A stretch of 64,000 nt of DNA from Sulfurovum sp. AR. GTDB lineage: Bacteria; Campylobacterota; Campylobacteria; Campylobacterales; Sulfurovaceae. A program made the position numbers and the translations under genes. Shown piece by piece: positions 1-64,000 of the stretch. The stretch covers positions 1-64,000 of the forward strand of contig NZ_AJLE01000010.1 in assembly GCF_000296775.1 (NCBI RefSeq), given 5' to 3'. The notes below the pieces were generated by a model, which ran no database searches, was not told the origin of the DNA, and was given only the letters and a program-made list of their open reading frames with translations. Positions within the stretch are counted from its first letter, which is position 1; each line of letters opens with the position of its first letter.

Positions 1-290
1 GGAATTATAGACAAAAATGAATCCCTTGTCAAGGGTTTTTTGCGTTTTATTTGAAATTTGTTAAAAAAAATTTTTTTATCCATTTTTACTTACATTATAT
101 ATGCAAAAATAGCTTAAAAATTGTTTTATTTATTTAAAAAAATATAGACCCCTAGCCATATTATTTTGTTAATTTTGTTGTGCTTATATTTGTAGTATAT
201 ATAGTGACTGAAAGAGGGTAGATCTCTAATATGAAACAATAAGATATGTTAGAAAATTAAGTGTTTGGTAGTAAATAAAATGTAGAAATT
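1..290. other. AT-rich intergenic region, no gene seen
   Basis: This 290-base stretch is very AT-rich, with long A and T runs, and holds no reading frame of convincing length. The only open frame starting with ATG and a purine-rich leader, near base 230, stops after three codons. A short terminator-like hairpin lies at its left edge. I see no tRNA or riboswitch. It probably separates a gene ending before the window from the convergent aclBA operon. Confidence 0.5.
20..41 (+). terminator. short terminator-like hairpin
   Basis: CCCTT (23-27) pairs with AAGGG (31-35) around a GTC loop and is followed by six T. The stem is short, so this is a weak intrinsic terminator, probably for a plus-strand gene that ends just outside the window. 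The A run on its left side means it could also work in the other direction. Confidence 0.4.
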
Positions 291-312
291 GGCACAACTG
301 TAAAGTTGTGCC
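291..312 (-). terminator. terminator of the aclBA operon
   Basis: GGCACAACT (291-299) and AGTTGTGCC (304-312) form a perfect 9-bp stem with a 4-base loop, 18 bases beyond the aclA stop codon. On the minus strand the stem is followed by a T-rich, interrupted tail. This is the natural end of the aclBA transcript. Confidence 0.75.
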
Positions 313-330
313 TGGTATGCTAAAAAGAAA

Positions 331-2133
331 TTAGATCTTTTCTGCCATTGGTACATCATAAAGGATGTCATCCATTGGGTGTCTATACATAGGCATAGCA
401 AGTCTCTTCTCATCAAGAATGTGACCGATGAATCCAATAGATCTACCTACGATGAAGAATGCATTGAGCGTACCTGAAGCGATAAACTCATTGATCTCTT
501 CTTCAGAGTAACCAAGTGCTCTCCACATATCAACCATAAGGATACCGATAGTACCATCAACGTTAAGGATAAGGTTCTCTTTTTTAGATGTTGTCAATGC
601 TTCAACTGTTCTTGCATAGTCAAGAAGTGGTGTTGCAGGGAAATGTGCCGCTGCATAATCCATCAAACCTTTTACTCTTAGGTCAGGGTTTTTAAGAGAT
701 TTGATTCTGTGACCGATTCCTGGAATTGGCACACCCTCACCTTTCATGTAGTTCAAGAACTCTTTTGGAGACATGTTGTTGTCATCTGCATGTTTGAAGT
801 ACTGTGCTGCACCATCAATCGCACCACCGAATCTTGGTCCGATAGTAAGAAGACCAGTTACCAGTGATTCAACCACTGATTTACCTGCTCTTGCAGTTAC
901 TTTAGCATTGTGTGCACCAGATACTGCCGGACCATGATCCGCAACAGTTTTCATTACAGTCTCGATAAAGTCAGTTGCCCATTTCGGATACTGTTTTTTG
1001 AACCATAGAAGTGATACAACATCACCGATTCCTTTACCTGTATCAGGTGTTGCCACTGAAGAGATAGGGAATCCAGCGTAAGTAGCTTCGTCACCTCTGT
1101 CATCAGAGATAGTACAAATGAACTGCTTGCTTCTTCTTACTTTAGGTACGATATTGATCTCTGGCTCAGGGATCGCTGGGATGTTAAGAGATTCAAATAC
1201 TTCTCTGATCTTTGCAGGAAGGTCATTGAATGTTGCCGGTACATGAATACCTGCTTCAGCCATCGCTTTGTTTTTCGCTTCAGCTGTTTCACGTTCAGCA
1301 TTTGCAGATGCACCTGCGTGACCGAATTGAACACCTGAATCATAGTATTTAGCGATCGTACCGATACACCATGCGATGATCGGTTTTGTGATCTTACCTG
1401 CTTTAACCGCATCGATCACTTTGTACTCTTCTGTACCACCTACTTCACCAAGAAGGATCATATATTTTACATCCGGGTTCTCTTCCATTCTAAGAAGGTT
1501 GTCGATAAATACAGAACCAACGAATCTGTCTCCACCGATCGCAACACCTTCTGCGATACCATCAGCATTGATAGCGATGATGTTAGAAAGTTCGTTGAAA
1601 AGACCACCTGATCTTGTTACAAGACCACATGAACCTGCTCTGTGAAGTTTAGAGTTCACGATGTTCTCGATCGTACCACCAACGTTAGCGATCTTGAATG
1701 CACCAGGAGCGATACCACCAACTGTAGCAGGCCCGATAACAACAACACCTGCATCACGTGCAGCTTGGTTCATACCACGCGCAAGTCTCTCAGGGATACC
1801 TTCTGCTGTGATCATGATCGTTTTAAATCCACCGATCTCCAATGCTTCCATTGTTACATCATAAGCAGTTCTGAATGATGCAAAGTTCAAAAGAACGTCA
1901 GCTTGAGGCTGAGCAGCTTTTGCTTCTGCAGTCGTTTTAAATGTAGGGATCATCACCTCGTCAGCACCATAGAAGAATTTCTCAAATTTTCCAGATGCAG
2001 TTGGAGCAACGATCGCTGCTACTGAAGGTTTTTCTCTTTTAATTGTGTAATCATAGTCTAACATTCTTTGGATCGCTGTTTTGTTGTTGTTCCAAAAAAT
2101 AGCCTGTGTATCTCTAGTAAATAATTGTGCCAT
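331..2133 (-). CDS. aclA: ATP citrate lyase, large (citrate synthase-like) subunit
   Basis: This subunit acts with AclB to cleave citrate to acetyl-CoA and oxaloacetate with ATP and CoA, the key reaction that lets the TCA cycle run in reverse for CO2 fixation. The 600-residue protein has a succinyl-CoA-synthetase-alpha-like part with the phosphohistidine motif GHAGA (His272). A citrate-synthase-like C-terminal part follows, with SGAHNAK near 405 and GHRIKSL (His475). Its length and domain order match the large subunit of two-subunit bacterial ACL. It follows aclB after 9 bases with a GGAGAG ribosome site, so the two are co-translated. A strong hairpin follows it. The cytoplasmic location and autotrophic role are inferred from the family. 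Confidence 0.96.
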   Translation of the reverse strand: MAQLFTRDTQAIFWNNNKTAIQRMLDYDYTIKREKPSVAAIVAPTASGKFEKFFYGADEVMIPTFKTTAEAKAAQPQADVLLNFASFRTAYDVTMEALEIGGFKTIMITAEGIPERLARGMNQAARDAGVVVIGPATVGGIAPGAFKIANVGGTIENIVNSKLHRAGSCGLVTRSGGLFNELSNIIAINADGIAEGVAIGGDRFVGSVFIDNLLRMEENPDVKYMILLGEVGGTEEYKVIDAVKAGKITKPIIAWCIGTIAKYYDSGVQFGHAGASANAERETAEAKNKAMAEAGIHVPATFNDLPAKIREVFESLNIPAIPEPEINIVPKVRRSKQFICTISDDRGDEATYAGFPISSVATPDTGKGIGDVVSLLWFKKQYPKWATDFIETVMKTVADHGPAVSGAHNAKVTARAGKSVVESLVTGLLTIGPRFGGAIDGAAQYFKHADDNNMSPKEFLNYMKGEGVPIPGIGHRIKSLKNPDLRVKGLMDYAAAHFPATPLLDYARTVEALTTSKKENLILNVDGTIGILMVDMWRALGYSEEEINEFIASGTLNAFFIVGRSIGFIGHILDEKRLAMPMYRHPMDDILYDVPMAEKI

Positions 2134-2142
2134 CTTCTCTCC

Positions 2143-3480
2143 TTATGCCTCTACTGCCATTCTAACGATATCAGTTACGTGTGTCTCTGGTCCGTATACA
2201 TCGATCCATAGACCAAGTCTATCTGCTGCTTCTTTAATATCTTTAAGACCTTTTTCGTAGTTTGGTCCACCACGTCTCACATAGATCTTTATACCAATTT
2301 CTTTCATCTTGTCTGCATACTCTTCAAATGCCTGGATGATACCTGTAAATGTTTTAGCAACATCTGTAAAGTTAGCGATCGCACCACCAATGATAAGGAT
2401 CTTGTCTCTACCCTGTGCATCTTTTTCTCTTGTCATAAGATCAAGAAGTGTCTCTGCATAGAATTTAGTCTCACCTGTTGTTGGTCCACCTGAGTACTCA
2501 CCATAGTTAGCAAGGTCATCGATACCAGCAAGATCGGCAATAGTATCAGCATAAACAACTGAAGCACCACCACCGGCAACCATTGTCCAGATTCTAGCTT
2601 CTGGCTTTAAGAGTGTCAATTTAAGTGATGCACCTGTTTTAGCATCTGCTTCTTCAACAGCCAATACTTCTGGGGATTTCTCTTCCATACCGAATGCAGT
2701 TGGGTACTCAACATCACCCCACTGATCTACCATCATGAATCCAGCAGTGTCATCTAGTTTTGCAACCATGTCAAGAAGCTCGATCTTATTACCTTGCATT
2801 ACAAACGGGTTGATCTCAAGGTATGCGAAGTTTAACTCTCTGTATGCTTTGAAGAAACCGATAGCAAATTCTGCGAATGCTGCTTTATCTTTGTCAGCAA
2901 CATCTGCAGGTACATTTGCTCTGATTCTCTCAGCGATCTGCTCTTCAGTGTCAGTGATCTTGAATGCAACTTCAGTTACTTTCTCTTCCCAACCCTCTTC
3001 AACTTCCATTCCACCTTCAGCAGACATATAAAGCATATCATCATCACCTACACATGTCGCAGAGATATAATACTCTTCTTCTTGTGAGTGTGGAGTAAAC
3101 GGTTCAACAATAAAGTGTGTCAATTTATCAACTGATGGTTCACCTGTTGGTGTGTCACCGTCAAATGAGAAATATACTGATTGCTCACCGCTTGACTTTT
3201 CATCGATCCAGCTGATAGCTTTTGCTAATGAAACATCACCTGGTTTAGCATCTTTGAAAAGTACTAAATCGTTTTTACCTCTTTTACCGAAAAGCATATC
3301 CGGTTTTGCAACCAATGCTTTTTCATTTAACCATGTGTTCTCTTTTGCAGCTTCTGCTAGTTCCGATCCATTTTGAACCATTACTGTTTGGTATGCATAA
3401 GTAAAATCTGGGAAATACTTATCCCAATGTTTTGCTAGAATTGACTTTGCGTCATACTCTCTAATCGCCTTTTGAGCCAT
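2143..3480 (-). CDS. aclB: ATP citrate lyase, small (ATP-grasp) subunit
   Basis: This is the ATP-grasp and CoA-binding partner of AclA in citrate cleavage. The 445-residue protein resembles the succinyl-CoA synthetase beta side of animal ACLY. It has an ATP-grasp N-terminal half, a metal-ligand motif EINPFV near residue 223, and a C-terminal segment with GGAIANFTDVAKTF typical of ACL. The ATG is preceded by AAAGGAG at good spacing. It is the first gene of aclBA, in the order usual in Campylobacterota. The 114-base leader to the next gene is AT-rich with several TATA-like -10 options, so I do not pick one promoter. Confidence 0.96.
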   Translation of the reverse strand: MAQKAIREYDAKSILAKHWDKYFPDFTYAYQTVMVQNGSELAEAAKENTWLNEKALVAKPDMLFGKRGKNDLVLFKDAKPGDVSLAKAISWIDEKSSGEQSVYFSFDGDTPTGEPSVDKLTHFIVEPFTPHSQEEEYYISATCVGDDDMLYMSAEGGMEVEEGWEEKVTEVAFKITDTEEQIAERIRANVPADVADKDKAAFAEFAIGFFKAYRELNFAYLEINPFVMQGNKIELLDMVAKLDDTAGFMMVDQWGDVEYPTAFGMEEKSPEVLAVEEADAKTGASLKLTLLKPEARIWTMVAGGGASVVYADTIADLAGIDDLANYGEYSGGPTTGETKFYAETLLDLMTREKDAQGRDKILIIGGAIANFTDVAKTFTGIIQAFEEYADKMKEIGIKIYVRRGGPNYEKGLKDIKEAADRLGLWIDVYGPETHVTDIVRMAVEA

Positions 3481-3594
3481 CGAGTTCTCCTTTAATTTAG
3501 TTCTTGATAGTCTAGCATTAGATAAATTTAAATTTCGTAAAAGTAATATAAACTATAAGTATAAAAAAAATATTGTGTAGTATAGAAACAGTTC

Positions 3595-4698
3595 TTAGGG
3601 GTCTTGAGCAGTTATTGGTGAACAGGGTAGTATGCCATAATATCTTAACTGATAACGTTCTCTTCCATGTGCCCCATCGTAACACTTGATACCCTGAGAC
3701 TTTAAATTCTCTGCCAAAAGATACGGTCTGTAGATACGATCTGCAAAATGATGTTTGGGATCCTTCAAGACCAAATAGAGCATTTTATGCCCTACAATGA
3801 AAATGACACTTAAGAGAAGAAATGACACTACCACGATAAAACCTTGTTTATATCGTTTCTGAAACTGGGGTAAACGTACACCTATCGCATGGTTAAAAAC
3901 ATCCAACATAAGTACAATGGCGATCATTACATAGGGAGCGAAATCAGTGATATATACACGCTGTCTGATAGAAAGAAGTAAAGAGAAAACCAAGGCAGTA
4001 AAAGAGATGTACCAAATAAGAGTTTTTTCCCCTCTTAGCAAAATTCTGTACATGGCAAAGAAAAAATAGAGAAACAGTAAAGGTGAAAAAACGGTAGCAT
4101 ATAACCCGAAGATCTCCACAAAGTGCCCAGAGGGTCTTCCGCTTACCTCTATACCTTTAGCCAAATAAATAAAAGCCAAAAGAAAACTCAGGGAAAAAAT
4201 AGCCAAGTGTTTCTCTTTATGCATCACGGCATAAAATAAAACGGCAACAAAGAAAATGATAGAGGCTTCATGAATAAAAAAGAGGGCCAGCATGATCGGT
4301 GGAAGTAAAAGATAATAGCCCTTTTCATAAAGTAATACAAAAAGTAACACTAGCGACAATACAATAATTGCGACGTTAGCCAAGGTGGTTGCAGTGAGGA
4401 TACCAGGCAGTAGCATAAAGATCAATGTCGAGAGATAGACATCTTTACTTTTTTGAAAATGCTGTCGGCTGAGTGCAAAAAAAAGCCCAATGGTCAAAAA
4501 TCCAAAAAAAAGGAAAAAAGCCCTTAAGCCTAAAAAGCCTGCATCAAGACTTTCACCCCACCTCATCAAATGACCGACAATATCATTTGAAGTATAGAGT
4601 ATCTTTGCCTCATGCGGGCTAATAGGTGTGGTTGAAGCAAGATAAAAAACAGCGATAGCATAAAAGAAGAATGCTAAAAAGAAATGCTGTCTTTTCAT
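3595..4698 (-). CDS. polytopic membrane protein, possibly glycosyltransferase-like
   Basis: I do not recognise a named family. The 367-residue protein is strongly hydrophobic, with an N-terminal membrane segment (about 5-22) and roughly eight to ten further segments up to about residue 310. A soluble tail of about 60 residues rich in basic and aromatic residues follows, containing two cysteines (CYDGAHG and ILPCS). The general shape resembles GT-C-type glycosyltransferases or PMT-like integral membrane enzymes, but I see no diagnostic DE or DD loop motif. It lies 9 bases after the glutamine amidotransferase gene in a mqnE-phosphoribosyltransferase-trpG-like run and is probably co-transcribed. 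Function is unknown. Confidence 0.75.
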   Translation of the reverse strand: MKRQHFFLAFFFYAIAVFYLASTTPISPHEAKILYTSNDIVGHLMRWGESLDAGFLGLRAFFLFFGFLTIGLFFALSRQHFQKSKDVYLSTLIFMLLPGILTATTLANVAIIVLSLVLLFVLLYEKGYYLLLPPIMLALFFIHEASIIFFVAVLFYAVMHKEKHLAIFSLSFLLAFIYLAKGIEVSGRPSGHFVEIFGLYATVFSPLLFLYFFFAMYRILLRGEKTLIWYISFTALVFSLLLSIRQRVYITDFAPYVMIAIVLMLDVFNHAIGVRLPQFQKRYKQGFIVVVSFLLLSVIFIVGHKMLYLVLKDPKHHFADRIYRPYLLAENLKSQGIKCYDGAHGRERYQLRYYGILPCSPITAQDP

Positions 4699-4707
4699 TC
4701 TGGGATC

Positions 4708-5277
4708 TTAGAGTTTCAAAAAGTTATCTAACATTTCATGCCCATATTCACTCATTATAGACTCAGGATGGAACTGTACACCATAAATAGGTTTGTCTTT
4801 GATCTGCAGTGACATGATCTCTCCATCATCTTTGCTGTGGGATGTTGCGATAACGTTCTCTGGAAGCGTCTCTTTTTTCACGGTTAAAGAGTGATAACGT
4901 GTAGCCCTGAATTCAGATGGAAGATCTTTAAAAATAGGTGTTTGGGCATCCACAACAATTTGGGACGTTTTACCATGCATCATATTTTTGGCTCTGATCA
5001 CATCTCCGCCAAATGCCTGAGCAATACTCTGATGGCCTAGACAGATACCAAAAATAGGCGTAGTGTCTGCAAATTCTTTGATCACATCCAGTGTCACTCC
5101 TGCATCATCAGGGGTGGAAGGACCTGGTGAAAGAATGATCTTGTCTGGATGTAATGCTTTGATCTCATCAATCGTCATTTCATCATTACGTATGACCTTC
5201 AAGTCTGCACCCAGTTCTCTACAGTACTGCACGACATTGTAAGTAAAGCTGTCGTAATTGTCTATCATTAATACCAT
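4708..5277 (-). CDS. trpG: anthranilate/aminodeoxychorismate synthase glutamine amidotransferase
   Basis: This class I glutamine amidotransferase subunit releases ammonia from glutamine for a chorismate-using partner, either TrpE (anthranilate) or PabB (4-amino-4-deoxychorismate). The 189-residue length is normal. The start MIDNYDSFTYN, the nucleophile in GICLGHQ (Cys79) and the FHPES motif (His170, Glu172) are all present, so the triad is complete. No trpE or pabB lies nearby, so the pathway cannot be assigned from context; a dual-role TrpG/PabA is likely. Its ATG directly follows the stop codon of the upstream phosphoribosyltransferase, which indicates translational coupling. Confidence 0.9.
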   Translation of the reverse strand: MVLMIDNYDSFTYNVVQYCRELGADLKVIRNDEMTIDEIKALHPDKIILSPGPSTPDDAGVTLDVIKEFADTTPIFGICLGHQSIAQAFGGDVIRAKNMMHGKTSQIVVDAQTPIFKDLPSEFRATRYHSLTVKKETLPENVIATSHSKDDGEIMSLQIKDKPIYGVQFHPESIMSEYGHEMLDNFLKL

Positions 5278-5730
5278 TTATTTCTTCCTAGTTAAATCTA
5301 CAGACCAAAAGAATTCAATCCATCTGTCTGCTTCTTGTACAGACCAATCTGGAGCTATTTTAGCACTTTTCTTATAAAAAAGCGAAGCTGTTTTAAAGTT
5401 CACGGCAGGATACGCTTTGTGCAAGACCTTCAACACTTCTATCATCGTATCACCGCTATCTACAATATCATCCACAACGAGTACATTTTTGGCCTCCGTC
5501 AATTCCGGGATATTAAACACCTTCACACTATCCAGTTTTAGCGTATCTTCGTACCCAATGGTATTGATACTGTAGACTTCCCGGATATCATAAAATTCAC
5601 CAAGCAGGTGGCCTAAAGAGAGACCTCCTCTGGCAATAGGAATAATCGTGTCAAATTCCCAGTCGATCATTTGAGCCAAAGATCTTGTATCAGCTAAAAA
5701 ATCTTCATAAGGATAATAGCGCTTTTCCAT
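5278..5730 (-). CDS. purine/xanthine-type phosphoribosyltransferase
   Basis: This is a type I phosphoribosyltransferase of 150 residues, predicted to join a purine base to PRPP in nucleotide salvage. The PRPP-binding signature is clear at residues 83-95 (VLVVDDIVDSGDT), and an IARGG loop sits near residue 33. Size and motifs fit the Gpt/Hpt group (xanthine, guanine or hypoxanthine substrates); the substrate cannot be fixed from the sequence. It lies between mqnE (1 base upstream) and trpG. A salvage role would fit the futalosine pathway, which releases an adenine or hypoxanthine base, but that link is inference. Confidence 0.85.
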   Translation of the reverse strand: MEKRYYPYEDFLADTRSLAQMIDWEFDTIIPIARGGLSLGHLLGEFYDIREVYSINTIGYEDTLKLDSVKVFNIPELTEAKNVLVVDDIVDSGDTMIEVLKVLHKAYPAVNFKTASLFYKKSAKIAPDWSVQEADRWIEFFWSVDLTRKK

Positions 5731-5731
5731 A

Positions 5732-6808
5732 CTAATAGGCTTTTAATTCATGATAAAGACTGTCACGTTCTATGGGTTGGAAGCCGGAGTTCTTGATCAA
5801 GGCTACAAAATCATTCAGGTCCATTCCATGACTGCTCTGTGCACCTGCTGCAGATTGAATGGACTCTTTTTCTATCGTGCCATCCAGGTCGTCACAGCCA
5901 AACTCCTGAGCGATCAGTGCGAGATTGACCGATGCCGTGACCCAATAGGCTTTGATATGAGGAATGTTATCCAGCATAATGCGGCTGATGGCATAGGTTT
6001 TGAGTATCTCCTGCCCTGTAGGGAAATCTTTCACTTTGAGAAAGTTGTTGTCTCTTTGGTAGACCAAGGGGATAAAGGCATTAAATCCGCCTGTCTTGTC
6101 TTGAAGATCACGTAGTCTTATCATATGGTCTATACGGTGTGCACGTGTCTCTACATGTCCAAAAAGCATGGTAGCATTGCTTTCTTTACCTCTTTCATGC
6201 CATTTTTGGTGTATCTCTATCCACTGGTCTGAAGTGACTTTCCCTTTACACAGATATTCACGTACCTCTTCATCAAAGATCTCAGCCCCACCGCCGGGCA
6301 TGGAATCTACACCATTTTCGATCATCATATCCAACACTTCATCGTAGCTGTATCCATACTCTCTTGTCAGAAAATCTACTTCCGCTGCTGTCATCGCCTT
6401 CACATGTAACTCGGGAAATGCTTCTTTGATCTTTCTGAATGCACCCATATACCACTCGACACCATCATTAGGGTTATGTGCTGAGACGATATGCATCTCT
6501 TTTGCACCATTTTGAACGGATTTTTTTACAATATCCAGGATCTCTTCGTGGGTCATAGTATATTGGTTGGGATTTTTTCTACTTGCAGAATATGCACAGA
6601 ATTTACAGATATCTGCACAGACATTGGTAGGGTTGATGTGCCGGTTGATATTAAAGTAGCTTTTGTTGCCGTATTTCTCTCTACGAATTTCATCGGCGAG
6701 TTCACCGAGCGTATAGAGATCTAAGTCATAGAGTGCTTCACCCTCTTCTTGAGTGAGTCTCTCTTTGTTGCGTACCTTTTGTATCAAATCCATTCTGAGA
6801 ACATCCAT
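5732..6808 (-). CDS. mqnE: aminofutalosine synthase MqnE (radical SAM)
   Basis: MqnE joins the enolpyruvyl ether of 3-hydroxybenzoate to the adenosyl group of SAM, giving aminofutalosine in the futalosine menaquinone pathway. The 358-residue protein has the radical-SAM cysteines C64-x3-C68-x2-C71 in NVCADICKFCA, followed by YSASRKNPN. This context marks MqnE rather than its relative MqnC. Menaquinone is the respiratory quinone of Campylobacterota. The start is uncertain between the ATG at 6808 and the one at 6793; neither has a strong ribosome site. It is divergent from glnD across 46 bases, so the two promoters must overlap or abut. Confidence 0.93.
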   Translation of the reverse strand: MDVLRMDLIQKVRNKERLTQEEGEALYDLDLYTLGELADEIRREKYGNKSYFNINRHINPTNVCADICKFCAYSASRKNPNQYTMTHEEILDIVKKSVQNGAKEMHIVSAHNPNDGVEWYMGAFRKIKEAFPELHVKAMTAAEVDFLTREYGYSYDEVLDMMIENGVDSMPGGGAEIFDEEVREYLCKGKVTSDQWIEIHQKWHERGKESNATMLFGHVETRAHRIDHMIRLRDLQDKTGGFNAFIPLVYQRDNNFLKVKDFPTGQEILKTYAISRIMLDNIPHIKAYWVTASVNLALIAQEFGCDDLDGTIEKESIQSAAGAQSSHGMDLNDFVALIKNSGFQPIERDSLYHELKAY

Positions 6809-6854
6809 AGTTATTTTTGGGTATTATACCAATATAACATTATGGAGAGAATAA

Positions 6855-9326
6855 TTGAATACGCTTGAAACCCAAATAGAGGAATTACTTTATACTAAAG
6901 CAGCAGATTTCGAGATCGCCAAAGTGCTTAAAAAGGATATAAAAAGCTACTTTGATACACTTGAAGAGACTTTTGTAAATTCAGGGGGTAAAGACTTTCT
7001 TGTGAAGCATACAAAAAAAATAGACAGTATCCTAAAGATTGTCTACAAGGTTGCTACCAGGGATATGTTCGGTGATTATCTTCCTATGAAAAACTCCATC
7101 CCTCTGGGTCTCGTCGCATTGGGAAGTTACGGCAGAGAGCAACTCTGCGTACATTCCGATATAGATCTCATGCTTGTCTATAAGGATATTCCTGCGTACA
7201 ACGTAAAAGGGATCATTGAAAAAATACTCTATATACTTTGGGATACAGGTTTAAAACTGGGACACAGGGTACACACTATTGATGAACTCTATGACGTATC
7301 TAAAACCGATATCACGATCAAAACAGCATTGATCGAATCACGTATGATCGAAGGCTCTATTTTCATTTGGACAGAGACACAAAATGCGATCTCCCAAATT
7401 CGTCATGACCATATAAAAGAGTTCATACAGCTTAAACTGGAAGAACGAGAACTACAACACCGTAGGTTCCCCCTTACCATGGAACCGAATCTTAAAGACG
7501 GATCAGGTGGTTTTCGTGATGCCAACCTCGTTTTTTGGATAGGAAAGATACTCTATAACGTGGATAATATTAAAAATCTGCCTGACAGTGTAGTAGATGA
7601 GAAAGAGTATCGTGCCTTCCGTATCGCCCTGGAATTCCTCTTCCGTGTACGTTCCGCTTTACACTTAACTGCAGGGAAAAAAGAAGATAAGTTACGTCTT
7701 GAACTTATCCCGGACATTGCCCATTTTCTTGGTTACAAAGAGGGTAAGAAAGGTCAAATGAAATGTGCTAAAAAAGTGACTGAAAGTTTAAAGATCATCA
7801 GACTTTACAGTACGATCTGGCTCAATATTCTGACCCAGGACTACATCACTGACAACCCTGAAAAAAACTATCTTTATCCAAAAAAAGGTAAGCAAAACTT
7901 TAATGGGCTCCTTCAACAGCTCACTGCACATGCAAAAAAACCTTTTTATGCCCACCCTACTTTTATACAAAAGTTAATTAGCTCAGAAAAACCTGAACGT
8001 CCTGATGGAGCACTCTATCAGACGATCAAGAGTATATTCCACCAGCCGGAAAGTCACTCCATTCTCAAGGTGCTATCCTATGCAAGACTCCTGGGCTATA
8101 CGATTCCACCCATTAAAAAAGTGATCGATCTTCCTCAATTTGACGGATACCATCAATTTGCAGTCGATATGCATTCGATACGTTGTATGTACCACTTGGA
8201 ACATATAGAGGATCCTTTTATTAAAAAACTTTTTGACGCACTGAATGATGAAGAGAAGGTCATGCTAAAAATTGTCACTTTTTTACATGATGCAGGAAAA
8301 GGACGGGAAAGGGACCATCACGCTGTAGGTACATCGCTCTTTAAAGTTTTTGCAGAGAAGCTACATTTGGATCCGGCACATATAGCCATAGGTGAGACAC
8401 TCATTTTATATCATACATTGATGAGTAAAGTAGCCCAACGTGAAGATATTTATAATGAAAAAACAATTATACATTTTGCCTCACATTTTCAAACCAAGAA
8501 ACTTTTGGATCTCATCTATATCCTGACATATGCTGATATGAATGGTGTGGGTAAAGACATCTACAACTCATTTAATGCAAAATTGATCCGAACACTTTAT
8601 GAGCAATCAATCGAAATTTTGGATAACAAAAGCATGCTCGACGAAGCGGCCAAACGGCTTAAAAAAGAACAGACACTCAAACGGAATGCAGCATTCAAAC
8701 TATTTACCCCAATACAGCAGAAAAAAGTATTACAGATTCCTTCAGATCTACTTTTTTTACGTTATAGTCCACAAAAAATCGTTTCCATTACACAAAAAGC
8801 GTTTCACACCGAGGATTATACATTTAAAATAAGCAACATAAACTACTTGACGATTGAAGTAACGCGTAGAAAACCATTTAATATCTCTTATCTTTTAGGG
8901 AAACTCTCCACATTGGGTGTGGTGCATATGGATATATGTAAACTGTTTGATGATCTTAAATATTTTAAAATCGACTTTTCTACCAAAGTGAATGCTGAAG
9001 AGATACCACGTATTAAAGAAATTCTTCATGATTCATTTGATGAGACAAAAAAGAGCACCCTTACGTTACCTGATATAGAAGAAGATGAACTTCAGATCGA
9101 TTGTGAACACTCTAAAACCTATGCAGTAATGTACCTAAACTGTAAAGATCAAAAAGGTTTACTTGCCTATATCATCCATATCTTTGATGAGATGGGTATT
9201 GACATTGCCACTGCAAAAATTCATACACTGAAAAGCCGTGTAAGAGACATGTTCCTCATCGAAAAGAATGGAAAGTTTTGTCATAATGTCGATACGATAA
9301 TAGATAAACTTACAGGAAATAGATAA
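6855..9326 (+). CDS. glnD: PII uridylyltransferase/uridylyl-removing enzyme GlnD
   Basis: GlnD adds UMP to PII proteins at low glutamine and removes it at high glutamine, linking nitrogen status to glutamine synthetase and transport. The 823-residue protein has the nucleotidyltransferase motif GSYGRE with the D-x-D pair (about 102-104). An HD phosphohydrolase domain follows (FLHDAGKG near 475), then two ACT-type glutamine-sensing regions at the C-terminus, the full family architecture. Translation starts at TTG, with GGAGAG eight bases upstream; no in-frame ATG is near. The stop codon is one base before glmS, so nitrogen sensing and amino-sugar synthesis are co-transcribed. Confidence 0.94.
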   Translation: MNTLETQIEELLYTKAADFEIAKVLKKDIKSYFDTLEETFVNSGGKDFLVKHTKKIDSILKIVYKVATRDMFGDYLPMKNSIPLGLVALGSYGREQLCVHSDIDLMLVYKDIPAYNVKGIIEKILYILWDTGLKLGHRVHTIDELYDVSKTDITIKTALIESRMIEGSIFIWTETQNAISQIRHDHIKEFIQLKLEERELQHRRFPLTMEPNLKDGSGGFRDANLVFWIGKILYNVDNIKNLPDSVVDEKEYRAFRIALEFLFRVRSALHLTAGKKEDKLRLELIPDIAHFLGYKEGKKGQMKCAKKVTESLKIIRLYSTIWLNILTQDYITDNPEKNYLYPKKGKQNFNGLLQQLTAHAKKPFYAHPTFIQKLISSEKPERPDGALYQTIKSIFHQPESHSILKVLSYARLLGYTIPPIKKVIDLPQFDGYHQFAVDMHSIRCMYHLEHIEDPFIKKLFDALNDEEKVMLKIVTFLHDAGKGRERDHHAVGTSLFKVFAEKLHLDPAHIAIGETLILYHTLMSKVAQREDIYNEKTIIHFASHFQTKKLLDLIYILTYADMNGVGKDIYNSFNAKLIRTLYEQSIEILDNKSMLDEAAKRLKKEQTLKRNAAFKLFTPIQQKKVLQIPSDLLFLRYSPQKIVSITQKAFHTEDYTFKISNINYLTIEVTRRKPFNISYLLGKLSTLGVVHMDICKLFDDLKYFKIDFSTKVNAEEIPRIKEILHDSFDETKKSTLTLPDIEEDELQIDCEHSKTYAVMYLNCKDQKGLLAYIIHIFDEMGIDIATAKIHTLKSRVRDMFLIEKNGKFCHNVDTIIDKLTGNR

Positions 9327-9327
9327 G

Positions 9328-11136
9328 ATGTGTGGAATTGTTGGATATATAGGACCCAAAGAGAAAAAAGAGATCTTGCTTGAAGGCCTACAGGAGCTTG
9401 AATACAGAGGATATGACTCTGCAGGTATCGCTGTCATTGAAGGAGATAAACTTTCTGAGTATAAAGCTATAGGTAAATTGGACAATTTGCGTGAAAAGAC
9501 CAAAAAGTATGAAAGTGAAGGTTTTGGTATCTCTATAGGCCATACCAGATGGGCTACCCATGGTAAACCAACGGAACTCAATGCACATCCACACTTAGGT
9601 GCCTACTCGTATGTGGTACATAATGGGATCATCGAAAATTATCAAGAGTTGAAAAATGAACTGCAAAATGAAGGTGTAAAATTTCTTAGTCAAACCGATA
9701 CTGAAACGATCGTACATCTTTTTGAAAAATATTATAATGCAAGCAATGAAGCTTTTAGCGCTTTTGAAAAAATGATCAAAAGACTGGAAGGTGCCTATGC
9801 AACACTGCTTATCACCAAGGCAGCCCCTGATACTATTTTCTTTGCAAAGAATGGTTCTCCTATGCTGATAGGATTTGATGATAAGGAGATCTATTTTGCT
9901 TCTTCTGATACCCCTGTGATAGGTAAAGCCAAAGAGGTCTATTATCTTGAAGATGGTGAGTATGGGTATGTCCAGGATGGTAAGGTACATCTATTTGACA
10001 AGGATGGAAGTACGAGTTTCACTACACAAGCACTGAGTGCGGATAAGATACTTGCCCAAAAAGACGGGTACCGTTTCTTCATGGAAAAAGAGATCTATGA
10101 ACAGAGTCGTGTGATGAGCGAAACGATGATGGGACGTGTACTGGATGAAGCCATTGCTTTTGATGAACTGGATGAAAACTTCTTCGAAGGGATATCTTCT
10201 ATCAAGATCTGTGCTTGCGGTACCAGCTACCACTCTGCCCTGGCTTCAGCCTATCTTTTTGAACGTATCGCCAAAGTAAGATGTGATGTAGAGATCGCTT
10301 CTGAATTCAGATATAAAGAGCCCTTACTGACAAAAGATACACTCTTCATTACGATTTCACAAAGCGGTGAGACTGCAGATACACTCGAAGCCCTCAAAAT
10401 GGCAAAACGTGCAGGATTGAAGAGTCTGAGTATCTGTAACGTGGATAACTCTTCTATCGTTCGTGAAAGTGACACTGCCATCCTCACAAGGGCCGGTATA
10501 GAAAAAGGGGTGGCAAGTACTAAAGCATTTGCAACACAGACCATGGTACTGTGGATGCTGGCACTATATGCAGGTCAAGAAAAAAGCACCATTTCAAAAG
10601 AGACACTTAAGAATGAGATCACTGCGATGCTGCAGACCCCAAAAGCATTGATCGTCACTGATACCTTGCATGCCAAACTCAATAGACTCTCCAAACGTTA
10701 TTTGCATGGACACGGTTTCTTCTTCATAGGTCGAGATATATTCTACCCTCTTGCACTAGAAGGTGCATTGAAACTCAAAGAGATAAGTTATAGACATGCT
10801 GAAGGATATCCTGCAGGTGAGATGAAGCATGGGCCTATCGCACTGGCGGACAGTGAACTTTTCACCATTGCACTGATGCCAAAAACGATGCACTATGATA
10901 AGATCAAATCAAATGTTGAAGAGCTCAGTGCCAGAGATGCAACGATCTGTGCCATCTCTCCAATACCTTTTGATCTCGCAGATGACTTCATACAAACAAC
11001 CTACGATGCTCATCCGATGTTAGAATTTTTTGAAATGATGGTGGTGACACAACTGCTTGCATTGGAAATTTCTGTAAGACTTGGAAATGATGTAGATATG
11101 CCTAGAAACCTGGCTAAATCTGTGACAGTGGAATAG
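9328..11136 (+). CDS. glmS: glutamine-fructose-6-phosphate aminotransferase GlmS
   Basis: GlmS makes glucosamine-6-phosphate from fructose-6-phosphate and glutamine, the first step to UDP-GlcNAc for peptidoglycan and LPS. The start MCGIVGYIG gives the N-terminal nucleophile Cys2 of the class II amidotransferase domain (1 to about 220). Two SIS sugar-isomerase domains follow (about 285-420 and 455-590), with CGTSYHSA and SQSGETADT in the first. The protein ends in the usual KSVTVE. The length of 602 residues is normal. No glmS ribozyme is visible, and there is no room for one because glnD ends one base before the ATG. Confidence 0.96.
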   Translation: MCGIVGYIGPKEKKEILLEGLQELEYRGYDSAGIAVIEGDKLSEYKAIGKLDNLREKTKKYESEGFGISIGHTRWATHGKPTELNAHPHLGAYSYVVHNGIIENYQELKNELQNEGVKFLSQTDTETIVHLFEKYYNASNEAFSAFEKMIKRLEGAYATLLITKAAPDTIFFAKNGSPMLIGFDDKEIYFASSDTPVIGKAKEVYYLEDGEYGYVQDGKVHLFDKDGSTSFTTQALSADKILAQKDGYRFFMEKEIYEQSRVMSETMMGRVLDEAIAFDELDENFFEGISSIKICACGTSYHSALASAYLFERIAKVRCDVEIASEFRYKEPLLTKDTLFITISQSGETADTLEALKMAKRAGLKSLSICNVDNSSIVRESDTAILTRAGIEKGVASTKAFATQTMVLWMLALYAGQEKSTISKETLKNEITAMLQTPKALIVTDTLHAKLNRLSKRYLHGHGFFFIGRDIFYPLALEGALKLKEISYRHAEGYPAGEMKHGPIALADSELFTIALMPKTMHYDKIKSNVEELSARDATICAISPIPFDLADDFIQTTYDAHPMLEFFEMMVVTQLLALEISVRLGNDVDMPRNLAKSVTVE

Positions 11137-11143
11137 AAAACCT

Positions 11144-11575
11144 ATGCTTATAGAGTATGATGAGATACCACAGGTAGCAATGGACTTTATGAATGAGGTC
11201 CATAAAGAAGATGTTGATCTCATCAACGCTATTTTTGAACATATACTTGCCTATGACGGAAGTGAAAAGAGTGCTGCCACTATAGATAATCTCTATACTC
11301 AATGGATAGATCACACGGTTATTCATTTTCAAAATGAAGAGATTAAAATGCAGGAGATGCATTTCCCTCCTTACCTTGCACATAAAGGGGAACATGACAG
11401 GGCACTTCAAGAGATGCGCGATCTGTTTACCCACTGGCAGCAGTATAGAGATATCAAGGTACTTAAGATCTATTTTATAGAGACATTACCAGCCTGGCTT
11501 CACAATCATATCTCAACGATGGATACCGTAACTGCCCGATTTTTTGCGACAGGTCAGTCAGCATGCGGAGGATGA
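11144..11575 (+). CDS. bacteriohemerythrin
   Basis: This is a small oxygen-binding diiron protein of 143 residues. The ligand pattern of hemerythrin is visible: His20, His57/His61 with Glu65 (HxxxE), His80 and His84 (HxxxH), and His122 with Asp127 (HxxxxD). Such single-domain proteins store, sense or deliver oxygen, which is useful in a microaerobic sulfur oxidiser. It starts 7 bases after glmS and probably shares its transcript. The C-terminal tail ends in a Cys-Gly-Gly. It ends 5 bases from the convergent kinase-like gene, with no obvious terminator between them. Confidence 0.9.
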   Translation: MLIEYDEIPQVAMDFMNEVHKEDVDLINAIFEHILAYDGSEKSAATIDNLYTQWIDHTVIHFQNEEIKMQEMHFPPYLAHKGEHDRALQEMRDLFTHWQQYRDIKVLKIYFIETLPAWLHNHISTMDTVTARFFATGQSACGG

Positions 11576-11580
11576 GACTG

Positions 11581-12300
11581 CTAAACTGGTCTTTGACGTT
11601 CTAAATTCTCAAACCATTGTGTACATAAGGCTTTGTAGATGATCTTATACGCCTTGAGCTTTTGCACATTGATTTCATTTTCTTCGGTGAAATAACGTCT
11701 TAAAAAATAGGCTTCGTTTTCTTGATCCAGGTTGAATTCAACACATACCGATGCCAGATCAAAATACCTGTCGTTTATCGCTGCATCTTCCCAGTCTATC
11801 AAGTGGATCGTTTCTGAAAAAAGTACATTACGAGGATTGAGGTCATTGTGACACAATACCCATTCAGAGGGAGAATCTTTTAGAGTTTCAAATGCATCCT
11901 GTACTGCTTTTGATTTTGTCTGAAGCAGTGGTTCTAACAGTAGAGGTTTCCTTTCTATTGTTAAAGTATGGACTTTTTTCAACACTTCTGCAAACTGAAA
12001 CAGATCATTTTTTTCTAGACTCTCTTTATGTCTGCCCTCTACATATGCTGAGAGTGCCAATGCATTCTCTTCATCCAGAAGTAAAGGCTCTGATGCCACA
12101 CCTTTTTCAAATGCCAATTTTTGTACTTCAAATTCAAATTTTCTGTCTACATCTGTTCGAATGAACTTTCGTAAAATATATTTTTTTTCTTCGCTATGGA
12201 TCAGATAGTTTTCATTGTTGTAGCCCTGCTTTTCCAAAAGCTGATAGGAGTCGATTTCTTTGTTTTCAAAAAGTGTGTATTGTTTCAGTCGATCTATCAT
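11581..12300 (-). CDS. aminoglycoside phosphotransferase-fold kinase, likely thiamine/choline kinase-like
   Basis: This 239-residue protein has the APH/choline-kinase fold. The catalytic loop HND (151-153) with Asn158 and the metal motif LIDWED (Asp169) are intact, so it is probably an active small-molecule kinase. Its ATG overlaps the thiQ stop by four bases (ATGA), making it the last gene of a thiamine-uptake operon. The best inference is phosphorylation of imported thiamine (ThiK-like) or of a thiamine precursor. Choline or ethanolamine kinase activity cannot be excluded from sequence alone. Confidence 0.75.
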   Translation of the reverse strand: MIDRLKQYTLFENKEIDSYQLLEKQGYNNENYLIHSEEKKYILRKFIRTDVDRKFEFEVQKLAFEKGVASEPLLLDEENALALSAYVEGRHKESLEKNDLFQFAEVLKKVHTLTIERKPLLLEPLLQTKSKAVQDAFETLKDSPSEWVLCHNDLNPRNVLFSETIHLIDWEDAAINDRYFDLASVCVEFNLDQENEAYFLRRYFTEENEINVQKLKAYKIIYKALCTQWFENLERQRPV

Positions 12301-12938
12301 TGTTCCACAAGCTTTTGATTCTCTACTTTATACACCCTGTTAGCAATACGTTCACTATCTTCTATCTCATGTGTGATCATAATGGTATGCAGGTTATTTT
12401 CAACTGTGATCTGTTTGACCAGATCAAGCATCTGCATTCTTGTATCGGCATCCAATCCTGTAAAGGGTTCATCCAGAAGCAATATAGGCTCACGTCGTAA
12501 TAATACCCGTGCAAGTGCAACACGCTGCTGTTGTCCACCTGAAAGAGATGAAACGATAGTATGTTCATATTTTTCAAGACCTACTTCTTTGAGTATGGTT
12601 TTTACTTTTTTCAACTCTTCATGTGTGCTTTTCAGTGTTTTACTTATACCTAAAAGTATATTCTTTTGTACGGATAAGTGTTCAAAGAGGTTATGATGTT
12701 GAAATAAAATGCTGATAGGGCGTGCTTCAACCGTCTCATCTATCAACTCATCTTCATCTAACTTGATACTACCGCTTGTTGCAGGCAGGAAACCTGCCAG
12801 AAGATCAAGAAGTGTGGATTTCCCACTTCCGCTTTGACCAACTATCGCTACGATCTCTTTAGGTTTTACCACCATCGTATATGTATACATATCTTCTGCA
12901 TTTTTATGCTGGTACTTTACATCAGTTATCTTTAGCAA
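12297..12938 (-). CDS. thiQ: thiamine ABC transporter ATPase ThiQ
   Basis: This ATPase powers thiamine import with ThiP and ThiB. It has Walker A (GQSGSGKST), the ABC signature LSGGQQQR, Walker B (LLLDEP) and a short CysA-like core of about 213 residues. I place the start at the TTG at 12938, because AGGAG lies 5 bases upstream and the family N-terminus (LKITDVKY) begins there; an upstream in-frame start at 12977 lacks a ribosome site. The gene overlaps the end of thiP by 17 bases. Substrate assignment rests on the neighbouring ThiB and TPP riboswitch. Confidence 0.88.
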   Translation of the reverse strand: MLKITDVKYQHKNAEDMYTYTMVVKPKEIVAIVGQSGSGKSTLLDLLAGFLPATSGSIKLDEDELIDETVEARPISILFQHHNLFEHLSVQKNILLGISKTLKSTHEELKKVKTILKEVGLEKYEHTIVSSLSGGQQQRVALARVLLRREPILLLDEPFTGLDADTRMQMLDLVKQITVENNLHTIMITHEIEDSERIANRVYKVENQKLVEQ

Positions 12939-14553
12939 CGCTACTCCTAAACAGTCGTGGTAATAAAATAAATACACATAATGTGATGGCCAAGAGTATC
13001 AAAGCAACTCCAGCAGCATCACTTGTTCGGTACGATCCCATGAGCTGATACAAATACCAGGGCAAGGTTAAAAAGTCGTCCGATCCAAACAATGCAATAA
13101 TACCCAAATCTCCCAGTGAAAAACAAAAAGACAAGGCAAAAACATAACCGATAGATGACTTTAAGTACGGGTATTCACAATAAACCCATCTTTGCAATGA
13201 ACTCAAGTTCAACGAAAAGACAAGTTTGTCATATCTTTGACCGGTCTTTTGCATCACAGGAGCTAAAATGGCCAAGGCAAACGGTAATGACATCAGTACG
13301 TTTGCGGTGAGAAGTGCGATGGTTGACCATACTGCTATCGGGGCTTCATAGGTTTGGGACAGAAGAAAAAATCCTAGACCCATGATCAATGAAGGCACAG
13401 CAAGATAGAGGTTTCCGGAAAAGGAAACGATAGTATTTAGTATTTTTGAGAGAGTGCTATCCTCTAAACGATATTTCAGTGTAAAATTTCTTTTTGTATC
13501 ACTTAAGAAGAGTGCGAAGAGTACCGTCACTACACTTGACACTGTAGCAAGGCCCATACTGGTAAAAAAAGATTTTATAAACAGAGGTTCTGTAACTATC
13601 CGCGTAAATTCTGCACCCGATCCGTCAACAATGATCGCACCCAGAGGTAAGATAAAAAACAGGGAAAACAGACTGATTATGGCTACCTGCAATCGCTTGA
13701 TATATTTTGACTCAGCCCAGGGAATATAGAGTGCACTTGTTCTTACATTGCCAACACTGGTTCTGAAGTTCGATGAAAAGAGTACCAGAAACGTCGTCAT
13801 TACAATTTGTATCAATGCAAGTTTTAAAGCCATAGCAATATCAAATTCAAGTTTCACTGCCTCATAGATAGCCACTTCCAAGGTATTATAGGCAGGTGAA
13901 CCACCCAATACAAGTACGATGGCAAAGGAAGTAAAACATAAAAGAAATATGGTTGATGCGATGCTTAAAAGTGTCGTTCTTAAAGCCGGCCACTCGACAT
14001 AGATAAACCGTTGAAACGCAGTAAAGTTCAAACTTTTTGCAAGTTTGTATTTCTCTTTGGGAATAGATTCAAACACATGCAGCAAAGACCGTGAAGCAAA
14101 AGAAGCATTCAGATAGACATGTGCTACCAAGATACCTGTCAGTCCATATAGGTAAGAACTAAAAGAGTGATCAAAAAGGTAGAGGCTCAGTTGGTTTACC
14201 CATCCGTTACGTCCAAGGACAGATATGAGTCCAAAGACAACGATCAGCGTCGGAAGGACCAAAGAGGAGGAGAAGAGTGCCACCAGTAGAGAACGCCCTT
14301 TAAAGTTTGACTGGTGAGACAGGCTCCAGGCTAAAGCCAAACCTACCAATAGAGATAAAAGTGTCGATAAAAAAGCTTGGTAGAGCGTAAACTTCAGAAG
14401 TGAAAAGACTCTACTGTCAAGTTGTGCTACAGAGGCATCGTCTTGTGAGAGGAATAGTGTAAAAAACAGCACAAAAGCAAACCCTAACAATAACAGAGAG
14501 ACTAACCCTCCTGGCAGTAATGAATGTTTCAGTCTTTTTACATCTTGTAGCAT
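12922..14553 (-). CDS. thiP: thiamine ABC transporter permease ThiP
   Basis: This inner-membrane permease forms the thiamine channel. It is a fused double permease of about 543 residues with two sets of roughly six membrane segments, each carrying an EAA-type loop (ATPase contact), one near 185-200 and one near 440-455. The fusion is typical of ThiP and the related iron/sulfate permeases. The preferred start is the ATG at 14553, just after the thiB stop; an ATG at 14580 would run through the end of thiB. The operon order thiB-thiP-thiQ is the usual one. Confidence 0.88.
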   Translation of the reverse strand: MLQDVKRLKHSLLPGGLVSLLLLGFAFVLFFTLFLSQDDASVAQLDSRVFSLLKFTLYQAFLSTLLSLLVGLALAWSLSHQSNFKGRSLLVALFSSSLVLPTLIVVFGLISVLGRNGWVNQLSLYLFDHSFSSYLYGLTGILVAHVYLNASFASRSLLHVFESIPKEKYKLAKSLNFTAFQRFIYVEWPALRTTLLSIASTIFLLCFTSFAIVLVLGGSPAYNTLEVAIYEAVKLEFDIAMALKLALIQIVMTTFLVLFSSNFRTSVGNVRTSALYIPWAESKYIKRLQVAIISLFSLFFILPLGAIIVDGSGAEFTRIVTEPLFIKSFFTSMGLATVSSVVTVLFALFLSDTKRNFTLKYRLEDSTLSKILNTIVSFSGNLYLAVPSLIMGLGFFLLSQTYEAPIAVWSTIALLTANVLMSLPFALAILAPVMQKTGQRYDKLVFSLNLSSLQRWVYCEYPYLKSSIGYVFALSFCFSLGDLGIIALFGSDDFLTLPWYLYQLMGSYRTSDAAGVALILLAITLCVFILLPRLFRSSVAKDN

Positions 14554-14555
14554 CT

Positions 14556-15548
14556 TTATCTTTCCAATGCTCTCAGCCATTCATTGATAATTTCTTTTCT
14601 ATGGCCTTCAACTATTTTACCATCCAGTAAGATCATTTTGGATGGCTGAGTCAGTGTCTCAAATACCTCAGGTAAACCCTGTTTTGTTTTTACAACAGGA
14701 TAGGCCCAGTTTGCTGTAGGTATGATCTCTGCAAATGTTTCACTATGCATAAATTGTAAAAACTTTTTCGCCAGATCTTTATGTTTGGAAGAGTTGAGCA
14801 TCGCTGCAACTTCTATCTGTCCGTAATGTCCCTCATTAAAACGTGCACTTTTAAAGTTTGTTCTGTTCTCTTCTATGATGTGATAGGCAGGTGAAGTCGT
14901 ATAGGACAATACCATATCTGCCTCCCCTTTTAGAAACAGACCATAAGACTCGGACCAGCCTTTCGTAATGGTCAATATATGAGGTGCAAGTCTTTTCCAA
15001 TACTCTCCTGCTTTCTCTTTATAGACTTCTTTAACCCATAAAAGCAAACTAAGCCCAGGTGTGGATGAACGGGGATCCTGAATAACGATCTTAAAATCTT
15101 CGGGCATAGCAACAAGTGCTTCAAAAGAAGTAGGTGGATTTTTCACCTTATTTTCATCATAGACAAAAGCCACGTAACTGTAATCATACGGTACAAAATA
15201 CTCATCTGTATAGGGAACAGGCAAGTCTAAACTGGAAGTATCCAGATCATGTTTTGCAAACAGTCCCGTTTTGGTTGCAGCTTGTGCTATGTTAGTATCA
15301 AGACCTAGTACAATATCTGCTTTGGTGTTTTTACCTTCAAGCTGTATCTTTCTTAACGCACCTATGGAACTGGACATGCCTACAAACTTTACATTACAGT
15401 CATATTCTTTCTCAAATGCTTCTTTTATTTTAGGTCCAGGACCCCAGGAGACAGCGAATGCATCATAGGTATAGATAGTGAGTGTGGGTTTTTCATTACT
15501 GAGTATAATGACTGTAAGGAGCAAAAATGTGTATAGTATTTTAATCAT
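14556..15548 (-). CDS. thiB: thiamine-binding periplasmic protein ThiB
   Basis: This is the extracytoplasmic binding protein that delivers thiamine to ThiP/ThiQ. The protein has 330 residues with a short signal peptide (about 1-16). The mature N-terminus, LTIYTYDAFAVSWGPGPKI, matches the ThiB family closely. A GLDTNIAQAA segment (about 103-112) and a late NWAYPVV segment also fit the thiamine/iron-type binding-protein fold. It follows the YkoF-like gene after 6 bases and lies under the TPP riboswitch of the TonB receptor operon. The family is well defined, so the function is fairly secure. Confidence 0.88.
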   Translation of the reverse strand: MIKILYTFLLLTVIILSNEKPTLTIYTYDAFAVSWGPGPKIKEAFEKEYDCNVKFVGMSSSIGALRKIQLEGKNTKADIVLGLDTNIAQAATKTGLFAKHDLDTSSLDLPVPYTDEYFVPYDYSYVAFVYDENKVKNPPTSFEALVAMPEDFKIVIQDPRSSTPGLSLLLWVKEVYKEKAGEYWKRLAPHILTITKGWSESYGLFLKGEADMVLSYTTSPAYHIIEENRTNFKSARFNEGHYGQIEVAAMLNSSKHKDLAKKFLQFMHSETFAEIIPTANWAYPVVKTKQGLPEVFETLTQPSKMILLDGKIVEGHRKEIINEWLRALER

Positions 15549-15554
15549 AAAGGA

Positions 15555-15815
15555 TTATACCCCATATATCCCCTGTCTATTATTACCCACAAACTTTATG
15601 ACAAAAATAGAATCCGGAATCTCTGTAAAAACCGAGAACATCTCTTTTTCCAGAAGTGCCATGATCACCTTATAGTCACCATGCACCTGAGTGCTGAGTT
15701 CATTACGAACGACTTCAACACTCTGCTCTTTTTCAAGTTCAGCTATAAAGGCTAAAATAGGCGCTTCAAATTCTTTTTGAAGCGGGTACATACTGATGTC
15801 TACAGAGATTTCCAT
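15555..15815 (-). CDS. small YkoF/MTH1187-like thiamine-binding protein
   Basis: This is a small soluble protein of 86 residues without a signal peptide. The pattern of an N-terminal strand (VDISMYPL), a helix, and the phrase STQVHGDYKVIMALLEKE resembles the MTH1187/YkoF thiamine- or HMP-binding ferredoxin-like fold. I assign it on that resemblance plus its position between a riboswitch-controlled TonB receptor and thiB. A GAGGAC ribosome site precedes the ATG. It may bind thiamine in the cytoplasm or regulate uptake; the exact role is not known. Confidence 0.6.
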   Translation of the reverse strand: MEISVDISMYPLQKEFEAPILAFIAELEKEQSVEVVRNELSTQVHGDYKVIMALLEKEMFSVFTEIPDSIFVIKFVGNNRQGIYGV

Positions 15816-15828
15816 CTATCAGTCCTCA

Positions 15829-17940
15829 TTAGAAATCATATGATACTGTTAAACCAAATGTTCTTGGTGAACCATATTGAACATATACTTGAGGATCATC
15901 CCAACCATCTGCACTGGTATTATCCCAATAAAATGCCTTGATTGGATAATCTTCATCTGTGATATTCTTTACCCATATGTTTGCTGACCAATTTCCTCTA
16001 GTATATAGAAGAGAAGCATTTACTATATCATAACCATTAATTTTTTGATTCGTACTATTTGTAAAGTAGTAGCTGTCTTTTCCTTCTATATTTGTATTAA
16101 ATGCCCAGTTTTCTGCAAAATTATAGTTTAATCCTATATTGTATTGATAATTAGGAGCCTGAGGTTGTCCTCTCCCTTCTAAAGAAGGATCGGTAGGAAA
16201 TTCATCATATTCAGTTTGTAATAGTCCTATACGTGAGTATAAATGTAGTGAATCCTTAGGATAGTAATCTATTTCTGACTCTAAACCATAATTATAACTT
16301 TTACCAGCGTTGACAAGATATTCAACATAATCTGCACCAATTTGATCACTTGTATCAACTTGTTGATCTCTTCTTTTTGCATAAAAAACATTTAATCTAC
16401 TGTATAATTTATTATCAAAATGACTAGAATTAATTCCTGCCTCAAGATTCCATAGCTCTTCTGTTTCATATGTTTTTAAATCATCAGTTACTGATGGATC
16501 AACATTTACCCCACCAGGCTTATAACCTTTTGAAAGTGCTGTATAAATAAGTGTGTTTTTATCAACTTGATAATTAAGACCTATTTTACCTCCATAGAGT
16601 GTATCGTCGTAATCTCTACTTACTTCAGTAATTGTATCTGGTGAATAGTCAGCTACATATAATTTATGATCAGAATATTGTGCATCCCATTTTTCAACTC
16701 TTAATCCAGTAATAAGTGTCAGTTTATCTGTTAATACTGTGTCAAGTTGACCATAGAGTGCAGTTGCTTTTGTATCATATTTAGTCGATAATTCTTTGTA
16801 TTCTGCATATCCAGGTTCACTATAGTAATAAAAATTATCTAAAGTATGTTTTCTATCTTGATAATATGCTCCGATTGTCCAGTCTGTTGTATTATTAAAT
16901 ATTTTTCCTTTTTCATCTGAAACAAATCTAACATCAATACTTAGATTTTTTCTGTTTCTATCAAATGAATCATAACCATCATATTGCTCACCACCATTGA
17001 TATTGTACCCAGGATATGCCCAATCGTAATCCGTAACATATAGTGTATCATTATCACTCCAATTAATTGAACTGATTAATTTTGATTTTCCGAAGTCATA
17101 AGTAGATTTCAACAATAATGCATTTGTTTTTTGTTCATCATTTCCTGGTACATCAGCAATTGATTTTCTTGAGTTATCAAGAGTAAATGCATTGTATCCA
17201 TTGTCAATATCTAGATGCATGAATTTAAAATCAATTGTATGGTTATCTGCAGCGAACCAACGTAACTGCATCTTTGCCGCTAATTCATCAATATTATTTG
17301 TATCATCTCGTCCTAAATAAATATTTTCCATAAATCCATCACTTGTGTTTTTATGGATAGAGAATCTACCAAGAAGATTTTCACTTATTTCCCCACCAAC
17401 TGCCAAACCAAAAGCTTTAGTATTGTAATTACCCACAGTTGCTTCAACATGCCCCTCTGTTTCTCTTGTTGGTTCATTACTTTGTACATTAATAACCCCA
17501 GCCATACCATTTGAACCAAATGTTGTACCTTGTGGACCTTTTAAAACTTCAATTTGGTTAACATCAAATAGTGTAACTGCAAGTGTTGTATCACTAAAAT
17601 CCATTCCGTCAATAGTAATACCCACTGAAGGATTCAATGGATATTTGAATTGTGATCTTTCTCCAATACCACGGATTTGAATATGGTGTGCTCTTGAACC
17701 TACACCTGTGAAGTTAACATTTGGAGCTTTTCCAATTACTTCCTCAAATGGAGCTGATGCCTTATCGTATATTTCTTCCTCACCAATAACCGTTACACTA
17801 TTAGTCGTTTCTGAAAGTTTTTCTTCCCTAAAATCAGCACTTACAACAATCGGATCAAGTGTTACTTCTTCTGCAAATGCAGGTGTATTCAATAATGCAT
17901 ATACTGTGATCATCGAACCAGTTAAAATTTTTGTTTTCAT
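15829..17940 (-). CDS. TonB-dependent outer-membrane receptor, predicted thiamine transporter
   Basis: This is a TonB-gated outer-membrane transporter of 703 residues. It has a signal peptide ending at AFA (about residue 23), a plug domain and a long beta-barrel ending in the aromatic terminus SYDF. The plug contains VTVIGEEEI, an IQIRGIGER box and GMAGVINVQSN. I choose the ATG at 17940 because it is preceded by AAGGGG and starts a normal signal peptide; an in-frame start 63 bases earlier has neither. The TPP riboswitch directly upstream and thiB-thiP-thiQ downstream make thiamine or a thiamine precursor the likely substrate. It is codon-poor in GC compared with the operon neighbours, which hints at separate acquisition. 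Confidence 0.85.
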   Translation of the reverse strand: MKTKILTGSMITVYALLNTPAFAEEVTLDPIVVSADFREEKLSETTNSVTVIGEEEIYDKASAPFEEVIGKAPNVNFTGVGSRAHHIQIRGIGERSQFKYPLNPSVGITIDGMDFSDTTLAVTLFDVNQIEVLKGPQGTTFGSNGMAGVINVQSNEPTRETEGHVEATVGNYNTKAFGLAVGGEISENLLGRFSIHKNTSDGFMENIYLGRDDTNNIDELAAKMQLRWFAADNHTIDFKFMHLDIDNGYNAFTLDNSRKSIADVPGNDEQKTNALLLKSTYDFGKSKLISSINWSDNDTLYVTDYDWAYPGYNINGGEQYDGYDSFDRNRKNLSIDVRFVSDEKGKIFNNTTDWTIGAYYQDRKHTLDNFYYYSEPGYAEYKELSTKYDTKATALYGQLDTVLTDKLTLITGLRVEKWDAQYSDHKLYVADYSPDTITEVSRDYDDTLYGGKIGLNYQVDKNTLIYTALSKGYKPGGVNVDPSVTDDLKTYETEELWNLEAGINSSHFDNKLYSRLNVFYAKRRDQQVDTSDQIGADYVEYLVNAGKSYNYGLESEIDYYPKDSLHLYSRIGLLQTEYDEFPTDPSLEGRGQPQAPNYQYNIGLNYNFAENWAFNTNIEGKDSYYFTNSTNQKINGYDIVNASLLYTRGNWSANIWVKNITDEDYPIKAFYWDNTSADGWDDPQVYVQYGSPRTFGLTVSYDF

Positions 17941-18030
17941 TGTATTCCCCTTAAAATATGTATATGAAAAAAAGGGAGAAAAAGTAGATAAAAAGTGATA
18001 CATGAGGTATCGAAGGAGTTTATATACGAT

Positions 18031-18126
18031 TCTCTTCCCTACGCTGGTATTACCCAGTTCAAGTTCAACGGGTCAAGCTTTTGAGCTATCTCAGCTTAGA
18101 TCTTACAAGACCTAGCACCCCGAGAG
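18031..18126 (-). ncRNA. TPP riboswitch (THI element) ahead of the TonB receptor
   Basis: Read on the minus strand, the conserved parts of the THI box are all present: CTCGGGGTGC at the 5' end, GCTGAGATAG in the pyrimidine-sensing helix, TTGACCCGTTGAACTTGA in the middle, and ACCAGCGTAGGGAAGAG at the 3' end. The element lies 90 bases upstream of the receptor start codon. I see no clear intrinsic terminator in the gap, so control may be at translation or through Rho. TPP binding would switch off thiamine uptake. Confidence 0.93.
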
Positions 18127-18192
18127 ATTGATGACTACTTATACTGGAAATAAGCTATCATAATGCTTAAATCAGCGTAGAGAAATCGTATA

Positions 18193-19002
18193 TTAATTAA
18201 ACTGATGCCAAAAAGGTGTACCAACAGTAGGTGTGGAAGGTGAAGCAAATTCACGCTCTTTCATTACCCCTGCTTCGTACCCAAAACGCCCAGCCTCAAC
18301 AGCCAATCTAAAGGCATCTGCCATTTTTACAGGATCCTGTGCCAAGGCAATGGCTGAATTCAGCAGTACTCCATCATACCCTAGTTCCATCGCCTGTGCT
18401 GCATGAGAAGGCTTTCCTATACCTGCATCAACGACCAACTGTAGGTCTGGGAACTGCTTACGAATGGCTATAAGGTTATCCGGATTCATCAGTCCTTTGC
18501 CTGAACCTATCATAGATCCCCACGGCATAATGATCTTACAGCCTACATCTGCCAAACGCTTTGCAACAACCAGATCATCTGTAGTATAAGGAAATACTTC
18601 AAATCCTTCTTTGATGAGGACTTCGGCTGCCTTTACCGTCTCAAACGGGTCTGGCTGTAAATTGTACTGATCTCCTATAACTTCGAGTTTTACCCAGTTT
18701 GTACCAAAAACTTCTCTAGCCATCTGTGCCGTGGTAATGGCCTCTTTGGCAGAGTGTGAACCTGCTGTATTGGGCAGAACTTCTATACCTAAAGATTTGA
18801 TGATATCCCAAAACGGGTTACCATTTCCCTCACCGGCTGCCTGACGTCTCAACGAAACTGTGACGATCTGGGCACCTGAAATTTTAATGGCATCTTCCAT
18901 ATTTGCCGGACTCGGATAGAGTGCAGAACCTATGAGCAGTCTACTGTTTAATGTTTTCCCGCCTATCTGCCATGTATTGTTGGTTTCCAACTGTTTAGTC
19001 AT
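18193..19002 (-). CDS. thiG: thiazole synthase ThiG
   Basis: ThiG forms the thiazole phosphate ring from 1-deoxyxylulose-5-phosphate, the ThiS thiocarboxylate and dehydroglycine. The TIM-barrel protein has the Schiff-base lysine in the VKLEVIGD segment and the phosphate-binding segment WGSMIGSG. Length is normal (269 residues). I use the ATG at 19002, right after the thiS stop, with AGGTGG upstream; a GTG at 19011 inside thiS is the alternative. It is the last gene of thiC-thiO-thiS-thiG, and its end is 67 bases from the next riboswitch. Confidence 0.94.
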
Positions 19003-19003
19003 T

Positions 19004-19207
19004 TCATCCACCTTGTACGGGAGCCAAAATATCTATGGTATCTCCCTCTTTTATCATTGTTTCATCATATTTGGCAATGGGAACAAACGTCGTATTGACA
19101 GCGACAGCAAAACCTTTGACTTTATATTCAAGTGCTTCTATCATCTGACTTACATTTAAATTGTTTTCAAGCTCTTTTACTTCACCGTTCACTGATACTT
19201 TTATCAT
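19004..19207 (-). CDS. thiS: sulfur carrier protein ThiS
   Basis: This is a ubiquitin-like sulfur carrier of 67 residues ending in VQGG. The C-terminal Gly-Gly is adenylated and thiocarboxylated, then gives its sulfur to ThiG. The opening [12 protein letters not shown] is typical of the family. Its ATG overlaps the thiO stop by four bases, so translation is coupled. No thiF-type activating enzyme is in the window. Confidence 0.93.
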
Positions 19208-20232
19208 TGATATACCCCTCCATTTAATGCTTCTTCCACAACTGCAGGTGCCAATAGATAGCCATGTCTGTACAAACCGTTAATGCGTGTCATCTTTGAA
19301 GCATGCTCGATCTTTGGCAAATTATCTCTGAGTGCCGGACGACAATTTGTCAGCATATTGACGATACGTGCTTCCGCAAACCCTGAGTGCATACTGTAGA
19401 CTGCTGAGAGCAGTTCCAGACTTGAACGTACAGACATTGGGCTTTTATCTTCACTCTCTATCTCTGTTGCACCGATAACATACCTATGATTAGGTCGTGG
19501 AACGATATAGATCTTATAGCGTGGGTGTAACATACGTGTAGGTCTGCTTATATTTACCTCAGGTGCATCCAGCCAAAACACCTCTCCGCGTACACCACGT
19601 AGATCACTGATGTCATCCTGGGCACCCAGTCCTCGTGAATCAAATACCCAATCAAATGTTTTACTCTCATCCCCAACTGTAATCGTACCCTCTGAGATGT
19701 GAGTCACTTTCGTCTCTTGGTGCCATGTCACATCTGGGTGTGCAAGCAAATAATCACTTGATGCTTTCATAAAGCGCTGTGCATCCACCTGCCCTTCATG
19801 TGGTATAAAGAACGCTTTAGCATGTTGTTCCAGATCTGGTTCAAGCTGTGTCAATGCCTGTCTGTCCAGAAGCTTGATTTCCGATGCTTTCTCTACTTTT
19901 GACTTTAATGTATCGATAAAATGATCCAGCTCATTATAATCTTGAGGATGTGCAGTGATGATACTGCCTTCCCGCTGATACGCATCTGAAATACCGATCT
20001 GTTCCAACAGAGCAGGCCAAAGTGCAATAGAGCGATTTCCATGATCAAAAATCACAGACTCTGCACTCTCCAATTCTGCAAAGACAGCGAGCATACCCGC
20101 AGCAGTGATACCTGCTGCCTTATCGCCATAGGCTGTGTCTTCATCAAAAAGTGTTACTGTGTGGCCACGTTGTAGTAGGTTAAGTGCCAGCACTCTACCT
20201 ACTAAACCAGCACCTGCAATACCTATATTCAT
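19204..20232 (-). CDS. thiO: FAD-dependent glycine oxidase ThiO
   Basis: ThiO oxidises glycine to the imine used by ThiG. The 342-residue protein has an N-terminal FAD-binding Rossmann motif (GIAGAGLVGRVLA) followed by AGITAAGML near residue 41. A late segment with RPALRDNLP and the NGLYRHGYLLAP motif is typical of D-amino-acid-oxidase-like ThiO. It sits 4 bases after thiC and overlaps thiS. The use of ThiO rather than ThiH means dehydroglycine is made from glycine with oxygen, which fits a microaerobic organism. Confidence 0.9.
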   Translation of the reverse strand: MNIGIAGAGLVGRVLALNLLQRGHTVTLFDEDTAYGDKAAGITAAGMLAVFAELESAESVIFDHGNRSIALWPALLEQIGISDAYQREGSIITAHPQDYNELDHFIDTLKSKVEKASEIKLLDRQALTQLEPDLEQHAKAFFIPHEGQVDAQRFMKASSDYLLAHPDVTWHQETKVTHISEGTITVGDESKTFDWVFDSRGLGAQDDISDLRGVRGEVFWLDAPEVNISRPTRMLHPRYKIYIVPRPNHRYVIGATEIESEDKSPMSVRSSLELLSAVYSMHSGFAEARIVNMLTNCRPALRDNLPKIEHASKMTRINGLYRHGYLLAPAVVEEALNGGVYQ

Positions 20233-20236
20233 GTTT

Positions 20237-22135
<1,899 letters not shown>

Positions 22136-22234
22136 TTAAAATGTTATATTTAGGGAAGAGGTGTAGAAATTAATGAAGTTATAAATAAAAAAGCTCTTTA
22201 TGCATAATATTTATAGTTAATAATTAGATACAAG

Positions 22235-22343
22235 TCTCTTCCTTACGCTGGTATTGTCCAGTTCAAGTTCGACGGGTCAAGCAATTGCTATCTCAGCTAT
22301 GCATCAGATATGTTCCCATAAATGATCAAAGCTCCCCGAGAGG
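22235..22343 (-). ncRNA. TPP riboswitch (THI element) ahead of thiC
   Basis: The minus-strand RNA reads CCTCTCGGGGAGC, then GCTGAGATAGC, then TTGACCCGTCGAACTTGAAC, and ends with ACCAGCGTAAGGAAGAGA, the conserved blocks of the THI box. The P3 region is slightly longer than in the copy at 18 kb. It lies about 108 bases before the thiC ATG. No perfect terminator stem is visible in the gap, so a translational or Rho-linked mechanism is plausible. Confidence 0.94.
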
Positions 22344-22458
22344 TTGAAGCCGTACTATAGTGTAAAAATGATAAAAATAAGCTTAATTAAATAGGTAATA
22401 TAGTAAGAAGGAAAAGATATATAAAAGAATTAAAAATAGTTTTAGAATGTACCCTTTA

Positions 22459-22483
22459 GTGTGTCAGAAAAGATCTGACCCAC
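22459..22483 (-). terminator. hairpin after the outer-membrane protein gene
   Basis: GTCAGA (22463-22468) pairs with TCTGAC (22474-22479), extended by GTG/CAC beyond one mismatch. It lies about 20 bases past the stop codon at 22502. There is no strong T run after it, so it may be a weak or Rho-assisted terminator or an mRNA 3' end stabiliser. Confidence 0.4.
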
Positions 22484-22501
22484 CGACGGATATCTAGTTA
22501 C

Positions 22502-23059
22502 TTAGAAAGTATACGTTACACCTACGTTGATAGTATCAACAGTAACATCTTCTCTCACGGCAACATTATCAAATCCTGTATCATCATACAGGTTTGTATA
22601 GTCTGCAAAGACACCGATATTTTCAGTCACTGCATAGTTTGCACCTAGGCCCCATTGGAAACCACTTTCTGAAAATGAAGGACCCTTGTCAAATGTAGTT
22701 TCTCCGTATCCAAGTAATGCGTATACTTTAGCATCACCGATCGGGTACATTGGCTTCACATAGATCGCAGTATTTTCAAGACAGTCCGTTAAACCGGCAT
22801 ATCTAGCCTCTACACCGATATATGGGTTGAAGTTGTAACCTGCCAGTAAAAGTGTTGCATCACCGTCGTGCTCACCGAAGTTCCCTGAAGCATCTAAATT
22901 TATATATGTATACCCTGCACCTACATAAAAAGATCCCGTTGATTCATCAACTTCTGGTATAGTGACTTGCGGTTCTACCGGAGTAGTGAAATCCCCACCT
23001 GCAAATGCGAATGTATTCATTGCCAACAGGGCAACGATTGATAGTGAAACTTTTTTCAT
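22502..23059 (-). CDS. small outer-membrane beta-barrel protein
   Basis: This 185-residue protein has a clean signal peptide (MKKVSLSIVALLAMNTFAFA) and a Pro-rich linker. Alternating strands such as FYVGAGYTYINLDA follow, and the protein ends in VGVTYTF, the aromatic terminus needed for outer-membrane insertion. The pattern fits an eight-stranded OmpA-like or opacity-type barrel without a peptidoglycan-binding domain. The specific role is unknown. It has its own near-consensus promoter and a hairpin after it, so it is a single-gene unit. Two cysteines are not in a CxxC pattern. Confidence 0.8.
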   Translation of the reverse strand: MKKVSLSIVALLAMNTFAFAGGDFTTPVEPQVTIPEVDESTGSFYVGAGYTYINLDASGNFGEHDGDATLLLAGYNFNPYIGVEARYAGLTDCLENTAIYVKPMYPIGDAKVYALLGYGETTFDKGPSFSESGFQWGLGANYAVTENIGVFADYTNLYDDTGFDNVAVREDVTVDTINVGVTYTF

Positions 23060-23100
23060 TTTTTCTTCCTTATATTTTAAATTCTTAGAAAAGTGGTGAT

Positions 23101-23128
23101 ATTATATCAATTAATATTAAAATGTCAA
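23101..23128 (-). promoter_or_regulatory. near-consensus sigma-70 promoter of the outer-membrane protein gene
   Basis: On the minus strand TTGACA (23128-23123) and TATAAT (23106-23101) are both perfect matches, separated by 16 bases. They lie 41 bases upstream of the ATG at 23059. A full -35 box is uncommon in Campylobacterota, so this should be a strong constitutive promoter. Confidence 0.8.
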
Positions 23129-23201
23129 TAGAGAAATGCGATTTTTATCATTTTCTGGCTACAAGCCGATCTCCGTTCCTTTTGAAAAAGGTAATGACTG
23201 C

Positions 23202-23459
23202 CTATTCTTCCGTCTTCATATCGACCAGTTCAGCCAGGAGCTCTTCTATCTCTTCTTCTTCAAGTTCATTACGACCAAGCTCTTCTATGATAGCAAAACA
23301 TTCTGTTCGCATCTCTCTCATCTCTTCGAGATCTTCTTTTTGTTCCTTAGAAGCAGATTTTGCTTTGTCTATGGCTGCAAAAAGTTCGTCAATAGCGACT
23401 TCCAGATCCGGAATGATCTCAAGTTCTAATAGGTTTTTGAGTTTTTCTGCTGGTGTCAT
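23202..23459 (-). CDS. small acidic coiled-coil protein of unknown function
   Basis: I do not recognise this gene. From the ATG at 23459 (AGGGAA upstream) it encodes 85 residues, very rich in Glu, Lys and Leu, with almost continuous predicted helix and heptad-like spacing. One cysteine is present. It has no signal peptide. It lies 76 bases after znuB and is probably the last gene of the zinc operon. A role as a cytoplasmic partner or scaffold is possible, but nothing in the sequence shows it. Confidence 0.6.
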   Translation of the reverse strand: MTPAEKLKNLLELEIIPDLEVAIDELFAAIDKAKSASKEQKEDLEEMREMRTECFAIIEELGRNELEEEEIEELLAELVDMKTEE

Positions 23460-23535
23460 TGTCTGTTCCCTATGTTTATTTTTATGTATTGTAGCGAAAT
23501 AAATGTCTAATCGCTCAAAAAAATGATCAGATTGA

Positions 23536-24285
23536 TCATTTTTTCTTTTCACTCCTGGATGCCATCATGACGATGGCCACAGTAAGAAGCGCACCCATAA
23601 AAACAATGCTGTAACCTGTAGGTAAGTCATAGAAATAAGAGATAACAATGGCTCCGATACTAAAAAACCATCCAAAGAGGAAACTGACAAGCAATGGTCT
23701 TTTTGCATTGAGAGACATCGAAACAAAAGGTGGTGCGATCAAAAGTACAAAGACGACGAAAACACCTGCAAGTGAAACGGAAGAAGTAACCGTGATCGCA
23801 AGAAGCGAAAAGAAAAAGAGTTCTCTGAAAAAACCGTTTAATTTCGGATAGACAAAGTAAAGTGCCATGGCGATGAAAGCATAGATAATTGTACTTTGCA
23901 ACACATCATGAAGGGGCGTGAAAAGTATATCGCTTGCAAGAAGCGATTTGAAATGCTCCATACCTTCGGAGGAGTGTGAAAGCACCATCATGATCCCACT
24001 CGCACCCAAGATATAAAGGATCCCTATAAAGGCTTCCAGATGAAGTTTCCTCGTCGAAGCGAAAGCGATCAAAAAAGCACACAGCAATGCAAAGCTCAGG
24101 GTCAGAGGGTAAAAATACTCCTCATGAAAATACCCAAGGCTGATCGATGATCCTAGCGCTGCGAACTGAGCGATAGCAAGGTCAGTAAAGATGATCCCCC
24201 GTTTTAGGATCTCTATACCAAAGTAAGCGTGAAGCATCACAAGCACCACAACCAGAGCAATCGGAATAAGTAAAATATCTATCAT
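23536..24285 (-). CDS. znuB: zinc/manganese-type ABC transporter permease (ZnuB-like)
   Basis: This is an inner-membrane permease of the ABC-3 family for divalent metals. The 249-residue protein has about seven to eight membrane segments and the family segments RGIIFTDLAIAQFAALG and SLAGVFVVFVLLIAPP. It overlaps the upstream binding-protein gene by ATGA. Zinc is the likely substrate, given the Fur/Zur-like regulator and His-rich porin in the same block, but manganese or iron cannot be ruled out. No ATPase gene (znuC) is present in the cluster. Confidence 0.85.
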   Translation of the reverse strand: MIDILLIPIALVVVLVMLHAYFGIEILKRGIIFTDLAIAQFAALGSSISLGYFHEEYFYPLTLSFALLCAFLIAFASTRKLHLEAFIGILYILGASGIMMVLSHSSEGMEHFKSLLASDILFTPLHDVLQSTIIYAFIAMALYFVYPKLNGFFRELFFFSLLAITVTSSVSLAGVFVVFVLLIAPPFVSMSLNAKRPLLVSFLFGWFFSIGAIVISYFYDLPTGYSIVFMGALLTVAIVMMASRSEKKK

Positions 24286-25160
24286 TTGATCGCACTCGTA
24301 AGATAGTCAAAAAGGGCGCTCAAGTTATCAATATCTTCAAGTGCCTCTATATCATGCGGCATAAGTATGATCTTGATACCCGTTTTTTGGCTGATAAAAT
24401 CAGCGGTTTTTGTTGAGTGATAGACATCATGCAAAATACAGCACGGCTGCTCTTTTTTAATCAGTTCAATGATCTCGATCGTATGTTTTGAAGAGGGCGG
24501 TATCCCCGGAAGCGGTTCGATCGTTCCGATATTCACAAGACCGTACTCTTTATTAAAATACGCAAGGTTATCATGAAACTGAATGACCTTCAACCCTTTT
24601 TTATCTTTCATTTTCTTCTTCCAAACAGCCATTTTCTGCTGCCAAGATTTAGAAAATTCATAATAGTTTTTTTGATACGTATCTTTGTTTTCTGTATCTA
24701 TGCTACTAAGAAACTCCTCTATGACCTTTGCCAAGCTCAGGATATTTTTCGGACTGATATGAAAATGTGGATTCCCGTCAGGATGGATATCGCCATGTTT
24801 TCTGTCGACACTTTTTGGCTTGTTGATAAGCTTGATGTGGTGCGAAAGATTTAAAAATGTTTTCGTATTGGGCATGGTTTTTGGATTACCGGCACGATTG
24901 ATGATCGGCGGGAGCCAACCTATCTCAAGCTGTCCGCCATTCATGATCATCGCGTCTGCATTTCTCATTTTACTGATAAGCGAAGGACGGGGAATAATAA
25001 AGTGAGGGTCCCACTTTCCTTTTGCCAAAACCGTTACCTTGACATCGTCTCCACCGATCGTTTTGGTCAATGCACCAATAAAAGGATAACTCACCGCAAT
25101 ATTAAGCTGTGCTAGCAAAGTTAACGGTAAAAGTGTCAATAAAACAAATATCTTTTTCAT
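24282..25160 (-). CDS. znuA: metal-binding periplasmic protein (ZnuA-like)
   Basis: This is the solute-binding protein of a metal ABC importer. It has 292 residues with a signal peptide from the ATG at 25160 (MKKIFVLLTLLPLTLLA). The metal-ligand pattern of cluster A-I proteins is present: His53 in DPHF, a His-rich loop (KHGDIHPDGNPHFH, about 121-134), a His in QFHDN, and Asp in MPHDIEA near the end. The loop is short compared with many zinc-specific proteins but still supports zinc. The gene starts one base before the porin stop, so the two are translationally coupled. Confidence 0.86.
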   Translation of the reverse strand: MKKIFVLLTLLPLTLLAQLNIAVSYPFIGALTKTIGGDDVKVTVLAKGKWDPHFIIPRPSLISKMRNADAMIMNGGQLEIGWLPPIINRAGNPKTMPNTKTFLNLSHHIKLINKPKSVDRKHGDIHPDGNPHFHISPKNILSLAKVIEEFLSSIDTENKDTYQKNYYEFSKSWQQKMAVWKKKMKDKKGLKVIQFHDNLAYFNKEYGLVNIGTIEPLPGIPPSSKHTIEIIELIKKEQPCCILHDVYHSTKTADFISQKTGIKIILMPHDIEALEDIDNLSALFDYLTSAIK

Positions 25161-25161
25161 A

Positions 25162-26439
25162 TTAGAAAGCATGTGCCGCGTGCGCACCGATAGCAATATT
25201 TGCCTGTAACATGATCGTATCGAGGTTCTGTCTTAAACCAGCTTCGTCATACATGGCTTCATTACGGTTATACTGAAGTCTAAAACGTGCAAATTCACTC
25301 GTGTGGTATTCGACCATGGCTGAGTACTTGTTGAAATCATCAACTTCATTCATATCGACACCATCCTTTGTAATATCATTTTGATATATTGTATCATACC
25401 GCACACCCATTCTCCAATTTTTATCATGGGTATAGATGAGCTGAGAATAGAGACCGCTCTGTTCTTTATTGATATCTGCAGAGGCAGTTGGAGTATATTG
25501 TACCCCATCAAGCTCTCTGTTTAGCCACTCCGTTTGCCATTTAAAAGAGCGGTAAGAGTCAAACGCATGCAACACTACCAGATCAGCCCCGTAAAGCTTT
25601 CCATCACCTTTAAATACATGAGCTTCATCACCCTCATCCTCACTATGGTCTATGAGAGAATCACCCTGTGCATAAGAGAGTCCACCAAAGATCGTCGTAT
25701 CACCGATATCAAAAGAGGATTTCACGTAACCTACATAAAGAGATGGCGCATCCGTACCCTCAATGTGATCTTCTCCCACACTTGTCCATACATTTTCTAA
25801 TTCTACTGAACCATTGCCAAACATTTGTTCATTTTCACCTTGAAGTACTTCAAGTCCTGCCATAAGATAAAACGGCGTTGGGGCTGTCCATTGGACCTGA
25901 ACACCCAACTCATTGATACCGTGTGTTCCCAAAAATGATTCATAGACGAGTGGCATATCTCCAAAATCCCAATAGTGATGGTGTTGTGCATTGATATATC
26001 CGAAATTTGAGAGAAGTTTACCACCTCTTAATCTTAGTCCATTTCCCAGCGCAGTCGAGGTAAAATAAGCCTCTTCAACTTCTACACCTTCTTGACTGAA
26101 GTGAAATGTAGCATCCATACTGAAAAACGGATCCACACTGCTTGAAAGGATCAGCTCCGCATAGTTAAAATTAAATCCCTGGTTTGCATTATAGGTAGCC
26201 TCATTACTGCCACCGTGTGCATGTTCTGCGTAGAGACCATGTGCAATACCAGGAAGTCCAAGATGAGAGAGCTCATCGTCGTTTATACTACGATTTACAT
26301 AAGAGACGTCAGTAATGAGAGAGATATCCGGAATATATTTTGAACTGTCAAACGTTCTTTTTTCTTCATCTAAAAGTTGTGCTATATCACCGTAAGCCAA
26401 GCCGGCACAAAGCATACTTGTTAATACTATTTTTTTCAT
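25162..26439 (-). CDS. His-rich outer-membrane porin of the zinc cluster
   Basis: This 425-residue protein has a signal peptide (about 1-17) and a beta-barrel pattern ending in a phenylalanine. Early His-rich patches (HGLYAEHAHGG near 67-77 and QHHHYW near 153) would suit metal capture. I do not recognise a named family; it looks like the zinc-associated porins that travel with ZnuA and Zur in other proteobacteria. It is the gene directly upstream of the ZnuA-like protein and overlaps its start. A role in zinc passage through the outer membrane is inferred from context. Phosphate- or alginate-type porin folds are alternatives. Confidence 0.75.
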   Translation of the reverse strand: MKKIVLTSMLCAGLAYGDIAQLLDEEKRTFDSSKYIPDISLITDVSYVNRSINDDELSHLGLPGIAHGLYAEHAHGGSNEATYNANQGFNFNYAELILSSSVDPFFSMDATFHFSQEGVEVEEAYFTSTALGNGLRLRGGKLLSNFGYINAQHHHYWDFGDMPLVYESFLGTHGINELGVQVQWTAPTPFYLMAGLEVLQGENEQMFGNGSVELENVWTSVGEDHIEGTDAPSLYVGYVKSSFDIGDTTIFGGLSYAQGDSLIDHSEDEGDEAHVFKGDGKLYGADLVVLHAFDSYRSFKWQTEWLNRELDGVQYTPTASADINKEQSGLYSQLIYTHDKNWRMGVRYDTIYQNDITKDGVDMNEVDDFNKYSAMVEYHTSEFARFRLQYNRNEAMYDEAGLRQNLDTIMLQANIAIGAHAAHAF

Positions 26440-26503
26440 AGTGTATATCCTTAATTATTAATATTTTTGTTTTTTAAATGGTTTTGGTTGAATTATTTTT
26501 TGA

Positions 26504-26857
26504 TTATGCAAAATATATCGGAGGTGCAGTCGCATTAAACCCTAGTGCTAAAAATCTGTCGGTATATTGAGAATGTTTGACAATATCAATCTGCTTGAAT
26601 TGTGGTACCTCTGTATAGTCAAAGCTTGCATTAACAACAACCTTTTCCACTTCTCTTCTTATTGTTATTGAAGGATTCTCATTGATCACAACCACATCTT
26701 TAGTATGTTGATAAAGCTTGATCTTGTGAGATGTATCACAGACGTTACATTCTGAGATCTCATCCTGATCATAATGCTGAAAGTGAATGATTGTACTCTG
26801 GGATGTCCAAACAAAAAGAGCAATAAGTAGTAACTTCACAGAGTGTTGTAGTTTCAT
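26504..26857 (-). CDS. small exported Cys/His protein, unknown function
   Basis: This is a 117-residue protein with an N-terminal hydrophobic signal or anchor (about 7-22). HFQHYDQDE and a CNVC pair (about 38-41) follow, suggesting metal binding or a disulfide. The C-terminus NATAPPIYFA is unusual. It sits between the Fur-family gene and the porin, with AAGGGGG upstream of the ATG. It is likely part of the zinc regulon. It faintly resembles DUF2946-like proteins by size and layout, but I cannot confirm that. Confidence 0.65.
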   Translation of the reverse strand: MKLQHSVKLLLIALFVWTSQSTIIHFQHYDQDEISECNVCDTSHKIKLYQHTKDVVVINENPSITIRREVEKVVVNASFDYTEVPQFKQIDIVKHSQYTDRFLALGFNATAPPIYFA

Positions 26858-26913
26858 AAAAATTGCCCCCTTTTGTATGATTAAATTAAATAAATTGTTT
26901 CACTATTTATAGA

Positions 26914-27282
26914 TTACACTGACGCCAAACATGATGGACATGTACCATTGATAATCACATTATTAATTTCATAATTTGGCAATGTGATATCAATATTTTT
27001 AATACACTCTACACTATTGCACTTTACACAAACAAAATGTGCATGTGGATTTAGTCGGACCTCAAAATATCTTTTTTTATCATTGGATTCAAAGGCATTC
27101 AAGATACCCTCTTCCTCAAATTTAGAAATATTTCTATAAAAAGTCGCTTTATCCATAGAAATATCATTTTTGATCTCTTCATAACATAGAGGCCTGTCTG
27201 CTTCTTTTAATATCTCTAAAAGTTTTACTCTTGCAGTGGTAAGCTTGATATTTTTATCTTTGATCAGTTCTTCTATTTTCAT
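26914..27282 (-). CDS. Fur-family transcriptional regulator, probably Zur-like
   Basis: This is a DNA-binding metal sensor of 122 residues. The winged-helix half (1 to about 75) has the recognition-helix pattern DKATFYRNISKFEEEG. The dimer half carries HAHF and two CxxC pairs (Cys85/Cys88 and Cys115/Cys118), which form the structural zinc site of Fur and Zur proteins. The genes that follow encode metal import, so zinc sensing (Zur) is the best inference; Fur or PerR activity cannot be excluded. A TATAAT lies 6 bases before the ATG, so the transcript may be leaderless. Confidence 0.85.
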   Translation of the reverse strand: MKIEELIKDKNIKLTTARVKLLEILKEADRPLCYEEIKNDISMDKATFYRNISKFEEEGILNAFESNDKKRYFEVRLNPHAHFVCVKCNSVECIKNIDITLPNYEINNVIINGTCPSCLASV

Positions 27283-27288
27283 GGTGGA

Positions 27289-27323
27289 ATTATAACTGAA
27301 AACTTATTAAATGCGACTAAGTT
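27289..27323 (-). promoter_or_regulatory. promoter and candidate operator of the Fur-family gene
   Basis: On the minus strand TATAAT (27294-27289) ends 6 bases before the start codon. Just upstream, AACTTA (27301-27306) and TAAGTT (27318-27323) form an inverted repeat with an 11-base gap. The dyad would cover about -15 to -40, a good place for autorepression. It does not match the usual Zur or Fur consensus, so the assignment is tentative. Confidence 0.45.
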
Positions 27324-27405
27324 GCAAATGGGTTATATTAAATAGTGTTTATTATAGATTTAATTGAATTGTATGGATAATTGAGAGAGTATAATTGAAG
27401 ACATA

Positions 27406-27434
27406 TGACCGAATGCAACAAAGCGATTCGGTCA
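27406..27434 (-). terminator. terminator after mrp
   Basis: TGACCGAAT (27406-27414) and ATTCGGTCA (27426-27434) form a perfect 9-bp stem with an 11-base loop, 24 bases past the mrp stop codon. The T-rich tail on the minus strand is interrupted, so termination may be partial. Confidence 0.6.
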
Positions 27435-27457
27435 AAGATGTGATAATATGCAAGGAT

Positions 27458-28639
27458 TTAGTGGCAGCCGCAGCCTGTTCCGCAACTTTCACCTTCAGTT
27501 TTTGCAGGTGCCGAAGCTGCTCCTGCACCTGTACTACACGCACTTACACCTGGAGGTGTCGTTGGTTGTACAGCTGAGTTGTCTGCTCCACCCTCAGCAT
27601 TTACTTTATCGATAAATGCAAGAAGATTCGATGCAGCTTCCTGGTAACGCTTAGCCGTTTCAGAATCTGGCTTATGGTATGTTACCGGCATACCAGTATC
27701 TCCACCGACTCTGATCGCTGGTTCTATTGGGATACGAGCGATCACATTTGTATCGTACTCTTTAGCGACCGGTTCTGTTGTACCCATACCAAAGATATCA
27801 GACTCAGTATCACATGAAGGACAGATGAATCCACTCATATTCTCAATGATACCCGCAGTTGGGATATGGAGTTTTTGGAACATGTCTAATGAACGTCTAC
27901 TGTCATCAAGAGAAACCTCTTGTGGTGTCGTTACTGTGATACCCGCAGTGATAGGTACAGCTTGTGCAAGTGAAAGCTGTGCATCACCAGTTCCTGGAGG
28001 CATATCGATCACAAGTACATCCAGTTCAGACCAGAGAATATCTCTCAAGAATTGCTCGATCGCTTTCATGATCATAGAACCTCTCCAGATAAGAGACGTT
28101 CCTGGTTCCATTAATGAACCCATAGACATAATTTCAACACCATAGGCTTTTAATGGTACTGCTTTGTTCCCTTGGATCTCTGGTTTTTGATCTTCAACAC
28201 CCATCATACGAGGAATGTTCGGTCCATAAATATCTGCATCAAGAAGACCTACTTTTTTACCTTGCATTGCCATAGCAACTGCAATGTTTACAGAAGTGGT
28301 AGATTTACCAACACCACCTTTACCTGAACTTACCATTACAAAGTTCTTAATATGTGGTGCGATATTCTTACCGCTTACTGAGTTAGACATTTGTTTTGGT
28401 GCTTCCGGCGCAGTGATATTAATATTCACGTCTTTGAACCCAAGTTTATTGAGTTCATTGGTTGCTTCAAGTCTAAGTTGTGCTTTTACCTCATCAGCCG
28501 ATGAAGTAATATCTATTGTCAAACCTATAGTATCACCATTGATAACTATATCTTTGACAAAACCGAATGTGACGATATCTTTCGTAAAGCCCGGATATGT
28601 AACGTTCTTCAACGCTTCTAATACATTTTCTTGTGTCAT
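27458..28639 (-). CDS. mrp: Mrp/NBP35-family iron-sulfur carrier ATPase
   Basis: This is a P-loop ATPase that carries and delivers [4Fe-4S] clusters. The 393-residue protein has an N-terminal DUF59-like (MIP18) domain (1 to about 75), the deviant Walker A GKGGVGKST (106-114), DADIYGPNIPRM, and the cluster-binding CPSC (Cys273/Cys276). The last 15 residues are unusual, with a Cys- and Gly-rich tail ending SCGTGCGCH, after an Ala/Pro linker. The tail may bind a cluster or metal. The gene is divergent from ispDF, as in Campylobacter. Confidence 0.92.
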   Translation of the reverse strand: MTQENVLEALKNVTYPGFTKDIVTFGFVKDIVINGDTIGLTIDITSSADEVKAQLRLEATNELNKLGFKDVNINITAPEAPKQMSNSVSGKNIAPHIKNFVMVSSGKGGVGKSTTSVNIAVAMAMQGKKVGLLDADIYGPNIPRMMGVEDQKPEIQGNKAVPLKAYGVEIMSMGSLMEPGTSLIWRGSMIMKAIEQFLRDILWSELDVLVIDMPPGTGDAQLSLAQAVPITAGITVTTPQEVSLDDSRRSLDMFQKLHIPTAGIIENMSGFICPSCDTESDIFGMGTTEPVAKEYDTNVIARIPIEPAIRVGGDTGMPVTYHKPDSETAKRYQEAASNLLAFIDKVNAEGGADNSAVQPTTPPGVSACSTGAGAASAPAKTEGESCGTGCGCH

Positions 28640-28841
28640 GTTCTTTATTCCTAACTTAATTTTATTTCGTTAAATGATATACGAGTTATACCACTTGAAT
28701 CTTAAATTAGATTGAAAAAATAGACCAATATCGTAAATAAGAGTAAATTTGTCCGATAAAGTATGACTAAAGGGTTCTGTGAGTATAATTCGTTACAATT
28801 TGATACACACTATACTTGGTATAGATTTTTTAGGAATAAAC

Positions 28842-29963
28842 TTGTCAAACACTACTTTGATACTTTTAGGAGCAGGAAGCTCCTCAAGATTTAAAATGAA
28901 GATGAAAAAACAGTGGCTCTATACTGGAGAGATCCCTTTATGGTTACACGTTGCTGAACACTTTGAAAAAAATGCCAATTTTGATCAGATCATCATCGTA
29001 TCCACAAAAGACGAAATAAGTCTGATGAAAAATTTTGCTTCCTATACCTATATTGAAGGGGGCGAAAGTAGACAAGCATCACTCACCAATGCGCTTCAGA
29101 AAGTAACTTCAGAGTATGTACTTGTCAGTGATATCGCTAGGTGCTGTGTCCCTTCAGATATGATACAACGTATCATGGAGTCTAAAGAAAAAGGGGCCTG
29201 CATCGTACCTGTACTCCCTGTCGCAGATACGCTCTATCTTGATGACAGACCTATAGATAGAGACAAAGTAAAGATCATTCAAACCCCTCAACTCTCTGTT
29301 ACTAAAATGCTCAAGAAAGCACTTGAAACTGAAACGATATTCACAGATGACAGTTCTGCGATCGCTTCTCTTGGGGAAAAGGTACATTTTGTGGAAGGCT
29401 CAGTGGATGCGCATAAACTCACCACCATTGAAGATCTGAAAAAACTCTCGTGCATTCAGGCACCTTCAACAAAAACACTCACGGGCTTTGGAATAGATAT
29501 ACATCCTTTTGAAAACAACAAAGAGATGTTCTTATGCGGTGTCAAGATAGATGTCGACTACGGCTTTAAAGCACACAGTGATGGGGATGTTGCCATCCAT
29601 GCTCTGATAGATGCACTTTTAGGTGCTGCAGGCATGGGGGATATTGGTGAACTTTACCCAGATACGGATGAGTCCTATGCCGGAGCAGACTCTAAAGTAT
29701 TACTTCAGGACACCGTAAAAAAGATAACCTCTTTTGGGTATACCATAGGCAATGTAGACCTTACTATCATGGCTGAGGCACCAAAACTACTACCTTATAA
29801 GGAAGAAATGAGAACCACACTTGCTTCCATACTCGGTATTAGGAAAAACTTTGTCAATATCAAAGCTACAACAGCTGAAAAACTTGGCTTTGTAGGACGA
29901 AAAGAAGGTGTGACAGTACATGCCGTAGCAAACTTAACTTATTTGAATTGGAAAAACATATGA
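28842..29963 (+). CDS. ispDF: bifunctional IspD/IspF isoprenoid enzyme
   Basis: The enzyme catalyses two steps of the MEP pathway: the cytidylyltransferase IspD (N-terminal) and the 2,4-cyclodiphosphate synthase IspF (C-terminal). The IspD half begins TTLILLGAGSSSRFKMKMKKQW; the IspF half begins FGIDIHPF with HSDGDVAIHALIDALLGA. The fusion is typical of Campylobacterota. The most likely start is TTG at 28842, because TAGGA lies 6 bases upstream and the IspD fold starts right there (373 residues). An in-frame GTG at 28779 is possible but has no ribosome site. The stop overlaps the next gene by ATGA. Confidence 0.93.
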   Translation: MSNTTLILLGAGSSSRFKMKMKKQWLYTGEIPLWLHVAEHFEKNANFDQIIIVSTKDEISLMKNFASYTYIEGGESRQASLTNALQKVTSEYVLVSDIARCCVPSDMIQRIMESKEKGACIVPVLPVADTLYLDDRPIDRDKVKIIQTPQLSVTKMLKKALETETIFTDDSSAIASLGEKVHFVEGSVDAHKLTTIEDLKKLSCIQAPSTKTLTGFGIDIHPFENNKEMFLCGVKIDVDYGFKAHSDGDVAIHALIDALLGAAGMGDIGELYPDTDESYAGADSKVLLQDTVKKITSFGYTIGNVDLTIMAEAPKLLPYKEEMRTTLASILGIRKNFVNIKATTAEKLGFVGRKEGVTVHAVANLTYLNWKNI

Positions 29964-30841
29964 AAATAATCATTGTAGAAAATGAACTCTATTTGGCACA
30001 AAGTATCGCCTCTAAACTAAATGAAAATGGCTATGTGACTGAGATATTCAGTTCCATTAAAGAGGCCATGAACAGTCAGGGTGATGTCTATCTGCTTTCG
30101 ACAAATTTACCAGGACAGAACACTTCACCGCTTATCAAACAGTTTAAAGACAAGATCATCATTTTGATGGTGAACTATATCAATAATGATACGGTGGGAG
30201 AACCACTGAAACTGGGTGCAAAAGACTATATCGTTAAACCATTTATGTTAGAAGACCTCATGCGTAAGATAGAGCATTATAAAGAGTACCAGTCACTGAA
30301 ACGACAAACCTCTTTATACCAAGAGTATATGGAAAATCTTCTTCAGGATATTGAGACAAGTTTTGATATAGAGCAGATCACTACACCGCTTGTCATAGAG
30401 ACAAACTATCAAAGACTTGTAGATAAGATCGTGTTTGAACATGCAAGACAAACAAACACCCTGCTTAGATTTATCCCTTTAAGTGATAAGAACTGGAAGG
30501 AGAAGATACAAAGCAGCAGTCATTCTTCTCTCCTTTATATTACTGAGATCCATCAACTCAAGAAGACAGACAAAGAAGCGCTGCTGGAGATGTTGAAGGA
30601 TTATGATTTCATTTTATGCAGTACCACAGAATTGGAGTCTGATTTCGAGACCATTACGCTTAACACAGACTCTAAACTCTATGACCAAAATGAGATCTTG
30701 ACCATTGATGACTATGTCAAATTCATTGTAAACAGTTTTCAATACAAATTTCCGGATACAGAACTCTCTAAAAAATTGGGGATCTCAAGAAAAAGTTTAT
30801 GGGAGAAAAGGAAGAAATATGGTCTATTCAAAAAGAAATAA
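29960..30841 (+). CDS. HP1021/Cj1608 (CemR)-type atypical response regulator
   Basis: This is an orphan response regulator of 293 residues known in Campylobacterota as HP1021 or Cj1608/CemR, a regulator of energy metabolism and redox stress. Recognition rests on its size, its C-terminal helix-turn-helix (LSKKLGISRKSLWEKRKKYG) and its place directly after ispDF and before the sulfurylase-like gene, the same order as in Campylobacter. The receiver domain is degenerate: the acidic pair is E7/N8, and serine 47 stands where the phosphorylated aspartate should be, while Lys93 is kept. It therefore probably works without phosphorylation. Confidence 0.85.
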   Translation: MKIIIVENELYLAQSIASKLNENGYVTEIFSSIKEAMNSQGDVYLLSTNLPGQNTSPLIKQFKDKIIILMVNYINNDTVGEPLKLGAKDYIVKPFMLEDLMRKIEHYKEYQSLKRQTSLYQEYMENLLQDIETSFDIEQITTPLVIETNYQRLVDKIVFEHARQTNTLLRFIPLSDKNWKEKIQSSSHSSLLYITEIHQLKKTDKEALLEMLKDYDFILCSTTELESDFETITLNTDSKLYDQNEILTIDDYVKFIVNSFQYKFPDTELSKKLGISRKSLWEKRKKYGLFKKK

Positions 30842-32009
30842 ATCACTCTATATAGATACTGAGGCCCTTTCTACTCTGGCCTTGGTGAAGGCAGGACTTA
30901 TCTCTCCGGTAGAAAGGCTGATGAACAAAGCAGAAGCGCAGAATGTCGATGAGACCAAAATGTACAAAGGGGTACCTTTCCCATTTTCTTTTATCCTTGC
31001 ACCACAAGGTAAAAAAAACCATCAAACCCTGCAGACTCTGAAAAAAGATGAGATCGTTTCACTCATCAATGATGGGAATATAGTAGGTGAACTGATAGTG
31101 GAAGAGACATTTGAAGTCGATCCTGTACAGCGTCTACAAAATATCTATGGTACTGCAGATACGACACACCCAGGTGTAAGAAATACCATATCCAGACTAG
31201 GTAAAATAGCTGTATCCGGGGAGTATACTGTCACCTACCCACTGATAGAAGACAATATGAAGCGTATCAGAAACATGATCACAAAGACAGGTGCTAAGCA
31301 TATCTCATCTATGATGCTTGCAGCGAACCCTTTAAACCGTGCGCACGAAAGAATGATCCGTGAGGCTATCACTAATTCCGATCTCCTTGTGATCTTCTTA
31401 CGTAAACCTTTTACCTCTGAAGGTCTTCGTTATGACATACGCCATAATGCCCTCACTACGTTTGTGGATAACTTTTTACCACGCAATAAAGTTATCATCA
31501 TTCCATTTGAAAACACTTATATCTTTGCAGGGTATAATGAGCTCATTTTAGATGCACTTTTAGCGAAGAATTATGGATGTAACCAGCTGGTCATGGGTAA
31601 AAACCATGGTGGACTGGGTCTGTATTATGATAAAAACCGTCTCAGCTCTGTCTTTGACCGTTGCCAGGATATCAATATAGAGATCAAAACCATCGATGAG
31701 CTTGTTTATTGTGACACATGTAAAACACTCGTCAGTACACGAACCTGTCCTCATGGGCAACATCACCATGTACATTATGACTCTGCATCCATCATGAAGC
31801 TCATACAGGCAGGACTCATTCCTCCTTCTATCCTGGTCAGAAAAGAGGTCTCTGCAAATATCCTTGCAGCGCTTTTACCTGACAGATTTGAGAACCTGCA
31901 AGAGATGCATTACTCTTTGATGCCTGGTTCAGGTCTCTTGGAACAGCAGAGTGAGGAACAGTTTTATCTGAAACTCATCGAACTCTATCAGACATCATCA
32001 TTGACATAA
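30819..32009 (+). CDS. ATP-sulfurylase-like protein with altered active site
   Basis: The 396-residue protein has the fold order of sulfate adenylyltransferase: an N-terminal PUA-like part and a catalytic part. A zinc-site pattern of three cysteines and a histidine (288-303) is also present, as in Zn-type ATP sulfurylases. The active-site motifs differ from the usual ones. QTRNPxHRAHE reads LAANPLNRAHE (168-177), losing Gln, Arg and the first His, and GRDHAG reads GKNHGG (260-265). It may not be a normal sulfurylase. The start overlaps the regulator gene by 23 bases with a GGAAGAAA ribosome site. The same gene pair exists in Campylobacter. Confidence 0.75.
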   Translation: MVYSKRNKSLYIDTEALSTLALVKAGLISPVERLMNKAEAQNVDETKMYKGVPFPFSFILAPQGKKNHQTLQTLKKDEIVSLINDGNIVGELIVEETFEVDPVQRLQNIYGTADTTHPGVRNTISRLGKIAVSGEYTVTYPLIEDNMKRIRNMITKTGAKHISSMMLAANPLNRAHERMIREAITNSDLLVIFLRKPFTSEGLRYDIRHNALTTFVDNFLPRNKVIIIPFENTYIFAGYNELILDALLAKNYGCNQLVMGKNHGGLGLYYDKNRLSSVFDRCQDINIEIKTIDELVYCDTCKTLVSTRTCPHGQHHHVHYDSASIMKLIQAGLIPPSILVRKEVSANILAALLPDRFENLQEMHYSLMPGSGLLEQQSEEQFYLKLIELYQTSSLT

Positions 32010-32022
32010 AACAGGGGATCTC

Positions 32023-32514
32023 ATGACAATACAAAAGCTTTTTCTCACATTCTTTGGTGCAGGACTTAGCCCCAAAGCACCTGGTACAGTAGGTTCATTG
32101 GCTTCGCTTCCTGTAGGCCTAGCACTGCTTTACTACTTTGGGTTGGAAACACTTTTTATGTTGACACTCGCCATTACCATTATAGGTATCTTTGAAGTGA
32201 ATAAATATGAACAAAAAACAGGTATCCATGACCACCAACAGATCGTTATAGATGAAACAGCAGGTATGTGGCTTAGCCTTATGATCGCCTATTCAACGGC
32301 TGTGACAATGCACTATCCTTATGCAGTACTCTTAGCCATTGTATTCAGTTTTGCGGCATTTCGTCTTTTTGACATCTGGAAACCCTCAACGATAGGCTGG
32401 ATAGACAGAGAGCTTAAAGGTGGTCTGGGAGTGATGCTTGATGATGTATTGGCGGGGATCGCCGGTGGATTTTTAAGTGCTGCAATACTGATGGCGATTG
32501 AGAAACTGATTTAA
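32023..32514 (+). CDS. pgpA: phosphatidylglycerophosphatase A
   Basis: PgpA removes the phosphate from phosphatidylglycerophosphate in phospholipid synthesis. It is an inner-membrane protein of 163 residues with about four hydrophobic segments. Family motifs GAGLSPKAPGTVGSLASLP at the N-terminus and VIDETAGMW (about 84) are present, and DIWKP and DDVLAGI appear later. It closes the ispDF-regulator-sulfurylase-pgpA run, which is conserved in Campylobacter. Its stop overlaps the end of the convergent metalloprotease-like gene by four bases. Confidence 0.92.
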   Translation: MTIQKLFLTFFGAGLSPKAPGTVGSLASLPVGLALLYYFGLETLFMLTLAITIIGIFEVNKYEQKTGIHDHQQIVIDETAGMWLSLMIAYSTAVTMHYPYAVLLAIVFSFAAFRLFDIWKPSTIGWIDRELKGGLGVMLDDVLAGIAGGFLSAAILMAIEKLI

Positions 32515-33194
32515 ACGTCTCTTTTCCCTCTGCGCCATCCCCTCTTTACGCGTTTCTTCTGCGTATTTGGAAATGCTTCAAAGAACATCCCTATTACCGC
32601 TGAGATCATGATCAAGTAGGCTATAAACCTTGTCAAACTCGCGATCAAAGACTCATAGGCCAAAAGTCCCATAGTACTGAGCATATAATGAAAATCATGA
32701 ATCGCATCTACACCTAAAAAAGATTTATATGCCGGAAGTATACGGCCTTCATGTGCTGTAGAGAGATACAAGGCTGTATATTGAAGAGAGAAACCCACAA
32801 AGAAGAGTGCTATCAGTGCGGCAAAGAGGTTACCTCTTCTATAGTAATAATAGGCGATCAATCCAGGGAAAAGCAACTGGAATATCGTTCCATTGGCCAT
32901 AGTAAGAAACTCTGGACAAGGCAAGATGTAGCAGACACCATGTCCCGCTTCATGCACAATACCCAAAGTCTGATTGGCTACAAAAAAGTAAAGGGTAAAT
33001 ATCCTCTGTGCCCAAGAGTCACTCTGTGCATAACCAGGTTCCCATGGTGCATAATGGGGGAAGAGCAGAAGAAATGCAACAAAAATCCCTAATGTGACCC
33101 TCTTTGCCACTGTTTTGGAGTGCAAAGAAGATGCTGACTGCTCTCGCTCATCATGATCGTAATGTAAATGTTTAAAAGGATTTTTGTCAGGCAT
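32511..33194 (-). CDS. membrane protein with HEAGH metalloprotease-like motif
   Basis: I do not recognise a family name. The 227-residue protein has a basic, His-rich cytosolic start, then about five to six membrane segments and a strongly basic tail. His81-Glu-x-x-His85 (HEAGH) at the end of a membrane segment is the zinc-protease HExxH signature, so it may be an intramembrane metallopeptidase-like protein related in shape to M50. I see no clear second-ligand motif (NPDG in M50). Its start overlaps the end of the downstream GTPase by 8 bases, suggesting one operon. Confidence 0.7.
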   Translation of the reverse strand: MPDKNPFKHLHYDHDEREQSASSLHSKTVAKRVTLGIFVAFLLLFPHYAPWEPGYAQSDSWAQRIFTLYFFVANQTLGIVHEAGHGVCYILPCPEFLTMANGTIFQLLFPGLIAYYYYRRGNLFAALIALFFVGFSLQYTALYLSTAHEGRILPAYKSFLGVDAIHDFHYMLSTMGLLAYESLIASLTRFIAYLIMISAVIGMFFEAFPNTQKKRVKRGWRRGKRDV

Positions 33195-34602
33195 CGATCA
33201 AACGCTTTAATATCTGCTTGATGAGCGTTTCATACGCTTTGAGTTCTTCTGCTTCCAAAGCACTTCCTGAACGGAATTTTTTATGGTATTTCTCTAAAGC
33301 GTTCCTTGATGTGTCATCCAACCATCTCTCTTTAAATGTCTGATCCATTTCCATATCGAACACTTCTCTTTTGGCATGGGAAGTCTGTGCAACCTTCATG
33401 GTGTGGTAGATCGCACGTCCCAGTAAGATATAAGGGAAATTCCTATTTTCCATAGGCCCCATCTCTAAGTAGTGTTTACCCATTGTTTGACCCAGAACTT
33501 TTACTTCGGAAAGTTCATTAAAACCCAAATACGCACCTGCACCACCTATCAATGCCCCTATGGCTCCACCCAAAAGAAGTGTATGCCCCGCAAAAAGCAG
33601 GTCGATACCTGCACCCGTGATGGCACCTGAGGTCATACCTGTAATGAGAAGCTCTTTACGTGTCAAACCAAACACAGAAGCTGTCTCTTCAGAAAAAAGG
33701 TCCAACCCTTCAAATGTTAACACTTTCTCTTTTTTTTGAAGGTGACCATGGTTCCAGATATCTTCGATATCCTTTTGTGCTGCAACTTCTAGCTCCCGTA
33801 ACCGGTCTTTATAGTTACTTTCTATCTTATATCTCTCTTGTTCACTGGCCTCAGGGGCATAAAAAGGGAGTTTCTCTACAGCAGTGACAGATTCATACAC
33901 CAATCTCGCAATGAGTGTTGCACTACGTTCAAGCATTTGTTCCTGGTACTGTTTAAAAAGTTTGATCGATGTTTTGAGTGGAGCTATCCACTCTTCTTTA
34001 AGCTGAGCCATACTCTCAAGTATACTCATATGCTGTTCAAAGTTGGTCTGCATAGGATTAAAGGTACGTACCATCTTGAAATAGTGTTCCAGTGCCTTCT
34101 TCCACTCTTCACTATAATCCATCTCATCAATATGGTTGATCAGTGCCATAGATGGTTGTCCTGTCCAGCGAAGAATTTCCATTTCGGTTTCGTACTCTTC
34201 ACCATAGGGTTGTGAACCATCCACCACATAAATGATACCTGCACCGTCCATAATAGGTTCAAGAAGTTCTATTTCATCATGGAAATGTTCATTTTCTCTA
34301 TGTGTATCGATAAATGCCTGTACCACTTCATGTTTCTTATTTGCAGGCACATCATGTTGCTTTAACCATGCCAGTACTCTTCGTGCTCTTTGAAAACCTG
34401 GTGTATCAAAAAGTTCATAGAGAACCTTTCCATCTACCGTTAAAGGGAAGGAGCGTTTTTTTGTGGTGGTCCCAGGTGTATCAGATATCTGTACTGTGTC
34501 ATCCAGTGCCAAAGCTGAAACGATGGAGCTCTTACCCTTGTTCGGGTGTCCAACGACCGCAAATTTAGGGTGAGAAAAATCGATCTCTCTACGACCCGGC
34601 AT
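33187..34602 (-). CDS. Era-like GTPase with DUF3482 C-terminus
   Basis: This is a P-loop GTPase of about 471 residues. The G1 motif GHPNKGKSS (18-26) is followed by DTPGTTTKK, FDTPGF and NHIDEMD in the G2, G3 and G4 positions. A C-terminal DUF3482-type region contains a glycine-rich hydrophobic stretch (about 328-362: TGAGIDLLFAG and GGAIGALIGGAGAYLG), which suggests membrane insertion or attachment. I start at the ATG at 34602; a start 15 bases earlier is possible. It overlaps the DUF2868 gene by 14 bases. The DUF3482-DUF2868 pairing is known in other proteobacteria, but its function is not known to me. Confidence 0.82.
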   Translation of the reverse strand: MPGRREIDFSHPKFAVVGHPNKGKSSIVSALALDDTVQISDTPGTTTKKRSFPLTVDGKVLYELFDTPGFQRARRVLAWLKQHDVPANKKHEVVQAFIDTHRENEHFHDEIELLEPIMDGAGIIYVVDGSQPYGEEYETEMEILRWTGQPSMALINHIDEMDYSEEWKKALEHYFKMVRTFNPMQTNFEQHMSILESMAQLKEEWIAPLKTSIKLFKQYQEQMLERSATLIARLVYESVTAVEKLPFYAPEASEQERYKIESNYKDRLRELEVAAQKDIEDIWNHGHLQKKEKVLTFEGLDLFSEETASVFGLTRKELLITGMTSGAITGAGIDLLFAGHTLLLGGAIGALIGGAGAYLGFNELSEVKVLGQTMGKHYLEMGPMENRNFPYILLGRAIYHTMKVAQTSHAKREVFDMEMDQTFKERWLDDTSRNALEKYHKKFRSGSALEAEELKAYETLIKQILKRLIDA

Positions 34603-36016
34603 GAAGCACCTCCACACCCTGTACTTGAGTATCAGATCTTTTTAACCACACTTTCGTCTCTCCGAGCATAGAGAGTTTATTTTCCCATATATCTATCTCT
34701 TTCGTAGATGCATCATAATGATGCTCTGCAGTACCTATAGGTACCACTACGACTTTATCAACTTTTCGGGTCAATTCACTAAGATAGTCTACAAAATCCA
34801 GTGTTGGGGGCTCCCAAGCTTTCACAAACAAAAGTATTTCACCATGACTTTTAAAAACGATCTCCATATCTTCTTCAAGACTATTTGTTCCTCCAACTTC
34901 ATCATGTGCAGGTGCGATGATCTTCAATCTTTCACCCAACACCAAAAGTGTATTATGCGGTATAGCCCATCCTTGGATCCCATCATAAGAGGCATCTAAT
35001 CTATTGACGATCTGACTATAGTGTCCCTCCTCTGTAATGAATACTTTTTCACTTTGATCTGCATGTGTAGAGATGATAGGTTCATTGATCTCTCTGAGTA
35101 GTTTTGACGTTCCATGTAATGTTAAAAGCGATTGTTTGATTGCAGCGTTCAATCCAAAAGAAGCAAGGATTAAAATCCCAAAACGTAGAAAAACAGCATA
35201 AAAGAGGGTAGAAAAAGCCAAAAACTTCCACCACTCTCCAAGCTGTGATGCATGTGAGATCATCTCTTCATTCAGCGTAGCACCCAGTCTGAAATATTGA
35301 CTCTGCTCTAGGAGTTCAAGTGACGGCACGGCTGATGGTACCAACTCTCTCCATGGAAATGCTATAGTATGTAAAAAATCATGAAATTCCTCTGAAGAGA
35401 TATGTAAAGTTGTACTCCACGCAAAGGCGATATCCTTGGTCACGATCACACCCAACAGTGCCAAGAGTAACCCAAGTGAAAAAAACAGAATGATGATCTG
35501 TGAACGTTTAATGATAATCCAGTTTGCAAGCAAAGGATTGATCTTTAAATTTTTGATCTGCCCTTGTACCCTGCCAGGTAAAAAGCCCAAAATCTTTTCC
35601 ATCCAAAAAGCAGGTGAAAGATGTATCAGAACATTCTCAGCTTTCCTGGCCCTAAGCATTGCAAAAATTGTTAGCGACATACTAAAGAGAGGAAGGAAAA
35701 CAGCTACAGCCATAAAATAGATGACATTGACCGGTGCATCACCATTGTAGGAGAGCAGAGCCACACCCGTTAATAAACCCAAAACAAATACGATCACTAC
35801 AAGCGTAAAGGTAATCCTGTACAAATAAGAAGAAAAAATGTCAGACAAAAGCGGTTTTTTCAACCTCTCTTGATGCTTCTCACTCCATGTTAAAAGTTGT
35901 TCAATAGGTTTATGTTTCAACATCACATGGGTTAACCCAAAAGCACGGTTCTCTTCTTGTGTAGCAGGTTCTAAAACCAATAGTTCATAAAGATTTACAT
36001 ACGATTTTATATTCAT
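34589..36016 (-). CDS. DUF2868-type membrane protein
   Basis: This is a 475-residue membrane protein that travels with the DUF3482 GTPase in several proteobacteria. It has two pairs of membrane segments (about 66-90 and 98-118, then 172-196), a further one (about 262-282), and a cytosolic C-terminal domain of about 170 residues. The latter contains VLGERLKIIAPAHDEVGGTN and a P-loop-like region is absent. The coding pair overlaps by 14 bases. The partner relation suggests that it anchors or regulates the GTPase. I know of no experiment that defines its role. Confidence 0.75.
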   Translation of the reverse strand: MNIKSYVNLYELLVLEPATQEENRAFGLTHVMLKHKPIEQLLTWSEKHQERLKKPLLSDIFSSYLYRITFTLVVIVFVLGLLTGVALLSYNGDAPVNVIYFMAVAVFLPLFSMSLTIFAMLRARKAENVLIHLSPAFWMEKILGFLPGRVQGQIKNLKINPLLANWIIIKRSQIIILFFSLGLLLALLGVIVTKDIAFAWSTTLHISSEEFHDFLHTIAFPWRELVPSAVPSLELLEQSQYFRLGATLNEEMISHASQLGEWWKFLAFSTLFYAVFLRFGILILASFGLNAAIKQSLLTLHGTSKLLREINEPIISTHADQSEKVFITEEGHYSQIVNRLDASYDGIQGWAIPHNTLLVLGERLKIIAPAHDEVGGTNSLEEDMEIVFKSHGEILLFVKAWEPPTLDFVDYLSELTRKVDKVVVVPIGTAEHHYDASTKEIDIWENKLSMLGETKVWLKRSDTQVQGVEVLHAGS

Positions 36017-36022
36017 CTATTG

Positions 36023-37294
36023 CTAATTCTCAGGACAACCATAAATAAGGCATCTCAATTGCTCTTTGTATTGCTCATGGTCATAATGCTCTACCCTCGC
36101 AACACCCTCTTCAAAGGCAGCTTTTGCTACGGCTGAAGCCACCCATACCAAAGCTTCCTTATTAAAAGGCAAAGGGATAATATGCTCTTTCCCGTAAGTG
36201 ATACTGTCATTATGATAGGCAGTCTTAACATAGTCAGGCACAGGCTCTTTTGCTAAAGTAGCCAGTGCTTTAGCTGCTGCCATTTTCATCCCTTCCGTGA
36301 TCTTCTTCGCATGTACATCCAATGCACCTCTGAAGATAAAAGGGAACCCCAATACATTGTTGATCTGATTTGGATAATCAGAACGTCCTGTTCCCATGAT
36401 CACATCATCACGTGCCTCCATCACCTCGGACGGCAAAATTTCAGGTACGGGATTTGCCAAAGCGAAGATAATAGGTTCAGGTGCCATTTTGGCTACCATC
36501 TCCTTGCTCAATGCCCCTGCGACACTCAAACCTAAAAACATATCAGCGTTCTCTATCGCATCATCAAGTGTCTTAGCTTCTGTATCTATGGCAAAAGGTG
36601 CTTTATAGTCATTCAAGTCCGTTCTTTCCTTGCTAAGAACCCCTCTACTGTCACACATAACAATATTTTTGACACCTAGACGTTTATACATTTTTGCACA
36701 TGAGATACCTGCAGCACCTGCACCGTTGACTACGATTTTGATCTCTTCGACTTTTTTACCTGTCAACTCAAGTACATTCATTAAACCTGCAGTTGTGATG
36801 ATAGCAGTCCCGTGTTGGTCATCATGGAACACTGGAATATCAAGTACTTCTTGTAACTTTTTTTCTATCTCAAAACATTGAGGGGCTTTAATGTCTTCAA
36901 GGTTGATCCCTCCAAAAGTAGGAGAGATCGCTTTACAGGTTGTGACGATCTCATCTACGGTATGTACATCCAGTTCTATATCAAACGCATCTACATTCGC
37001 AAATTTTTTAAAAAGTACTGATTTCCCTTCCATGACAGGTTTGGATGCGAGAGGTCCAATATTCCCTAATCCAAGTACTGCTGTACCATCAGAGATCACT
37101 GCCACTAGATTGGAGCGATTGGTATATTCAAAAGAGAGATTTTCATCTTTTGCGATTTCAAGACAGGGTATCGCTACACCAGGGGTGTAGGCAAGTGAGA
37201 GTTCATGTTGGGTATCACAAGGTTTCGTAAGGTCTATACTTATCTTCCCTTTCTTATGATATGCTAATACTTCTTCTTTTTTGAGTTCAGACAT
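36023..37294 (-). CDS. malic enzyme (oxaloacetate-decarboxylating malate dehydrogenase)
   Basis: The enzyme converts malate to pyruvate and CO2 with reduction of NAD(P)+. The 423-residue short-form protein (no PTA domain) has SLAYTPGVA near 34, SDGTAVLGLGNIGP, the metal region HDDQHGTA (about 156-163) and an NAD(P)-binding VNGAGAAGISCAK. Start at the ATG at 37294, with TAAGGT upstream. It is likely to feed pyruvate or NADPH to biosynthesis and may balance the reductive TCA cycle. The cofactor cannot be fixed by eye. Confidence 0.9.
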   Translation of the reverse strand: MSELKKEEVLAYHKKGKISIDLTKPCDTQHELSLAYTPGVAIPCLEIAKDENLSFEYTNRSNLVAVISDGTAVLGLGNIGPLASKPVMEGKSVLFKKFANVDAFDIELDVHTVDEIVTTCKAISPTFGGINLEDIKAPQCFEIEKKLQEVLDIPVFHDDQHGTAIITTAGLMNVLELTGKKVEEIKIVVNGAGAAGISCAKMYKRLGVKNIVMCDSRGVLSKERTDLNDYKAPFAIDTEAKTLDDAIENADMFLGLSVAGALSKEMVAKMAPEPIIFALANPVPEILPSEVMEARDDVIMGTGRSDYPNQINNVLGFPFIFRGALDVHAKKITEGMKMAAAKALATLAKEPVPDYVKTAYHNDSITYGKEHIIPLPFNKEALVWVASAVAKAAFEEGVARVEHYDHEQYKEQLRCLIYGCPEN

Positions 37295-37355
37295 AGTGTA
37301 CCTTACAATTTCAAGATAATCTATTATACTCAAAGTATGATAAGGGCAACTCTAA

Positions 37356-37829
37356 TTATTCCGGGAAATACTCTTCTATGATTTGAGGGAAAAGTTTCAT
37401 TGTTTTTCTGGCCTTGTCTATCTTAGGCTGAAATACTTCTGCAGAGTTTGGAAATTTTGTCATACATTCTGTATAGATAGCAATTTTATCTTCCATATGT
37501 GCTTCAAGTGCATCAAGTACAGCTTGCATATTCTCTCTGCTTGTTGCAAACTTCATGAGTAACTCAAACATACGCTTACGTGGATGGATCGCCATAGAAT
37601 CGCCCGCAGCAAGTGCGATATCTTTAATATCCCATCTTGAGATATAAATACCACTTACATGCGGAGCGATAAGCTTTGCATAAAGGGCTTCTGTATAGGA
37701 AGGATAGTCTTTAAGGTCTACTTCTTCATCCGCAGCGCATTGTCCATCAGGACCAAATGCCGGGTTCCCGTTAAAATTTTTCTCATTAAAGTTTTCAAAT
37801 TCTTTTCTTAAATCGTCTATATCTCTCAT
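37356..37829 (-). CDS. unknown soluble protein at the end of the Mo-enzyme accessory operon
   Basis: I do not recognise this family. The 157-residue protein has no signal peptide, few hydrophobic stretches and mostly predicted helix. It has two cysteines, one at about 31 and one at about 122. It overlaps the upstream gene by ATGA and sits in a unit with a TorD-like chaperone and a multi-cluster ferredoxin. A role in maturation or electron supply of the molybdoenzyme is inference from that context. Confidence 0.65.
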   Translation of the reverse strand: MRDIDDLRKEFENFNEKNFNGNPAFGPDGQCAADEEVDLKDYPSYTEALYAKLIAPHVSGIYISRWDIKDIALAAGDSMAIHPRKRMFELLMKFATSRENMQAVLDALEAHMEDKIAIYTECMTKFPNSAEVFQPKIDKARKTMKLFPQIIEEYFPE

Positions 37830-38302
37830 TCTTTCTCTCCTATTAATAGCGGAATATCATCCACATTTATTTCTGCATCAAACCATCTATGGGCAATCAG
37901 CATCATCTTTGTCACAAAAATGATCTGGTCATCCAAAAACTCCGGTCTGTCATAAAGTGCTTTTGCCTCATCGTCCAGACAAAAGCCTTGGACCTTGCCA
38001 TCTTTCACTTCAATAAAGTCTACACGCCCTTCTCTCTGGGCACATTCATTCAGACTTTCACAATAGTGTACAGCCTTAGCACCAAACTCTTTCTCTATCA
38101 TCATTTGTGTGACTTTAGACTCTCCTACATTCGTCATGGTAAAATCAAAATGTTCATCTTTAATATTCAGGGCAATGGCTGTTGCATTGATCCCATTACG
38201 TTTCATGATCTTGTTAAAGTACTTTCTCATATACCCTGTTTGGGCATTATAACCAAGGATGGTACAGAGTCCTGTGTCAGGTTTGATCTCATGGGGTTCC
38301 AT
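37826..38302 (-). CDS. unknown protein, possible shikimate-dehydrogenase-like N-terminal domain
   Basis: A 158-residue soluble protein that I cannot assign. The pattern of a short strand-turn start (GLCTILGYNAQTGYMRKYF), then INATAIALNI and a late DFIEVKDGKVQGFCLDDEA, resembles the substrate-binding half of shikimate dehydrogenases. The NADP domain is absent. The resemblance is weak. It lies 2 bases after the ferredoxin gene and overlaps the next gene. A role as a binding protein or chaperone for the Mo enzyme is a guess from context. Confidence 0.6.
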   Translation of the reverse strand: MEPHEIKPDTGLCTILGYNAQTGYMRKYFNKIMKRNGINATAIALNIKDEHFDFTMTNVGESKVTQMMIEKEFGAKAVHYCESLNECAQREGRVDFIEVKDGKVQGFCLDDEAKALYDRPEFLDDQIIFVTKMMLIAHRWFDAEINVDDIPLLIGEKE

Positions 38303-38304
38303 GA

Positions 38305-39417
38305 CTATTCCTCCCCTCTCATACGCTTAGCATTTGCATGTAGGAACATCGCTTCTTCTTCCTCCACTGCACAACGCGGACACATCTGTTCTCCGCCTGT
38401 ATAGGTGAAGTTGTTACCGCACTCGTTACACCGCTTGATATTGAACGTTGCCAGGGTTCTTTGAGTAGGTTCAAAGAACTCTTTGATCTCAAATCCGCTT
38501 TGGAGCTGTATCGCATCAGGCTCACATACATTATGGCACAAGCGACACTTTACACAAAGCATGGCATCAAAATGTATCAGTGAGAACTTATTGTCAGATG
38601 AAAGTGCCCCGGTAGGACAGATACGATAACAGATCTGACAGTTAGTACAACTTTCATCTACGAACTTTTGAGACGTAAAGCTCACCTCTTCTTCCGGAAG
38701 TATTTCAAACACATCCGGTACTTCTGCACGTTTCAATGTGGTAAAGAGTATCTTGCGTTTATTTGGCAGATTTTTATCTTTTATTTTGGCAATAACAGAA
38801 GCATCTATTTCAAAATGCTGCAGTTCATCTTCATCTACTGCATCATCAAATGCTTTTTTATGTTTTACCACACCTTCAAGTGAAGCATTTCCTAAAAAAG
38901 AACGTCTTGAAGTGACTTCATCTTCATTCTCTGTCTTATTTTCTGTTTGAGGTTCTTTAGCTGCAACATGGTTCGTAATGAGCTGTTTATCAGAAAAACT
39001 TGATAAGACAAAATTTGCCTCATCAATACGCTCTTCGATATGTTCAAAAAGTAATGAATCCTCATCATAGGAGCTCATATCTATGGTGATCGTCTCTTCG
39101 CTTGCCAAAGCCAGAGAGATCAAGTGTTCCACGCTCAACACTGAGATACAAGGGACATTGAACTTTGGTGAAATGAGCCTTACTTTCGATTCTAAAAAAG
39201 TAAAGAAAAACTCAGTGGTAGAAAAGTCTGAAAGTGCAAAAGCCTCTGTAGGACAGATACCCACACACGCTGCGGCTTCCACACCAGTAGCTGCACTGAA
39301 ACTAGGAAGATTGTCTACCAAACTTATAGAATCCGGACAAATATCTACACACTTGGTACATTGAGAAAATTTACTTGTTGCTCTTACACACGCACCCACA
39401 TCAAAATGTAAACTCAT
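38305..39417 (-). CDS. multi-cluster 4Fe-4S ferredoxin-like protein
   Basis: This is a cytoplasmic iron-sulfur protein of 370 residues. The N-terminal part has CTKCVDICP and CVGICP; the C-terminal part has two standard 4Fe-4S motifs (CTNCQICYRICP near 258 and CVKCRLCHNVCEP near 288) and a zinc-ribbon-like CNECG...CPRC tail (about 333-353). The middle (about 110-200) is acidic and carries no cluster motif. It lies 3 bases after the TorD-like gene. It could be an electron carrier for the molybdoenzyme, or a maturation factor. The layout resembles ferredoxins next to chaperones in other Campylobacterota. Confidence 0.78.
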   Translation of the reverse strand: MSLHFDVGACVRATSKFSQCTKCVDICPDSISLVDNLPSFSAATGVEAAACVGICPTEAFALSDFSTTEFFFTFLESKVRLISPKFNVPCISVLSVEHLISLALASEETITIDMSSYDEDSLLFEHIEERIDEANFVLSSFSDKQLITNHVAAKEPQTENKTENEDEVTSRRSFLGNASLEGVVKHKKAFDDAVDEDELQHFEIDASVIAKIKDKNLPNKRKILFTTLKRAEVPDVFEILPEEEVSFTSQKFVDESCTNCQICYRICPTGALSSDNKFSLIHFDAMLCVKCRLCHNVCEPDAIQLQSGFEIKEFFEPTQRTLATFNIKRCNECGNNFTYTGGEQMCPRCAVEEEEAMFLHANAKRMRGEE

Positions 39418-39420
39418 AAA

Positions 39421-40068
39421 CTACGCTTCATCCCCACAATATGTTGTTAATTTATCTGTCACATATTCAAAATCACTCAACAGGAACTCTAGAGCCAATT
39501 CAGCACCATCATGATAGAGAGGTGTGCGTGATTCACGTTTTGCATTGATCAGGAAAAGCGGTGCCCATTCCAAAAGGTGCTCTTTTAAAAATGCACGTTG
39601 TACTTGCAGCAATTCACAAATACCATCTTTGTCCTCTGCTGCTAAAGCTTTTTGCAGTGCAACACATAACATATACATGAATTCCAATTCCACACCTATA
39701 TGGTCTGCACTGACAACCCTTGCAGTATCCAGTTCAACACGGAAATCCAGATCATTATAAAGTTGAACGATAGGATTGTCTCCACCACTTTCTATCATTT
39801 GGTCATCCCTAGTATAAAAACTTTCATACGGTACCAGGTGCATTAAAAAGAGGTTAGTAAAGTCCACATTATAATATTGATCTATAAGCTCTTTACGTGA
39901 AAGTTCCTTGCGCTTAGACCAGTCTCTATAGTTAGGGAAAAATGATAAAAGTCTCTCATCTTTTTCAATATTCTCCAAAAATGTTTCGTCTACCTCTACA
40001 AGCATCAATCGTGAGATCAAGGCATAAATTGCGATACGGTTTTCTATCTCTTGTTTCATTAATTCCAT
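39421..40068 (-). CDS. TorD/DmsD-type molybdoenzyme chaperone
   Basis: This is an all-helical cytoplasmic chaperone of 215 residues, predicted to bind the Tat signal of the nearby Mo subunit and to hold the apoenzyme until the cofactor is inserted. The HLVPYESFYTRDD segment (about 77-89) resembles the TorD-family P-Y-E-S motif. It starts a second unit after the terminator-like hairpins behind the Mo gene. Two in-frame ATGs (40068 and 40059) are possible. The assignment is based on this motif, size and context, not on a full match. Confidence 0.78.
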   Translation of the reverse strand: MELMKQEIENRIAIYALISRLMLVEVDETFLENIEKDERLLSFFPNYRDWSKRKELSRKELIDQYYNVDFTNLFLMHLVPYESFYTRDDQMIESGGDNPIVQLYNDLDFRVELDTARVVSADHIGVELEFMYMLCVALQKALAAEDKDGICELLQVQRAFLKEHLLEWAPLFLINAKRESRTPLYHDGAELALEFLLSDFEYVTDKLTTYCGDEA

Positions 40069-40170
40069 CTTCTATACATCTGCTTTCATGTTAAATATTT
40101 TGGCACTATACCACTTTCAAGATAAATAAGTAATAAGAAAATTAATTATCTGGGAAATTGTATAATGTAG

Positions 40171-40219
40171 ATACTCCCAAGCAGGTGCCTGGAAGTATGT
40201 CAGTAAGTATTAACTTACT
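40171..40219 (-). terminator. tandem hairpins after the Mo subunit
   Basis: A first stem (AGTAAGT 40202-40208 / ACTTACT 40213-40219) spans the stop codon of the Mo gene. The second (ATACT...AGTAT, 40171-40198) forms 12 bp on the minus strand if two G-U pairs are allowed, with a 4-base loop. The T tail is modest. Together they probably reduce read-through into the chaperone genes. Confidence 0.55.
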
Positions 40220-43200
40220 TGATTTTTACTGCGTATGCTTTGTCAGACAAAGGTACACAAGGACGTTTGATATGTTGAGGACGTCTAAGTGTATCTGTAC
40301 TGTCAAGAGGACGTGTCAATTTGTCTCTCCATGCTTGATACACTTTCATGTTGTTCTCATAGTTCACATAGATATCACCGATCTGGTCATCTTTACCTGC
40401 AAGTTCCATCACAACTTTTTGGTGCCATGCATGGTTACCAGCAATTGGATCCGGATGTGAAGGTGCCACGGCATTTTGCCATGAACCAGAAAGACCATCC
40501 CACCAAATGTTGTCGATATCTCTGTTGTACTCTTTAAACTGCCAAGAGTTTTTGTTTTCATTCATACCATCTACGATACCTTGAGTTGGTTTGAGTGTAC
40601 CCTCTTTACCATCCATTGTCATCTCATACAATGGTGCACCCAGACCCATCACACCTAACTTGTGCTCAAATCCTGGGATCTCAACAGCATTTTTAAGTTT
40701 CCATCTACCTGCATGGTGTGAACATGCTAGTACACCAGGCATTGTAGCTTCAGTCGGTACAGCCATCGCGATGAAGTAACCTGATTCAAGACCAGATACA
40801 GTATCTTGGATCGTTACCTTCACTGCATCACCTCTTTTAATACCAAGTCTCTTCGCATCTTCAGTATAGATCCATACTGGGTTATGGTTTTGTGAAATCT
40901 CCATAAGGTGCTTAGAGTTTACTGAACGTGTATGAATATTGTATGGTAATCTGAATACTGTATTCAATGCAAATTCATTCTCTTTTTGCATGAAGTCATG
41001 GTGTACTTGTGTTACAACATGCGTCATTTTCTTTCTCTCTTCAGCATTTTTTGGATAGATAGGTATAGCGTACTCAGGCCATTTCCATTCTTTGAACCAC
41101 TCACAATAGAAGTCAAGTTTTTTAGTCAATGTATGGAAACCTTGTACCAACTCACCGTCTACTTCTACACCGATTGCAGTCTCTTTACCATCATGTCCTG
41201 TTGCAAGAAGTACACCAAACTCATCTTTAGTCACTTCACTTTCATGATACTCGTGACCATGCGCGATATATGTATCACCTACTTTTTTCAGTGGTCTCTC
41301 TTGTGGTTTATAGATATTAGCCTCTTCTAACCATGTACCTCTGTCTCTCATCATCTCATAGTTCGGATACTTTGAGTCAGGATATGCTGCTTTTGCTGCT
41401 TTTCTAAGGTTTGGCAGGTTATCAAATGCTGCTTGATACCACTCAGCAATTGTCACACATCTGCTTGGATCTTCTTTTGAAGCCCAGTGCTTTCTGATAC
41501 CCAATGAACCATCTGGATCTACATAATGTGTCATGATGTTTGCCCAGAACTCTACCTCTTCCCATACTTCACCAAGACCGGCTTTAATATGTGCTTCAAG
41601 CGTAGCTCTAGTTGGATCTTTTGGCTTCCAACCCATTTTTTCTAGTGCAACTCTAAGTGCCGGGTTACGGAAACTTAACCATCTTTTTGGTTCAGTTGCT
41701 TCAGAGTGTTGGTCATGTCTTTCACCAGCAAGCCCTACAGGCAAGATATAGTCACAGTACCAGTTTGTCTCAGACCAGGTCGGAGAAAGGTTGAATGACA
41801 TTTCGATCTTATCTTCTCTTTTAAGCGCTTCGATCCATCTGAATCCATCCGGGTTGATCCAAACCGGGTTATACATACGAGGGATCCAAACAGCCAATTT
41901 TTCAGGGACATTCAATCCTTTGGCATTCCACTTGTTTCTCCACTCATCGTCCATAAGAAGGTGAGGCATGATATGACTCATTTCATAAGAACTTAACGGA
42001 TACTCAGGCGGCCATGCGATCTCATTCCATACGTCAACTTTTGCAGGTGCTGAACCATCCACAGTTGCAGCATTTCCTTTACCGTTAACAGAGATAACAT
42101 GCCAGTGGTGAAGTCCAACACCACCTTTGTCACCTGCCATTGCACCACGAAGAACAAATGGTAAAAATGCCGATCTAGCGATCATCCATCCACCTTTGTG
42201 ACCAATCGGTCCTGCTCTCCAGATATATGTTGCAACTCTTGCACCTGCATCAATGAACATATCGTAAAGTTTTTCTACGATACGCTTTTCGATACGACAC
42301 TCTTCAGCTACAAAGTCAAGTGTATAAGGGCTATACATCTCAGCGATCATCTCAATGAACTCTTCATAAGAGTTACCCGCAGGTACAGACTTGATGTATC
42401 CTTTTTCAACAAGTACATTCAAGTAGTCTCTGTCTTTCATTAGGTGATCCCAGTTTACCCAGTTTTTCACAAAATTGTGGTTGACTAGGTCTTCGCCATT
42501 GATACCTTTTTCATTCAAAATTCTATTTGCAAGGTAGAGATAAAGTGCTGTCTCTGTTCCTGGCCAACATGGAACCCAAAGATCCGCCATACCAGCAGAG
42601 TTTGACAAACGAGGATCCATAACAACAAGTTTTGCACCTTTTTTACGTGCTTCAGCGATACGTCCTGCTGCCTGTTGGAAGTAGTGTCCCGCATCTGCAG
42701 CGTGAGATGACTGAAGGAAGATCAACTTTGCATTCGACCAATCCGGAGAGTTTCTGTCATCATTCGTCCATTGGATCGTACCTTGTCTTGCACCTGCAGA
42801 ACAGATGTTTGTATGAGAATCATATCCATCGATTCCCATAGAGTGTGGTACACGGTGACCAAAACCATTTTCATTTGGACGACCAACGTGGTACATGATC
42901 GATTTTTTAGAGATCTCATCACCTGTTTTGAGTGTATCGTGCATTTTTTGCCCGATCTCTTTCATCGCTTCATCCCAAGTTGTTCTTACCCATTTACCTT
43001 CACCTCTTTTAGAACCTGGAGCTCTTTTAAGTGGGAAAGGAATTCTATCTGGATCATACATTTGTGACTGAGTCGCATACCCTTTTGCACAGTTTCTACC
43101 ACGAGATCCTGAGTGAAGCGGGTTACCCATATATTTACGTACTGCCAGTTGTCCACCAGCTTTGTAAGTAGAAAGGTCAACCCATGCAGTTAGACCACAT

Positions 43201-43544
43201 GATGCTTCACAGTTTGAACATGCTGTAGGAACAAGCATGTACTCAGTTGCTTTGATCCCATCTGGGTTATCTTCGCTCTGAACACCATTTCTACTTGTAC
43301 CACCTCTTTTCCAATCATCACCATCTAACTCGGTAAAACTATCCCACTCTTCTAACGGTGGATAGAATGAAAGTGTCTTTGGTGTAGGTGTGAACTTCGT
43401 TTCTGCCATTGCAGGCGTGTCTGCTACAGTTTTAAATACACCTGCAGCAAGTGTTGCACCTGCTACAGAGTAAGCTGTACCTTTAAGGAAACTTCTTCTA
43501 CCTTCGATAAAATTTTTATCTTCTGTATTCATTGATTTTGTCAT
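40215..43544 (-). CDS. Tat-exported molybdopterin oxidoreductase catalytic subunit (PsrA/SoeA/TtrA-like)
   Basis: This is a periplasmic Mo-bisMGD enzyme of the DMSO-reductase family, 1109 residues. It has a Tat motif RRSFLKG (16-22) with a hydrophobic region and AMA cleavage. FS0 cluster cysteines are Cys109, Cys112, Cys116 and Cys152. Cys248 in HTNICSAGAR is the likely Mo ligand. Its operon partners are a four-cluster FeS protein and an NrfD-type anchor, so it exchanges electrons with menaquinone. The substrate may be sulfite, polysulfide, thiosulfate or tetrathionate; the subfamily cannot be fixed by eye. Its length is larger than PsrA (about 760) and nearer to TtrA/SoeA, with insertions of unclear role. 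Confidence 0.85.
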   Translation of the reverse strand: MTKSMNTEDKNFIEGRRSFLKGTAYSVAGATLAAGVFKTVADTPAMAETKFTPTPKTLSFYPPLEEWDSFTELDGDDWKRGGTSRNGVQSEDNPDGIKATEYMLVPTACSNCEASCGLTAWVDLSTYKAGGQLAVRKYMGNPLHSGSRGRNCAKGYATQSQMYDPDRIPFPLKRAPGSKRGEGKWVRTTWDEAMKEIGQKMHDTLKTGDEISKKSIMYHVGRPNENGFGHRVPHSMGIDGYDSHTNICSAGARQGTIQWTNDDRNSPDWSNAKLIFLQSSHAADAGHYFQQAAGRIAEARKKGAKLVVMDPRLSNSAGMADLWVPCWPGTETALYLYLANRILNEKGINGEDLVNHNFVKNWVNWDHLMKDRDYLNVLVEKGYIKSVPAGNSYEEFIEMIAEMYSPYTLDFVAEECRIEKRIVEKLYDMFIDAGARVATYIWRAGPIGHKGGWMIARSAFLPFVLRGAMAGDKGGVGLHHWHVISVNGKGNAATVDGSAPAKVDVWNEIAWPPEYPLSSYEMSHIMPHLLMDDEWRNKWNAKGLNVPEKLAVWIPRMYNPVWINPDGFRWIEALKREDKIEMSFNLSPTWSETNWYCDYILPVGLAGERHDQHSEATEPKRWLSFRNPALRVALEKMGWKPKDPTRATLEAHIKAGLGEVWEEVEFWANIMTHYVDPDGSLGIRKHWASKEDPSRCVTIAEWYQAAFDNLPNLRKAAKAAYPDSKYPNYEMMRDRGTWLEEANIYKPQERPLKKVGDTYIAHGHEYHESEVTKDEFGVLLATGHDGKETAIGVEVDGELVQGFHTLTKKLDFYCEWFKEWKWPEYAIPIYPKNAEERKKMTHVVTQVHHDFMQKENEFALNTVFRLPYNIHTRSVNSKHLMEISQNHNPVWIYTEDAKRLGIKRGDAVKVTIQDTVSGLESGYFIAMAVPTEATMPGVLACSHHAGRWKLKNAVEIPGFEHKLGVMGLGAPLYEMTMDGKEGTLKPTQGIVDGMNENKNSWQFKEYNRDIDNIWWDGLSGSWQNAVAPSHPDPIAGNHAWHQKVVMELAGKDDQIGDIYVNYENNMKVYQAWRDKLTRPLDSTDTLRRPQHIKRPCVPLSDKAYAVKIK

Positions 43545-43557
43545 AGATATCTTCTCC

Positions 43558-44508
43558 TTAACTTAATGGTAACATTTGTGGGATCTTAAGCCATACATCT
43601 TTTACCAAGAATAACCCTACCAATGCTAAAATAGCTGCAAATCTAAGCAGCGTCATGTTTTCTGATTTCATGTAACTCATTCCTAAGAAGAATGGGATAA
43701 TAAATCCAAGTGTCATACCAAACCAGAATTCAACACTATATGCTCCGCCTGAATGTACATAGGCTAAAACGGCTTCTGCCTCTGAAGATTTGAATGAGAA
43801 GAAATACTCACCCATATACATCATGAAACTAAAGAATACAGCGAATGTAAGTACAAGTGCTAAATCTTTTCTTGCTTCTTTACTCCATGAACCAGAAATA
43901 AAGATAAGTGCTGCAGAACCGGCCATAAGTGCTGCCCACATCATTTGCATCACTTCAGTTGGTGCTTGCCATAACTCTCTTGCACTAGATTGTGCCATAA
44001 TGATCGCTGTATATGTTGTTACAGGAATCGCCAGGAATACCATGAATGGCATGATCTTTTCATAAAATCCAGAGTTGTTTCTAGCTATTGCAGTAAGTTT
44101 ACACTTCTTACCACCAAGACCTGGAAATGCATCTGCTACACCGATAACCATAAGGATCGTAATAATAGCTAGGAAAAGTGATGCCATCCATGCACCCACA
44201 GTAATTGATGAAGTCCAATGAGGATGCGTGAATATATGTATCATTCTGTATGGCTGATGTAGATCTATCAATGTAAACAATAAAAATACGTTCAGTGATA
44301 CGAATGCAAGTACAGGCATAAGCCATCTTAAGTTAGGCATTTCATCTTTTTTATGTCTAAACCATAGGAATGCCGCTAAAAAGACAACACCTGTACCGAT
44401 ACTTTTCGCCCACATGTTTACAGTAATAATACTACCCCAAACAAGTCCCTGAATTGGTACATCGAGTGTAACTACTGCTTGAGTTGCGTTAATTGTACTT
44501 TCTACCAT
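43558..44508 (-). CDS. NrfD/PsrC-like quinone-binding membrane anchor
   Basis: This is the integral membrane subunit that links the Mo enzyme to the quinone pool. It has about nine to ten hydrophobic segments over 316 residues. I use the ATG at 44508 because GGGAGGT lies 7 bases before it; an upstream ATG at 44586 falls inside the FeS gene without a ribosome site. The WGSIITVNMW-containing first segment and the order FeS-anchor-Mo are typical of the PsrC/SoeC/TtrC group. Whether it takes electrons from or gives them to menaquinone depends on the substrate. Confidence 0.85.
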   Translation of the reverse strand: MVESTINATQAVVTLDVPIQGLVWGSIITVNMWAKSIGTGVVFLAAFLWFRHKKDEMPNLRWLMPVLAFVSLNVFLLFTLIDLHQPYRMIHIFTHPHWTSSITVGAWMASLFLAIITILMVIGVADAFPGLGGKKCKLTAIARNNSGFYEKIMPFMVFLAIPVTTYTAIIMAQSSARELWQAPTEVMQMMWAALMAGSAALIFISGSWSKEARKDLALVLTFAVFFSFMMYMGEYFFSFKSSEAEAVLAYVHSGGAYSVEFWFGMTLGFIIPFFLGMSYMKSENMTLLRFAAILALVGLFLVKDVWLKIPQMLPLS

Positions 44509-44509
44509 C

Positions 44510-45268
44510 TTAGTGACCTCCCTCTTGTTCATGTGATTCAGTATCTGTCGCTGATTCAATAAAACTTGCGTTATCTGTTGGACCATGGTGCCCAGTAAAC
44601 GGTGCTAAGAATCTATCAAGGATACCGTGATTTTTATCACCTACATGCTCTAGGTGAGTAATGTCATTAAAGAGACTGAATCCTTCAATTCTCTGATGTG
44701 CAAGTGGGTTCAATGTTGCATTACCACCACCTACATAAAAGTGCGTTGGGCTTGTATGCTTTTCTGGTTTACGTACTTGAACAGCACCTTTGTGTTCCAT
44801 AATATAAAGTGAAATATGACTGTGGTCATCTTCAATATCACCAAAGATATTTGCTTCAACCGGACATGCAACCACACATGCTGGCATCATACCACTCTCA
44901 ATACGGTGTGCACAGTAAGTACATTTATCTGCTGTATTTGTTTCAGGATCCATATAGATCGCTCCATAAGGACATGCCATCATACAACCAGCACAACCGA
45001 TACATCTATCACTGTCAATGTTTACAATACCATTCTCTAGATAATGTAATGCCGATACTGGACAGATACGCTCACATGGTGCACTCTCACAGTGATTACA
45101 ACGTAATGGTGTAAATGATCTTCTAGTGTCAGGGAATGTTCCCAAATCTATATATTTAACACGTAAACGCCAAGTACTCAATGGAACTTCATTTTCCACT
45201 TTACAAGCAATCTCACAACCTTTACAACCCATACATAGGTTAAGGTCAACTAAGAAACCTAATTTCAT
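44510..45268 (-). CDS. four-cluster 4Fe-4S electron transfer subunit (DmsB/PsrB/NrfC-like)
   Basis: This subunit carries electrons between the catalytic subunit and the membrane anchor. The 252-residue protein has four ferredoxin-type cysteine motifs: CMGCKGCEIAC (12-22), CNHCESAPCERICP, CIGCAGCMMACP, and CTYCAHRIESG followed by CVVACP. It has no signal peptide, so it would be carried with the Tat-tagged Mo subunit. A His-rich acidic tail ends HEQEGGH. AAGGAGG before the ATG and first place in the operon suggest the promoter lies in the 245-base gap to 45513. Confidence 0.9.
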   Translation of the reverse strand: MKLGFLVDLNLCMGCKGCEIACKVENEVPLSTWRLRVKYIDLGTFPDTRRSFTPLRCNHCESAPCERICPVSALHYLENGIVNIDSDRCIGCAGCMMACPYGAIYMDPETNTADKCTYCAHRIESGMMPACVVACPVEANIFGDIEDDHSHISLYIMEHKGAVQVRKPEKHTSPTHFYVGGGNATLNPLAHQRIEGFSLFNDITHLEHVGDKNHGILDRFLAPFTGHHGPTDNASFIESATDTESHEQEGGH

Positions 45269-45513
45269 GCTTCCTCCTTAAATTTAGCTAATCTTATAAT
45301 AATTATAAGTACCCATTAATCCGATGAGACCATAGGGAAATGCTTAGATTAATACTATTAAAGTTTGCTTTAAAAATTGGTTATTTGCTCAAAGAAACTT
45401 TACCTTTTTAATCCAGTGTAGCAAATAGAACATTTTTGTTAAAAAAAAATGATAGGTACCATCTGCTATTTATATTTCATTAAATTTGTCTGTATCACTG
45501 TCAAATATAGATA

Positions 45514-46491
45514 CTATTCAGTAAGTCCACTTAATATTTTTCTCATACCCGCCTGTGCAGCTTCCAAGACTTCGATATCTTCTTTGCCCTCTATAGCCAT
45601 GGAGCTCATCCAATTATAGACAGAAGGGAATCCAAGCAGCATCTCCTCTTCATCTTTCTTTTTACTTAGATAGAGTGAACATGGTGCATAGGCGCCTGCT
45701 TCCGGTCTTGTTTTCGCGATAGTGTAGATCACCGGTAGTTTACAGATGGAGTAGACTTCATAAAAATCAAATGCTTCGTAGTTTGACTCTTCAAATTCAT
45801 CACCCAAATTGTTGTGCCCTGCGATAACAAAACCATTCGGTGCAAGCTCGCCTTCAAAGCCCATTTTGAACTCTTCTAATTGATCTTCCCACTCATCTGG
45901 GTCCATCTCCATACTGTAATTCGTAACGAGTTCACCTTTTGGCTCTGTTTGCACATATGGTAATGTTTCAAATGAACCATTTGGCATGGCTTTTTTTAAT
46001 GTCTGCTTGACCAGTGCTCTTAGGTCATGAAGCGTTTTGTCATCTGCCGGAGTTTTCATGATCTTTGCCATCGCTTCGACTGTTAGAGAAGAGACAGAGA
46101 TCTTTTTTTCACCTTTTTTCGTATAGATCGACATACTCATAGGTGCGAAAAGACCTACATTTGGGTATTTCTTTACCAGTTCCAGAACGGCATCCGGTTT
46201 ATACAACGTGAAAAGATTATAGATATCAAAACCTGATTCTTTAAACTGCTTCACAAAAGGGCCATTCATATCCCTATTCGCAGAGATAACAAAACCTGCA
46301 TCTTTAAATGCCTGTTCTATACTTGCTGGAGTGATCTTACCATCTGCGTTCTCTGAAGTGAAGACTTCTATATCCGGAGCGGTACTTTTCATAGCAGCAG
46401 GTGCTTGAGCTGCACCCTTTACAGTTTCTTGAGCTATTACACCCGAGACGATCAATGATGCACAAAGCATCCCTTTAACTAACAATTTCAT
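45514..46491 (-). CDS. exported protein with two DUF302 domains
   Basis: This is a 325-residue periplasmic protein. A signal peptide ending at VIA (about 20) is followed by an Ala-rich linker and two copies of the DUF302 fold. The first is about 43-155 and contains YNLFTLYKPDAVLEL; the second is about 190-320 and contains YEAFDFYEVYSICKLPVIY. DUF302 proteins are common near sulfur-oxidation genes in Campylobacterota and other sulfur bacteria, but I know of no settled function. The gene has its own promoter with the same TTTACA repeats as soxX, so it is probably a separate but co-regulated part of the Sox system. Confidence 0.8.
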   Translation of the reverse strand: MKLLVKGMLCASLIVSGVIAQETVKGAAQAPAAMKSTAPDIEVFTSENADGKITPASIEQAFKDAGFVISANRDMNGPFVKQFKESGFDIYNLFTLYKPDAVLELVKKYPNVGLFAPMSMSIYTKKGEKKISVSSLTVEAMAKIMKTPADDKTLHDLRALVKQTLKKAMPNGSFETLPYVQTEPKGELVTNYSMEMDPDEWEDQLEEFKMGFEGELAPNGFVIAGHNNLGDEFEESNYEAFDFYEVYSICKLPVIYTIAKTRPEAGAYAPCSLYLSKKKDEEEMLLGFPSVYNWMSSMAIEGKEDIEVLEAAQAGMRKILSGLTE

Positions 46492-46520
46492 ATTTTATTT
46501 CCTTTTGATTTTTATACCGT

Positions 46521-46552
46521 AATATAACAATCTTCTGTAAATAATATGTAAA
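46521..46552 (-). promoter_or_regulatory. promoter with TTTACA direct repeats ahead of the DUF302 gene
   Basis: On the minus strand TTTACA (46552-46547), five bases, TTTACA (46541-46536), nine bases and TATATT (46526-46521) lie in series. The last four of the nine are TTGT, so a third box TTGTTA follows at the same 11-base period. The spacing is the same as ahead of soxX. It is a candidate site for an OmpR-family regulator covering the -35 region. Confidence 0.65.
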
Positions 46553-46566
46553 TGTTTCAAGCTAGA

Positions 46567-47004
46567 TCATGGTTGGGCATAGGTATAGCCCCGAAGTTGC
46601 CTTTCTATGATCTCAACGATCCCTGCGGTTGCAAACCCAATGTCATCAAGCAGGTCTTTTTTCTCGATATGCAGTGTCCTCATGGTGTTTCCGCACGCAA
46701 TGAACTCTACATCATAGGTCATAAGTGCTTCTATACGTTTCCGTACATCGGCATCTCCCTTTTTCAGTAAAGACTTTAATCCCTGTCCATAGGCCACGAT
46801 AACCACTTCGGTGTTTTCCGGTCTATAGAATTTCATCACATTGTTCACCGTACTTAAAATACGGTTTATCTCTTTTACATCACCGCTAGGTATACCAAAT
46901 ACAAGCTGTCTAGGATTATCAATGGCAGGCTTTGGTTCTGCAAACTCTGTCTCTGCTACAGTAAAACTCAATACGCATACGAGTAATATCAATATTTTTT
47001 TCAT
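46567..47004 (-). CDS. exported DsrE-family protein
   Basis: This is a 145-residue protein with a signal peptide (about 1-17) followed by a DsrE/F-like alpha-beta fold. The single conserved cysteine Cys104 (FIACGNTMRT) lies where cytoplasmic DsrE proteins carry sulfur. Normally such proteins are cytoplasmic; here the signal peptide places it in the periplasm, beside the Sox proteins. It may bind or pass on sulfane sulfur, but that is inference. Its ATG overlaps the cytochrome/thioredoxin gene by ATGA. Confidence 0.82.
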   Translation of the reverse strand: MKKILILLVCVLSFTVAETEFAEPKPAIDNPRQLVFGIPSGDVKEINRILSTVNNVMKFYRPENTEVVIVAYGQGLKSLLKKGDADVRKRIEALMTYDVEFIACGNTMRTLHIEKKDLLDDIGFATAGIVEIIERQLRGYTYAQP

Positions 47005-47783
47005 TTTGTCTCCTTTTCCATCTGTTTCGTTTTAGCTTCTCTTAAAATATCCAGAAAATCCATTTTATTCCATGCACCAGGAAGATTCATTAATACTTTA
47101 GAATTTTCATCTATAAAAATAAAACTTGGAGTAAATTCAGCTTTTAATCCTAAAGGAAGCTCAGTTTTAGAAATATCGATCGCAACAGAGATAAAATCCT
47201 TTTCCAGCATATCGACCACTTCTTTTTCCACCATTACATCTCTATCCATTTTTCTACAGTAGTAGCAATCTTTCGTCATTACTTTAAGCATAATGATTTT
47301 ATGCTCCCTCTTTGCCTTTTGCAATGCTTTTTCAAATCCTTCATATTGTACACTATTTTTTTCTACGACCTTCTCGTCAAAATCATAAATATAGGTACTG
47401 ACTGCTTCAAGTTCCTCTTCACTCACCTTTCCTTTAAGACTAGGCATGGTTTCAAAAGACTGCATCACTTCGTCTAAACAAAGACTTTTTTGTCTATCTG
47501 GATCCAGCACATACTCACTGATAAATGCAGCCACTTCCATACGATGTATCTCATTATCTCCTTTAGGGTCCCCAATGCTCTTTTTTAATCTATAAGAGAG
47601 CTGGTTTAACGTGGGTGCAGTAAGCTTTAGCAGAGTATTGTTATAGTCTTGGAAGTTCTCTTTGAGTTTAGACATAGGGATATAGCCTTGATGACAAGAA
47701 GCACATTTTTTTTCATACACTTCCTTGCCTTCCATCGCAAAAAGAGTACTTATATATAACAATATAGCCAACGCTATTCTCAT
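47001..47783 (-). CDS. periplasmic cytochrome c-thioredoxin fusion protein
   Basis: This is a 260-residue exported protein. The N-terminal half is a c-type cytochrome with heme motif CASCH (27-31) and a possible axial Met in TMPSL (Met113). The C-terminal half is thioredoxin-like, with CYYC (173-176) and a cis-proline TPS (219). The Trx part shares the AKxEHKxIM pattern with the two free thioredoxin-like proteins at 58.7-59.5 kb. It may couple heme electrons to a disulfide reaction on SoxY or a related thiol protein. Its start overlaps the MBL-fragment gene by ATGA. Confidence 0.83.
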   Translation of the reverse strand: MRIALAILLYISTLFAMEGKEVYEKKCASCHQGYIPMSKLKENFQDYNNTLLKLTAPTLNQLSYRLKKSIGDPKGDNEIHRMEVAAFISEYVLDPDRQKSLCLDEVMQSFETMPSLKGKVSEEELEAVSTYIYDFDEKVVEKNSVQYEGFEKALQKAKREHKIIMLKVMTKDCYYCRKMDRDVMVEKEVVDMLEKDFISVAIDISKTELPLGLKAEFTPSFIFIDENSKVLMNLPGAWNKMDFLDILREAKTKQMEKETK

Positions 47784-48229
47784 TCTTCATCCTCATCATA
47801 CATTTCAAGTTCTCGATACGCTTCAAATACATTACGGCTGTGCAATACATCATAAAGTTTCATATCTTTATATTTTGGCATAGTGACTTTTTTAGTGACC
47901 TGTTCTATAGAAACATCATTATCCAACGCATCAAGTACCGCTTCTTTCATTTCAAGAAGGTAGGATTTGAGTGCCTGTGTAGAATTCGCATCTGTTTTAT
48001 ATCCATGACCTCCGATGATCACTTTAGGATGTCGTACCTCTATTTTTGCCAGTGCCTTAATAGAACCTATGATCGAACCGTCACGTATGGAAGTGACTCT
48101 GCCGTTAAACACTAGATCTCCCGCGAACAGTACTTTTTCATCCGGTTCAGAGACCTTTACAGGCGTTAAATCATATTCGTACGCCTGTGCCGTCCATAAA
48201 AACAGACACAGTGCTATGATGCTTTTCAC
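47780..48229 (-). CDS. exported half-length metallo-beta-lactamase-like protein
   Basis: This 149-residue protein starts with a good signal peptide (MKSIIALCLFLWTAQA). It then resembles only the C-terminal half of a SoxH-type metallo-beta-lactamase: VLFAGDLVFNGRV (metal-bridging Asp) and IIGGHGYKTD (a His ligand). The N-terminal half, with the HxHxDH zinc motif, is absent. The remaining motifs look intact and the frame is open. It could be a working fragment, a partner subunit or a decayed gene. It sits 8 bases after the porin gene. Confidence 0.7.
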   Translation of the reverse strand: MKSIIALCLFLWTAQAYEYDLTPVKVSEPDEKVLFAGDLVFNGRVTSIRDGSIIGSIKALAKIEVRHPKVIIGGHGYKTDANSTQALKSYLLEMKEAVLDALDNDVSIEQVTKKVTMPKYKDMKLYDVLHSRNVFEAYRELEMYDEDEE

Positions 48230-48237
48230 TCTTAATC

Positions 48238-49740
48238 CTAGAACAGGTAGTTAAACTCTAAACGATATTCGTTATAAGATACATCAGTTTTAAATCCACC
48301 AAGATTTGTTCTAGCAATATCATCATCCGCAGTGACAATGCCGATACGTGTTCTCATCTGAAGTCTTTTTGTGATGTTCGTCCAAGTATCCAAATGCCAC
48401 ACTGTGCTGTCTGCTTGTACATTCTCTTTTGCATCATCAAAATCTTGTACCGCGTATCTTAAACTCGCAGTCCATGTTGAGTTGAACTTATAGTGCACTC
48501 TTGCCATGAGTGTTTCAGTATTTGCAGCCCAGTTATACTGTGCCATTGCTCTTGTAAATCCACCTGTAGGGAATCCTCTCCATGGAGCCAAAATATCTGC
48601 CTCATCTGCCACTTTTGAGTAACCAAGTCTAAAGTAACCTTTTTTGTTTGGCATTTCAAGGTCAACTCTTCCACAGAAAAGACTACTGTCAAGTGAAGTA
48701 GCTACACCTGCATCATAACCATATGCATACTTACCACTAAGGTCTGTATATCCCGCAACATCACCACCACCATCATCCATTTGATGGAAATATCTCACAC
48801 CAGGTCTTACTGCCCAACCGTTATCCAGGTTGAATCTGTAGTGTCCTTCAGCCACAACATCTGTCACAACACCAGGCACTGTTAAAGCACTTAAAGTAAA
48901 ATCTAGATTGTCTATAGCTTTTGTCTTGATATCCCCTAAGAACATATCATGCTGTGGGTCGTCACCTTGAAGTGCAAAATTAGCGTAAGTAAGTCCTTTG
49001 TGAACAGCTGCATCATCATTATTTGCCCATTTGTCTTCGTTAGCTGTACTACCATTAGCTGTACCAAATGTAACAACATCATGCGCATCTTCATGATCTC
49101 TTAATTTTTGTTTTCCGAACCAAGCTACTCTCGCTGTTGTCTTTGGTGCTACTTTTGCACTCACAGATACACCATCAAAGGTATTTGGTATCATTTTTGT
49201 GTCATTTGAAGCCGTAAAGACTGATTCAAAGAGTTGGCGTCCAGCTTTCACATCAACTGTACCGTTATTGTACTCTAAATACGCTTGTCCAAGTACTCCC
49301 ATACCGTAAGCACCTGTTGTAAGAACTTTTCTTCTACTGAATGTATCTTTACCCGCTTTTACGATTCCTACATCCGCATCATCCTCTCTGAAGAATTCTG
49401 GGTTTAAAGAACCATAATAGCCCATTGTAAAGCTGAACCCATCTAATACAGCTGATTTATAGATAAGGCTTCCACCTAGACCCCACGCTTTATTGTCTTG
49501 ATTCTTTGCAGTTTCTGTATCCCAATCCCAATAGAATGTATTTGATCTGAGTCTTCCATAAAAGACACCTTCACCAAACATATCACGTATATTGTCTACG
49601 CTACCTGGTAACACATTATATTCAACTACCATATTACCTTTGAGTTTGCGTTTAGGTGTATCTGCCTTTGCAGCTTTAACTACTGGCTCTACCGGTGCAA
49701 TATCACCACCTGCCATTGCAGATGTACCCATACATAACAA
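48238..49740 (-). CDS. outer-membrane porin of the sox cluster, start region frameshifted
   Basis: This is a beta-barrel outer-membrane protein of about 500 residues, ending in LEFNYLF and resembling OprD-like or substrate-specific porins. It may bring thiosulfate or similar anions to the Sox proteins, which is inference from position. The open frame runs further upstream to codons for KISLAASALLCMGTSAMA, a perfect signal peptide, but these are preceded by ATA, not a start codon. An ATG at 49781 with AAAAGGGG before it begins MNKGK and then stops, one base out of frame. One extra A in the A4 run at 49767-49770 would join them. No better start exists; TTG at 49740 has no ribosome site. Confidence 0.75.
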   Translation of the reverse strand: MLCMGTSAMAGGDIAPVEPVVKAAKADTPKRKLKGNMVVEYNVLPGSVDNIRDMFGEGVFYGRLRSNTFYWDWDTETAKNQDNKAWGLGGSLIYKSAVLDGFSFTMGYYGSLNPEFFREDDADVGIVKAGKDTFSRRKVLTTGAYGMGVLGQAYLEYNNGTVDVKAGRQLFESVFTASNDTKMIPNTFDGVSVSAKVAPKTTARVAWFGKQKLRDHEDAHDVVTFGTANGSTANEDKWANNDDAAVHKGLTYANFALQGDDPQHDMFLGDIKTKAIDNLDFTLSALTVPGVVTDVVAEGHYRFNLDNGWAVRPGVRYFHQMDDGGGDVAGYTDLSGKYAYGYDAGVATSLDSSLFCGRVDLEMPNKKGYFRLGYSKVADEADILAPWRGFPTGGFTRAMAQYNWAANTETLMARVHYKFNSTWTASLRYAVQDFDDAKENVQADSTVWHLDTWTNITKRLQMRTRIGIVTADDDIARTNLGGFKTDVSYNEYRLEFNYLF

Positions 49741-49763
49741 CGCTGACGCTGCTAAACTGATTT

Positions 49764-49795
49764 TTATTTTCCCTTGTTCATTTTTTACCCCTTTT
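49764..49795 (-). other. start region of the porin: out-of-frame ATG, SD and A run
   Basis: AAAAGGGG (49795-49788) lies 6 bases before ATG (49781-49779). This frame reads five codons (MNKGK) to TAA at 49766-49764. The porin signal peptide continues in the next frame, right after the A4 run. The arrangement fits a one-base deletion, phase variation or a sequencing error; a translational shift at the run is also possible. Confidence 0.6.
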
Positions 49796-49843
49796 AGTAT
49801 TTTTAGTCGTAATGACTTAATTAACGATGTGTTATAATATGGC

Positions 49844-49858
49844 TGTGATTATATCACA
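49844..49858. promoter_or_regulatory. 15-bp palindrome upstream of the porin
   Basis: TGTGATTATATCACA is a perfect inverted repeat (TGTGAT/ATCACA with a 3-base centre), like a CRP/FNR-class half-site pair with a 5-base instead of 6-base core spacing. It overlaps -10-like TATA sequences for the minus-strand porin gene, so a bound factor would block or activate there. The factor is unknown. Confidence 0.45.
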
Positions 49859-49866
49859 ACCTCCAA

Positions 49867-49918
49867 TGCCTCGTCTTTCAAAAGGAGACTACAACATTTC
49901 TAATAGAAAGACGAGGCA
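49867..49918 (-). terminator. long perfect inverted repeat after soxB
   Basis: TGCCTCGTCTTTC (49867-49879) and GAAAGACGAGGCA (49906-49918) pair perfectly over 13 bp with a 26-base loop. It begins 11 bases past the soxB stop codon. No T run follows on the minus strand, so it may be an mRNA stabiliser, a partial terminator or a processing site that separates sox mRNA from the porin message. Confidence 0.55.
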
Positions 49919-49928
49919 CGGTGTTATC

Positions 49929-51707
49929 TTATGAACACTTCGCACCTTCGACCGGACATCCACAATCCATATCCAATATTTTCACATTAGACTCCATTGG
50001 AATATCGATCACTTTTTGTCTACGAATATAATCACTGACCACTTCATAGACTGGACGTATCGCTTTTTTATCAAGGTTTTCACCTACATTCTGCAAGTTT
50101 CCTCCCCATGATGAGACCCTATATGTTTTTTCCATATCGATTGGCTTACCACCGATCATAAAGTCTGAGATACGCTTACCAGATGGAGCAGAGATAGTGA
50201 TACTGTAACTTGCACCCGTGATTCTACTCATGTCACCACCCTGTTGTAAAAGCGGGTTAGCATTAAATACATTATCTGCTATATCTTCCATCAATTTTGC
50301 TATCACTTTACCTTTGAGGTCAAATGTATAAACCTCAGGGTATGTGATCGCTGTCATCTCATAGACATTGTCTTTTAAGATGTCATCACCTGGAAGTACT
50401 GTTGTCCCCCATCTATATCCTGGGTTAAAGTTGATATCACATTTCATCTCATCTTGAATTGCCATACCTATAAGCGAATCAAACGTTGAGTAGAACGTAT
50501 CTCTTTTATAAAGAAGTCCTTTGGTTGTACCTAGCACTTCATTGAGCTCTTTGTTGTAAGGTTTATACCATTTTTCAATCAGCTCTTCACCCGCTTTATC
50601 TGCAGGGATAAGATTTGAAGCTACAGGTATCAGTTTATAACTGTAACCCGCTACTTTTTTATCTTTGATATCCAGATCAAGTCTAGAAATATATTTACCA
50701 TGGCTTCCTGAGATGATAATGACCGTGTCATTGACAATAATTGGCTCCGGACTAGGATCATGTGTATGTCCACTTAAGATAAAGTCAACACCTGTCACTT
50801 TTTTAGCCAGTTCCTGGTCTACAGAGAATCCATCATGACTCAGTACAACGACTGCATCTACTTTTTTCTCATTACGAAGTTCATTCACGTACTCTTGAAG
50901 TGTTTCATGACGTAGTGCAAAACTCCATCCTTCTGTAAACTTTTTAGGGTTTGCCGTAGAAGTGAACGGGAATGACTGACCGATAATACCGATCTTTGCT
51001 CCGCCTATCTCCTGGATAGAGTATGGTGGGAATATCAGCTCTTCAAACTCATCCGAGAATGGATCATTATCGATCACGTTTTGAGAGATAAAATCTCCCT
51101 TTAGCATACCGATAAGTTCTTGCACACGTTCCTTACCATAGGTAAATTCCCAGTGTCCAACCATCACATCTACACCCAAGTAGTTTTGTGCATCGACGAT
51201 CGCTTCACCGTCAGTTTTAAGTGCAACTGCTGTACCTTGCCATGTATCACCACTGTCTACAAGAATGACGTTTTCTTCACCTCTTTCTTTTTTGACATGA
51301 TCAATGATTGGCTTCATATGTGCAATACCACCCATCTTACCGAACTTCTTAGCAAGTTCGGTAAAATCATTATGCGTATCAAAATATGCATCTAATGAAC
51401 CTGGCTGGATACCATAATATTTTTGAAAACTCTCACCACAGATGAATCCTGGTGTACCCACCAGGTTCTTAGCTGAGATCAGTGTAGATGGTTCTCTCCA
51501 GTAAAGCGGTTTAAGGTGCGCATGCAAATCACAAATATGTAAAATCGTTGCTTTACCTTTTGCCTTGAAATCTACGATATCTGAAAAACTCAATTTTTTA
51601 ATACGCTCTTTACCAGCTTCACCGGCAAAAAGATTTGTTCCTCCAGTTGCACCCAGCAAACCTAATGTTGCTGCGATCTGGAGGAAGTCTCGTCTATCTA
51701 TTTCCAT
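49929..51707 (-). CDS. soxB: thiosulfohydrolase SoxB
   Basis: SoxB removes the sulfonate group from SoxY-bound sulfur as sulfate. The 592-residue protein has a Tat signal (RRDFL at 5-9) and the dimetal (Mn) motifs DLHAH (60-64), DSGDTWQG (151-158), GHWEFTYG near 184, SHDG near 300 and SGHTHD near 322. The C-terminal tail has an unusual Cys cluster, DCGCPVEGAKCS. It is the last gene of soxXYZAB, 9 bases after soxA. The 13-bp inverted repeat follows. No soxCD lies in the window, so elemental sulfur or polysulfide might be an intermediate unless soxCD is elsewhere. Confidence 0.96.
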   Translation of the reverse strand: MEIDRRDFLQIAATLGLLGATGGTNLFAGEAGKERIKKLSFSDIVDFKAKGKATILHICDLHAHLKPLYWREPSTLISAKNLVGTPGFICGESFQKYYGIQPGSLDAYFDTHNDFTELAKKFGKMGGIAHMKPIIDHVKKERGEENVILVDSGDTWQGTAVALKTDGEAIVDAQNYLGVDVMVGHWEFTYGKERVQELIGMLKGDFISQNVIDNDPFSDEFEELIFPPYSIQEIGGAKIGIIGQSFPFTSTANPKKFTEGWSFALRHETLQEYVNELRNEKKVDAVVVLSHDGFSVDQELAKKVTGVDFILSGHTHDPSPEPIIVNDTVIIISGSHGKYISRLDLDIKDKKVAGYSYKLIPVASNLIPADKAGEELIEKWYKPYNKELNEVLGTTKGLLYKRDTFYSTFDSLIGMAIQDEMKCDINFNPGYRWGTTVLPGDDILKDNVYEMTAITYPEVYTFDLKGKVIAKLMEDIADNVFNANPLLQQGGDMSRITGASYSITISAPSGKRISDFMIGGKPIDMEKTYRVSSWGGNLQNVGENLDKKAIRPVYEVVSDYIRRQKVIDIPMESNVKILDMDCGCPVEGAKCS

Positions 51708-51716
51708 TTTATCCCC

Positions 51717-52493
51717 TTATCTCTTCAATCCAGGGATGGCCATAGTTTTTTGCTTATCCGCTGCAAGTTTATTTACGTATACTTCCAAAGCATTCATCTC
51801 TTTAGATCCTAAAGGAATCACTGCAAGCAATGCATTGTTCATACATCCTTGAAATCTTCTTTGTGTGGTTCTAAGACTTGACTTTGTCATACGGTATGCC
51901 GGCCATGTACCAGCAACATTATTCTCACCAAGATCCGGAAGTGGTTGTGTTCGAAGTACTTGTCCAATGATATCTGCACTGTGACAAGAGTTACAAGCAA
52001 GTCCTCTTCCTCCTCTTGGTGTCATATATACTTCTTCACCTAATGCATAAGCTGCTTTAATGTGTTCATCTGCATTGACATCGATATTGATCACTTCATC
52101 ATTTGCCAATGATTTCACATAAGCAAGCATAGAGAACATTTTCCCTGATTTGAGTGGTGTTTTCTCTTTACCCTGCTCTACCTGCATTACTTGCATGACT
52201 TGGTCAAGTCCTACAACATTACCAAGCTTTTTGATATATCTTGGGAAACCAGCAACGTATTTTGGCAACTCTTTTTCAGAAATACCTAAAAATTTTGCTA
52301 AAGCTGCTTCTCCACCTATCTCTTCTTCAAAAATCTCTCCACCTTCTTCTACAAAGATATCAGCGGGATTATTTTCTAACATTTCTGAATACATAGCTCT
52401 ATCAGCATCACTCATAGCGAACTGCTCACTAGCACTTACCGTTACAGTCCCCATAGCCGTCAAAAGAGCTAATGGTAATATGACTCTTTTCAT
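51717..52493 (-). CDS. soxA: SoxA, c-type cytochrome of the SoxAX complex
   Basis: SoxA, with SoxX, joins thiosulfate to the SoxY cysteine by oxidation. The 258-residue protein has a signal peptide (about 1-21), one heme motif CNSCH (167-171) and the axial-ligand motif RFQGC (Cys217) whose cysteine is persulfidated in the family. This is a single-heme SoxA, as is common in Campylobacterota, in contrast to the two-heme type. It follows soxZ after 3 bases and precedes soxB by 9. Confidence 0.95.
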   Translation of the reverse strand: MKRVILPLALLTAMGTVTVSASEQFAMSDADRAMYSEMLENNPADIFVEEGGEIFEEEIGGEAALAKFLGISEKELPKYVAGFPRYIKKLGNVVGLDQVMQVMQVEQGKEKTPLKSGKMFSMLAYVKSLANDEVINIDVNADEHIKAAYALGEEVYMTPRGGRGLACNSCHSADIIGQVLRTQPLPDLGENNVAGTWPAYRMTKSSLRTTQRRFQGCMNNALLAVIPLGSKEMNALEVYVNKLAADKQKTMAIPGLKR

Positions 52494-52496
52494 TGC

Positions 52497-52832
52497 TTAT
52501 CCTTTTGGTTTAAGTTTTTTACTCTTAGAGTTTTTCTCACCCGTATTGTCTGTATAATCAACTGTGATCGTACCTTTACCAGGTACTTTTAGGTTCACTG
52601 AAAAATAAGGGTTTGTTGAAACAGTTTCCCACACTTTCATAGTCGTAAATGGCTTACCATCTAATGAGAAAGTAATATTATCTATAAAGTGTGCTGGGAT
52701 GATCTCTCCAGTTTTTTTATCTTTTTGTAATCCTGTATCCATCGGGTGAATTACAATAAAATCAACCTTTACTGTATCTCCCACCTTAAACTTTTTAGGT
52801 TTAATTTTTATCATTGACTTTCTTTCTGCCAT
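52497..52832 (-). CDS. soxZ: SoxZ, sulfur-carrier complex subunit
   Basis: SoxZ is the structural partner of SoxY in the periplasmic carrier complex. The 111-residue protein has the Ig-like fold pattern with IKIKPKKFKVGDTV near the start and HFIDNITFSLDGKP (about 48-61). It has no signal peptide and is expected to be exported in complex with the Tat-tagged SoxY. AAAGGAAAA precedes its ATG. An unusual 103-base gap with a hairpin separates it from soxY. Confidence 0.94.
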   Translation of the reverse strand: MAERKSMIKIKPKKFKVGDTVKVDFIVIHPMDTGLQKDKKTGEIIPAHFIDNITFSLDGKPFTTMKVWETVSTNPYFSVNLKVPGKGTITVDYTDNTGEKNSKSKKLKPKG

Positions 52833-52864
52833 CTGTTTTCCTTTGTAATAATTATCATACTTTC

Positions 52865-52887
52865 AAAGAAAGGTCATGCCCTTCTTT
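52865..52887 (-). repeat. hairpin between soxY and soxZ
   Basis: AAAGAAAGG (52865-52873) and CCCTTCTTT (52879-52887) pair over 9 bp with one G-U pair on the minus strand and a 5-base loop. It sits in a 103-base gap inside the sox operon, where soxY and soxZ are usually nearly adjacent. It may set the relative expression of soxXY and soxZAB. Confidence 0.5.
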
Positions 52888-52935
52888 CATGCCTCAAGCT
52901 AAAAATTTCTATGTTCAAAATATCTCTTTATGAGA

Positions 52936-53403
52936 TCAACCACATCCACCGATTGTTACTTTAACACTTTTCGCTGACTTTATAAATGTACCATTGCTAA
53001 GCTCTACCAAGGCAACTACATCTTGTGTTCCACCCAATTTGATTCTTGTTGCAAAATATCCTTTTCCATTTAACGGTGTAAGCATGACATCTGCACATCT
53101 TGCATTACCATTTTTGGTACTCAATACATGGATCGCTTTTACATAATTGTTTTCTTCCATAGGATGATCTACATCAACTTTTACAGGTACAACCGCACCA
53201 TTTTCTGCAATTTCAGGTACTGTCAAATTCACTTTATCGCTGTCTGCTACAGCTTTTCCACCTGTGATAGCTGCTACAGCTGCATCATAACTCAAAACAT
53301 TTCCACCTTTTGGTGCTTCTTTTGCAAATAATGCCGAAGGTGTCACTGTTGCTGCTACAGCTGATGCTGCACAGATACTTTTTATAAAATTTCTTCTTTC
53401 CAT
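52936..53403 (-). CDS. soxY: SoxY, sulfur-carrier protein
   Basis: SoxY holds the sulfur substrate on a C-terminal cysteine. The 155-residue protein has a Tat-type signal (RRNFIK at 3-8, ending AxxA) and an Ig-like fold. It ends in GGCG, the carrier motif; the family form is GGCGG, so one glycine is missing at the tail. The last-but-one cysteine is intact and should be enough for loading. An AAGGAA ribosome site is upstream, 13 bases after soxX. Confidence 0.93.
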   Translation of the reverse strand: MERRNFIKSICAASAVAATVTPSALFAKEAPKGGNVLSYDAAVAAITGGKAVADSDKVNLTVPEIAENGAVVPVKVDVDHPMEENNYVKAIHVLSTKNGNARCADVMLTPLNGKGYFATRIKLGGTQDVVALVELSNGTFIKSAKSVKVTIGGCG

Positions 53404-53416
53404 TCTTTAGTTCCTT

Positions 53417-53992
53417 TTATTTTTTCTTTTTTTCTGATACGACGTACGCAGTATAATCACAAATCTCTTGCTCAGTAAAGAGTCCTGTAGTAAGATTCAC
53501 TGTCATATGTGTATTTGGATTATCCACTCTAGGATCAGCAATTTTCTGATAGACAAATTGTGCATCTCTTACTTTTGTATCTAGGAACATTTCCTTATAC
53601 CCTGTAAGACTAGGACCAATGTTTCCTGCACCCTTCGCCCCTTCAATGTCATGACATGCTACACAGTTACCATACTGTTTAGGCTCTTTTTTCACTTTGC
53701 CATCTTTACCTTTTTTCTCAACAGTCTTAGCCAAACCTTCTGGTAGTTTTCCCTTTGCTTTTGCACCATTGAGATTATGGAACATAAATTCCCCTCTTGC
53801 GATTGCCTTAGCATCTGTAAGATCGCAGCTTTTTGGCATTGTGTACGTTTTAGCCGCTGGGAATAGATCTTTCTCTATTATCTTTGTTGCATCTGGCATA
53901 TCATATGCTTTTGTCAAATCCACAGCACATAGTGATGCTGAAGCTGATAAAAACAATGTTGCATAAGCAAAACATTTGATCTTTGTATGCAT
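53417..53992 (-). CDS. soxX: SoxX, c-type cytochrome
   Basis: SoxX is the electron-accepting half of SoxAX. The 191-residue protein has a signal peptide (about 1-23), a heme motif CVACH (110-114) and a likely axial methionine in THMTV (about Met163). An inserted Lys-rich stretch (about 78-106) precedes the heme. It is the first gene of soxXYZAB, with AAGGAG 5 bases before its ATG. The promoter 32-71 bases upstream carries three TTTACA boxes, so regulation by the nearby two-component system is likely. Confidence 0.93.
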   Translation of the reverse strand: MHTKIKCFAYATLFLSASASLCAVDLTKAYDMPDATKIIEKDLFPAAKTYTMPKSCDLTDAKAIARGEFMFHNLNGAKAKGKLPEGLAKTVEKKGKDGKVKKEPKQYGNCVACHDIEGAKGAGNIGPSLTGYKEMFLDTKVRDAQFVYQKIADPRVDNPNTHMTVNLTTGLFTEQEICDYTAYVVSEKKKK

Positions 53993-54023
53993 TCATACTC
54001 CTTTTTATTTGTTTTCAAGAAGC

Positions 54024-54063
54024 ATCATAACAAAGGAATGTAAAGAAAGTGTAAAAATGTAAA
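54024..54063 (-). promoter_or_regulatory. soxX promoter with TTTACA direct repeats
   Basis: On the minus strand three TTTACA copies (54063-54058, 54055-54050, 54044-54039) are followed after nine bases by TATGAT (54029-54024). The inner two are 11 bases apart, and TTGT precedes the -10 as ahead of the DUF302 gene. The layout fits an OmpR-family activator site, most likely of the adjacent response regulator. Confidence 0.7.
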
Positions 54064-54118
54064 TGACCCTGCATAAAATTTAATTATTGATAGATATGTG
54101 TGTATATTTTATGGAGTA

Positions 54119-55264
54119 TTAGAAGATATATTTAAAGGTAGTACCCTCTCCAAATTTTGAATCGACCTCTAAAAGAATATCTTCTTCATCGATAATTTTC
54201 TTTACGATATTCAACCCTATACCAAAGCCACCTTTGGCTTCATTCTCTCTGTAATATCGTGAAAATATTTTACTCGTATCCTTTATACCGACACCATGAT
54301 CTTGTACTTCAAATACTATATGGTCATCCACCCTATATACACTGATCTCAACATTACTATTGTCATTGCTGTATTTGATAGCATTCGAGATCGTGTTATC
54401 AACGATACGCTGCAGTTTCGTTTTTGAAAAAATATGTCTAAGTCCCGAAAGGATATTCGTATGGAGTTGTATCTGCTTAAGATTTGCTATTTCTTGAAAA
54501 TAATCTACTCTATTTTGGATAAATTCACCAAAGTCCAAGTCGCTTTTTTTATACTTGACCCTTCCTTCTTTGACAAGATAATCCATATCATTGTAAATCG
54601 TCGCAAGTGTTTTAGCAGCAGACTTCATTCGCAACAAATATTTATTTTCACCATATTTACTCGCAAAAAGGTCAGAATTGAGGTTAATGATACTTAAAGG
54701 CGTATTGATCTCATGCATAGAATCTTTGATGAAGTTATCAAGCTGCGTATTGAGTTTTTCAAAAGGCCTTGAAAAATTTCTAAGCAATAAAAATGAAAAT
54801 ATAAATAGCGCGATCACAATAGCGATCATGACCATTGCAGCAAAAAAATAAATATTATTGGCCGTATGCACAGTAGAAACCAATAAATAGTTCGCACCAA
54901 AATAATAACCGTTCGGAAGGGAATAAACATAATAATAACGGTTTCTATTTTGATGAAATCCTTCCGTAAAAGAGAGAGGTTCAAACTCTAAATTTGAAAA
55001 TATCACTTCATACTGATCCGTATAGAGTGCTGCTTTATACTCTTTATAGCGTGGGAAATAGTAGACTTGATCTTCGTTTTGATAGTGCTGCATCGAGGTG
55101 ATGATCTTCTTTGCCTGTGCTTCAAGGGAGAGTTTCACTTTTGCCTCATCTATCTGTAAAAGTAGCTGAACATAGACCACCAGCGGTGCTATCAACAGAA
55201 CAGCCAATATCCCCGTGTAGATAAACGCATATTTACGGGCAAAATCATCGGTATTAAAAATCAA
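54119..55264 (-). CDS. membrane sensor histidine kinase next to sox genes
   Basis: This is a 381-residue kinase with two membrane segments (about 14-36 and 137-163) and a periplasmic loop of about 100 residues. It has an H-box DSMHEINTPL (His184) and N, G1 and G2 boxes (NAIKYS, VQDHGVGI, GFGIGLNIV). It belongs to the HisKA class. It overlaps the response regulator end by 11 bases, so the two are a pair. It is placed directly upstream of soxX and may sense thiosulfate or redox state; the signal is unknown. Confidence 0.88.
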   Translation of the reverse strand: MIFNTDDFARKYAFIYTGILAVLLIAPLVVYVQLLLQIDEAKVKLSLEAQAKKIITSMQHYQNEDQVYYFPRYKEYKAALYTDQYEVIFSNLEFEPLSFTEGFHQNRNRYYYVYSLPNGYYFGANYLLVSTVHTANNIYFFAAMVMIAIVIALFIFSFLLLRNFSRPFEKLNTQLDNFIKDSMHEINTPLSIINLNSDLFASKYGENKYLLRMKSAAKTLATIYNDMDYLVKEGRVKYKKSDLDFGEFIQNRVDYFQEIANLKQIQLHTNILSGLRHIFSKTKLQRIVDNTISNAIKYSNDNSNVEISVYRVDDHIVFEVQDHGVGIKDTSKIFSRYYRENEAKGGFGIGLNIVKKIIDEEDILLEVDSKFGEGTTFKYIF

Positions 55265-55913
55265 TACTATATCCTACGCCACGCACATTTTTAATAAAAT
55301 CTTTTTCAAGTTTTTTACGTAAACTACCTACTTGTACACGAATATTGGCAGGATCCACCCACTCTCCCCATACCTCTTCCCAAAACATTTCACAACTTAC
55401 CACAGACCCTCTCTTTTTAATCAGAAGTTCCAATATCTTTGCCTCTGTTTTGGCTAGTTGCACCGTTTCACCATTAAACGTAAGTTTCATCTTTTTGAGG
55501 TCATAACTATACCCTGATGGCAGTTCTATGCTCTCATCGGATGAAGCAAAACATTGTACTTTCATCACCTGTTCTACCCGTAATTTCAGTTCTGCCAGGT
55601 CAAAAGGTTTCCGTATATAATCACATGCACCGCATTCATACCCTCGACTCAGATCATCTATATCTGTCAAAGAAGTAATGAAGATAGCCGGTGTCATATT
55701 GCCATCTTCCCGTAACTCCTCTAGCATTTCAAAACCATTCTTCTCACCAGGTACTTTCACATCCAAAAGCAGTAGATCATAAACGTTCTCATAAATCGCA
55801 TCATACGCTGCATCAGCATCGGTGAAACATTCAACTTCATACCCGCTCTCTTCTAAAAATTCCCTCATACTGAGTGCAAGTATACTTTCATCTTCTAAAA
55901 TTAGTATTTTCAT
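55254..55913 (-). CDS. OmpR-family response regulator of the sox region
   Basis: This is a 219-residue response regulator with a receiver (1 to about 115, Asp51 in LLLDVKVPG, Lys102 in RKPF) and a winged-helix output ending RGVGYSIDF. All key receiver residues are present. Its neighbours make it the prime candidate for binding the TTTACA repeats at soxX and at the DUF302 gene. It overlaps the sensor-like gene by ATGA and the kinase by 11 bases. The target genes are inferred from the shared motif. Confidence 0.9.
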   Translation of the reverse strand: MKILILEDESILALSMREFLEESGYEVECFTDADAAYDAIYENVYDLLLLDVKVPGEKNGFEMLEELREDGNMTPAIFITSLTDIDDLSRGYECGACDYIRKPFDLAELKLRVEQVMKVQCFASSDESIELPSGYSYDLKKMKLTFNGETVQLAKTEAKILELLIKKRGSVVSCEMFWEEVWGEWVDPANIRVQVGSLRKKLEKDFIKNVRGVGYSIDF

Positions 55914-57046
55914 TTTATCGTCCCTAACTTTTTCTCATTATGCTTATTTTCAACAATGATATCAATAAGCTCATCCTTGCTATAACCATACAGGATACGT
56001 TTCGCTTCTACTTCAAGTTCTTTTTTATCTTCTTCATTTAATTTTGGTAAGACTCCTATGAGCTCTTTGTCATAGGCGTTACGGAAACTGTCATGTGGCG
56101 TCTGCCAGGCTTCAACGACATTTTTGATATCTTCATCTGAAAACTGAGTGAAGACCGACACACGTTGATCTGCTTTTTCATGTTGTTTCAGTGCATCCTT
56201 CGAGATACATAACAGATAGATACCGATCTGTTTCCCGACCCCATTGACCATAGGCTCATAGAGATAAAGCATACCATCTTCATACTCATAATTATTCAGC
56301 AACAAAGCGTCCCAGTCCAACATTTCTATTTTATCCATGTATTGTTGGTTATAGTTTTGATTGGAGATCACATATCCGTTCAAGAGAGGGAAATTCCGCA
56401 TCAGTTCGGCTTGTTCCAGATATTTCTCATCCATCAGTGCAAAAAGTTCGATACCTTTTTTACGTAGTTTGAGTGTAAAATCATCGATAAATTTGATCAC
56501 TTCGAGATAACCAAGTACCCTATCTCCACTGCGCACAGGGATCGTAGCTTTCAACGTCAGTAATCTACCCGTTTCCATCCCTACTTTTGGATGGCTGTTC
56601 TTATCCAGTGAGGCAAGATCCTCCCTGAACCACCAAATGGGCATTCCTTGATACCCTTCATCCCAACTACGTGCAAAAATGAAAAAATCCGGAGTCAATA
56701 CCTGGATACGCAGGGTTTTTACATGTGTATATTTTTTAAACCTTTCTGTTATCCTACTGAGTATTCGATACCCTTGAGACTCATTATCTGCTGTCAATGC
56801 ATTTTTTAGTTCACCATCTTCAGAGAGTGCCAAAGACAATGAGAGAAGATCGGCCATCTCATAGTCAAGTCCTGCTCTAAAATCACTGACTATCTGATCC
56901 CCTAGACTTATAAGTCTGTCTTCTTTACTTTGTTGTACAAAGAAAAAAACCGAGATAAAAAGGATCATCAATACACCAAAAGTAATATAGGCTGCTATTT
57001 TACTGATGTACTTTGAAGGTGTACATGATTTCATTTTTACACGCAT
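55910..57046 (-). CDS. single-membrane-span dCache-like sensor protein
   Basis: This is a 378-residue protein with one membrane segment (about 17-38), then a large periplasmic domain with the pattern of a Cache/dCache ligand sensor (LEVIKFIDDFTLKLR in a late strand). A helical tail of about 110 residues follows. There is no kinase, GGDEF or methyl-accepting domain. It is the first gene of a three-gene unit with the response regulator and the histidine kinase. I infer that it binds a ligand in the periplasm and acts on the kinase. The gene starts near 57046 with AGGA upstream; an ATG at 57034 is an alternative. Confidence 0.75.
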   Translation of the reverse strand: MRVKMKSCTPSKYISKIAAYITFGVLMILFISVFFFVQQSKEDRLISLGDQIVSDFRAGLDYEMADLLSLSLALSEDGELKNALTADNESQGYRILSRITERFKKYTHVKTLRIQVLTPDFFIFARSWDEGYQGMPIWWFREDLASLDKNSHPKVGMETGRLLTLKATIPVRSGDRVLGYLEVIKFIDDFTLKLRKKGIELFALMDEKYLEQAELMRNFPLLNGYVISNQNYNQQYMDKIEMLDWDALLLNNYEYEDGMLYLYEPMVNGVGKQIGIYLLCISKDALKQHEKADQRVSVFTQFSDEDIKNVVEAWQTPHDSFRNAYDKELIGVLPKLNEEDKKELEVEAKRILYGYSKDELIDIIVENKHNEKKLGTIK

Positions 57047-57129
57047 AAAATGGGATCCTATTCCTAACTATTTATATTTTTTTTATATTATAACGCTATC
57101 CTATCTTAAACTTACTAAAAGGAACATAC

Positions 57130-57597
57130 ATGAAAAAAATTCTCTTGAGCCTACTCTTCACTTTAGGCATATTATACGCACAAGAAGCGCCTGCCAAAGT
57201 TGTGTACGATCTGACCACCAAAGATCTGAAGAATTTTGAACTGCGTATTTTAAGTGCCGTGGTATCCAATAAAGCACATTATGAAAGTACCTTGCGAGAG
57301 CTTGATGTTTCGGTGGTCATTCATGGCGGTGCCTACAAGTTCTTTCTAAAAGACCCTGCAGCAAGTAAATTTAAAGATGACAAAGCCTTACTTTCTAGCT
57401 ATCAAACGCTTGGAAAACGTATACAAACACTGGCCGACACCTATGAGGTTGAATTTTTGGTATGCGGGGTCGGTTTACGGAAACACGGTCTAGAAAAAAA
57501 TGATGTCTATGACTTTGTAAAGGTCATCCCGAATGCATCCATAGGTTTGATAGACAAACAGAATGCAGGGTATGCCTTTATACCTATCGGAGATTAA
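57130..57597 (+). CDS. second exported DsrE-family protein
   Basis: This is a 155-residue protein with a signal peptide (1 to about 17) and a DsrE-like fold, with Cys112 in FLVCGVGLRKHG in the same place as Cys104 of the other copy. It is divergent from the dCache gene across 83 bases; AAAGGAA is upstream of its ATG. It is probably periplasmic and related to sulfur handling. The two copies differ strongly, so they are not a recent duplication. Confidence 0.8.
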   Translation: MKKILLSLLFTLGILYAQEAPAKVVYDLTTKDLKNFELRILSAVVSNKAHYESTLRELDVSVVIHGGAYKFFLKDPAASKFKDDKALLSSYQTLGKRIQTLADTYEVEFLVCGVGLRKHGLEKNDVYDFVKVIPNASIGLIDKQNAGYAFIPIGD

Positions 57598-57630
57598 TGG
57601 ATGAAAAGTGGTATGGATGAACGAGAAAGT

Positions 57631-58653
57631 TTAAAGTGTAAAAGAAAAAGTGGAACCCTTTTCTTCTTCACTCTGAATCTCTAATTCTGTACCATGTAAC
57701 TCAAGGATACGCTTGACGATAGAAAGCCCCAGCCCCATAGAGTTATCCCAGCTATGTGTACCCGAACGATAAAACTTTTTGGTGACTTTGTTAATATCCG
57801 AGGAGGAGATACCTAAACCTTTATCTATCACAGATATATGCCCTTTATCCATCGTGACCACGACTTCATCTTTGGAATATTTCAGTGCATTTTCTATCAG
57901 GTTTTTGAGTACGATCTCCAGAAGTGTACGATCCGCTTCGACCATATGACTACTTCCTTGTAGTACGATCTCTCTTTGAGGGTACTTCTCTTCTAAAGAT
58001 GTTTTAACTTCCTGTGCCAGAGTATAGAGGTCAAACTGACTTGGATGCAGTGTTGCTTCACCACTCTCAAACTTATTCCATAGAACAAGTCTGCTGAGGA
58101 GTGCTTCAATTTTGACACCATTGTTATAGATCTTATTTAAAAATTTTTCCTGCAGTGCCTGAGGGATCTCTTTATCTTCTTCCAAAGTCTGTGCGTATCC
58201 CATGATAGAAGCGATAGGGTTACGAAACTCATGTGCAATCGCTGAGATCATATCTGCACGCTGACGATTTTTAAGTTTAAGCTTTGCATTATAACGTTGC
58301 TTGATCTCTTCACGTTTTTTGGCACTGTCAAGTACTTTAATAAGGTTCTGGTTGATATCTTCAAACTCTTGGGTAAAAAAATGTGCTTTGTAGTCTATCT
58401 TCTCTGTTTTTTCAAGATTTTCCAAATATTTATTGATAAGCCTGAGTTCATTTTGCATACGTCTAGCCCCACGATTTATGGCATAGATAAATATGGTGAA
58501 GCCTGCTATCAAAAGCGCTATAGCTGAAAAAGCAATATCAGTTTCAGGGATAAAAATATACAAAAGCGTACTAAAAACAAAACCTGTAAAAACGCCCAAG
58601 GTGACAAGTCTTGCCATAATATATTCTGTAAAGTGAGGACGTCTGAAGATCAT
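57631..58653 (-). CDS. orphan sensor histidine kinase
   Basis: This is a 340-residue kinase with two membrane segments (about 13-34 and 40-60), a short cytoplasmic linker and an H-box AIAHEFRNPI (His141). N, G1 and G2 motifs (NLIENALKYS, VIDKGLGI, GLGLSIVK) are intact. It has almost no periplasmic loop, so it should sense membrane or cytoplasmic signals. No response regulator is adjacent; a partner must lie elsewhere, or it works with the regulator at 55.3 kb. Its start overlaps the end of the thioredoxin-like gene by ATGA. Confidence 0.85.
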   Translation of the reverse strand: MIFRRPHFTEYIMARLVTLGVFTGFVFSTLLYIFIPETDIAFSAIALLIAGFTIFIYAINRGARRMQNELRLINKYLENLEKTEKIDYKAHFFTQEFEDINQNLIKVLDSAKKREEIKQRYNAKLKLKNRQRADMISAIAHEFRNPIASIMGYAQTLEEDKEIPQALQEKFLNKIYNNGVKIEALLSRLVLWNKFESGEATLHPSQFDLYTLAQEVKTSLEEKYPQREIVLQGSSHMVEADRTLLEIVLKNLIENALKYSKDEVVVTMDKGHISVIDKGLGISSSDINKVTKKFYRSGTHSWDNSMGLGLSIVKRILELHGTELEIQSEEEKGSTFSFTL

Positions 58654-59129
58654 AGATCAAATACCTCATTCTCTTCTTCGAGCACCTTGAGAAAATCTAA
58701 AAAATCTTCTGTAGCAAAATAGCCCACAACAGACTCAAACACTTCTTGGTCTGGCTGCATAAAATAAAAACTCGGGATGGCTCCAGTGAAATCCTCAATA
58801 CGGTTAGCATTTTTCTTATCTGATCTTTGCACTTTTAACAAAATATAAGACTGAAGTTTATCCTGTACCTTTGGATCAGACAAGGCACCTTTTTTTATGT
58901 TTTTACACCATTTGCACCGTGTGTCTTCTACCATGATCATGACATTTTTATGCTCTTTTTTGGCACGTTCAAACGCATGATCCATATCGGTTTCCCAACT
59001 CAGTTTCTCATAGGCAGGAGGTGTGCCCACTTGTTGATGCACGACCTGGATCGTTTCTTCACCATATACGTAAGAAAAGAGCAGCCCGATCCATATAATA
59101 GCTGTGATGATTCCTTGACTCTTTAACAC
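58650..59129 (-). CDS. exported thioredoxin-like protein (CKWC)
   Basis: This is a 159-residue protein with an N-terminal hydrophobic signal (about 7-22) and a thioredoxin-fold domain with CKWC (72-75) preceded by AKKEHKNVM. A cis-Pro is visible in AIPSFYF. It is likely a periplasmic disulfide reductase or transfer protein. Related proteins in other sulfur oxidisers (SoxW or SoxS type) keep SoxY reduced. It lies 6 bases after the second thioredoxin-like gene. Confidence 0.82.
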   Translation of the reverse strand: MLKSQGIITAIIWIGLLFSYVYGEETIQVVHQQVGTPPAYEKLSWETDMDHAFERAKKEHKNVMIMVEDTRCKWCKNIKKGALSDPKVQDKLQSYILLKVQRSDKKNANRIEDFTGAIPSFYFMQPDQEVFESVVGYFATEDFLDFLKVLEEENEVFDL

Positions 59130-59135
59130 TGATCT

Positions 59136-59519
59136 CTACTTTTTTTCTATATCATTGATATAATAGATCATATCCTCTACATCCACATAACCCAGAATTT
59201 CATCTGAAATCACCTTGTCTTCATTCATAAAAAAAATCGTAGGGACACCTTTTACTTCCGGCAATTCAGACATCGAAAACGCATCTTCTCTCATCACCTT
59301 GACAGTCACGAACTTTTCTAGCCTCTTCTCTACTGCTTCATCAGCAAGTGTTCGGTGTTTCAGTTTTTTGCACCATCTGCAGTTTTCACCTTCAACCAAG
59401 ACCATGATGTTTTTATGTTCTTTTTTTGCTGTGGCAAATGCTGTCTCCAGATCTTTGCTCCATTCTACAGAAAAGAGCAGACTTGAGAAAAGTAAAACGC
59501 CTAATACTATTTTGTTCAT
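59136..59519 (-). CDS. exported thioredoxin-like protein (CRWC)
   Basis: This is a 127-residue protein with a signal peptide (1 to about 17) and a thioredoxin fold with CRWC (47-50) preceded by AKKEHKNIM, and a cis-Pro in GVPTIFF. It is close to the protein at 58.7 kb and to the C-terminal half of the cytochrome fusion, so the three are paralogues. Its ATG overlaps the dapE stop by four bases. A periplasmic thiol-redox role in the Sox pathway is inferred. Confidence 0.83.
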   Translation of the reverse strand: MNKIVLGVLLFSSLLFSVEWSKDLETAFATAKKEHKNIMVLVEGENCRWCKKLKHRTLADEAVEKRLEKFVTVKVMREDAFSMSELPEVKGVPTIFFMNEDKVISDEILGYVDVEDMIYYINDIEKK

Positions 59520-60625
59520 TTTGATCCTTCATTAAAATGTTTCACTGTATCTTTAAACACAGCACAAAGTGCTTCAACTTCTTTGATGGATGTTCTTTCA
59601 TTTGGTGCATGAATGGTGTCATTGATCACACCGAACTCTACAACATCTATGCCATAGGCCCCCATGAATCTAGCATCACTGGTACCACCGGCCGTAGAAA
59701 ACTTGGTTTCCACTCCCGTAATATTCTTGATACTGGAAGTGAGCTTCTGTACGATCTTTGAATCTCTTTTCGTTACAAATGGGTACGAACCCTGCGTTAA
59801 TTCCAAACTGTAATCCAAGCCGCCAAAACATTTGTCTATGTGCAGTTTAACCTCTTGTTGTGTAGTTTTAGTGGAGTTACGCACATTGAACATCATTTTT
59901 AATGATCCTGGTGTAACATTCGTAACTTCCATACCTGCACGGATGTCCGTGATCACCATTTTACTTGGTGCGAAATCATCATCCCCTTGGTCCAGGTCTA
60001 CCCCTGCGATCTTATCTAAAATAGGTGCTATCTGATGGACCGGGTTGATCGCTTTCTCCGGATAGGCAGCATGTCCCTGTTTACCATTCAACGTTAAATA
60101 TCCATTGATCGAACCTCGTCTTCCTATCTTGATAGCATCACCAAAGACACGTTCACACGTCGGTTCTGCAACGATACAGTAATCGGGTAAAAAATCTATC
60201 TCTTTGAGGTATTCAAGCATCACAGCCGTACCATATTTGCCTTCACCCTCCTCATCAGAGGTAAGCAGTACGGAGAGTGTACCCTCAAAGTGTTCACTCT
60301 CTTTACAAGCTTGTACAAAAGCGGCTACACCACTTTTCATATCTTGTGCACCACGGGCATAGATATTGTCCTCTTTGATCACAGGAACAAAAGGATTTGT
60401 GTCCCAATTATCTCCCGCAGGCACTACATCTACGTGTCCGGCAAAACAAAGATGTGGTCCCTCTGAGAACTTTTTACTTAACATCAGGTTTTTGACACCC
60501 TCTTTGTTCACATAGATCGCCTCATACTCATCAAGGTACTCTTCTATGAATTTTAACGATCCTGCATCATCAGGTGTCAAAGATTCAAAACTCAACAATT
60601 TAAGCAATAGGTCAACTACATTCAT
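59516..60625 (-). CDS. dapE: succinyl-diaminopimelate desuccinylase DapE
   Basis: DapE hydrolyses N-succinyl-LL-diaminopimelate to LL-diaminopimelate and succinate in lysine and peptidoglycan synthesis. The 369-residue M20 peptidase has FAGHVDVVP (about 60-68) and ARGAQDMKSG near the zinc site, and TSDEEGEGKYGT (about 130). The dimerisation domain follows, then STAGGTSDARF and the C-terminal TIHAPNE. It is a housekeeping gene between the esterase and the thioredoxin-like genes. Confidence 0.94.
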   Translation of the reverse strand: MNVVDLLLKLLSFESLTPDDAGSLKFIEEYLDEYEAIYVNKEGVKNLMLSKKFSEGPHLCFAGHVDVVPAGDNWDTNPFVPVIKEDNIYARGAQDMKSGVAAFVQACKESEHFEGTLSVLLTSDEEGEGKYGTAVMLEYLKEIDFLPDYCIVAEPTCERVFGDAIKIGRRGSINGYLTLNGKQGHAAYPEKAINPVHQIAPILDKIAGVDLDQGDDDFAPSKMVITDIRAGMEVTNVTPGSLKMMFNVRNSTKTTQQEVKLHIDKCFGGLDYSLELTQGSYPFVTKRDSKIVQKLTSSIKNITGVETKFSTAGGTSDARFMGAYGIDVVEFGVINDTIHAPNERTSIKEVEALCAVFKDTVKHFNEGSK

Positions 60626-60631
60626 TCAGAC

Positions 60632-61180
60632 TCATTTATTTATAAATTTTTCTACCATTGAGAGATACTCATCCAAATTTTCAAAACGGTGATTTCCACC
60701 ATACTCAACGATAACTTTGTGTGTATTATAGAGTGATTGTGCTTTAGCATAATCCAACACTTCATCCCCGCTTTGCAAAAGCAGAAGATATCTCCCTTTA
60801 TCCGGGGCTGTTTGCAACATTTTGAGTTGTTCGAGATAGACAGGCTTGAACTCAAATACCTCTTCATCGCAAAAACGCTTTTGCCACCCCGTATAGGCAG
60901 CCAAGGTTTCCCATGGCCGGGTCGACGGATTAAGCAGTATGGCTTTCATTCGGTATTTTTCAGCCAAAATAGTTGCATAGTACCCGCCTAAGGATGAACC
61001 TACCAAACAATCAATTTTTGTAGACGATAAGATCTCTTCGAGCAATGCCAGAGCATCAATAGGGGAAGGTGGAAGATCCGGTGCTATGACATTGTCTGCA
61101 CCAAAATAGGATTTAAGGAGTAACGATTTATTCCCTTCTCCGCAAGATGCGAAACCGTGAAGATAGAGGATCTTAGACAT
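60632..61180 (-). CDS. YqiA-like alpha/beta-hydrolase
   Basis: This is a 182-residue cytoplasmic hydrolase with ILYLHGFASC near the oxyanion hole. The nucleophile elbow is GSSLGGYYA (Ser63 region), and a late GGNHRFEN histidine completes the triad. Size and motifs resemble YqiA/UPF0227 esterases. Substrate is unknown. It follows the rhodanese gene directly (start one base after its stop). Confidence 0.82.
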   Translation of the reverse strand: MSKILYLHGFASCGEGNKSLLLKSYFGADNVIAPDLPPSPIDALALLEEILSSTKIDCLVGSSLGGYYATILAEKYRMKAILLNPSTRPWETLAAYTGWQKRFCDEEVFEFKPVYLEQLKMLQTAPDKGRYLLLLQSGDEVLDYAKAQSLYNTHKVIVEYGGNHRFENLDEYLSMVEKFINK

Positions 61181-61525
61181 TTATTGTTCTATTTCTCCAT
61201 GATAGGTCACAATACCGCCAAAATGGTTCAATACACCTGTATGCCCATGTTGCTGAAATACATGTTGTACCTGCCCGCTTCTACTACCTGTGCGGCAGGT
61301 AAAGATAACTTTCTTCTCTTTGGTCTCATCAAAGAGCTCTTGTGCCCATTGTTGAAAAGCAGTCGTAGGTTTAAGCATGTCCACACCTTTAATATGGCCC
61401 ATGTTATACTCCATCTCTTCCCGTACATCGACCAAAAGGAAATCTACTTTCCCTTCATCACGTGCTTCCAATAAAAGCTCTAATTCTTCTGAATTAATAT
61501 CATCTTTTTCAAGTAACTCTTGCAT
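61181..61525 (-). CDS. rhodanese-domain protein
   Basis: This is a single-domain sulfurtransferase-like protein of 114 residues, with DVREEMEYNMGHIKG and the active-site loop CRTGSRS. The loop cysteine (about 76) is intact, so it should move sulfane sulfur between thiols in the cytoplasm. There is no signal peptide. It lies 82 bases downstream of the FTR-like gene and starts a short run with the esterase. Confidence 0.85.
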   Translation of the reverse strand: MQELLEKDDINSEELELLLEARDEGKVDFLLVDVREEMEYNMGHIKGVDMLKPTTAFQQWAQELFDETKEKKVIFTCRTGSRSGQVQHVFQQHGHTGVLNHFGGIVTYHGEIEQ

Positions 61526-61607
61526 ACTATGCTCTCCTGACTAAAATAATCAAGTATTATAGTCAATCAAAATTATAACTTGCTGTTAAGTTAAAAATAT
61601 TATTTTC

Positions 61608-61949
61608 TTAACTATTTGCTTCGCGGTACTCAGGTGTACAAAAGATTTGACAATGGCATATACCATCTTCAGGGAGCTCTTTCTCTATCGCAGGTTTACA
61701 TGGGCAGATCCTGTCATCGACACTTTTGAATTTACCCGGCTTTGACTCATCTGGTTCAACCATAAAACATGGACAGAATCTTTTTCCATACAGTAATTTA
61801 TGACGTGAAAGCCCCATAATGATCGCTTCATTGACCTCTTCATTACTGTTATAGACCCAGCCTTTACTTTCACAGACTTTATCTGTAAACACTTTTGTCT
61901 TTTCCATTTCTGCTTTAAATTCTTCTGAATTCATATCCAGTTTCTGCAT
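61608..61949 (-). CDS. ferredoxin-thioredoxin reductase catalytic-subunit-like protein
   Basis: This is a 113-residue protein of the FTR beta (catalytic) family. Cysteines in CPCF, CPCKP and CHCQIFC follow the FTR pattern, with the active-site disulfide and a [4Fe-4S] cluster. In the known family, ferredoxin electrons reduce the disulfide of thioredoxin. No variable FTR subunit is near. It is likely a soluble thiol-redox enzyme. The role in this organism is inferred. Confidence 0.85.
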   Translation of the reverse strand: MQKLDMNSEEFKAEMEKTKVFTDKVCESKGWVYNSNEEVNEAIIMGLSRHKLLYGKRFCPCFMVEPDESKPGKFKSVDDRICPCKPAIEKELPEDGICHCQIFCTPEYREANS

Positions 61950-62051
61950 CGTTTATACCCTTTATCTGTTATTTTACCTGTAGTTATATCTTAAACTAAA
62001 TTAATATATAATAAGAGCCATTATAAAAATTGACCAGAAATAAGGGATATC

Positions 62052-62342
62052 ATGCAAATAGATCACACTGTTTTAGAGAAACTTGAAAAACTTTCACACC
62101 TAAGGATCGACGATTCTAAAAAAGAAGCGGTGATCGAACAACTCTCAGGTATCCTCACTTATGTAGATAATCTCAATGAACTGGATACGGAAGCCTTGGA
62201 TGCTTCTTTCTCAACGCTTGAAGGGGGAACTCCTTTAAGAGCTGATAGTCCTAGAGAAGCCGATGATATTGCAAAAGATATCCTCTCTCATGCACCTCAA
62301 GCGAATGATGACTTTTTCATCGTGCCAGCGATCATCGAATAA
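62052..62342 (+). CDS. gatC: GatC subunit of Asp-tRNA(Asn)/Glu-tRNA(Gln) amidotransferase
   Basis: GatC is the small structural subunit that holds GatA and GatB together when misacylated tRNA is amidated. The 96-residue protein has VLEKLEKLSHLRI near the start, ILTYVDNLNELDT (about 37-49) and TPLRADSPREAD, the typical C-terminal clasp. gatA and gatB are not in the window; in Campylobacterota they are often separate. AAGGGAT precedes the ATG. Confidence 0.9.
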   Translation: MQIDHTVLEKLEKLSHLRIDDSKKEAVIEQLSGILTYVDNLNELDTEALDASFSTLEGGTPLRADSPREADDIAKDILSHAPQANDDFFIVPAIIE

Positions 62343-62351
62343 GTGTAGCAC

Positions 62352-62693
62352 ATGTTAAAGATCTATGGTATAAAAAATTGTGACAGTGTCAGAAAAGCGA
62401 TAAAATATCTTAAATCCCATGAGATAGCCTATGAGTTTATAGATTTCCGTGAAACACCTGTGGGCGAGGAGACTATCGCTTCATGGCTAAAGCATACCGA
62501 TATCAAAACCCTCTTCAATACTAGAGGCACAACCTACCGCACCTTAAAACTGAAAGAACTTGATCTTTCTGACGAAGAAAAACAACAGTGGCTCGCAAAA
62601 GAGAATATGCTCATCAAACGGCCCGTTATTGAGCTTGATAACAAGGTGATAGTTGGGTATAATGAGTCTCAATATCTAAAAACCATACATTAA
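62352..62693 (+). CDS. ArsC/Spx-family protein (YffB-like)
   Basis: This is a 113-residue thioredoxin-fold protein of the arsenate-reductase/Spx family. IKNCDSVRKAIKYL with a single Cys10 at the usual place, DFRETPV, and the GTTYRTLK and RPVIELDNKVIVGYNES segments match the YffB branch. Members of this branch are not shown to reduce arsenate, so the reaction is unknown. It lies 9 bases after gatC and 12 before pilT. Confidence 0.85.
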   Translation: MLKIYGIKNCDSVRKAIKYLKSHEIAYEFIDFRETPVGEETIASWLKHTDIKTLFNTRGTTYRTLKLKELDLSDEEKQQWLAKENMLIKRPVIELDNKVIVGYNESQYLKTIH

Positions 62694-62705
62694 AAAAGGA
62701 TAATC

Positions 62706-63764
62706 ATGGCTGCTTTTGATATCAAAAAACTGCTTCAAAGTGTTGTTACACACGGTGCATCGGACCTACACCTCGTAAGTCGTACCGAACCACAGATCAG
62801 ACTCGACGGTGTACTTAAACCCGTTAATCTACCTGTACTGACAGGGGATGATATCGAGGAGATGTGTTACTCTCTTATCACAGAGAAACAAAAACAACAA
62901 TTTGAAGAGCATGATGAACTTGACTTCGCACTCTTGCTTCCTGGCATCGGACGGTTCAGGGCAAACTACTATCGTACATTGGGGGATACCGCTGCTGCAT
63001 TCAGGATCATTCCTATTGATGTGCCTTCTTTGGATGACCTGGGTGCGCCTGAAGTCTATAAAAGTCTTATCAAAAGAGAAAAAGGGCTTATTCTGGTCAC
63101 TGGACCGACAGGTTCTGGTAAATCAACCACACTGGCAGCGATGCTTAATGAGATCAACCTTCATGAACAAAAACACATCGTTACCGTGGAAGATCCTGTG
63201 GAATTTATTCACCAGAATAAAAAATCCGTCTTCTCTCACAGAGGTGTAGGTGAAGATACTTCCTCTTTTGCCACAGCACTCAAATATGCCATGCGTCAAG
63301 ACCCGGACATCATACTGATCGGGGAGATGAGGGATAAAGAGACCATAGAAGCCGGACTGACTGCCGCTGAAACAGGTCACCTTGTATTTGGTACCCTGCA
63401 TACTTCTTCAGCACCGGGAACCATTAACCGTATTATCGATGTATTTACAGGGGATGAACAACCACAGATAAGAGCGATGATCGCCTCTTCACTGGTAGCA
63501 GTTATCGCACAGGCGCTTCTCCCTAAGTTGGGAGGAGGCCGTGTCGCTGCTTCAGAGATCCTGGTCACCAATCATGCGATCTCGAACCTCATTCGTGAAG
63601 ATAAAGTACACCAGATCTATTCACAAATGCAATTAGGACAAGGCGATACGGGTATGCAAACGCAAACACAGGCACTGCTTAAATTCCTCAAAGACGGGAA
63701 GATAAGCCGCGACGTTGCTATGCAGTATGCTAACAGACCAGCTGAACTTTCTGGAAAAGTATGA
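62706..63764 (+). CDS. pilT: twitching-motility retraction ATPase PilT
   Basis: PilT is the hexameric ATPase that depolymerises type IV pili. The 352-residue protein has an N-terminal PAS-like domain (with SDLHL near 20), Walker A GPTGSGKSTT (about 130-139), the Asp box, Walker B GEMRD and the His box ETGHLVFGTLHTSSA. Both nucleotide-binding motifs are complete. No other pilus genes are in the window. The gene is in a run with gatC and the ArsC/Spx-like gene. Confidence 0.93.
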   Translation: MAAFDIKKLLQSVVTHGASDLHLVSRTEPQIRLDGVLKPVNLPVLTGDDIEEMCYSLITEKQKQQFEEHDELDFALLLPGIGRFRANYYRTLGDTAAAFRIIPIDVPSLDDLGAPEVYKSLIKREKGLILVTGPTGSGKSTTLAAMLNEINLHEQKHIVTVEDPVEFIHQNKKSVFSHRGVGEDTSSFATALKYAMRQDPDIILIGEMRDKETIEAGLTAAETGHLVFGTLHTSSAPGTINRIIDVFTGDEQPQIRAMIASSLVAVIAQALLPKLGGGRVAASEILVTNHAISNLIREDKVHQIYSQMQLGQGDTGMQTQTQALLKFLKDGKISRDVAMQYANRPAELSGKV

Positions 63765-63778
63765 TCATCACCAAAACC

Positions 63779-63802
63779 TCTCTCAAAACATTTTTAGAGA
63801 GA
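63779..63802 (+). terminator. weak hairpin after pilT
   Basis: TCTCTC (63779-63784) and GAGAGA (63797-63802) form a 6-bp stem with an interrupted inner part. No T run follows, so termination would be weak; it may be a spacer or processing signal between pilT and cvpA. Confidence 0.3.
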
Positions 63803-63847
63803 TATAGATACAATACGCAAAAACTATAAGTAGAAACAGGGGATAAA

Positions 63848-64000
63848 ATGGATTTTTCAATGGAAGGCTTTTCAATGATGGACTTTAACTACTTTGATGT
63901 CACGATCTCAGCCATAGTACTGATATTGGGGATCAAAGGTTTTATGCAGGGATTTATCAAAGAAATATTTGGTCTTTTAGGTCTGGTAGGCGGAGTCTAC
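63848..64000 (+). CDS. cvpA: CvpA-family membrane protein (N-terminal part, runs off window)
   Basis: The first 51 residues are visible: a Met-rich soluble start, FDVTISAIVLILGIKGFMQGFIKEIFGLLGLVGG across one to two membrane segments, as in CvpA (colicin V production) family proteins. AGGGG lies upstream of the ATG at 63848. The rest lies past the window edge. The family function is not well defined; it influences envelope stress and purine-linked growth in other bacteria. Confidence 0.7.
   Translation, partial: MDFSMEGFSMMDFNYFDVTISAIVLILGIKGFMQGFIKEIFGLLGLVGGVY

Follow-up and report, generated by a model that had tools for sequence, protein, structure and literature searches.

The direct repeat TTTACA-N5-TTTACA located ahead of soxX and of a DUF302 gene in the 64-kb window (the whole stretch of DNA analysed) is, with good probability, the DNA site of the OmpR-family response regulator encoded next to soxX, which would activate from it a promoter without a -35 box, as KdpE and PhoB do. 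We hold about evenly balanced a wider reading of the comparative data, in which an order-wide subfamily of this regulator, with a near-fixed TTTACA-N5-TTTACA site, has been redeployed between soxXYZAB and multihaem cytochrome modules. The Sulfurovaceae sox form would then be a three-part sensor, composed of an output-less dCache-like protein, a kinase and the regulator, that acts as the chief switch for soxXYZAB, with the separate soxCD cluster outside its control. The features concerned are as follows, with the sensor protein, regulator and kinase abbreviated as SENS, RR and HK.

45514..46491, minus strand: gene for the DUF302 protein, last in the sox cluster (PF03625 over cut-off)
46521..46552, minus strand: DUF302 promoter, with TTTACA at 46547-46552, TTTACA at 46536-46541 and the -10 box TATATT at 46521-46526
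46567-47004, minus strand: dsrE, sox cluster continuation
47001-47783, minus strand: cytochrome/thioredoxin gene, sox cluster continuation
47780-48229, minus strand: SoxH-like MBL fragment (mbl), sox cluster continuation
48238-49740, minus strand: porin gene, sox cluster continuation
49929-51707, minus strand: soxB (NCBIfam equivalog over cut-off)
51717-52493, minus strand: soxA (NCBIfam equivalog over cut-off)
52497-52832, minus strand: soxZ (NCBIfam equivalog over cut-off)
52936-53403, minus strand: soxY (NCBIfam equivalog over cut-off)
53417..53992, minus strand: soxX, first soxXYZAB gene (TIGR04485 over cut-off)
54024..54055, minus strand: soxX promoter, with TTTACA at 54050-54055, TTTACA at 54039-54044 and the -10 box TATGAT at 54024-54029, extended by TGT
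54119..55264, minus strand: HK, sensor histidine kinase and partner of RR (HATPase_c over cut-off, HisKA just below)
55254..55913, minus strand: RR, OmpR-family response regulator that is proposed to bind the repeat (over cut-off for both Response_reg and Trans_reg_C)
55910..57046, minus strand: SENS, dCache-like sensor anchored in the membrane and lacking an output domain (weak dCache_3 match below the Pfam cut-off)
57071..57102, plus strand: degenerate third site, TTTATA-N5-TTTATA-N9-TATCCT, ahead of dsrE2 (57130)
57130..57597, plus strand: dsrE2, divergent from SENS-RR-HK (PF02635 over cut-off)

With soxX, soxY, soxZ, soxA and soxB all over their NCBIfam cut-offs, the locus is a Sox-type thiosulfate oxidation cluster. 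The order on the minus strand is SENS, RR, HK, soxX, soxY, soxZ, soxA, soxB, porin, mbl, cytochrome/thioredoxin, dsrE and DUF302, and both the RR-HK pair and the part from the porin to dsrE (46567..49740) keep their order in relatives. The OmpR-family regulator that the first-pass annotation had placed upstream of soxX is confirmed by the domain scores of RR (86.4 bits for PF00072 and 61.8 bits for PF00486, each over cut-off). An AlphaFold model of SENS (pLDDT 73.6) returned dCache and tandem-PAS sensor domains as Foldseek matches. Downstream of DUF302, a set of NrfC, NrfD and molybdopterin oxidoreductase genes occupies positions 40215-45268 of the window; no curated NCBIfam model scored over cut-off for its subunits, the best being TtrB, DMSO-reductase II and PhsA-like.

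A pattern search of the window returned exact copies of TTTACA-N5-TTTACA at 54039-54055 and 46536-46552, both on the minus strand and within the soxX and DUF302 promoters, respectively, and both run on as N9-TANNNT with TGT preceding the -10 box. The arrangement of repeat and -10 box initially described for these two genes is thus borne out. The accompanying statement that the pair is absent from the other gaps holds at up to one mismatch, where no third copy exists in the 64 kb, but it overlooked the degenerate site at 57071-57102 (plus strand). Likewise, the TTGT noted before both -10 boxes is present, but it is largely a common extended -10 element (TGn) and lies outside the repeat. Since AT-rich DNA often contains the hexamer TTTACA, and a -10 box with its TG belongs to promoters in general, the pair might be an ordinary sigma-70 element that serves no dedicated regulator in such AT-rich genomes, or a coincidence. 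Simulation of the window with a first-order Markov model, however, gave a chance expectation of 0.025 exact pairs per 64 kb, and two exact pairs occurred in 0 of 400 simulations. Conservation, the loss of the repeat with RR and the promoter spacing, all described below, also argue against this reading, to which we give hardly any credence.

The 2.13-Mb genome contains four exact pairs, the two in the window included. We rejected the other two as candidates: no gene was found shortly downstream of the match at C6:330675, which among 150 genomes is common to the same species only, and the match at C8:78550 lies within a gene. For the composite promoter (repeat plus -10 box) at up to three mismatches, the genome yielded 8 matches against 1 for a reversed control, with the soxX and DUF302 sites ranking first and second.

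The upstream and downstream TTTACA lie 20 bp and 9 bp from the -10 box, respectively, and therefore neither is a normal -35 element, which further disfavours a plain sigma-70 feature. In the promoters checked, no hexamer resembling TTGACA was found at spacers of 16-18, and none of 53 promoters has TATAAT as its -10 box, as expected of an activator-dependent promoter; the G of the extended -10 is conserved in 85% of aligned promoters. Class II OmpR-family activators sit at the position that the repeat takes. It is conceivable that RR binds here as a repressor, covering the -35 region and leaving on induction, as sites over -35 do either and position alone cannot separate the two. There is, however, no -35 at normal spacing to cover, the -10 boxes are off consensus, and two sister genomes without RR carry the consensus TATAAT at soxX, as if compensating for a lost activator, which a lost repressor would not require. 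We therefore regard repression as unlikely and favour activation, for which the KdpE-like geometry at the class II position argues together with the -10 boxes and the two sister genomes.

Loci retrieved with SoxB from Sulfurovum and relatives keep the SENS-RR-HK-sox order, and the exact repeat stands at soxX in nearly all of them. A set of 79 non-redundant loci was then compared. Among genomes with RR, it is exact at 68/74 soxX promoters, which span several families with unrelated flanks, and the rest have one mismatch (five promoters) or two (one promoter); conservation at orthologous promoters, a check proposed in the first-pass annotation, is thereby confirmed. Among soxX genomes lacking RR, it is exact in 0/5, with 1, 3, 3, 4 and 4 mismatches. 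The association of RR with the exact repeat gives a Fisher p of 2e-5, relatedness being ignored. The SoxB tree requires three changes in RR, each accompanied by a change in the motif in nearly all random pairings; three independent changes are too few for a sign test and carry no significance on their own. The presence of RR was scored per genome, with five genomes carrying it on a contig other than that of sox. The set without RR consists of five genomes, three of them 81-84% complete, and in one (L063) the contig ends shortly upstream of soxX. One locus without RR (L055) nevertheless retains the repeat intact save one base, and the upstream half-site is altered in a clade that has RR (L052/L184/L186), reading TTTATA-N5-TTTACA in L184 and L186.

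Both hexamers are conserved across families of the order while the flanks diverge, the alignment of flanks having taken exact-repeat promoters only, so that the invariance of the hexamers there is by selection. Relatives of RR in other families of the order mostly adjoin sox, with the exact repeat. As the repeat is kept where RR is kept and lost where RR is lost, it is very probably the RR binding site.

The site also follows the regulator subfamily away from sox. Several genomes have an RR-HK pair that belongs to this subfamily (about 50-56% identity) and adjoins multihaem cytochrome genes, with a doubled CXXCH motif; there, the exact repeat lies directly after the HK gene. Sox-side and cytochrome-side regulators have in common the recognition-helix region DPAN-[IV]RV[QH]-xx-LRKK, which is different in three RR paralogs of the own genome. 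A more distant RR (47%) beside sox pairs with TTTACG-N5-TTTACA (L321). Separately, in L248, L249, L256, L259 and L261, a small cytochrome c gene (113-115 aa), lying several kb from the cytochrome gene after HK, has the exact TTTACA-N5-TTTACA upstream.

On contig C10 of the own genome (L315:3083-6095), a paralogous RR-HK pair has a small secreted protein gene nearby, which is preceded by TTCACA-N5-TTCACA-N9-TATTAT (L315:5716), with C replacing T as the third half-site base. This one case suggests that related regulators may use related half-sites. The genome has at least seven response regulators matching at E<=1e-30, and, given the related repeat near the C10 paralog, a different OmpR-family regulator might bind the sox repeat with the neighbouring RR a bystander. 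We consider this very unlikely: the site is kept or lost together with the sox-side RR, it also occurs beside RR-HK copies away from sox, and it is not enriched in genomes that lack the sox-side RR while retaining other response regulators.

Scanning 150 Sulfurovaceae genomes for the composite gave 95 matches against 12 for reversed-pattern controls. The excess falls to the 40 genomes with RR (80 composite versus 3 control matches), compared with 15 versus 9 in the 110 without, a split counted by hand and inflated by near-identical genomes; the former set includes G147, part of whose RR lies on its sox contig (L068). An order-wide scan shows an excess over control too. By hand count, the first genes downstream are soxX (34), DUF302 (19), a MoxR-like ATPase (5), a porin-like gene close upstream of sox (3), dsrE2 (2) and a rhodanese-like gene (1). 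Matches overlapping thiamine-synthesis-like genes (L114, L117, L153, L164, L165) lie inside ORFs and were taken as coding background. The proposed enrichment ahead of sox and DUF302 is therefore real, but its exclusivity did not stand, as dsrE2, porin-like, MoxR-like and, in relatives, cytochrome genes also carry the site.

At the separate soxC promoter, the repeat is absent in 12 genomes with RR, the best match having two mismatches, and the soxCD cluster was ruled out as a regulon member. Almost all good genomes of the genus have soxC, with or without RR. The site is thus not a general sox feature, and its absence from soxC promoters of the same genomes again speaks against a common sigma-70 element.

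Several further occurrences were recorded. The MoxR-like AAA ATPase genes have the exact composite in five Sulfurovaceae genomes (L131, L138, L169, L170, L172), with the start codon only 5-9 nt past the -10 box, as if the transcript were leaderless. Apparent rRNA operon upstream regions contain the composite in four close relatives (L144:3413 and 9414; L136, L142, L158), a 16S signature following one copy after 1.2 kb; coincidence or another function may account for this. At C6:400988-401019 (L020, L335, L336), the gene for a secreted S8 protease is preceded by TTTAGA-N5-TTTACA with TTTGTTATGAT, nearly a copy of the soxX promoter. Another genome of this species keeps the promoter, while the gene is otherwise sporadic in the genus, and it is a candidate target.

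DUF302 had been viewed at first as a distant, unlinked target. Instead, it closes the co-directional soxXYZAB-porin-mbl-trx-dsrE-DUF302 cluster at its distal end, and its site, being in the short dsrE-DUF302 gap, is an internal promoter of that one long cluster. In most of the loci examined, dsrE is followed by DUF302. In loci outside Sulfurovum, DUF302 usually begins a few bases past dsrE and the site is absent, so that it would be transcribed as part of the sox operon. Most close Sulfurovum relatives, and also L276 from another family, have a wider gap containing the exact repeat. The site is absent in some Sulfurovum-like loci with RR (L048, L049) and has one mismatch in L042; where DUF302 is duplicated within one cluster, it precedes the first copy only. 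From these gap patterns, DUF302 seems to stay co-regulated in one of two ways, as part of the operon or through a second promoter copy. In L123 (G024:C1:1762001-1782000), the unit of DUF302 promoter and gene occurs three times, ~3.9 kb apart, with identical promoter sequence. At dsrE2, several relatives have an exact or one-mismatch repeat in the place of the degenerate third site.

Comparative evidence strongly supports the view that RR would bind direct repeats one helical turn apart. Each 6-bp half-site would take one RR molecule, the two arranged head to tail, and the pair would recruit RNA polymerase to a promoter with a -10 box but no proper -35 (class II activation). SENS-RR-HK would thereby control the soxXYZAB cluster through the soxX promoter and, in most Sulfurovum, through a second control point, the internal promoter that precedes DUF302 at the distal cluster end. 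The signal may be a periplasmic sulfur compound or redox state: it is the gene neighbourhood and the dCache-like sensor that point, perhaps, to a thiosulfate or redox response, in which SENS would have a co-sensing role. The core of the first-pass annotation, namely an OmpR-family regulator, a direct repeat in place of the -35 box and a regulon that includes DUF302, is therefore well supported by conservation, co-loss and the site travelling with the RR subfamily.

Campylobacterota play a major part in sulfur oxidation at hydrothermal vents. None of the open-access papers searched reports a sox regulator for this phylum: a review of respiratory regulation names none for its sox genes (PMC6682613), and the Arcobacter butzleri genome paper describes the switch between oxidation and reduction of sulfite as yet to be identified (PMC2147049). 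With a regulator named, an exact site given and targets predicted, sox control can be tested directly. If the proposal is true, the site would be a simple marker distinguishing regulated from unregulated sox clusters, and it would show how separate expression of soxXYZAB and soxCD could arise.

The sox system belongs to a known class, the OmpR-family two-component regulons. The closest counterpart of the site is that of E. coli KdpE at kdpFABC, two 6-bp AT-rich direct repeats reading TTTATA-N5-TTTACA (PMC3264566); KdpE, like RR, is of the OmpR/PhoB family, and the half-site letters are almost the same and the spacing is the same. KdpE, however, controls a K+ pump, whereas the neighbours or targets of RR are sox or cytochrome genes. 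Solved KdpE is a distant sequence match only (E 1e-17), KdpE is not among the best 25 NCBIfam models for RR, all of which score far below cut-off, and there are no kdp genes at the locus; the likeness is one of working, not of membership. In the E. coli pho box, two direct repeats 11 bp apart replace the -35 upstream of the -10 box, and PhoB activates as a class II factor. This layout is that of the RR site but the half-site letters differ, and RR scores 119.6 bits against a PhoB equivalog cut-off of 296.2. Campylobacter jejuni DccR reportedly recognises TTCAC-N6-TTCAC, a geometry nearly the same as here, and DccRS is likewise an OmpR-type system of the Campylobacterota; its look-alike, TTCACA-N5-TTCACA, adjoins the paralogous RR rather than the sox RR. 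DccRS activates genes for periplasmic and membrane proteins, with a signal tied to growth phase (PMC9449129). A literature search for CpxR-type GTAAA repeats found no paper. Sulfurospirillum PceP, the OmpR-family regulator of PCE respiration, resembles RR as a Campylobacterota regulator of energy metabolism, but its pathway and site differ, the latter being CTATW-N17-CTATW overlapping the -35, with a TANNAT -10 box (PMC7755780). SoxR and sHdrR of Hyphomicrobium also place sulfur-oxidation genes under the control of sulfur compounds, but as ArsR-type, sulfane-sulfur-responsive one-component repressors, unlike the two-component activator proposed here (PMC12423496, PMC10451225). In Acidithiobacillus caldus, from an unrelated phylum, RsrS-RsrR provides a case of two-component control of sulfur-compound oxidation such as we propose, with an OmpR-like regulator acting on tetH/doxDA of the tetrathionate pathway through the 19-bp site AACACCTGTTACACCTGTT (PMC5093147).
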